This document shows positions 1 to 20,388 of a DNA stretch of 20,388 bases, in pieces. The position numbers and the translations under genes are program-made. Every line of letters begins with the position of its first letter. Position 1 is the first letter of the stretch. Under the pieces are notes generated by a model. It was not told the origin of the DNA and did not search any database. It worked only from the letters and a program-made list of their open reading frames with translations. Origin of the DNA: a virus; IMG/VR virus record IMGVR_UViG_3300025671_008664, positions 1 to 20,388 of that record; one strand, given 5' to 3'.

Positions 1-156
1 GTCCAAGAGTGGGAAGAGAACTTTGATGAACTCTTTGCCAGAGTTGAAAATGGTGAGACAATTGGTGTTATAAATGAAGATGGCAAAGCGGCAGTGTTCG
101 CACCTGCAGATGACCCCATCCTCAACCTTTACACCGATCACGATGAAGCATCTTAA
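1..156 (+). CDS. Phd/YefM-like antitoxin-family protein (partial, 5' end missing)
   Basis: The reading frame is open from base 1 to the TAA at 154-156 and gives the last 51 residues of a protein whose start lies outside the window. The stretch reading NFDELFARVENGETIGVINEDGKA resembles the Phd/YefM fold: a helix with spaced Leu/Phe, then a GE-T turn, then a strand with DGK-A. In that family the N-terminal part binds DNA and the C-terminal tail neutralises a toxin. The C-terminal tail here is short and acidic (DDPILNLYTDHDEAS), which would be little room for toxin binding. The next gene does not resemble a known toxin, so an orphan regulator is as likely as a toxin-antitoxin pair. The family call is by pattern only. 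Confidence 0.6.
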   Translation, partial: VQEWEENFDELFARVENGETIGVINEDGKAAVFAPADDPILNLYTDHDEAS

Positions 157-180
157 AGACAGTTATTCATCTGTCCACAC

Positions 181-195
181 TCTTGGTAACCAAGA
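181..195 (+). repeat. Short inverted repeat upstream of the 235 gene
   Basis: TCTTGG (181-186), loop TAA, CCAAGA (190-195) form a perfect 6-bp hairpin or a 15-bp operator-like palindrome. It overlaps the weak -35 region of the putative promoter ending at 212 and lies after the stop of the first gene. It could be an operator or a weak terminator, but no T-run follows it. Confidence 0.4.
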
Positions 196-212
196 ACAAT
201 CTCCCTTATAAT
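183..212 (+). promoter_or_regulatory. Putative sigma70-type (early) promoter
   Basis: A perfect -10 box TATAAT occurs at 207-212. An 18-base spacer precedes it, with a weak -35 TTGGTA at 183-188. The start codon of the next gene is at 235, leaving about 16 bases of leader. The -35 falls inside the inverted repeat at 181-195. Confidence 0.5.
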
Positions 213-234
213 AAAAGAGTCAAACAAAAGAATC

Positions 235-450
235 ATGACTGTTACTTCTAAGTTCAAAAAAGATCTCAGCACTCTTCGTTCAGCTGTTGAGGGTGTTTTT
301 TATCTTGATGTAAAGAATCCAAAACTTTATCGTAAAGTTCGTAAGTATTATGAAAATGGAGGAATCCAATTCTCTGGAGATCCCCTGGACGATTATGATA
401 TCCTAATCGATTGTCTGGCTGAGGATCTGGAAGTTGTTGAGGCTTCTTAA
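235..450 (+). CDS. Conserved-type small phage protein, unknown function
   Basis: This 71-residue protein is lysine-rich at the N-terminus (SKFKKDL) and strongly acidic at the C-terminus (DDYDILIDCLAEDLEVVE). It has no signal peptide, membrane segment or recognisable catalytic motif. The centre, NPKLYRKVRKYYENGGIQFSG, reads like a compact helical hairpin followed by a turn. A TATAAT box lies 22 bases upstream of the start, and the next gene begins two bases after its stop, so the two are probably co-transcribed. The charge split and size would suit a small nucleic-acid or protein-binding factor, but nothing in the sequence fixes a function. Confidence 0.75.
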   Translation: MTVTSKFKKDLSTLRSAVEGVFYLDVKNPKLYRKVRKYYENGGIQFSGDPLDDYDILIDCLAEDLEVVEAS

Positions 451-452
451 TT

Positions 453-677
453 GTGAAAACTTTATTGGAACGTGAAGGATACCGATTTATTGAAAAAGGT
501 ATCCTAGAGATCAATGGTAAACCTGATTACCGTCTTCAAAAACAGGATTACTACACAAAACGTTGGAATGACATTTATCTTTTTGACAATGGAATGCAAT
601 GTTCCTTAGCCATGGAAGATATTGAATACGCCAAATGGCTTGATCCTGATCGTGTTCCTTGTTATATCAAAGACTAA
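453..677 (+). CDS. Small unknown protein, GTG start
   Basis: The protein has 74 residues and opens with GTG at 453, two bases after the previous stop. A GAGG ribosome-binding site lies about ten bases upstream, inside the end of the previous gene. The sequence is rich in Tyr, Asp and Trp (LQKQDYYTKRWNDIYLFDNG) and has no signal or membrane segment. The alternation of charged and aromatic residues suggests a small beta-rich cytoplasmic fold. It probably shares a transcript with the 235 gene. I do not recognise the family. Confidence 0.7.
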   Translation: MKTLLEREGYRFIEKGILEINGKPDYRLQKQDYYTKRWNDIYLFDNGMQCSLAMEDIEYAKWLDPDRVPCYIKD

Positions 678-683
678 TCTTAA

Positions 684-691
684 TCTAAATA
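684..691 (+). promoter_or_regulatory. Cyanophage/T4-type late promoter octamer (CTAAATA variant)
   Basis: TCTAAATA lies 19 bases before the ATG at 710, in the short gap between two genes. It differs from the T4 late consensus NATAAATA by C for A at position 2; such variants are reported for cyanophages. Other octamers in the window match better. Confidence 0.5.
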
Positions 692-709
692 CTTCAAAAC
701 TTTAGGACT

Positions 710-946
710 ATGACTACAAAGAAATCATCCACATACATGTCTCAGTACGACAAAGAAGTCGAGACAAGACTGGAAGCAATTGAAGCTGAACTTGCTTCAA
801 TCAAACAAGCTTTGGCAGCAAATGCACAGGCACCTGCAGCAACAGCACCTTCTTCTGATGTTGAGGCAAAACTCAACACTCTGATCGCTGTTCTGAAATC
901 AAATCCAAAGAACAATATTGAGAAACTCTCCAAAGGAACTCTTTGA
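710..946 (+). CDS. Small coiled-coil protein, unknown, late-promoter context
   Basis: This protein has 78 residues. Residues about 12-37 (YDKEVETRLEAIEAELASIK and on) show a clear heptad pattern of hydrophobics and fit a short coiled coil or trimerisation helix. An Ala/Pro-rich linker at about 38-50 follows, then a second helical stretch (VEAKLNTLIAVLKSN). No signal peptide or catalytic motif is visible. A late-type octamer at 684-691 suggests expression with virion genes, so a small structural or assembly accessory is plausible. Its stop at 946 borders the hairpin array at 981-1135, which would be the 3' part of its transcript up to the terminator at 1153-1182. Confidence 0.75.
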   Translation: MTTKKSSTYMSQYDKEVETRLEAIEAELASIKQALAANAQAPAATAPSSDVEAKLNTLIAVLKSNPKNNIEKLSKGTL

Positions 947-980
947 GATTTGAGTCACGGATGGACTTAAACAGTACTGG

Positions 981-1135
981 TCGGGATGTGGTCTAATGAC
1001 CCTCGGGTTTCCTGGTTCCTAAAACTAGGTGGTGGAGTCAATGACCTCTGGTTTCCAGTTTCCTAAAAACTGGTGGTGCGGATGGGGGTAACACTCCCGC
1101 CTAGTTTCTTGCTTCTAGTTAAAGAGCAAGTGGCG
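981..1135 (+). repeat. Tandem array of three two-hairpin units (candidate structured RNA)
   Basis: Each unit has a short first hairpin, a linker ending in (G/A)GTTT, a 7-bp second hairpin and then TGG(T/C)G. First hairpins: GGTC/GACC (990-1001, loop TAAT), GAGTC/GACCTC with one bulged base (1035-1048, loop AAT), GGGGG/CTCCC (1084-1098, loop TAACA). Second hairpins: CCTGGTT/AACTAGG (1011-1029), CCAGTTT/AAACTGG (1055-1073), CTTGCTT/GAGCAAG (1108-1130). The first two second-hairpins share the loop CCTAA. The arms differ between units but pairing is kept, which is covariation-like evidence for RNA structure. Function is unknown; it is either the 3' UTR of the 710 gene or a separate small RNA ending at the terminator. 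Confidence 0.65.
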
Positions 1136-1152
1136 TGCATGAAAGACCTTAT

Positions 1153-1182
1153 AAAGACCCTTGACATCAGGGGTCTTTTTTT
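1153..1182 (+). terminator. Intrinsic terminator before the polysaccharide block
   Basis: A perfect 8-bp stem AAAGACCC/GGGTCTTT (1153-1160 with 1171-1178) encloses a 10-base loop. Four further T residues (1179-1182) extend the T-run of the 3' arm to seven. It would end the transcript that runs through the small genes and the hairpin array. Confidence 0.85.
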
Positions 1183-1189
1183 GTATCAT
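1161..1189 (+). promoter_or_regulatory. Sigma70-type promoter embedded in the terminator
   Basis: A perfect -35 TTGACA at 1161-1166 lies in the terminator loop. A 17-base spacer leads to TATCAT at 1184-1189, one mismatch from TATAAT. It points at the epimerase gene starting at 1214, with an expected transcript start near 1196. It is the only good promoter seen ahead of the 20-gene block. Confidence 0.65.
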
Positions 1190-1213
1190 AGATAGAAAGA
1201 AACTTTTTTATTA

Positions 1214-2269
1214 ATGTCTGAACATAAGAAGACAGCACTGGTACTGGGTGCTGGTGGATTCATTGGAAGTCACATGGTAAAACGACTTCGTTCGGAAGGC
1301 TACTGGGTTCGTGGAGTTGATCTCAAGCGTCCTGAGTTTAGTCAGACTGAAGCGAATGAGTTTATTGTTGGAGATCTCCGAGATGTAAGTATTGTTCGTA
1401 GGGCACTCAGGTTTGGTGGGCCCAGTAACACCTTCTATTCTCAGATTTCAGAACAATTCCTTTCACCCTTTGATGAGATCTATCAGTTTGCTGCTGATAT
1501 GGGTGGTGCTGGTTTCGTTTTCACAGGTGAGAACGATGCAGACATCATGCACAACTCAGCAACAATCAACCTGAATGTTCTTGAGGAACAAAGGAAACTC
1601 AACGATTTCCATCAAGTAAATAAAACTAAAATCTTTTATTCTGGATCTGCGTGTATGTATCCAGAACATAATCAACTGGATCCAGAAAACCCTGATTGCC
1701 GTGAAGAATCTGCATACCCCGCTAATCCAGATAGTGAATATGGATGGGAAAAACTTTTTTCTGAAAGACTCTATCTTGCTTATAATCGCAACTACGGGAT
1801 CCCTGTTCGTGTTGCTAGGTATCACAATATCTTTGGTCCTGAAGGAACCTGGGATGGTGGAAGAGAGAAAGCTCCAGCAGCCATCTGTCGTAAGGTTGGA
1901 AGACTCCCAGACGTAGGTGGATCCATTGAAGTTTGGGGTGATGGACAACAGACTCGATCATTCCTCTTTATTGATGAGTGTATTGAAGCTACCAGACGAA
2001 TGATGGACAGTGACTTCATGGGTCCTGTGAACATTGGTTCTGAGGAGATGGTCACTATCAATCAACTGGTCGAAACTGTCGCTAAGGTTTCTGGAAAAGT
2101 AGTTCGTAGAGAACATAAGTTGGATGCACCTCTGGGTGTGAGAGGTAGAAACTCCAACAATGATTTGATTAGAGAGAAACTTGGTTGGGATTATGGGATG
2201 ACTCTTGAAGAGGGAATCTCCAAAACTTATAATTGGATTAGAGAACAGATTCAAAATGAACAGAATTGA
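1214..2269 (+). CDS. GDP-mannose 3,5-epimerase-like NAD-dependent epimerase
   Basis: This is an extended short-chain dehydrogenase of 351 residues. The NAD-binding GAGGFIG is at 12-18. The catalytic region SGSACMYP carries Cys147, Tyr176 and Lys180 form the YxxxK pair (EYGWEK), and REKAP with Lys219 and QQTRSF with Arg248 follow. These segments match the plant GDP-mannose 3,5-epimerase pattern, in which Cys and Lys act as the acid/base pair and GDP-D-mannose is converted to GDP-L-galactose or GDP-L-gulose. It is the first gene of the polysaccharide block, 18 bases after the expected transcript start. No strong ribosome-binding site precedes it. It overlaps the next gene by 14 bases. Another GDP-sugar epimerase activity is possible, but the match to the catalytic set is good. 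Confidence 0.85.
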   Translation: MSEHKKTALVLGAGGFIGSHMVKRLRSEGYWVRGVDLKRPEFSQTEANEFIVGDLRDVSIVRRALRFGGPSNTFYSQISEQFLSPFDEIYQFAADMGGAGFVFTGENDADIMHNSATINLNVLEEQRKLNDFHQVNKTKIFYSGSACMYPEHNQLDPENPDCREESAYPANPDSEYGWEKLFSERLYLAYNRNYGIPVRVARYHNIFGPEGTWDGGREKAPAAICRKVGRLPDVGGSIEVWGDGQQTRSFLFIDECIEATRRMMDSDFMGPVNIGSEEMVTINQLVETVAKVSGKVVRREHKLDAPLGVRGRNSNNDLIREKLGWDYGMTLEEGISKTYNWIREQIQNEQN

Positions 2270-2996
2270 TGATTACGGAAAACTCAAAACAAGAATCGTA
2301 ACTTGGTTGAGTAATTATCTCAATGGTAGTGGGTTGAAATCATTTGTGGTCGGTGTCTCTGGTGGCATCGACTCCGCTGTGGTTTCAACTCTTTGTGCTG
2401 AGACTGGACTCCCTGTTTATGTGGTTGGAATGCCCATTCACCAGGATGAAGGACAACGAACCCTCTCACAGGATCACATGAAGTGGTTGGTTGACACCTA
2501 TGAGAATGTTTCCATGGTTCAATTTGATCTGACGAGTGTCTTTGAGGAGTTCAAAAAGTCTTTGTCTGGTTATGCTCAGAACACACTGGCACTTGCCAAT
2601 ACTCGATCCCGTCTGAGAATGGTAACTCTCTATCAGATTGCTGGTGAGAACTCTGGTCTGGTTGTTGGTACAGGAAATAAAGTCGAAGATTATGGTGTGG
2701 GATTCTACACTAAATATGGTGACGGTGGTGTTGATATCGCACCTATCGCTGATCTCTACAAGACTGAAGTATGGGAACTTGGAAAACATCTAGGCGTAAG
2801 TCAGGATATTATCGAAGCACAACCAACTGATGGTCTCTGGGATGATAAGAGAACTGATGAAGATCAACTAGGAGCATCTTATGCTGACCTAGAACTGGCA
2901 ATGGAGACTGGAACTGGTCCTGCCGTTAGGGAACTTCACTGGTTCAATAGTCGAAACAAACATAAAATGGACCCTATTCCTACATTCAAGCTATGA
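2256..2996 (+). CDS. nadE: NH3-dependent NAD(+) synthetase
   Basis: This 246-residue protein of the N-type ATP pyrophosphatase family has the P-loop SGGIDSA near residues 37-43. Further family signatures are GTGNKVEDYGVGFYTKYGDG, the region VDIAPIADLYKTEVWELGKHL, and a basic tail HKMDPIP. It should amidate and ring-close deamido-NAD to NAD with ATP and ammonia in the cytoplasm. There is no N-terminal glutaminase domain, so ammonia would be the direct nitrogen donor. I use ATG 2256; an upstream in-frame start at 2205 would lie deep inside the epimerase gene. The gene overlaps both neighbours (14 and 4 bases) and so is translationally coupled. It may supply NAD to the five or so NAD(P)-dependent enzymes of this block. 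Confidence 0.85.
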   Translation: MNRIDDYGKLKTRIVTWLSNYLNGSGLKSFVVGVSGGIDSAVVSTLCAETGLPVYVVGMPIHQDEGQRTLSQDHMKWLVDTYENVSMVQFDLTSVFEEFKKSLSGYAQNTLALANTRSRLRMVTLYQIAGENSGLVVGTGNKVEDYGVGFYTKYGDGGVDIAPIADLYKTEVWELGKHLGVSQDIIEAQPTDGLWDDKRTDEDQLGASYADLELAMETGTGPAVRELHWFNSRNKHKMDPIPTFKL

Positions 2997-4147
2997 AAAT
3001 CGGTGTAATCGGGGCTGGCAGACTTGGTATCTGCTTTGCCCTTCTGTGTGAAGCAGCAGGATATGACGTATTGGTTTCTGACATTAGAGATGATTATGTC
3101 AAGTCAATCAATAATAAAAGAATCAAAACCAATGAACCTGAGGTTTTGAATCTTCTTAGAGCATCAACAAATCTTAGAGCAACAACCAATAACAAAGAAG
3201 TTATTGATGAATGTGATTTGATTTACACTTTGGTTTCAACTCCATCATTGGAAGATGGGTCTTATGATGTGTCTTCAGTGTGGCAAGTTGTTGAAGATTT
3301 CCAAGACGTAAAGGAAACCAAATACTTTGTAGTTGGTTGTACTACCAATCCTGGAGATTGTGAAAGATTCCAATCAAAACTTCCAAAGAATGTAAAAGTT
3401 TTTTATAATCCAGAATTCATTGCACAAGGTTCAATTGTCAATGACTTGAGAAGAGCCGACATGGTTTTGTTGGGATATGATCTCAATGATTCAACGGTCT
3501 CGAATGTTGTAAGTGACATCTCGAATCTTTATAAGAAGATTCAAACAACAAGATCAATTGTTTGTACGATGTCAACAACGGCGGCAGAGATTACTAAGAT
3601 TGCTTTGAATTGTTATCTGACAACCAAGATCAGTTATGCCAACATGGTTGGAGATGTTCTCCGTCAAGCAGGATGTGGTGATGAGATTCGTAGTGTTTTG
3701 ACTGCGATTGGAACAGACACTCGTGTGGGACGACAATATCTTGGTTATGGATTTGGTTATGGTGGTCCTTGTCTCCCCAGAGACAACAGAGCATTTGCAC
3801 ACTTTGCACAGAGTGTTGGACTTGATTACAACCTTGGATATGTTACTGATGAAATCAATAACCAACATGCAAAGTTCCTTCTTGATTTCTTCCTGAAGAT
3901 CAATCCAGATAAACCTTTCTATTTTGATTCAGTTACTTATAAGAAAGGAACTGACATTCTCACTGAGAGTCAACAAATGAGATTGGCTTTGGATCTTTTA
4001 TCAGAGGATCGTGTTGTTTACATCAAAACTGATTCGAGAATCGATCCACAAGTTTACTCAGATCTTGATAGAACCTACCATGATAGGGTAAGATTTGTCG
4101 ATAGTAAAGAAAATATTACTGAAGGAATCTTTGTGGTGGATCTATGA
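2993..4147 (+). CDS. UDP-glucose/GDP-mannose dehydrogenase family enzyme
   Basis: This 384-residue protein has an N-terminal Rossmann motif GAGRLG (7-12). The middle domain contains STTAAEITKIALNCYLTTK with Glu199, Lys202 and Asn206. The catalytic cysteine is Cys260 in GYGFGYGGPCLPRD. This set defines NAD-dependent four-electron oxidation of a nucleotide sugar (UDP-glucose, UDP-N-acetyl sugars or GDP-mannose) to the uronic acid. The C-terminal UDP-binding domain is somewhat short compared with family members of 430-450 residues, so substrate cannot be read from it. Its ATG overlaps the nadE stop (ATGA), and its own stop overlaps the next start the same way. Placement beside NAD synthetase is notable because each turnover uses two NAD. 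Confidence 0.85.
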   Translation: MKIGVIGAGRLGICFALLCEAAGYDVLVSDIRDDYVKSINNKRIKTNEPEVLNLLRASTNLRATTNNKEVIDECDLIYTLVSTPSLEDGSYDVSSVWQVVEDFQDVKETKYFVVGCTTNPGDCERFQSKLPKNVKVFYNPEFIAQGSIVNDLRRADMVLLGYDLNDSTVSNVVSDISNLYKKIQTTRSIVCTMSTTAAEITKIALNCYLTTKISYANMVGDVLRQAGCGDEIRSVLTAIGTDTRVGRQYLGYGFGYGGPCLPRDNRAFAHFAQSVGLDYNLGYVTDEINNQHAKFLLDFFLKINPDKPFYFDSVTYKKGTDILTESQQMRLALDLLSEDRVVYIKTDSRIDPQVYSDLDRTYHDRVRFVDSKENITEGIFVVDL

Positions 4148-5055
4148 TTGGATATGATCGGTTAGGAACAAATGGAAGATTTGGTAACCAACTCTTTCAA
4201 TATGCAGCACTGAGAGGTATTGCTGCTCATCATGGTTATGACTGGTGTATTCCTCCAGACTCTCATGAAACCTTTGCAAACTATGGAATGCATCATCCAT
4301 TCAAGATGAAGCATCTTCAAGAAAAGAATCTCGGATTCGTTAACTCAAATGTTGCACCTCAGGCAATGTTTAGTTTTGATAGCTTGAAACAATTGAACCC
4401 TGGAACAAAGAATGTCACCGAGTCTTGTTATAACTTTGATGAGAACCTCTTTAATAATTTTGAGGATAATTGCAACCTTGATGGCTATCTACAAACTGAG
4501 CGTTATTTCAAGCACATTGAGAATGAACTTAGGGAGGATCTTGAATTCAAAGATGAGATCTTTAATGTCTGTAATGAGTTCGTTTCTCAATTTGAAAACA
4601 TCATCTTCCTCCATGTCAGACGAGGAGACAATGTTGGAAGAGAAGATTATTATCGCATGATGACCTTTGATTATTATCAAAGAGCTCTGAAACACTTTGA
4701 TGATGATGTGAGTGTTCTTGTTTGTTCTGATGATCCTGAATGGTGTTCACAACAAGAGTTCTTTGAGGATGATCGTTTCCTTATCAACACTGATGTTCCA
4801 GAGTATGGTCATTTGTGTTTAGAGGGTGATGGTCGTCAAAGGTACTCAAAGGTTCCTTACACTGATCTTTGTTTGATGTCTCTGTGTAATGGTGCGATTC
4901 TTTCTTCTTCAACTCTTGGTTGGTGGGGAGCTTGGTTACAAAAGAACAGAACAAATCCAATCATTGTTCCAGAACATTGGTACGGTCCTGTTCTTGAAGC
5001 AGTCAATGACTGTAGGGATCTTTATCCCAAAGAGTGGACAGTAATTCCAAACTAA
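4144..5055 (+). CDS. GT11-family (alpha-1,2-fucosyltransferase-like) glycosyltransferase
   Basis: The protein has 303 residues. The N-terminal block GRFGNQLFQYAALRGIA (11-27) and the donor-binding HVRRGD at 157-162 are hallmarks of GT11 and related GDP-fucose transferases. A conserved C-terminal motif SSSTLGWWGAWL and an IIVPEHWYG strand follow. Family members transfer L-fucose, or sometimes another GDP-L-sugar, to a galactose 2-OH. GDP-L-galactose, the product of the epimerase at 1214, differs from GDP-L-fucose only at C6, so it is a possible donor; this is inference. The gene is coupled by ATGA to the dehydrogenase and stands one base ahead of the next gene. A paralogue lies at 5875. Confidence 0.85.
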   Translation: MIGYDRLGTNGRFGNQLFQYAALRGIAAHHGYDWCIPPDSHETFANYGMHHPFKMKHLQEKNLGFVNSNVAPQAMFSFDSLKQLNPGTKNVTESCYNFDENLFNNFEDNCNLDGYLQTERYFKHIENELREDLEFKDEIFNVCNEFVSQFENIIFLHVRRGDNVGREDYYRMMTFDYYQRALKHFDDDVSVLVCSDDPEWCSQQEFFEDDRFLINTDVPEYGHLCLEGDGRQRYSKVPYTDLCLMSLCNGAILSSSTLGWWGAWLQKNRTNPIIVPEHWYGPVLEAVNDCRDLYPKEWTVIPN

Positions 5056-5056
5056 A

Positions 5057-5878
5057 ATGAAACAAGATCTAAAGGATGTAACATTCATCATCCCAATCAG
5101 AATTGAATCAAAAGATCGAATGAGAAATGTGGTAACCGTCTTGTGTTACCTTCTTTCCAACTTTGAAACCAAAGTCATTCTGAAGGAAGTTGATCGTGAA
5201 TCCGTCTTCAAACAATATGTTCTTCCTCAGGTTATAGAGTATCTGGATGGAGATGTAAGTAATCTTCATCACATCTTTGAGGAATCTGATCCAGATGATC
5301 CTATGTTCTATAGGATGAGATATCTGAATGAGATGATTCATATGTCTGAGACTGAGATCGTTTCTAACTATGACACTGATGTTCTCCTTCCTCGTATGTC
5401 TTACTTGGAGGCACAGGAGATGATCATGTGTGGAACTTATGATGTTGTTTATCCTTATGGCAAAGGAATTTGGCAGAAGAAGATCAACGCAACTGATGAG
5501 ATGGTTTCAGATTTTCTTTCTAACGATTGTGATTTCTCTTACTTAGAGAAAAACTTTGAACCCGATAACGCTGAGAGTGGTCACGTTCAGTTTATTCGTC
5601 GAAGTTCTTACATTGGTGCAGGAATGGAGAATGAGAACTTTATTTCTTATTCACCAGAAGATAAAGAAAGAATTCATCGATTTGGTTTGTTAGGTTATAA
5701 CGTTGGAAGAATCGATGATACTGTCTATCATCTTGAACATGCCAGAACACCAAATTCTTGGATAACAAATCCCTACATGAAACAGAATTTTGAATTGTGG
5801 GATTACTTGAAAGGTTTGAGTCGAGAAGAACTCACACAATATTATCAAGAACAAAAGTATCTAAAAAAATATAAATGA
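5057..5878 (+). CDS. GT-A fold glycosyltransferase (GT2/galactosyltransferase-like)
   Basis: This 273-residue protein starts with a strand TFIIPIRIESKDRMRN typical of GT-A enzymes. The stretch EIVSNYDTDVLLP places a DxD metal/nucleotide-sugar motif at Asp106-Asp108. The region SGHVQFIRRSSYIGAGMENE, about 60-90 residues later, resembles the acceptor-side loop with an acidic base found in galactosyltransferase N-terminal-domain and GT27-like proteins. It lies between two GT11 genes, so all three may act in order on the same chain. It overlaps the next gene by 4 bases. Donor and linkage are not readable. Confidence 0.75.
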   Translation: MKQDLKDVTFIIPIRIESKDRMRNVVTVLCYLLSNFETKVILKEVDRESVFKQYVLPQVIEYLDGDVSNLHHIFEESDPDDPMFYRMRYLNEMIHMSETEIVSNYDTDVLLPRMSYLEAQEMIMCGTYDVVYPYGKGIWQKKINATDEMVSDFLSNDCDFSYLEKNFEPDNAESGHVQFIRRSSYIGAGMENENFISYSPEDKERIHRFGLLGYNVGRIDDTVYHLEHARTPNSWITNPYMKQNFELWDYLKGLSREELTQYYQEQKYLKKYK

Positions 5879-6675
5879 TTGGTTTTAACTATCTCGGAAG
5901 ACTAGGACAACTGGGAAACCAGATGTTTCAATATGCAACTGTCATGGGGGTGGCGTCTGGAATTGGAGCATCTTTCTGTGTGCCCAAACACGATCAAGTT
6001 GTAACGGATTCTTTAGGAAACAAACTTCGAGTTGAACTCTTCGATGTGTTTGAGATTCCCGAAAAGAATATTGGGTTTGTTCCTGGACCTGATCTAAATG
6101 AACAAGACTTCACTTATGATCAACGTTTGGTTCAACTTAAGAAGGATCAGGATGTGTCACTAGTTGGATTCTTTCAAAGTTATAAGTACTTTGATGACAT
6201 CAAAGAACAGGTGAAAGAACATTTCACATTCAAACAACAGATTGTTGATGAGTGTCGTGAAATGGTGAGTTACTTAGACAATCCAGTTGCACTTCACATT
6301 CGTCGTGGTGATTATCTAATCAACTCAGCCAATCATCATAATCTTTCAATGGAATATTATGAGAAAGCATTAGAAGAGTTTCCAGATCGTCAGGTTGTTA
6401 TTTTCTCTGATGATCCTTTGTGGTGTTTCACACAAAAACTTTTTGCTGATGATAGATTTTTAGTTTCAGAAACAAATAGTTCTTATCATGATCTCTATCT
6501 GATGACTCAGTGTAGTGATTTCATTATCGCTAACTCTACATTCTCTTGGTGGGGAGCTTATTTGGCAGATAAAGGAACAGTAATTGTTCCTAACAAATGG
6601 TTTGGTCCCAATAACGATCATAAATCAACAAGGGATCTCTATCCTCCCCACTGGAAAATTATACCTTACTCATAA
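5875..6675 (+). CDS. Second GT11-family glycosyltransferase
   Basis: The protein has 266 residues and the same architecture as the gene at 4144: GQLGNQMFQYATVMGVA (11-27), HIRRGD at 141-146, SDDPLWC in the donor domain, and NSTFSWWGAYL near the C-terminus, followed by VIVPNKWFG. The two are clear paralogues but differ through the acceptor-side half (about 30-130), so a local duplication followed by divergence, or separate acquisition, is likely. It is coupled at the front (ATGA) and its stop shares one base with the next start. The expected donor is GDP-L-fucose or a related GDP-L-sugar. No GDP-fucose synthesis gene other than the epimerase-like one at 1214 is in the window. Confidence 0.85.
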   Translation: MIGFNYLGRLGQLGNQMFQYATVMGVASGIGASFCVPKHDQVVTDSLGNKLRVELFDVFEIPEKNIGFVPGPDLNEQDFTYDQRLVQLKKDQDVSLVGFFQSYKYFDDIKEQVKEHFTFKQQIVDECREMVSYLDNPVALHIRRGDYLINSANHHNLSMEYYEKALEEFPDRQVVIFSDDPLWCFTQKLFADDRFLVSETNSSYHDLYLMTQCSDFIIANSTFSWWGAYLADKGTVIVPNKWFGPNNDHKSTRDLYPPHWKIIPYS

Positions 6676-6998
6676 TGTTTATTTACGATTTACCTGTTGA
6701 AGGTGTCATCACACAAGATCCATCACCAATACATCAAGCACACGACATCTCTTGTATCGAAGGATCTTATGTGAAAGCTGTTCATTCTGGTTATGGTACA
6801 TTTCATTACTCTCGTGAAATGGGTTGGGTATTTGTGATAAGATATGAGGACAGAAAGACATCTTATTCACATTTAAAAGAAGTTGGACCAAAGAAGTATT
6901 ATCTCGAAGGTGAGGTGATTGGAATCTGCGGATCAACTGGAATTTGGAGTAGTGGTCCACACGTTCACTTTGAATCAAACAAACCTTATCGTTTTTAA
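6675..6998 (+). CDS. Minimal M23 (LytM-type) metallopeptidase domain
   Basis: This 107-residue protein carries all zinc-ligand positions of the M23 family: His20 and Asp24 (HxxxD, with AHDIS), His66 (SHL) and the HxH pair His96/His98 in GPHVHFE. It has neither signal peptide nor wall-binding domain, so it is the bare catalytic domain, near the lower size limit of the family. M23 enzymes cut peptidoglycan cross-bridges or stem peptides. In phages they occur as lysis enzymes or tail-associated wall-penetration tools. Its site inside a sugar-transfer operon, overlapping the GT11 stop by one base, is unusual. A local wall opening during glycan export, or lysis, are both possible. Confidence 0.8.
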   Translation: MFIYDLPVEGVITQDPSPIHQAHDISCIEGSYVKAVHSGYGTFHYSREMGWVFVIRYEDRKTSYSHLKEVGPKKYYLEGEVIGICGSTGIWSSGPHVHFESNKPYRF

Positions 6999-7003
6999 TC
7001 ATT

Positions 7004-8614
7004 ATGACTTGGAATATTGTTACAGCTGCATTCTCTGGACAAAAGTTTAAACGTAGTCAGAGATTCATCGATAAGATTGCAACATCTCTGGGAGTGAGGC
7101 ACTTTAAGTTTGGAGATGACGATCTCTTCAAATCTAAGTTTTATGAGGAGAACAAGGATTGGTTTCTCAACAGCCCTCTAGCAGGAAAAGAAAATAAGTT
7201 TGGAGCTTTTGTTTGGAAGCCTCAGTTTATTTTGGAGGCAATGGAACAACTGGAGGAAGGAGATAAAATCTTTTACCTGGATGTGTTGGACCTGTTTCAC
7301 CCAGACATCTTTAAGTTTGTAGATCAAACAATGGGAGATGATCCTTGCCTGTTGGCAATGGGTAACTCAAAACAAGGTGATTACACAAAGAGAGATTGTT
7401 TCCACTTCATGGAATGTGATGAAGAGGATTATTGGAATGTCAATCAACTGGAAGCAGGTTTTTCTTTCTGGACAGTTTGTGATGAGGCAAAGGAAATCCT
7501 CAAAGAGTGGCAGAAGTGGTTGTTTGATGAGAGGGTGAATGGAAAACTCACAGACTTCTCTGGTAAACCACAACTCAGTGGATTCAAAGATGTAAGGAGA
7601 GATCAAAGCATTATCACCAATCTTGCAGTTAGGGATGGGTTATCTGTTGTTGGTCAAGAGTTGAGAAATTTTATTGAAGGTAATGCAGATTATTGGTTTG
7701 AGAGATTTGAAAGGGGTGAAGTGAGACCTTATCGTCCTATTGATCAGTTTATGATTCAGTTGAAAAATGAAGCACCTTATTTGAAACCATCTATTGTGGA
7801 TAGTATTATTCTTACCATTCATAATCAGGAAGAGATTGTTGAATCTGTTCTGGAAGGGATCGAAGATAACACAACTGGTGAGTATGAGTTGTTGATTGTC
7901 TTGGATGGTTGCACTGATAGAACAGAAGAACTCGTTGATGCTTATTTGAACAACTCAACGATTACAAGTCGAGTTACGATTCTTCACGCCGATGATGTCT
8001 TTGAAACCAAAGCAAATAACATTGGGTTGAAAGAAGCCTTGGGTGATTACGTTATCATCGTTCAAGATGACATGATTATCAAAGAGAAAGATTGGAATCA
8101 GAGAATGAGAAAACCATTCCAAAAGTTTGATGATGTGTTTGCTGTAACTGCAAGAACTGCACATAACTATCAAGTTAATCCCAATAGTAAACACATGGGA
8201 ATGGAAGAGGACTTAGATGATTGTTGGTGTGACATTCTCTCTTCTTGTGATGGATCCAATAGACAAAACACCCCACGTCACATCTTCTCTGTAAGATCGA
8301 CGGTGAATCGTGGACCTCTGATGATCAATCATGAGGATCTCAGAAAGATGGATTATTTGGATGAAACTTATTCACCACAAGACATGGATGATCATGATCT
8401 GATGTTTAGGATGCATAAGAAACTTGGGAAAGTTTGTGGTTGTTATTGGATTGATTTTGATTCAAAACCAGAGTGGGGTGGAACAAGAAAGGAAACAGGA
8501 ACTCCTGCTCCTTGGTTGTTGAAGGCACAACATAAAAACACTAAAATCTTCTATGAAAGAAATAAGAAAGAAATTTCTGAGTTTCGTGTGTGTGAAGAGA
8601 GGGAAGTTCAATGA
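7004..8614 (+). CDS. Two-domain glycosyltransferase (N-terminal GT-like domain plus GT2)
   Basis: This is the longest gene of the window, at 536 residues. The N-terminal half (1 to about 250) has WKPQFILEAM followed by the YLDVLD acidic motif at 91-96, like small GT-A enzymes of sugar clusters. The C-terminal half (about 264-510) is a clear GT2 domain: SIILTIHNQEEIVESVL, the LDGCTDRTEEL nucleotide-binding acid motif (300-310) and QDDM at 354-357. A tail with QDMDDHDLMFRMHKK may carry the catalytic base. Two active sites on one chain suggest stepwise addition of two sugars. The gene starts five bases after the M23 stop and overlaps the methyltransferase by 4 bases. The N-terminal family is less certain than the GT2 part. 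Confidence 0.8.
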   Translation: MTWNIVTAAFSGQKFKRSQRFIDKIATSLGVRHFKFGDDDLFKSKFYEENKDWFLNSPLAGKENKFGAFVWKPQFILEAMEQLEEGDKIFYLDVLDLFHPDIFKFVDQTMGDDPCLLAMGNSKQGDYTKRDCFHFMECDEEDYWNVNQLEAGFSFWTVCDEAKEILKEWQKWLFDERVNGKLTDFSGKPQLSGFKDVRRDQSIITNLAVRDGLSVVGQELRNFIEGNADYWFERFERGEVRPYRPIDQFMIQLKNEAPYLKPSIVDSIILTIHNQEEIVESVLEGIEDNTTGEYELLIVLDGCTDRTEELVDAYLNNSTITSRVTILHADDVFETKANNIGLKEALGDYVIIVQDDMIIKEKDWNQRMRKPFQKFDDVFAVTARTAHNYQVNPNSKHMGMEEDLDDCWCDILSSCDGSNRQNTPRHIFSVRSTVNRGPLMINHEDLRKMDYLDETYSPQDMDDHDLMFRMHKKLGKVCGCYWIDFDSKPEWGGTRKETGTPAPWLLKAQHKNTKIFYERNKKEISEFRVCEEREVQ

Positions 8615-9255
8615 GTTATTCAAAAAGATTCAGTAGTAAATTCTTTGCAAAATTGTTGCAACCAGCGGGTCCCAACAACCCTGTGAGAGATAGAGCAACT
8701 TCTTTGGAAATTGTTTTTGAACTTCTAGATCAAAAAAAGGATAAGAACTTTTTCATTGTAGAAACAGGTTGCATGAGAGCAGACCATGGTCAACTTGCTC
8801 TTGGTGATGATGGTGCTAGCACTTATATTTTTGATGACTTTATCAACTACTATGATGGTGAAGTTGTATCAGTAGATATCAATCCAAACAATGTGGCACA
8901 TGCACAGAGTATGGTTTCTGATAGAACATCTGTTTATTGTTCAGATTCTGTAGAGTTCTTGTGGGGTATTCCTGCAAAGAAGAAGATTGATTTTTTGTAT
9001 CTGGATTCTTATGATTTTGATCCAAAGAATCCTGTTCCCTCACAGAAACACCACCTCAAAGAGTTGTGTGCTGTAATGAAAAACCTGAAGAAGGGAACCA
9101 TTATTTGTGTTGATGATCACCTTAACACACCAAACTTTGACCAGTACAGAGCAACTCTTGCTCAGGGTGGTAAGGCAACATTCATTGAAGACTTTATGAA
9201 TGACATTGGTGCAGAGTGTCTGCATGATGGTTATCAGATTATCTGGAGACTATGA
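8611..9255 (+). CDS. Class I SAM-dependent methyltransferase (sugar-modifying type)
   Basis: The 214-residue protein has the motif I region FFIVETGCMRADHG (47-60), in which GxG is replaced by ETGCMR as in the methyltransferase-24-like families of glycan clusters. Motif II is VVSVDIN (85-91), and DFLYLDSYD (127-135) and TIICVDDH (163-170) follow. The acidic DDH site may bind metal, as in catechol- or sugar-O-methyltransferases of this group. The likely role is O-methylation of a surface sugar or chain end, which can also stop chain growth. It is ATGA-coupled at both sides. A cephalosporin-hydroxylase-like annotation is an alternative for related folds. Confidence 0.7.
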   Translation: MSYSKRFSSKFFAKLLQPAGPNNPVRDRATSLEIVFELLDQKKDKNFFIVETGCMRADHGQLALGDDGASTYIFDDFINYYDGEVVSVDINPNNVAHAQSMVSDRTSVYCSDSVEFLWGIPAKKKIDFLYLDSYDFDPKNPVPSQKHHLKELCAVMKNLKKGTIICVDDHLNTPNFDQYRATLAQGGKATFIEDFMNDIGAECLHDGYQIIWRL

Positions 9256-10022
9256 GAAGGGGTTCTGACGTAATCCTGAGTGCCTGGAATGGTGGACTGG
9301 GTGATCAACTTCAGTTCTCCACTCTTCCAGAAGAGTTTTACAAACAACAAAGAAGAGAAACGTATCTTCTAGATCGTAACAACTTTAGGAATAAAGAAAT
9401 CTATGATTTGGTGTGGGGATACAACCCTTACATCAAGGGAATTAAAAATGGTGAATGGTCAGCAGGAGACACTCCTGAAATAAGACAACAGAACTACACA
9501 AACAATTGGATTAGTTCTTGGGAAAAGGCACATGGTTTAGAACCAACAAACATCTATCCAAAAATTTATTACCAACCAAAAAAGATTGATGGATATGAAG
9601 ATATTATCCTTGTTGATTTTTCAGCAGTCAGTTTAAAATTTGATGGTGTTGGTAATGGATATAATATTGAAAAACTAAAAAGAACTTTTAACAAAATGAA
9701 AGAAGAAACAGATAAGAAATTCTTATTTGTTAAGTTTGGAAATGATGTAAGTAGTTCAAAAATCAACATTGAATGTGATGGGGAAGTTCAAGTAGAATCT
9801 ATTTTTCATTATTGTGATCTCATGTTTTCCTCCAGTGGGTTGTGTGGACTTCATAGTGGTTCAACGGCTTTAGCCAGTGCTGTTAAGAGATATAAAGAAA
9901 ACCTTGACATCTTTGTTTTTGTCTCAAATACATTGTATAATAATATGCAGAGATGGTTGAGGAATGAATTACGGTTTGGTGCTTTCTATCTTGATTATGT
10001 AAACTACATTGTAACAGAATGA
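9252..10022 (+). CDS. GT9/GT-B-like glycosyltransferase (putative heptosyltransferase-type)
   Basis: The protein has 256 residues. Its N-terminus ILSAWNGGLGDQLQFSTLPEEF resembles the GGxGDxLxxTP loop of GT9 heptosyltransferases, in which the acceptor domain begins with this glycine-rich turn. The C-terminal half contains MFSSSGLCGLHSGSTALASAV, which matches the donor-site Gly/Ser/His-rich loop of GT-B enzymes. It is shorter than typical GT9 proteins (320-350), so part of the interdomain region is reduced. A heptose-nucleotide set lies 3 kb downstream and could supply the donor. It is ATGA-coupled to the methyltransferase and to the next gene. The family is suggestive, not firm. Confidence 0.55.
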   Translation: MRRGSDVILSAWNGGLGDQLQFSTLPEEFYKQQRRETYLLDRNNFRNKEIYDLVWGYNPYIKGIKNGEWSAGDTPEIRQQNYTNNWISSWEKAHGLEPTNIYPKIYYQPKKIDGYEDIILVDFSAVSLKFDGVGNGYNIEKLKRTFNKMKEETDKKFLFVKFGNDVSSSKINIECDGEVQVESIFHYCDLMFSSSGLCGLHSGSTALASAVKRYKENLDIFVFVSNTLYNNMQRWLRNELRFGAFYLDYVNYIVTE

Positions 10023-10234
10023 ATCTACTCATCCCACTTTTAATTGCAACAGTTCCAGTTGGTCAAGATCTCAATGCTGACTTTCAACTTGATCTTCAAC
10101 AACTGGAATCGGAGTTGAATCAAACAGAGAAACCAAAGGGTAAGAGTCCTCTTGAAAAAATGGTTGAGGATTTCGAAGTAAACTGTAATGGTTTCTATGG
10201 TTGTGGAGCAGGTTACAAAGGAGCAAAATGGTAG
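10019..10234 (+). CDS. Small exported protein with a cysteine-glycine tail
   Basis: The 71-residue protein begins with a signal-like segment, MNLLIPLLIATVPVGQ; the charged N-region is absent, so export is probable, not certain. A helical acidic middle (DLQQLESELNQTEK) and a basic linker follow. The tail has a short Cys/Gly/Tyr-rich motif with two cysteines (NCNGFYGCGAGYKGAKW), which could form a disulphide outside the cytoplasm. It overlaps the preceding gene by 4 bases and the next by 7. It is coded within the sugar block but has no enzyme signature. A small periplasmic or membrane-associated factor for glycan export is one guess. Unknown function. Confidence 0.65.
   Translation: MNLLIPLLIATVPVGQDLNADFQLDLQQLESELNQTEKPKGKSPLEKMVEDFEVNCNGFYGCGAGYKGAKW
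10217..10222 (+). promoter_or_regulatory. Ribosome-binding site deciding the SDR start
   Basis: AAAGGAG around 10216-10222 lies just ahead of ATG 10228. This favours ATG 10228 over an in-frame TTG at 10201 that lies inside the upstream gene. Confidence 0.6.
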
Positions 10235-10902
10235 AAAAACTTGCCTTCAGGGATTCTGACCTGAAGAGGGGAAAACATATTATGATCACTGGGTGTTCTT
10301 CTGGTCTTGGAAGAGCACTCATGGATAATGGCATTCAGAGAGGTCATATAATCTTTCCTCACATGAGGAAGGGTAAGTGTCGCATCACAGGTGACATTAC
10401 TGACCCTCAGTTTATTGATAGGTTCTATGACTGGTTACAACAATGTAACACTCAGGTGTTCATCAATAATGCTGCAATCTATTGGAATGTGAACGCTGAG
10501 GTAACAAGTGATGATAAGATCAAGGAGATTATTGATACCAATGTTACGGCACAGATTCTGATGCTCAAGAGAGTCTTCAATTACTTCAGAAGAAGTAAGG
10601 GAGGATTGATTATCAACATCAACTCTTTGAGTGTTGATCATCCAAACATAGATGAATCAATTTATTGTGCGAGTAAATATGCTCTGATGGGATTCTCTAA
10701 ATCACTTCAAGCAGGTTCGGTTGGAACAGGTGTGGAGATTGTGGATGTTTATCCTGGAGGTATTCAAACAAGGATGACAGAGGACAGAGACAACTACGAC
10801 ACCCTAATGGATGTGGATGAAGTAGCTAATCAAGTTTTAGATTTGGTGAATAGAAAACACCACTATGTAAATGAGATCAAACTGAGGAAAAGAAACAAAT
10901 GA
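10228..10902 (+). CDS. Short-chain dehydrogenase/reductase
   Basis: The protein has 224 residues from ATG 10228. It has the cofactor motif TGCSSGLGR (21-29), NNAA at 80-83 (INNAAIYW), the catalytic Ser133 in NINSLS, and Tyr146/Lys150 in YCASK. The downstream VDVYPGGIQTRM matches the PG motif of classical SDRs. It reduces or oxidises a carbonyl or alcohol with NAD(P). Substrate cannot be read. Its neighbours, an MDR and a TPP-dependent enzyme, are coupled by 4- and 1-base overlaps and suggest a three-enzyme route, for example to a ketose or branched sugar. It is slightly shorter than classical SDRs (about 250), mainly in the C-terminal substrate loop. Confidence 0.85.
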   Translation: MVEKLAFRDSDLKRGKHIMITGCSSGLGRALMDNGIQRGHIIFPHMRKGKCRITGDITDPQFIDRFYDWLQQCNTQVFINNAAIYWNVNAEVTSDDKIKEIIDTNVTAQILMLKRVFNYFRRSKGGLIININSLSVDHPNIDESIYCASKYALMGFSKSLQAGSVGTGVEIVDVYPGGIQTRMTEDRDNYDTLMDVDEVANQVLDLVNRKHHYVNEIKLRKRNK

Positions 10903-11909
10903 AGGCAGCAGTTTTAGAGAAGATTGATGCACCACTTGCAGTTAGAGAGGTAGAACTTACTGAGTTGAAGTTCGGCCAGGTTCTTGTAAAAGTTTTGGTG
11001 AGTGGATTGTGTGGAGCACAACTTCATGAGATTCGGGGTTACAAAGGTAACGAAAAGTTTCTTCCCCATTTGATGGGACATGAGGGTTGTGGTATTGTAG
11101 AAGATGTTGGGGTTGGAGTAACAACTGTCAAACCAGGAGATAAGGTTGTTATGCATTGGCGGCCTGGTTCTGGAGTTGAATCTCCTTTCCCCAATTATGT
11201 TTTAAACGGGAAAACTATTTCAAGTGGCAAAGTTACTACGTTATCGGAATATTCGATTGTTTCCGAAAATCGAGTTACCAAAATACCTAATGAAACTCCC
11301 TCTACTCTTGCTGCTATGCTTGGGTGTTCTCTCACCACTGCTCTGGGTATTATTGACAATGAATGTGACCTGAAGTTTGGTCAATCTGTTGCAGTGATTG
11401 GTTGTGGTGGTGTTGGATTGAATCTCCTACAGGCTGCAAAGATGAGAAGTGCCTCACCAATCTATGGTGTGGATATCAATAAGAACATGGGTGAATTGTC
11501 TCTCGCTGTTGGTGCGGAGAAGTTTCTTTATGACATTGAACATCTACATGAGAAGTGTGATGTCATCATTGACACAACAGGAATTCCACAGGTGATTTCG
11601 AATGCTTACGACAAACTGGCACCTGGTGGGACACTTGTACTCGTGGGACAACCCAAACCTGGTCTCTCTCTGGAGTTTGATGGTCTATCGTTCTTCGATG
11701 GACAAGGACGAAAAGTCAAGGCAACTCAAGGAGGAAAAACCAATCCTGAAGTGGACATTCCTCGTTACATCAAGTTGGCAGTGAAGGGAGTCTTGGATTA
11801 TGAAACTCTTCACACTGACACATTTACTTTGGATGAAGTCAATGATGCTTTCGACTTGTTGAAGAGTGGGAATGCCGGTAGAATTATGATCAAGATTGGA
11901 GAATACTGA
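10899..11909 (+). CDS. Zinc-type medium-chain dehydrogenase/reductase
   Basis: The 336-residue protein has Cys38 (SGLCGAQLHE), His61-Glu62 (MGHEGCG) and the Rossmann motif AVIGCGGVGL near residues 165-174. These supply the catalytic zinc and NAD(P) sites of the sorbitol/threonine/alcohol dehydrogenase group. The four-cysteine structural zinc loop is missing from the expected region after residue 90, where PGSGVESPFPNYVLNGK takes its place. It probably oxidises or reduces a polyol or sugar carbonyl. It sits between the SDR and the fused TPP enzyme with overlaps of 4 and 1 bases. Similar three-gene sets occur in surface-sugar clusters of other bacteria, to my recollection; this could not be checked here. 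Confidence 0.8.
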   Translation: MKAAVLEKIDAPLAVREVELTELKFGQVLVKVLVSGLCGAQLHEIRGYKGNEKFLPHLMGHEGCGIVEDVGVGVTTVKPGDKVVMHWRPGSGVESPFPNYVLNGKTISSGKVTTLSEYSIVSENRVTKIPNETPSTLAAMLGCSLTTALGIIDNECDLKFGQSVAVIGCGGVGLNLLQAAKMRSASPIYGVDINKNMGELSLAVGAEKFLYDIEHLHEKCDVIIDTTGIPQVISNAYDKLAPGGTLVLVGQPKPGLSLEFDGLSFFDGQGRKVKATQGGKTNPEVDIPRYIKLAVKGVLDYETLHTDTFTLDEVNDAFDLLKSGNAGRIMIKIGEY

Positions 11910-13102
11910 TGAGAAAGGTGTGGACTAAGGAGGAACTAATTGCCTTCGAAGATAGGATTGGTGATCTCTACATGGATAACCAACTACCATTCCTTTTTCA
12001 CCTTTCTGGTGGAAATGAAGAACAACTGATTGATATCTTCAAAGATATTAAAGAAGGTGATTATGTAATCTCTAATCACCGTAATCATTATCATGCACTC
12101 TTGCATGGTATTCCTCCCGAAGAACTCGAACAGAAAATCAAAGATGGCCGCAGCATGTTTGTCTATGACAGAGAGCGGAATTTCTTCCTCTCTGCTATCA
12201 TTGGTGGCACTCCTGCCATTGCTGCTGGTGTTGCGTGGGCTCTCAAACGTAAGGGGTCAGACCAGAGAGTCTGGTGTTTTGTGGGAGATGGTACAGAAGA
12301 TAATGGACACCTGGCAGAGGCAGTTCGTTATGTTGATGGCTTTGATCTTCCCTGCACTTTTGTTATTGAAAGTAACGACCGCAGTTGTGAGGCTACCAAT
12401 GAGGACCGCTGGGGTAAGACAGCACATCCTGAGTGGAACTCTCCCAATGTCATTCGTTATCAATACACCTGCACTTATCCCCACTGTCGTAAACCTGGAA
12501 TGATTGATCTTTCCAAGGCAGTGAAGAAAACTGATAATGAATACTTCCCTCCTCTGAAACCTTTTGTTTATCCTGAGTATGAGAAGACTGATCTCTCTTA
12601 CAAGGAGGCAATGATTCAAACTCAGACTGAACTGGGTGAACAAGGAGCAATCTTTATTGGATACAATGTCAAGTATGGAAATGCCATTGGAACTCTGAAG
12701 GACGTTCCTGATGAACAGAAACTTGAAACGCCTGTGGCAGAGAACCTGATGGCAGGTCTTGCTATTGGAATGTCCTTTGAGGGATTCACTCCTGTTGTTT
12801 ACTTTGAACGTCACGACTTCATGTTGGTGGCAGCAGATGCCATCATCAATCACATTGATAAGATTGAAAGGATCTCACATGGTGAGTTCAAGTGTCCTGT
12901 CATTATTCGTGCTGTGACTGCTGACGCTGGTCCCTTCTACTCTGGAATCACACACTCTCAGGACTTCACTAAAGTCTTCAAAGAAGCAGTGAGTTTCCCT
13001 GTACATGATCCTGTAACTGGTGACGATGTTATCAGAGCATTCAGAGGTGCTAAAGAAAGTGGCAAACCCGCCATGATTATTGAAAGAAAGTCACGATACT
13101 GA
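11909..13102 (+). CDS. Fused TPP-dependent enzyme (E1 alpha + E1 beta/transketolase-like)
   Basis: This 397-residue chain joins two halves. Residues 50-160 show an E1-alpha layout: HRNHYHALLHG, then the TPP/Mg motif GDGTEDNG (126-133) ending in ESND (154-157). Residues 230-397 follow the E1-beta pyrimidine-binding layout: ETPVAENLMAGLAIGMSFEG with Glu278 as the expected TPP-activating acid, then VYFERHDFMLVAADAIINHIDK. The C-terminal transketolase-C domain of E1-beta is absent and the whole is about 250 residues shorter than alpha plus beta. No lipoyl E2 or E3 gene follows. It more likely acts as a carboligase or ketol-transferase in sugar synthesis than as a 2-oxo acid dehydrogenase. A CxxxxC pair at 188/193 is an extra. 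Confidence 0.8.
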   Translation: MRKVWTKEELIAFEDRIGDLYMDNQLPFLFHLSGGNEEQLIDIFKDIKEGDYVISNHRNHYHALLHGIPPEELEQKIKDGRSMFVYDRERNFFLSAIIGGTPAIAAGVAWALKRKGSDQRVWCFVGDGTEDNGHLAEAVRYVDGFDLPCTFVIESNDRSCEATNEDRWGKTAHPEWNSPNVIRYQYTCTYPHCRKPGMIDLSKAVKKTDNEYFPPLKPFVYPEYEKTDLSYKEAMIQTQTELGEQGAIFIGYNVKYGNAIGTLKDVPDEQKLETPVAENLMAGLAIGMSFEGFTPVVYFERHDFMLVAADAIINHIDKIERISHGEFKCPVIIRAVTADAGPFYSGITHSQDFTKVFKEAVSFPVHDPVTGDDVIRAFRGAKESGKPAMIIERKSRY

Positions 13103-13836
13103 TGGGAATCCTTGTTATTGGGGATAGTTGTCTGGATGTCTACACTTATTGTAAGGCAACCAGATTGGCACCCGACAGACCTGTCCCTGTGTTGGAAACA
13201 ATCAAGGTGGTGGAGACACCAGGGATGGCTTACAACGTCTACAAGAACCTTCAGGGGTTGTCCAATGCGTGTAACATTGTGACCAATGAGAACTGGAAGA
13301 CAGTCAAGAAGACTAGGTTTGTGGATGATAAGAGTAATCACATGTTTGTGAGGGTTGACACTACCTATCCTCTAAATCCAATCGATCTAAATAATATTAG
13401 CTTTGATTATGATACAATTGTTATCTCCGACTATGATAAGGGGTTTCTATCGGAAGATGACATTGAGTACATCTGTGCTAACCATCCACAGGTTTTTCTA
13501 GACACGAAGAAGGTTCTAGACATCTGGGCACTCAAAGCAAAGTTTATTAAGATCAACAACTACGAATACGAAAGATCAAAATCTTTTATCAATCGACACA
13601 TCAACGACAAGGTAATCAAAACTGTTGGAAGTGAAGGTTGTGTTTATCGTGGTAAAGTATATCCAGTTATGAATAAGGTTGAAGTTTTAGATGTTTCTGG
13701 TGCAGGTGATACCTTTATGGCAGCTTTAGCATTTCAATATACTCAGAGTGATGATTTGGTATCCGCAATAAACTTTGCTAACAAATGTGCCTCCGAAGTC
13801 GTTCAACACAAAGGGGTAACCACATGCCAAAAGTAA
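13102..13836 (+). CDS. rfaE1: PfkB-family heptose-phosphate kinase (HldE/RfaE kinase-domain-like)
   Basis: This is a 244-residue ribokinase-like fold protein. The N-terminal VIGDSCLDVYTYCKATRLAPDRPVPVLE matches the RfaE kinase start, including the APDRPVPV segment typical of heptose-7-phosphate kinases. The C-terminal SGAGDTFMAALAF places the catalytic base at Asp203. It should phosphorylate D-glycero-D-manno-heptose 7-phosphate at C1. At about 320 residues the usual kinase domain is longer, so lid or loop sections are trimmed. In many bacteria this domain is fused to the nucleotidyltransferase, but here that activity is a separate gene at 14611. It shares one base with the TPP gene and overlaps the epimerase by 13. 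Confidence 0.75.
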   Translation: MGILVIGDSCLDVYTYCKATRLAPDRPVPVLETIKVVETPGMAYNVYKNLQGLSNACNIVTNENWKTVKKTRFVDDKSNHMFVRVDTTYPLNPIDLNNISFDYDTIVISDYDKGFLSEDDIEYICANHPQVFLDTKKVLDIWALKAKFIKINNYEYERSKSFINRHINDKVIKTVGSEGCVYRGKVYPVMNKVEVLDVSGAGDTFMAALAFQYTQSDDLVSAINFANKCASEVVQHKGVTTCQK

Positions 13837-14648
13837 TTCTTACTGGATCCAATGGTTTCATTGGGAAGAACTTCAAAACAGTTTTGGAGAAAACATGGGA
13901 AGTAATTCCTGTAGAGTTCAATGATTGTTGGCTGTTTCTAAAAACATTCGAAGATTGGGATGATGTGGAGTTCATTCTCCATCAGGGTGCAATCTCTGAC
14001 ACCACCGAAACAAACATCTCAAAGATTCATGATTACAATGTTTGCTTCACCATCTCTTTGTTTGAGATTGCGAAGGTAAAGGGTATCCCAGTTAAGTATG
14101 CCTCCTCTGCATCGGTGTATGGTAACTTGGCACCTAACTATAATCCACTCAACTATTATGCTCTGTCAAAACTGACAGTGGACTATTGGGTTCAGGATCA
14201 CATAGAAGAGTTTAGTCACATTCAGGGATTCAGATACTTCAATGTTTATGGACCCAATGAGGAAGATAAGGTAGAGAGAAATCAATCCTCACCAATCTCT
14301 AAGTTCATTCATCAAGCCAAAAAGGATGGTGAGATTATTCTCTTCCATTGTTCAGAAAGAACCAAGAGAGATTTCATTCATGTGGATGATGTGATCAACA
14401 TCGTTTTGGATAATGATAAGGGATCAGGAATTTATGATCTCGGAACAAGTAATCCAATTAGTTTTGAAGATGTTGGCAATTGTGTGGCAGAGTGTTATAA
14501 TGCAGAGATAAAATATATTGGATTCCCTCCACACCTTTCTAACAAGTATCAACATTATACTTGTGCGAAGGAAGAATGGGGTGATTATCAGTTTAAAACT
14601 GTTGAAGATTATGTCAGAGAAGTTAGTTTGGGCGAACGGGTGCTATGA
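13824..14648 (+). CDS. hldD: ADP-heptose 6-epimerase-like NAD-dependent epimerase
   Basis: The 274-residue extended SDR starts at ATG 13824, preceded by AAGGGG; the upstream in-frame start at 13785 lies in the kinase gene. TGSNGFIG (7-14) binds the cofactor, HQGAISDTTET (53-63) is the characteristic HldD segment, and Tyr112/Lys116 form YxxxK in YYALSK. FRYFNVYGPNE and RDFIHVDDV are conserved downstream. HldD converts ADP-D-glycero- to ADP-L-glycero-D-manno-heptose by transient oxidation at C6. It is about 40 residues shorter than the usual enzyme. It overlaps the nucleotidyltransferase by 38 bases, one of the longest overlaps in the window. The nucleotide (ADP or other) is not certain. Confidence 0.8.
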   Translation: MPKVILTGSNGFIGKNFKTVLEKTWEVIPVEFNDCWLFLKTFEDWDDVEFILHQGAISDTTETNISKIHDYNVCFTISLFEIAKVKGIPVKYASSASVYGNLAPNYNPLNYYALSKLTVDYWVQDHIEEFSHIQGFRYFNVYGPNEEDKVERNQSSPISKFIHQAKKDGEIILFHCSERTKRDFIHVDDVINIVLDNDKGSGIYDLGTSNPISFEDVGNCVAECYNAEIKYIGFPPHLSNKYQHYTCAKEEWGDYQFKTVEDYVREVSLGERVL

Positions 14649-15030
14649 CGTTTTACATCCTGGTCATATTGCTCTCTTTAGTGCAGCCAAGTCCTTGGCA
14701 GGAGTTGGTGGACGACTCATCATTGGCCTCGATTCGGATGCAAAGATTGCAAGAGACAAGGGACCATCAAGACCCATCAACACTTTTTCTGACAGAAAGG
14801 CTCTCCTAGAATCGATTAAATACATTGATCTTGTGTTGGGTTTTGACACAAGAGAAGAACTCGAAGAACTAATTCAATTTTATAAACCTGACATTTTGGT
14901 AGATGGAGGAGACTGGAGGGACCATGAAGGAGTGGGTAGAGCATTTGCGAAAGAAGTTCGATTCTTTAATCGAGTTGGAGGTTATTCCTCCTCAGACATC
15001 ATCAGGAGATGTGCAAATGCATGCGAGTGA
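14611..15030 (+). CDS. rfaE2: Heptose-phosphate nucleotidyltransferase (HldE/RfaE cytidylyltransferase-like domain)
   Basis: The 139-residue protein has the nucleotidyltransferase signature NGCYDVLHPGH (9-19) with the HxGH pair, and ISL-type motifs later in GYSSSDII. It matches the RfaE domain II, which transfers AMP to heptose 1-phosphate. I start at ATG 14611; longer in-frame starts lie in the hldD frame overlap. It is coded apart from the kinase, with hldD between them, so the usual HldE fusion is split and the order shuffled. It overlaps hldD by 38 and the cupin by 14 bases. Glycerol-3-phosphate cytidylyltransferase-like activity is the main alternative for such short proteins. Confidence 0.8.
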   Translation: MSEKLVWANGCYDVLHPGHIALFSAAKSLAGVGGRLIIGLDSDAKIARDKGPSRPINTFSDRKALLESIKYIDLVLGFDTREELEELIQFYKPDILVDGGDWRDHEGVGRAFAKEVRFFNRVGGYSSSDIIRRCANACE

Positions 15031-15376
15031 TCCAATCAAGTTTGTCCCAAAGGGATGGGGATTTGAAAAATGGATTGCAAATTGCCCTGAATATTGTGGT
15101 AAGATTCTTTTCTTCGCCAAAGACAGAAAGTGTTCTTGGCATTATCATAAATTGAAAGATGAAGTGTTCTATGTTCAAAGTGGAGCAATTCAAGTTTACT
15201 ATAGTGAAGGTGATAACCTAGAGATCGCTGACACTAAAGTTCTCATCGAGGGTGATAAGTTTCATGTTCCTCGTGGAATGAGACACCAGATGGTGGCTTT
15301 AAAGGACACAGAGTTGTTTGAGTTCAGTACACAACACTTTGATGAAGACAGCTACAGACTTGAGGCAGGAGACTAA
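15017..15376 (+). CDS. Cupin-fold protein, possible sugar-phosphate isomerase
   Basis: The 119-residue protein starts at ATG 15017, chosen because AGGAG (15004-15008) is placed 8 bases ahead; a longer in-frame ORF from 14903 lies wholly within the previous gene. Cupin motif 1 is His42, His44, Glu49 (WHYHKLKDEVFYV) and motif 2 is GDKFHVPRGMRHQ with His90, so the metal site is complete. The C-terminal STQHFDEDSYRLE is a hallmark of small cupins of sugar clusters, often called mannose-6-phosphate isomerase-like. It lies in the heptose set, which lacks a GmhA-type sedoheptulose-phosphate isomerase. Filling that gap is a hypothesis only. Confidence 0.8.
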   Translation: MHASDPIKFVPKGWGFEKWIANCPEYCGKILFFAKDRKCSWHYHKLKDEVFYVQSGAIQVYYSEGDNLEIADTKVLIEGDKFHVPRGMRHQMVALKDTELFEFSTQHFDEDSYRLEAGD

Positions 15377-15699
15377 TGAGATACGTTTTTGATATCGACG
15401 GAACCATTTGTGAACCAGGCACAACAGAAGCCACAAGGTATACTGGTGCAACTCCTATTCAATCTAGAATTGATAGAGTGAATTCACTTTATGATGGAGG
15501 ACACTACATCACATATCTAACCGCAAGAGGAATGGGAAGGTTTAAGAACTCAACAACTTGTGCTTATAGAGAATTCTATGATTTCACCTATAATCAATTA
15601 AAAGAATGGGGATGTAAGTTTCATGAACTTCACATGGGTAAACCAGCTGGTGATGTTTATGTTGATGACAAAGCAGCAAACGTAGTAGATTGGTTCTGA
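15376..15699 (+). CDS. HAD-family phosphatase (sugar-cluster type)
   Basis: The 107-residue protein begins at residue 4 with VFDIDGTICEP, where Asp6 is the nucleophile and Asp8 the general acid. A Thr in YLTARG (motif II) follows, then Lys in MGKPAGD (motif III), and Asp-Asp in VYVDDKAAN (motif IV). All four HAD motifs are present in a cap-less protein. Small HADs of this sort are common in capsule and LPS clusters. Here it is a candidate for removing the 7-phosphate of heptose 1,7-bisphosphate, the GmhB step, although it lacks the zinc loop of true GmhB. It shares one base with both neighbours. Confidence 0.8.
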   Translation: MRYVFDIDGTICEPGTTEATRYTGATPIQSRIDRVNSLYDGGHYITYLTARGMGRFKNSTTCAYREFYDFTYNQLKEWGCKFHELHMGKPAGDVYVDDKAANVVDWF

Positions 15700-16493
15700 T
15701 GGATAGAAACAAATCAGTTTTTAAACTCAACGGGATTGGACCCATTTATTATTTGAATCTGGATGGACAACCAGAACGCAAACAATACATGGAGGATCAG
15801 TTCAAGTATTGGGAGATTGATAACTACACCAGAGTGTCTGCCTATGATGGTCGTGAAGATGACCTGAGTGGTATTCTGAAGGGTCGTTATCCAGACATGA
15901 TGTCATCTGGTGAGATTGGATGCACAACCTCTCACCTAAAGGCAATCAAACAGTTCTATGAGACTGGAGAACCTTATGCCATCATGATGGAAGATGATGT
16001 GAGTTTGGATCTAGTAAGGTTCTGGAACTTCACATGGAAAGATTTTTATTCTAAAATTCCTTATGATTGGGATGTCTGTCAGATTGCAATTATTTGTACA
16101 GGAGATATTCACATTAAGGTTCACAAAAGGTTTGTGAATGAGTTCTCTACAGCTTGTTATCTTATTACCAGACATCACGCAGAGAAACTGATTCGTCTTC
16201 ACTGTAGAGATGATAAGTATAAGTTGGATAATGGTGTGAGACCACGCCCTGTTGCTGATGATCTTATCTATAATTCAGGAAACACCTATGCCCTTCCTCT
16301 TCTTCTTTATCGGACTGAACTCGGCTCTTCTATTCACCCTGATCATGTGGATGCTTTCCACAAGGGAAACTATGAAGCACAACTAAACTTCTGGTCTCAG
16401 AAAGGTGCACAGATGGACATTAATGAACTTATGGATTATGATCCTTATCTGGGAAGAGTCACTGAATCCTCACAAGTTTCAAAACAGTCTTAA
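15699..16493 (+). CDS. GT25-family (LPS-type) glycosyltransferase
   Basis: The 264-residue protein has the GT25 layout: IYYLNLDGQPERKQYM (16-31), GEIGCTTSHLKAI (71-83), and MMEDDV (96-101) carrying the acidic metal-binding motif. It transfers a hexose such as galactose to the LPS or oligosaccharide core. I use ATG 15699, overlapping the HAD stop as TGATG, over an in-frame TTG at 15690. It is the last gene of the block. Twenty bases after its stop, a T4-late octamer opens the next transcription unit. No clear terminator was seen between them, so read-through is possible. Confidence 0.85.
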   Translation: MDRNKSVFKLNGIGPIYYLNLDGQPERKQYMEDQFKYWEIDNYTRVSAYDGREDDLSGILKGRYPDMMSSGEIGCTTSHLKAIKQFYETGEPYAIMMEDDVSLDLVRFWNFTWKDFYSKIPYDWDVCQIAIICTGDIHIKVHKRFVNEFSTACYLITRHHAEKLIRLHCRDDKYKLDNGVRPRPVADDLIYNSGNTYALPLLLYRTELGSSIHPDHVDAFHKGNYEAQLNFWSQKGAQMDINELMDYDPYLGRVTESSQVSKQS

Positions 16494-16512
16494 CAAATTG
16501 AAATAATTATGT

Positions 16513-16520
16513 TATAAATA
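16513..16520 (+). promoter_or_regulatory. T4-type late promoter, perfect TATAAATA
   Basis: TATAAATA matches the T4 late consensus exactly. The start of transcription is expected around 16526-16528, only a few bases before the first arm of the structured leader. The late promoter therefore drives a transcript with a leader of about 118 bases ahead of the beta-barrel gene. Confidence 0.85.
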
Positions 16521-16525
16521 TAAAG

Positions 16526-16644
16526 AACAACGGTTCCGACGCCTCAACTACTCGCTGAGGAACCGTGGCGTCTATTACAACGAAGGCATGTCGAGCCTTC
16601 TATCATCCGCAGGTAATCTCTGCGAGAAAATAAGGTAAACTAAA
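16526..16644 (+). ncRNA. Structured 5' leader with two competing pairings (possible pseudoknot or switch)
   Basis: Pairing A joins ACGGTTCC (16530-16537) to GGAACCGT (16559-16566), 8 bp. Pairing B joins GACGCC (16538-16543) to GGCGTC (16567-16572), 6 bp. Both enclose TCA/TGA (16544-16546 with 16556-16558). The four arms run A, B, A', B' without spacer, so they make a pseudoknot or, more likely with zero linkers, mutually exclusive hairpins. Two further hairpins follow: GAAGGC/GCCTTC (16582-16600) and CGCAG/CTGCG (16608-16624). The start codon is at 16645. It may belong to the known wcaG motif described for cyanophages, which I cannot test here. Confidence 0.7.
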
Positions 16645-17016
16645 ATGATCAAATCTGTATTCGCAGCTCTGGCTGCTGCCCCTCTCTTCGCTGGCGCTGC
16701 TTTCGCAGGTCCCTACGTTAATGTAGAAGCGAACTCTGGTTTCACTGGTGACGACTACACCGGCACCACCACCGATTTCCATGTTGGCTACGAAGGTACC
16801 AACGAAGCTGGAACCGCTGGTTACTACATCCAGGGTGGCCCTTCACTGGTTACTCCTGATGGTGCTGAGTCTGACACCGTTTTCTCCGCTAAGGTCGGCG
16901 GTTCGGTTGCTGCTACCGATAACCTCTCCGTTTACGGTGAGTTCAGTGTAGCTACCGGCGCCAACGGTGCTGACAACGGTTACGGAACCAAGGCTGGCGT
17001 TAAGTACAGCTTCTGA
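16645..17016 (+). CDS. Small outer-membrane beta-barrel (porin-like) protein
   Basis: The 123-residue protein has a classic signal peptide: basic start MIKSV, hydrophobic AALAAAPLFAGA, and an AFA cleavage site after residue 21. The mature part alternates polar and hydrophobic residues with frequent Gly, Tyr and Thr (YVNVEANSG, DFHVGYEG, GYYIQGGPSL, FSAKVGGSVA, LSVYGEFSV) and ends GVKYSF. The last Phe with alternate hydrophobics is the BAM assembly signal. The number of strands would be about 6 to 8, like OmpX-type proteins. Codon use is GC-richer (acc, ggt, gct, tac, ttc) than the sugar block, in line with high expression. Export to the host outer membrane is the expected fate. Proteins of this type occur in marine cyanobacteria and phages. 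Confidence 0.8.
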   Translation: MIKSVFAALAAAPLFAGAAFAGPYVNVEANSGFTGDDYTGTTTDFHVGYEGTNEAGTAGYYIQGGPSLVTPDGAESDTVFSAKVGGSVAATDNLSVYGEFSVATGANGADNGYGTKAGVKYSF

Positions 17017-17036
17017 TAACATCTGTGTTATAATTG

Positions 17037-17064
17037 GGGGACACTTCGGTGTCCCCTTTTTTTT
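17037..17064 (+). terminator. Strong intrinsic terminator with UUCG loop
   Basis: GGGGACAC (17037-17044), the loop TTCG (17045-17048) and GTGTCCCC (17049-17056) form a perfect 8-bp stem. Eight T residues follow (17057-17064). It closes the beta-barrel transcript. Confidence 0.95.
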
Positions 17065-17244
17065 ATGTTAAAATTCCTAAGAGATATGTGGATGATTCCA
17101 ACTTTGTTGTTGGTAACTCTCCTAATAATCCAGGGGATACATGTATCTGCACATAGGTCTATGGATGTAGACGTGGAGTCTTATGTTCGCTCTTTCTGTA
17201 GACAAAACAAAGACAAGTGTAGGAAAATTGTTAGGGATCTCTAA
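17065..17244 (+). CDS. 59-residue exported or membrane-anchored peptide
   Basis: The ATG directly follows the terminator T-run, and the frame runs 59 codons to TAA 17242-17244. The peptide starts with charged residues (MLKFLRD) and then a hydrophobic core MIPTLLLVTLLIIQGIHVSA, a signal or anchor ending in a VSA|H cleavage-like site. The mature part would be about 30 residues: MDVDVESYVRSFCRQNKDKCRKIVRDL, with two cysteines seven apart able to form a disulphide. A small exported protein with one disulphide is what can be said. No ribosome-binding site is evident, and the ORF lies right after a terminator, so its transcript is uncertain; read-through is one option. Function is unknown. Confidence 0.55.
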   Translation: MLKFLRDMWMIPTLLLVTLLIIQGIHVSAHRSMDVDVESYVRSFCRQNKDKCRKIVRDL

Positions 17245-17245
17245 C

Positions 17246-17261
17246 TAAGTAATCTTACTTA
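17246..17261 (+). repeat. 16-base inverted repeat ahead of the Hli promoter
   Basis: TAAGTAA, spacer TC, TTACTTA form a perfect 7-bp palindrome that ends one base before the TTGACA box at 17263. With a loop of two it would fold poorly, so an operator-like DNA site is more plausible than a terminator. Confidence 0.45.
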
Positions 17262-17262
17262 C

Positions 17263-17291
17263 TTGACAAATGTAAAGAAATAATAAATAAT
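17263..17291 (+). promoter_or_regulatory. Overlapping early (sigma70) and late (T4-type) promoters for the hli block
   Basis: TTGACA at 17263-17268 is followed after 17 bases by AATAAT (17286-17291), one mismatch from TATAAT. The same bases contain AATAAATA (17282-17289), a match to the T4 late octamer NATAAATA. Hli starts at 17316. The block may therefore be read both early and late. Confidence 0.65.
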
Positions 17292-17315
17292 GAAACATAA
17301 CTTCACATTATTAAA

Positions 17316-17525
17316 ATGACAGTTACTAAAAACGAGTTCGGACAAATGAATATGTGGGCTAAGGAGCCTTCCATGTACATGACAAAAGAAGATCTTGAGC
17401 GCTACGGAATTGAACCTTATGCCGAGAAGGCGGAGAAAGCAAATGGACGCTGGGCTATGGTCGGTATTGTTGCTGGGTTGCTTTCTTACGCTTTCACTGG
17501 TAAACTATTCTTCGGAGTCTTCTGA
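17316..17525 (+). CDS. hli: High-light-inducible protein
   Basis: This 69-residue one-helix member of the chlorophyll a/b-binding superfamily has the signature [12 protein letters not shown] (39-50) and then [11 protein letters not shown] (52-62), spanning the single membrane helix. The Glu and Asn-Gly-Arg bind chlorophyll in family members. Hli proteins protect photosystems from excess light by binding freed chlorophyll, and phages are thought to carry them to sustain photosynthesis during infection. The N-terminal extension of about 38 residues is hydrophilic and longer than in the short phage Hli at 18040. It is transcribed from the dual promoter at 17263-17291 and stands five bases before ferredoxin. 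Confidence 0.95.
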
Positions 17526-17530
17526 TAAAA

Positions 17531-17827
17531 ATGGCAAACTTTAAGGTCACACTTCAATCTCCTGATGGGAATCAAACAGTCATCGATTGTCCTGATGATT
17601 CTTACATCCTGGACACCGCTGAGGAGCAAGGTGTAGACCTTCCTTACTCCTGCCGTGCAGGTGCCTGTTCTTCATGTGCAGGTAAAGTTATCTCTGGTAC
17701 CGTTGATAACGAGGATCAAACATTCCTGGATGATGATCAACTGGAAGAGGGTTATGCTCTTCTCTGTGTTGCTTACCCCACCAGCGACTGTGTTATACTT
17801 ACTGAACAAGAGGAGAACCTTTTCTGA
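17531..17827 (+). CDS. petF: Plant-type [2Fe-2S] ferredoxin
   Basis: The 98-residue protein has the cluster ligands Cys41, Cys46, Cys49 (CRAGACSSC) and Cys79 (LLCVAYP), the canonical CX4CX2CX29C spacing. The size and acidic composition match cyanobacterial photosynthetic ferredoxins that accept electrons from photosystem I and pass them to FNR, thioredoxin or bilin reductases. In phages petF is known from cyanomyoviruses, where it can support bilin synthesis and other reductive steps. It lies five bases after hli, and its stop overlaps the next tiny ORF as TGATG. Lys/Arg are few, as expected for the electron-donor surface. Confidence 0.95.
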
Positions 17828-17913
17828 TGACTGAGGTAATCTTCACAGTAACCAGCATCTCATTCTTTGTTTTGCTGGCACACTCTGTTAATCAACTCTC
17901 TGAGACTTATTGA
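17827..17913 (+). CDS. 28-residue single-helix membrane peptide
   Basis: The ATG overlaps the ferredoxin stop (TGATG). The peptide [20 protein letters not shown], then VNQLSETY, is almost a single membrane helix with short polar ends. Its size resembles the smallest photosystem or cytochrome b6f subunits, but I find no family signature. The TGATG coupling on both sides argues for translation. Confidence 0.5.
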   Translation: MTEVIFTVTSISFFVLLAHSVNQLSETY

Positions 17914-17944
17914 TGGCTGAACTGCTTACTTATTATGTGATCTC

Positions 17945-18043
17945 TTGAACACCAAAGGAGCAGTGGTCGGTTACAAACTTCACCGTGAATATGGTGACAC
18001 TTTCATTTACGACAAAATTAATCAACAAGGAGTAAAACAATGA
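17945..18043 (+). CDS. Possible 32-residue ORF with TTG (or GTG) start
   Basis: From TTG 17945 the frame reads NTKGAVVGYKLHREYGDTF and on to a TGA that overlaps the next gene's ATG as ATGA. A GTG at 17963, preceded by AAAGGAG, is the better-supported start and gives 26 residues. No domain is visible. The overlap and the ribosome-binding site are the only evidence that it is real. Confidence 0.4.
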   Translation: MNTKGAVVGYKLHREYGDTFIYDKINQQGVKQ

Positions 18044-18147
18044 ACGAAAAAGCAGAAAGAATTAATGGCTGGGCAGCCATGATTGGTATTGTTGCAGCAT
18101 TCGGTGCTTATGCTGTTACCGGCCAAGTCATCCCAGGCATTTGGTGA
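18040..18147 (+). CDS. hli: Short (35-residue) high-light-inducible protein
   Basis: MNEKAERINGWAAMIGIVAA, then FGAYAVTGQVIPGIW, is almost only the Hli helix. The signature is AExxNGxxAMIG, with Trp in place of the usual Arg after Asn-Gly, and TGQ ends the helix. AAGGAG lies about ten bases ahead of the ATG. Such very short Hli proteins are common in cyanophages. It is one base from the next ORF (TGATG) and would insert in the host thylakoid next to photosystems. At 35 residues it falls below usual ORF-length cut-offs and is easily missed. Confidence 0.9.
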   Translation: MNEKAERINGWAAMIGIVAAFGAYAVTGQVIPGIW

Positions 18148-18278
18148 TGTTTAAAGCCTACCTTGGACTATTGGTGGGTTTTGTGATTGCTTATTTGATT
18201 TTAGATAATCAAGAAGATGATGATCAAGATGGTCCTGGTGGTGGATTAATGCAACCCGCTTACTCAACTAATCAATGA
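18147..18278 (+). CDS. 43-residue membrane-anchored acidic peptide
   Basis: The ATG overlaps the Hli stop as TGATG. MFKAYLGLLVGFVIAYLIL forms an N-terminal membrane anchor, followed by an acidic stretch DNQEDDDQDGPGGG and a polar tail. It has no enzyme motif. Coupling with the Hli suggests a thylakoid or inner-membrane role; function is unknown. The stop overlaps the frame of the next gene. Confidence 0.65.
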   Translation: MFKAYLGLLVGFVIAYLILDNQEDDDQDGPGGGLMQPAYSTNQ

Positions 18279-18307
18279 TTATCAAAGGAATTAATTGGGA
18301 GATTCAA

Positions 18308-18835
18308 ATGAAAAAAGAAGGAAATCAAGTTCCTATTGTGGAATTTCAGTTCAGGGAAGATGGAGAATTTGTTACTCGCACGACTGCCGATCTCTTTGAT
18401 GGTAAGCGTGTGGTTATTTTCAGTCTCCCTGGTGCATTCACTCCTACTTGCAGTGCTTATCAACTCCCTGGATTTGAGGAGAAGTATGAGGACTTTGTTG
18501 CACTCGGGATTGATTCTGTTTACTGTGTCTCTGTTAATGACGCCTTTGTTATGAACGCATGGGCAAAGGATCAGGGAATCGAAAAGGTTCAACTGATTCC
18601 TGACGGTAACGGTTACTTCACTCGAGCCATGGGCCAACTGGTATCCAAATCAAACCTTGGATTTGGTGATCGTTCCTGGCGTTATGCAGCAGTTATTGAC
18701 AACGGAGTGATCGAGAAACTGTTTGTGGAAGATGGTAAGTCTGACAATCATGAGTCAGATCCCTACAGAGAAAGTACACCTGAACAGGTTTACGATTATC
18801 TGAAAGTTAATTCGAGAGAACTCGCACCAGCCTAA
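18308..18835 (+). CDS. Peroxiredoxin (Prx5-type, thiol peroxidase)
   Basis: From ATG 18308 the protein has 175 residues. The active-site segment is FSLPGAFTPTCSAYQLPGFEE, with the peroxidatic Cys in PTCS. Downstream YCVSVNDAFVMNAWAKDQ and DGNGYFTRAMGQL are standard Prx5-type blocks, and RSWRYAAVIDNGVIEKLFVE follows. It reduces hydrogen peroxide and organic peroxides using thioredoxin or glutathione. I prefer ATG 18308 because GGGAG lies about eight bases ahead. An in-frame ATG at 18275 overlaps the previous stop and would add 11 residues (MIIKGINWEIQ); coupling makes it possible. Placement behind Hli and ferredoxin fits protection against photosynthetic peroxide. A terminator follows at 18863. 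Confidence 0.9.
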   Translation: MKKEGNQVPIVEFQFREDGEFVTRTTADLFDGKRVVIFSLPGAFTPTCSAYQLPGFEEKYEDFVALGIDSVYCVSVNDAFVMNAWAKDQGIEKVQLIPDGNGYFTRAMGQLVSKSNLGFGDRSWRYAAVIDNGVIEKLFVEDGKSDNHESDPYRESTPEQVYDYLKVNSRELAPA

Positions 18836-18862
18836 AACAAAATTCAACTTCTAATTCCATTT

Positions 18863-18892
18863 ACCTCAGAAAAAATTTCTGGGGTATTTTTA
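18863..18892 (+). terminator. Intrinsic terminator after peroxiredoxin
   Basis: ACCTCAGAAA (18863-18872) pairs with TTTCTGGGGT (18876-18885) over ten base pairs with one G-T, and the loop is AAA. A T-rich tail ATTTTTA follows. Confidence 0.85.
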
Positions 18893-18912
18893 TGCTCTTT
18901 AAGGATTTAAAA

Positions 18913-18920
18913 AATAAATA
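18913..18920 (+). promoter_or_regulatory. T4-type late promoter (AATAAATA)
   Basis: The octamer matches NATAAATA and lies 21 bases ahead of the ATG at 18942, just past the terminator. It opens the last transcription unit of the plus strand. Confidence 0.75.
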
Positions 18921-18941
18921 AGTTAACCCTAACTACAAACC

Positions 18942-19406
18942 ATGACCGAAGAAGTAAAAGAGACAGTTCAACAAGAAAAGAAAAAAGGTTTTCTTGGTAA
19001 GATGAAAGATGCTGCAGAGGATCATGAAGGTCAACTGGAAGCCATTAGTACCATGGTTCGTCTTGGTATTCTTGTTTGGTCTGGTGGAATTCTCACACTT
19101 GCCTACATCAAACTTCCTGCTGCATTTGGAATTCCAGAACAGAAGTTGGATCCCACCTTCATTGCGTCAGTGTTCACAGGGGTGTTAGCAACATTTGGAG
19201 TTCAGACAGCGAAGAAGTCTGGTGATGGCACAATGAAGATGGGTGCTGGTGGTGGTAGTATCACCAAAGCAGACCTTGAGAAACTGATTGCTGCGGCAGC
19301 ACAGACAGCACCTGCTCAAACAATTCGTATTGAACAGGCACCAGTTCAAATTTCTACGGTAGCACCTAAGAAGGATGGTGAACCACCTGTAATGCCAACC
19401 ATCTGA
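18942..19406 (+). CDS. Unknown two-helix membrane protein, late-promoter context
   Basis: The 154-residue protein has a charged N-terminal helix (1-30), two predicted membrane helices at about 38-56 (TMVRLGILVWSGGILTLAY) and 72-89 (TFIASVFTGVLATFGVQT), a short Gly-rich linker, and a C-terminal domain rich in Ala, Gln and Pro (AAAAQTAPAQTIRIEQAPVQ). It has no enzyme motif. The late promoter and the downstream partner suggest a role in virion assembly, membrane attachment or lysis. A holin-like role would fit the two helices but has no direct support. It is followed four bases later by the gene at 19411. Confidence 0.7.
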   Translation: MTEEVKETVQQEKKKGFLGKMKDAAEDHEGQLEAISTMVRLGILVWSGGILTLAYIKLPAAFGIPEQKLDPTFIASVFTGVLATFGVQTAKKSGDGTMKMGAGGGSITKADLEKLIAAAAQTAPAQTIRIEQAPVQISTVAPKKDGEPPVMPTI

Positions 19407-19410
19407 TTTT

Positions 19411-20181
19411 ATGTCTGATGTTATTCGTGAAATCCCTAGAGTTCAACCTTCAGTATCTGTAATCAACAGTCTTCCACCTCCTGTGGTTTCTGTGATTGAT
19501 GCAAGACGACCTCCTGTAACTAATGTGGTTCCTCCACCTGTTACAGAGGGTCTGGAGGTTCCTGTGGTGAATGTTCCAGATACAACAATAAATTATCCTG
19601 TCATTGATGTTCCCACACAAGAGGAGTGGGAAGGTGCCATTGAAGAAAGGAATGGGGGAGGTGAGGAAGTACAGGGAGATACAAGAGATCTTCCAGATCC
19701 TAAACCAATAATCAATGTGGCTGGATTAGATGTTCCTCTTCCCGAAGTTGCACCATTGGTCACTGCTGGTGCAACAGCTGTTATTACAACTGCTGTAACT
19801 TTGGGTGCAACTATTGTGATGGGACAGGTGAAAACTGCAGCAGAACCTTTCCTCAAACAGATGCTAAAACCTAAAAAGAAAAAAGTTAAGATTAAACAGG
19901 TTAAACCTGTTCTTCACTTCATTCCCAATGATGATGGAACAACTGAGATTATTGAGTACTCAGCAAAGGGAATGAAAGTTCTCGAAGGTCACATTGAAAA
20001 ACTAGAACAATATCTCCGTGATCAAATTGATACCGATTCTTTCTGGGAATACGATAACAAAATAATTATTGATGAGGAACTTAAATCTCAACTTACAAAA
20101 GAAGGAGTAAAGAGATTTAAGAAATACTTCCAACCTCCAAAGGTTATTGCGAAGAAGTTGGGAGCGAAGTTCTCGATTTAA
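19411..20181 (+). CDS. Unknown protein, Pro/Val-rich N-terminus and one membrane segment, late context
   Basis: This 256-residue protein has three parts. Residues 1-70 are rich in Pro and Val with a repeated V-PPPV pattern (LPPPVVSV, RRPPVTNV, VPPPVTEG), extended and perhaps fibre-like. A hydrophobic stretch at about 116-137 (LVTAGATAVITTAVTLGATI) is probably a membrane helix. A basic region (KPKKKKVKIKQVKPV) and a C-terminal globular region follow. It could be a structural protein, or a membrane anchor whose tail binds something in the cytoplasm. It probably shares the late promoter with the gene at 18942. It overlaps the minus-strand gene by 38 bases at their 3' ends. Function is unknown. 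Confidence 0.7.
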   Translation: MSDVIREIPRVQPSVSVINSLPPPVVSVIDARRPPVTNVVPPPVTEGLEVPVVNVPDTTINYPVIDVPTQEEWEGAIEERNGGGEEVQGDTRDLPDPKPIINVAGLDVPLPEVAPLVTAGATAVITTAVTLGATIVMGQVKTAAEPFLKQMLKPKKKKVKIKQVKPVLHFIPNDDGTTEIIEYSAKGMKVLEGHIEKLEQYLRDQIDTDSFWEYDNKIIIDEELKSQLTKEGVKRFKKYFQPPKVIAKKLGAKFSI

Positions 20182-20341
20182 TTTCAATGTCAGAGAGTTT
20201 GATCTCACTGGGAACCTGACGATAAGATGTTTTCACCTCACCAGTGATCTCACAGATCTCTTCAAACATTTCAAAGTTACCTTCAGCAAATGCTGGAGTT
20301 GTTAAACAAAGAATAACAAAAAGACTACTTAGACTTTTCAT
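20144..20341 (-). CDS. Small exported protein on the minus strand
   Basis: This is the only gene read on the minus strand. The 65-residue product has a signal peptide MKSLSSLFVILCLTTPAFA with an AFA cleavage site. The mature part of about 46 residues (FEMFEEICEITGEVKTSYRQ and on) has one cysteine and alternating charged residues. A perfect AAGGAGG Shine-Dalgarno sequence lies on the minus strand about seven bases before the ATG, on plus-strand bases 20348-20354. That is stronger than most ribosome-binding sites here and is the main reason to believe the gene. It converges with the gene at 19411 and the two 3' ends overlap by 38 bases. It may belong to a minus-strand operon that continues beyond the window. 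Function is unknown. Confidence 0.7.
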   Translation of the reverse strand: MKSLSSLFVILCLTTPAFAEGNFEMFEEICEITGEVKTSYRQVPSEIKLSDIEIKSRTSLPTSSQ

Positions 20342-20365
20342 CTTCCAACCTCCTTAAAAAGTATT

Positions 20366-20381
20366 CTCGATCTTTGTCGAG
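20366..20381 (+). repeat. Short inverted repeat upstream of the minus-strand gene
   Basis: CTCGA (20366-20370), loop TCTTTG, TCGAG (20377-20381). It lies 25 bases upstream of the minus-strand start codon. It may be an operator or part of a leader; too little sequence remains to decide. Confidence 0.35.
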
Positions 20382-20388
20382 TTGGGAT

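Follow-up and report, generated by a model that had tools for sequence, protein, structure and literature searches.

The wcaG RNA as part of a four-module array in T4-like cyanophages and its possible place at the 3' end of the gp205-gp206 transcript

Locus organization and family membership

The window, that is, the whole stretch of viral DNA analyzed (20,388 nt, IMG/VR record IMGVR_UViG_3300025671_008664), carries gp205- and gp206-like genes followed by a small ORF, an array of RNA modules, an intrinsic terminator, an overlapping promoter, and an epimerase gene (Table 1). The epimerase gene heads a long phage-borne nucleotide-sugar and glycosyl operon (1214-16493), which further contains an NAD synthase, a glycosyltransferase of family 11, an E1-dehydrogenase-like protein, and kinase- and nucleotidyltransferase-like ORFs.

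Table 1. Coordinates of features in the window and of two lone modules in isolate genomes
Feature	Position	Strand	Remarks
gp205- and gp206-like genes	235..677	+	phrog_552, phrog_481; conserved upstream neighbors of the array
Small coiled-coil-like ORF, 78 aa	710..946	+	stop 6 nt 5' of the array
Module 1, alpha fold	953..980	+	AGTC/GACT stem, ACGGATG loop, A-rich tail, CTGG
Module 1 loop-tail contact (N2 with Nk)	within 953..980	+	predicted from covariation
R1 match to module 1	953-985	+	44.6 bits, E 6.8e-11
Linker 1 (TCGGGA ... GACCCT)	981..1003	+	
Module 2, beta fold	1004..1032	+	CGGG-TTT-CCTGGTT-CCTAA-AACTAGG-TGG
R2 match to module 2	1004-1034	+	38.3 bits, E 1.3e-9; sequence in R2 training set
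Linker 2 (TGGAGTCAATGACCT)	1033..1047	+	
wcaG RNA, Rfam RF01761 (modules 3 and 4)	1047..1144	+	94.3 bits, E 3.7e-17
Module 3, beta fold	1048..1076	+	CTGG-TTT-CCAGTTT-CCTAA-AAACTGG-TGG; pseudoknot weak here, 2 pairs
R2 match to module 3	1048-1078	+	39.7 bits, E 4.5e-10; sequence in R2 training set
Linker 3 hairpin (TGCGGATGG ... CTCCCGC)	1077..1100	+	
Module 4, beta fold	1101..1133	+	predicted H-type pseudoknot, then TGG; R2 match 1101-1135, 42.2 bits, E 7.8e-11
Module 4 S1	CTAG 1101-1104 with CTAG 1115-1118	+	
Module 4 S2	CTTGCTT 1108-1114 with GAGCAAG 1124-1130	+	
Intrinsic terminator	1153..1182	+	pattern match; directly 3' of the array
Sigma-70-type promoter, PeSL-like	1161..1189	+	TTGACA, 17 nt, TATCAT; 11/12 consensus positions; overlaps the terminator
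Nucleotide-sugar epimerase (wcaG-like)	1214..2269	+	leads the downstream sugar operon
Lone alpha module, Tefnutvirus S-IOM18	NC_021536 9453-9487		far from the main array
Lone alpha module, Tefnutvirus S-RS29	OQ504981 91746-91780		far from the main array

The first-pass annotation of this DNA had described a tandem array of three hairpin units with changing stems and suspected wcaG RNA. The three 7-bp hairpins were found at 1011-1130 with stems and loops as claimed: CCTGGTT/AACTAGG (1011-1029) and CCAGTTT/AAACTGG (1055-1073), both with the loop CCTAA, and CTTGCTT/GAGCAAG (1108-1130), each with GTTT on its 5' side and TGG(T/C)G on its 3' side. They were the only matches there to R2, a covariance model of the beta hairpin built from homologues and the first two hairpins of the window, with E from 7.8e-11 to 1.3e-9, two of the three belonging to the training set. 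The count of three was incomplete, as the full chain has four modules and the alpha module at 953-985 had been missed. One further, weak match to the beta model (E 0.0088) lies within coding sequence on the minus strand at 9317-9364 and is probably due to chance.

The suspicion of wcaG was confirmed by the Rfam scan: positions 1047-1144 cover the RF01761 model from 1 to 98 with 94.3 bits against a curated cut-off of 42, while a second match at 950-1044 reached 31.4 bits and remained below that cut-off. With E values up to 1 allowed, wcaG was the only Rfam family found in the window. Of the four modules in the chain, the RF01761 model includes modules 3 and 4 alone; the hairpins are thus an already listed phage RNA, but they form the back half of a larger array.

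Related loci were collected from three sources: by the downstream epimerase, by a linker-pattern scan of viral contigs in which the downstream gene was not used (referred to below as unbiased contigs), and by BLAST of phage records. The BLAST search yielded wcaG-related arrays in 192 phage records, nearly all from Synechococcus phages or cyanophages. R1, the model matching module 1, and R2 were both built from part of the analyzed set, and the complete-genome searches reach past that set. A cellular origin was rejected, as the beta stem followed by TGG was present in none of the at least 117 bacterial linker-pattern matches listed, compared with 113 of 119 viral stretches.

Module architecture, pseudoknots, and covariation

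Four characteristic linkers follow one another in the chains: TGG-TCGGGA, TGG-TGGAGTCA, TGG-TGCGGATGG, and TGG-CG(A/T)GC. The first module is usually of the alpha type (AGTC/GACT stem, ACGGATG loop, A-rich tail, and CTGG), and the last two are usually of the beta type (TTT, 7-bp stem, loop, and TGG). Among related chains, the two upstream modules may be alpha or beta, and their order can be swapped; the chain of the window consists of one alpha and three beta modules. Exactly four modules were counted in 106 and three in 29 of 146 arrays with enough flanking sequence, these counts being non-independent because most of the sequences are kin, and the detection patterns having been derived from the same sequences.

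One array locus per genome was found in 14 complete phage genomes as well as in S-PM2 and Syn9. At the cut-offs used, most complete genomes carried four modules and several carried three or fewer; S-PM2 (array at NC_006820 122753-122964) has four, and Syn9 (DQ149023, about 163100-163280) has two clear modules and one degenerate alpha module. S-RS29 and S-IOM18 each have a single strong alpha copy, which sits elsewhere in the genome (Table 1). The model search gave no convincing module in T4, P-SSM2, or P-SSM4.

In module 4, the four bases located 5' of UUU would pair with the first four bases of the loop, forming the helix S1. Across 33 homologues, all 132 of 132 cells of S1 were paired, and many different four-base combinations occurred, nearly all of them complementary. 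The covariation score of S1 was 0.602, compared with 0.177 for shuffled sequences and at most 0.184 when the helix was slid; for S1 taken with S2 and linker 3, the values were 98.2% versus 83.4%. These comparisons identify module 4 as a predicted H-type pseudoknot, with UUU and about UNAAA as its loops. At least three S1 pairs were formed in 21/46, 81/100, and 64/67 sequences for modules 2, 3, and 4, with shuffled means of 11.6, 60.7, and 40.5, respectively. Support for the pseudoknot is thus weaker in modules 2 and 3 than in module 4.

The alpha stem pairs always, and a pair between loop base 2 and the tail is present in 113/113 distinct sequences. In the longer alpha subtype, loop base 5 also pairs with the neighboring tail base (53/53). 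Both of these contacts covary without exception. The loop base following GG in alpha-II varies (A, G, or U) and covaries.

Minimum-energy folding of positions 953-1145 without pseudoknots was no better than that of shuffled sequences (z -0.58), and the evidence for structure therefore consists of covariation among relatives rather than of single-sequence stability. The earlier proposal of a selected RNA whose stems keep pairing agrees with this covariation, but the pseudoknots of the modules had been overlooked in that reading; those of wcaG may already be part of the published drawing. The short hairpins noted previously between the stems are linkers with weak pairing, little above that of shuffled linkers. 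Decayed coding sequence, which the first-pass annotation had named as an outcome that would speak against a selected RNA, was rejected because the lengths of the arrays show no preference for multiples of three (distributed 50/50/46 modulo 3) and the stems covary. No tmRNA was detected by ARAGORN in the window or in nine other loci.

The repeated folds could also reflect an array that binds protein, in which four similar modules ending in UGG would sequester an RNA-binding protein of the host or the phage. CsrB and RsmZ titrate CsrA in this manner. The array is consistent with such a sponge in that one RNA, encoded at one locus per genome, repeats its fold four times while the stems vary and the UGG(U/C) end stays constant, and the loops ACGGA and AUGGA of alpha-I presumably resemble CsrA sites. 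However, GGA is present in alpha-I loops and is not kept in alpha-II loops, where the variation described above does not fit an invariant GGA site. The linkers, moreover, have conserved sequences that differ from one linker to the next, which would be superfluous for a sponge, and we consider this explanation decidedly improbable.

Array boundaries and gene neighborhood

Measured in 143 arrays, the first module starts almost exactly where the upstream ORF has its stop codon (median offset -1 nt, with quartiles of -19 and +6 nt). Sites resembling promoters, called as pattern matches, were present 5' of the array in 9/146 and 3' of it in 104/141 cases, compared with 200/1460 in random sequence; a promoter belonging to the array itself was rejected, the upstream value being below random. 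Terminators, likewise called by pattern, followed chains ending in linker 4 in 142/164 cases, those ending in linker 1 or 2 in 2/109, and random windows in 54/1690. The gap between module 4 and the terminator stem ranged from 13 to 32 nt with a median of 20, the terminator never overlapped module 4, and the spacer was not conserved. In 99/145 relatives, the terminator hairpin contains the -35 element of a sigma-70 promoter whose spacer is 17 nt long. The window shows the same composite, with the terminator at 1153-1178, TTGACA at 1161, and TATCAT reaching to 1189. In Syn1 and in loci L013, L105, and L166, the array has no terminator and runs directly into an ORF; a 3'-terminal position is therefore common but not universal.

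Genes of the gp205/gp206 type lie 5' of the array in 78/88 unbiased contigs and in 12/12 isolates, and a wcaG-type epimerase lies 3' of it in 50/74 unbiased contigs and 5/12 isolates. The downstream neighbors are more variable than the upstream ones. Other isolates have a tRNA, an hli gene, a tail fibre gene, or a 2OG oxygenase gene 3' of the array, and in several the neighbors are tRNAs, tail fibres, or a halogenase instead of sugar genes.

According to Weinberg et al. 2010 (PMC2864571), wcaG RNA is a riboswitch candidate located ahead of exopolysaccharide and high-light genes, a proposal echoed by later cyanophage papers; the 5'-UTR location is a claim of the annotation and lies outside the Rfam model itself. 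A riboswitch or attenuator of this kind would bind a ligand through the pseudoknots and thereby decide on terminator formation for downstream sugar or light genes. Highly conserved linkers, the pseudoknots, the frequent downstream epimerase, and the narrow spacing between module 4 and the terminator are all consistent with it. The first-pass annotation had likewise considered a regulatory RNA ahead of the sugar operon and had correctly placed a terminator and promoter between the two; these same elements make the idea disfavored, because they separate the array from the operon. In the window and most relatives, the terminator and promoter precede the downstream gene, so that a 5'-UTR placement was not found. 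An expression platform competing with the aptamer was not found either: no shared antiterminator was seen, because the terminator never overlaps module 4 and the spacer is unconserved. Given also the variability of the downstream genes, riboswitch control appears improbable.

A put-like or EAR-like RNA would modify RNA polymerase in cis so that it passes the terminator into the next operon. In favor of this comparison, module 4 lies about 20 nt upstream of the terminator, and EPS operons are often found downstream of EAR, as with these arrays. However, read-through is not needed because a strong promoter stands directly past the terminator, and some arrays lack any terminator; this mechanism is therefore very doubtful.

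All modules are fused in 71/146 arrays, the window included, and the remainder have small ORFs between modules. The inserted ORFs start about 18 nt 3' of the preceding module and extend up to or into the beginning of the following one (median -19 nt, n = 77), and the modules are kept alike with or without genes between them. An ORF similar to that at 710-946 of the window was found inside the array in loci L012 and L048. Late-promoter-like CTAAATA (or ATAAATA) sites were observed within 80 nt past 16/38 chains ending in linker 2 (L012, L048, L086, L138, and others), often just 5' of an inserted small ORF.

The coincidence of stop codons with module starts and the regular spacing of inserted ORFs could reflect translation coupling, with modules between a stop and the next start codon controlling re-initiation or ribosome recycling. 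Modules 3 and 4, however, usually precede a terminator and a new promoter rather than a start codon, and the fused arrays contain no ORF at all, which renders such coupling highly unlikely.

The split arrays also raise the idea of one functional RNA whose four modules are kept in one transcript despite the intervening genes, the structure being assembled from scattered segments of a polycistronic mRNA and ending at a terminator or tRNA. We know of no RNA assembled from pseudoknot segments in this way, and we regard the idea as unlikely.

A structured 3' end and its relation to known RNAs

Since the array starts at a stop codon, has no promoter of its own, and is usually followed by a terminator, we favor the view that in most cases it belongs to the gp205-gp206 transcript, as its 3' UTR or as an RNA from its 3' end, over the view that it is a riboswitch in the 5' UTR of the sugar operon. 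Our tentative reading, which we hold to be quite possible, is that the complete wcaG RNA comprises four compact pseudoknot modules and that, in T4-like cyanophages, these modules make up the 3' UTR of the gp205-gp206 transcript. The computed basis includes the RF01761 membership of modules 3 and 4, the four-module architecture, pseudoknot covariation, and one array per genome, together with the stop-codon start, the missing own promoter, and the terminator with its overlapping sigma-70 promoter past module 4.

Under this 3'-end reading, RNA polymerase would transcribe the upstream genes and then the four modules and would halt at the terminator about 20 nt further on, while transcription of the sugar operon would start from its own promoter 3' of the array. 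The folded block may persist as a stable 3' domain, serving as a shield against 3'-to-5' nucleases or as a separate non-coding RNA. A 3' stabilizing element was among the earlier suggestions; the gene context fits a 3' element, and the stabilizing role itself is conjectural. Two observations run against the 3'-end reading: a minority of arrays run into an ORF and are thus not always 3'-terminal, and the position-specific conservation of the linkers exceeds the needs of a simple nuclease block.

In S-PM2 (NC_006820, about 122970-123060; locus L351, 1984-2072), the array has no terminator and is followed by a GC-rich hairpin without a U-tract and directly by tRNA-Gly. This arrangement suggests that, where a tRNA gene replaces the terminator, RNase P could generate the 3' end of the array.

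The array resembles wcaG RF01761 in that positions 1047-1144 fit the whole model, the host group is that of cyanophages, and the gene neighborhood is the same. As filed, however, wcaG comprises modules 3 and 4 only and is a 5'-UTR cis-regulator or riboswitch candidate, whereas the array adds modules 1 and 2, has supported pseudoknots, and usually lies in a 3' UTR before a terminator and promoter. If this is true, the Rfam model holds half of the RNA, and if the array is the 3' end of the neighboring transcript, efforts to find its ligand and the gene it regulates have targeted the wrong side. A conserved RNA of four pseudoknots, present once per genome in abundant marine viruses and with genes between its modules, is an obvious candidate for study by RNA-seq, structure probing, and cyanophage genetics.

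STAXI (RF01728) shares tandem pseudoknots in two or three repeats, as stated in PMC2864571, but it occurs in Enterobacteriales near DNA-handling genes and has UUCG loops; it was rejected because its model matched nothing in the window, even with E values up to 1 allowed. PeSL elements, described in PMC4503421 (citing Arbiol 2010 and Comeau 2014) as terminator-promoter composites of T4-like phages, resemble the terminator with its overlapping early promoter directly past module 4, but on that description they constitute a neighboring DNA cassette and not an RNA array.

The stable RNAs species 1 and 2 of T4 (rnaC and rnaD) are likewise phage RNAs present in one copy and encoded close to a tRNA cluster, although the module models gave no significant match in T4. 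To our knowledge, the function of these two RNAs has not been established. The upstream pseudoknot domain in the 3' UTR of tobamoviruses also consists of several consecutive pseudoknots; virus and sequence are unrelated, and the likeness would be an architectural analogy only.

The manA RNA (RF01745) is another structured cyanophage RNA, often found in the same tRNA-rich region, but it is a separate family with no match in the window. In cyanophages, it is not evidently placed in the 5' UTR of any metabolic gene, and its published role may merit a second look; it abuts tRNA genes in S-CREM1 (OP535465, 10215-10429; locus L204) and in locus L176 (992-1187).

Follow-up and report, generated by a model that had tools for sequence, protein, structure and literature searches.

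A conserved leader RNA that probably controls an outer-membrane protein gene in viruses of ocean cyanobacteria

Marine cyanobacteria subject their porin mRNAs to post-transcriptional control by Yfr1, whose own site is a CU-rich sequence (ACUCCUCACAC). Structured RNAs have also been reported from the phages of cyanobacteria, among them the wcaG, manA, and PhotoRC-II motifs (PMC2864571). Representatives of the wcaG motif (RF01761) are structured leader RNAs of T4-like cyanophages, and they are associated with exopolysaccharide or light-induced genes. In cyanophage S-PM2d, the psbA gene is served by a late promoter and carries a hairpin in its 5′ UTR that has been suggested to affect mRNA stability (PMC5931967). 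In the T4-type phages T4 and RB69, the operator of gene 43 is a leader hairpin whose loop bases are recognized by a protein, and T4 genes such as e have a leader hairpin that is present or absent depending on whether the transcript is of the early or the late stage (PMC3014915).

The RNA described here is none of the three named cyanophage motifs. It occupies positions 16526 to 16644 of a 20,388-nucleotide stretch of viral DNA (IMG/VR record IMGVR_UViG_3300025671_008664, hereafter the window) and, like its promoter, its gene, and the terminator that follows, it is encoded on the plus strand. A sequence-only reading of this DNA, made without database searches, had proposed a structured leader with several hairpins behind a perfect late promoter, and this proposal is supported by the present analysis. 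The T4-type late promoter TATAAATA is located at 16513 to 16520 and is the sole exact copy within the window, where 0.35 copies are expected. By analogy with T4 spacing, transcription is expected to begin near 16526, and the position of the leader about 6 bases downstream from the promoter sequence thus refers to a predicted start only. The promoter is followed by arms A, B, A′, and B′, then by hairpin 2, hairpin 3, a Shine-Dalgarno-like AAGG read from the sequence (16632 to 16635, 9 bases 5′ of the ATG), and the ATG at 16645. The four arms lie in this order between 16530 and 16572 with zero linkers and offer pairings of 8 bp (A/A′, the outer stem of hairpin 1) and 6 bp (B/B′), as originally noted, and the two further hairpins expected before the start codon are found at 16582 to 16600 and 16608 to 16624.

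Much of this layout recurs in homologous leaders, which were compared across ten isolates and 80 IMG/VR loci selected by protein. Of 102 distinct leaders, 84 have an upstream sequence resembling a late promoter (TATAAATA, ACTAAATA, TCTAAATA, or ATAAATA), and in those 84 the first paired base falls, on median, at the predicted +1 position (offset 0). Many homologues have ACGAGGUAU in the place of AAGG. The z-score of the window leader itself is -2.04 (minimum free energy, -31.8 kcal/mol), with 5 of 200 shuffled sequences folding equally well. Because this energy only modestly exceeds that of shuffled sequences, the case for the leader rests on its homologues. In these comparisons, stem A and both downstream hairpins (2 and 3) far exceed what chance would give, and there is no such support for the B/B′ pairing.

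The occurrence of a glycan operon and of an authentic wcaG RNA in the same phage could suggest that the leader belongs or is related to the wcaG family, as had been proposed. We consider there to be almost no chance that this is correct. The authentic wcaG RNA (1047 to 1144, 94.3 bits) lies 15 kb from the leader, and within 16526 to 16644 cmscan reports nothing for RF01761 at E≤1, so that the gathering score of 42 bits is not reached there; the leaders of 20 other loci likewise lack a match. The two RNAs have different hairpins, consensus sequences, and layouts, and the gene controlled here would be an outer-membrane (OM) barrel of family PF24653, in contrast to the exopolysaccharide or high-light genes typical of wcaG. 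Membership is therefore refuted at the level of both sequence and structure model. The alternative offered in the same reading, an undescribed RNA, has fared better. When run against Rfam 15 in a permissive E-value mode, the leaders of the window and of the 20 other loci match no family, and the same searches do recover wcaG (in the window and in cyanophage contig L194), abiF, and tRNAs. We also found the leader described nowhere in the open-licence papers searched. Judged from these sequence comparisons, it appears to be a control element new to Rfam 15 and to that literature.

Several observations concern the recovered RNAs themselves. Eight bases after the authentic wcaG RNA, and before a gene at 1214, is a terminator-like hairpin with a T tract (1153 to 1178), and the combined layout (1047 to 1178) reads as expected for a transcription-attenuation riboswitch. 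A sigma-70-like promoter, TTGACA-17-TATCAT (1161 to 1189, 11/12), overlaps this hairpin. Directly before the wcaG RNA is a degenerate wcaG-like copy (950 to 1044) that scores 31 bits against a gathering score of 42, and the two copies possibly form a tandem arrangement. Three carriers of hairpin 1 (phages or contigs) have abiF RNA matches near tRNA arrays, at L125 3398 to 3434, L383 1165 to 1201, and L130 5398 to 5434. Contig L194, which also carries hairpin 1, has a cyanobacterial tmRNA-like match beside a tRNA array (88 to 294; 50 bits, gathering score 70), for which ARAGORN makes no tmRNA call.

The strongest covariation in the leader is found in hairpins 2 and 3, where it exceeds that of hairpin 1. 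Hairpin 2 (16582 to 16600) has the stem GAAGGC/GCCTTC and the loop AUGUCGA, and double changes are observed at all six of its pairs among 81 distinct sequences. Its loop mostly contains GUCGA, usually as NNGUCGA, and elsewhere is a short loop such as ACAA, GAAA, or GUAA. Hairpin 3 (16608 to 16624; stem 16608 to 16613/16619 to 16624) is bounded by the conserved flanks CAUC and AG[A/U]AA. Its pairing is retained in 99.4% of cells, with compensatory changes from UA to CG in 17 sequences, from CG to UA in 25, and from GC to AU in 17. For the two hairpins together, 91.6% of cells are paired, double-change cells number 222 versus 64.7±9.5 after shuffling, and the covariation score is 0.592 versus at most 0.164 when the structure is slid along the alignment. 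This 81-sequence alignment was fitted to the structure of R1, our model of hairpins 2 and 3, and the same double changes in hairpin 3 are seen in an unfitted MAFFT alignment. Among 61 distinct leaders selected by protein alone, a GUCGA or GUCGG loop is present in hairpin 2 of 54, and hairpin 3 is present in 60; the single exception (L054) is a regular-expression match in unrelated sequence.

Model R1 matches the window at 16574 to 16637 (68.7 bits, E 8e-17), a score to be read with the knowledge that the window sequence is itself in the model. Of 22 whole phage genomes, 17 have an R1 match, once each and, according to the genome annotations, always just upstream of the start of the PF24653 gene, hereafter Phage_OMP; these include Prochlorococcus phages P-SSM7 and MED4-213. 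The five genomes that lack a match are those of two podoviruses, two phages included because of their porins, and ACG-2014f, which carries a distant copy of the Phage_OMP gene. We propose to define the Phage_OMP leader by hairpins 2 and 3 with their CAUC and AG flanks directly before the PF24653 start codon, and this is the arrangement found in the window.

Because hairpins 2 and 3 are compact, covary, keep certain loop and flank nucleotides fixed, and stand beside a ribosome-binding site, they might be taken for a riboswitch that binds a metabolite. We regard this as unlikely. In the 22 genomes, hairpins 2 and 3 are confined to one phage gene family, the Phage_OMP barrels, and never precede metabolic genes. 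In addition, short loops resembling tetraloops can stand in for the loop of hairpin 2, and we see neither a terminator nor a partner that would sequester the Shine-Dalgarno sequence.

Hairpin 1 (16530 to 16566) is built differently from what was originally recognized. Its outer stem is formed by arm A (ACGGTTCC, 16530 to 16537) and arm A′ (GGAACCGT, 16559 to 16566). Within this 8-bp stem are an internal loop, which is 3×3 in the window (16538 to 16540/16556 to 16558), two GC/GC pairs (16541 to 16542/16554 to 16555), and a conserved 11-nt loop, CUCAACUACUC (16543 to 16553). The sequence-only reading had overlooked this loop and the GC/GC pairs that close it. On the strength of the sequence comparisons, the conserved core of hairpin 1 is the loop with its GC/GC pairs and the covarying outer stem, rather than A/A′ alone. 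Few loop variants are observed, and they conform to C[UG]CAA[CUA]UA[CAU]U[CU]. The internal loop is paired in some leaders, as GACGC/GCGUC in L005 and as GAUCC/GGAUC in L048.

Support for hairpin 1 comes from a gap-free alignment of 49 sequences, in which its covariation score is 0.359 versus 0.161±0.019 for shuffled versions and at most 0.216 for slid ones. When the arms are exchanged between sequences, the pairing score falls from 9.83 for native arms to 5.53±0.44. The model of this hairpin, R2, assigns 43.8 bits to the window, whose sequence is again included in the model. Loci obtained from a 15-mer scan carry the hairpin 1 loop by construction, and protein-selected loci and isolates do not. 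Among the 61 distinct protein-selected leaders, the loop is present in 30, and nearly all leaders that lack hairpin 1 have another first hairpin. The absence of hairpin 1 from about half of these leaders means that its loop is not essential for a Phage_OMP gene.

Many leaders have a sigma-70-like promoter that abuts hairpin 1 or shares bases with it, and promoter constraint could explain part of the conservation of the hairpin in those cases. Since its 3′ arm often extends into, or lies right beside, the -35 or -10 element, hairpin 1 might even be a palindrome bound as DNA, either an operator or an upstream part of the promoter. Such a DNA element would not be expected to show a fixed loop and a stem that varies freely yet stays paired, which is the logic of RNA. 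Moreover, in compact leaders (those of the window, L001, L015, and L027) hairpin 1 follows a late promoter and no evident sigma-70-like promoter follows it, so the caveat of promoter constraint does not apply to them. We judge the DNA reading to be quite unlikely, and continue to treat hairpin 1 as an RNA structure.

The order of arms A, B, A′, and B′ had originally suggested a two-state switch or a pseudoknot. Arm B (GACGCC, 16538 to 16543) can pair with B′ (GGCGTC, 16567 to 16572) as an alternative to hairpin 1. In a switch of this kind, the A fold would leave the ribosome-binding site free, and the B fold would release the 5′ arm GGUUCC to pair with the Shine-Dalgarno region and shut off translation, with a ligand, temperature, or a protein selecting between them. 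The energy model does allow for this. The two folds are nearly isoenergetic in the window RNA (-31.8 kcal/mol for A and -31.7 kcal/mol when B is constrained, with P near 0.66 for A and 0.32 for B at 37°C), at 20°C they are close to equally populated, and GGUUCC, once released in the B fold, is predicted to pair with the ribosome-binding region. Because of these nearly equal energies, a switch private to this lineage is possible.

The homologues, however, provide no sign of a conserved switch or pseudoknot. Among 54 hairpin-1 sequences, only that of the window has a perfect B′ within about 35 nt, and the other 53 have none. Sequences with swapped parts yield at least one perfect B′ in 3.4% of trials, a frequency that must be read in light of the window having been picked because it has B′. 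Homologues thus keep one stem only: the A-type pairing is retained with covariation, and the B/B′ pairing is specific to the window. The other carriers of GACGCC in IMG/VR belong to one close family and use GACGC as the inner stem of hairpin 1 itself, paired with GCGTC. Near-degenerate folds are common for 119-nt RNAs in energy models, and folds of successive transcript prefixes indicate that A would form first during transcription, because A′ is made before B′. We therefore hold a regulatory A/B switch to be very unlikely; most likely, the B/B′ pairing is due to chance or is a private feature of the window phage.

The distribution of hairpin 1 reaches beyond the Phage_OMP gene. Model R2 gives nine solid matches in whole genomes, all before OM β-barrel genes, of which eight are Phage_OMP and one is a porin. 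The latter is in isolate S-SRM01, where hairpin 1 precedes an SLH/OprB porin gene that is unrelated to Phage_OMP. Isolates S-H25, S-RSM4, and S-RIM8 carry hairpin 1 as well. The same porin is encoded behind hairpin 1 in IMG/VR contigs L125 and L156, and L116 has the same porin-type leader on a contig that ends within the first codons. The gene-free 15-mer scan returned mostly Phage_OMP leaders, together with three porin leaders. Hairpin 1 is therefore common to two unrelated families of OM barrels. Because the porin leaders have hairpin 1 in the absence of hairpin 3, a pairing between the hairpin 1 loop and the 3′ flank of hairpin 3 (CUCGC/GCGAG in the window) was judged by eye to be unlikely.

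This association might mean that phages use hairpin 1 as an RNA tag for OM-protein messages, with a single factor acting in trans that binds its fixed CUCAACUACUC loop and controls, protects, or localizes the mRNAs during infection. We advance this idea tentatively, as it is the less probable outcome. The resemblance of hairpin 1 to the gene 43 operator is a lead only: the CAAC sequence in most hairpin 1 loops equals a SELEX variant of the UAAC of that operator (PMC3014915). Hairpin 1 differs in having a longer loop of 11 nt and in occurring once per genome at OM-protein genes. All solid hairpin 1 matches in whole phage genomes are located at such genes and none at gene 43, and the two elements are accordingly not considered identical. 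Yfr1 also acts on mRNAs for OM barrels in the same hosts, and its site ACUCCUCACAC is not complementary to the hairpin 1 loop.

A search for a partner or host counterpart gave results at the level of chance. Perfect complements of the hairpin 1 loop in phage genomes do not exceed chance level, and no partner was found among them. The matches listed for the exact 15-mer across all bacterial genomes are chance matches. Within 386 genomes of the cyanobacterial phylum, the 15-mer occurs at four places versus three for a reversed control, and the flanks of these four places are unlike the leader. Neither the loop complement nor R1 has a match in 30 small genomes labeled as cyanobacterial; these also lack Yfr1 and thus are unlikely to be picocyanobacteria, and both results from them are set aside.

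The gene behind the leader (16645 to 17016) encodes a 123-amino-acid protein that matches Pfam PF24653, "cyanophage outer membrane protein like beta barrel" (E 2.6e-50), and PHROG 417 (phrog_417); annotations list the protein as gp222, DUF680, or PhCOG173. An AlphaFold2 model (pLDDT 80.7) consists of a signal peptide followed by six strands, and its best structural neighbors are the OmpX and OprF barrels (TM 0.58 to 0.63), at E-values that are not significant. The earlier assignment of a surface β-barrel is supported. Because the gene is followed by an intrinsic terminator-like hairpin with a T tract (17036 to 17057), it looks like a one-gene transcription unit. Relatives are found in 448 phage records, and 387 show a match in nucleotide sequence, which in the best ones runs on into the leader; matches very near the genome of the window itself are hidden by the collections searched. 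A conserved three-hairpin leader, located before an OM-protein gene in every case, is probably common to hundreds of viruses of ocean cyanobacteria.

Two annotated phages call for separate comment. In P-SSM7, the annotated start of Phage_OMP overlaps the conserved hairpin 3 (L326 2902 to 2926); translation probably begins later than annotated, at the ATG located 24 bases further on. In ACG-2014d (L388 1001 to 2369), roughly 1 kb separates the Phage_OMP gene from DNA polymerase gene 43 on its downstream side; in many other phages, the Phage_OMP gene is instead adjacent to nrdC.

The reading that we prefer, with reasonable though far from complete confidence, is that of a conserved cis-acting structured 5′ leader of a late mRNA for an OM β-barrel, with roles in 5′-end protection, loop recognition, and ribosome access. 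Sequence comparison shows the layout, in which a late promoter is followed by a hairpin at or near the first base, by hairpins 2 and 3, and by the ribosome-binding site; the RNA is established comparatively, and we infer the mechanism. The first hairpin would protect the 5′ end of the late mRNA. The A fold would be the working state of hairpin 1, and its CUCAACUACUC loop may be recognized by a factor acting in trans, either a protein or a small RNA. Hairpins 2 and 3, which end about 8 bases before the Shine-Dalgarno sequence, may set the access of ribosomes, perhaps through a bound protein.

Many leaders have a sigma-70-like promoter between hairpins 1 and 2. An early transcript from this promoter is predicted to start near hairpin 2 without hairpin 1, and early and late messages would then differ in their leaders. 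For T4 genes such as e, it is the late promoter that removes an inhibitory hairpin, whereas here the late transcript would gain the first hairpin and the sigma-70 transcript would lack it. The psbA gene of S-PM2d is likened to this arrangement by description, as another cyanophage gene with a late promoter and a 5′ UTR hairpin, but that hairpin is a single 36-bp inverted repeat from one phage (PMC5931967).

The leader probably controls the phage-encoded OM protein, and it is a structured RNA of wide occurrence among sequenced cyanophages that was apparently missed by Rfam 15 and by the literature searched. A protein of the Phage_OMP type has been detected by virion proteomics of S-SZBM1 (PMC9146016), and the phage OM-protein gene was broken repeatedly during cyanophage adaptation to Synechococcus WH8102 (PMC6224464). 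Its regulation may therefore bear on host adaptation. Furthermore, the hairpin 1 loop links two unrelated families of OM proteins, and the presence of one RNA loop at both makes the regulation of the host surface by phages late in infection directly testable.
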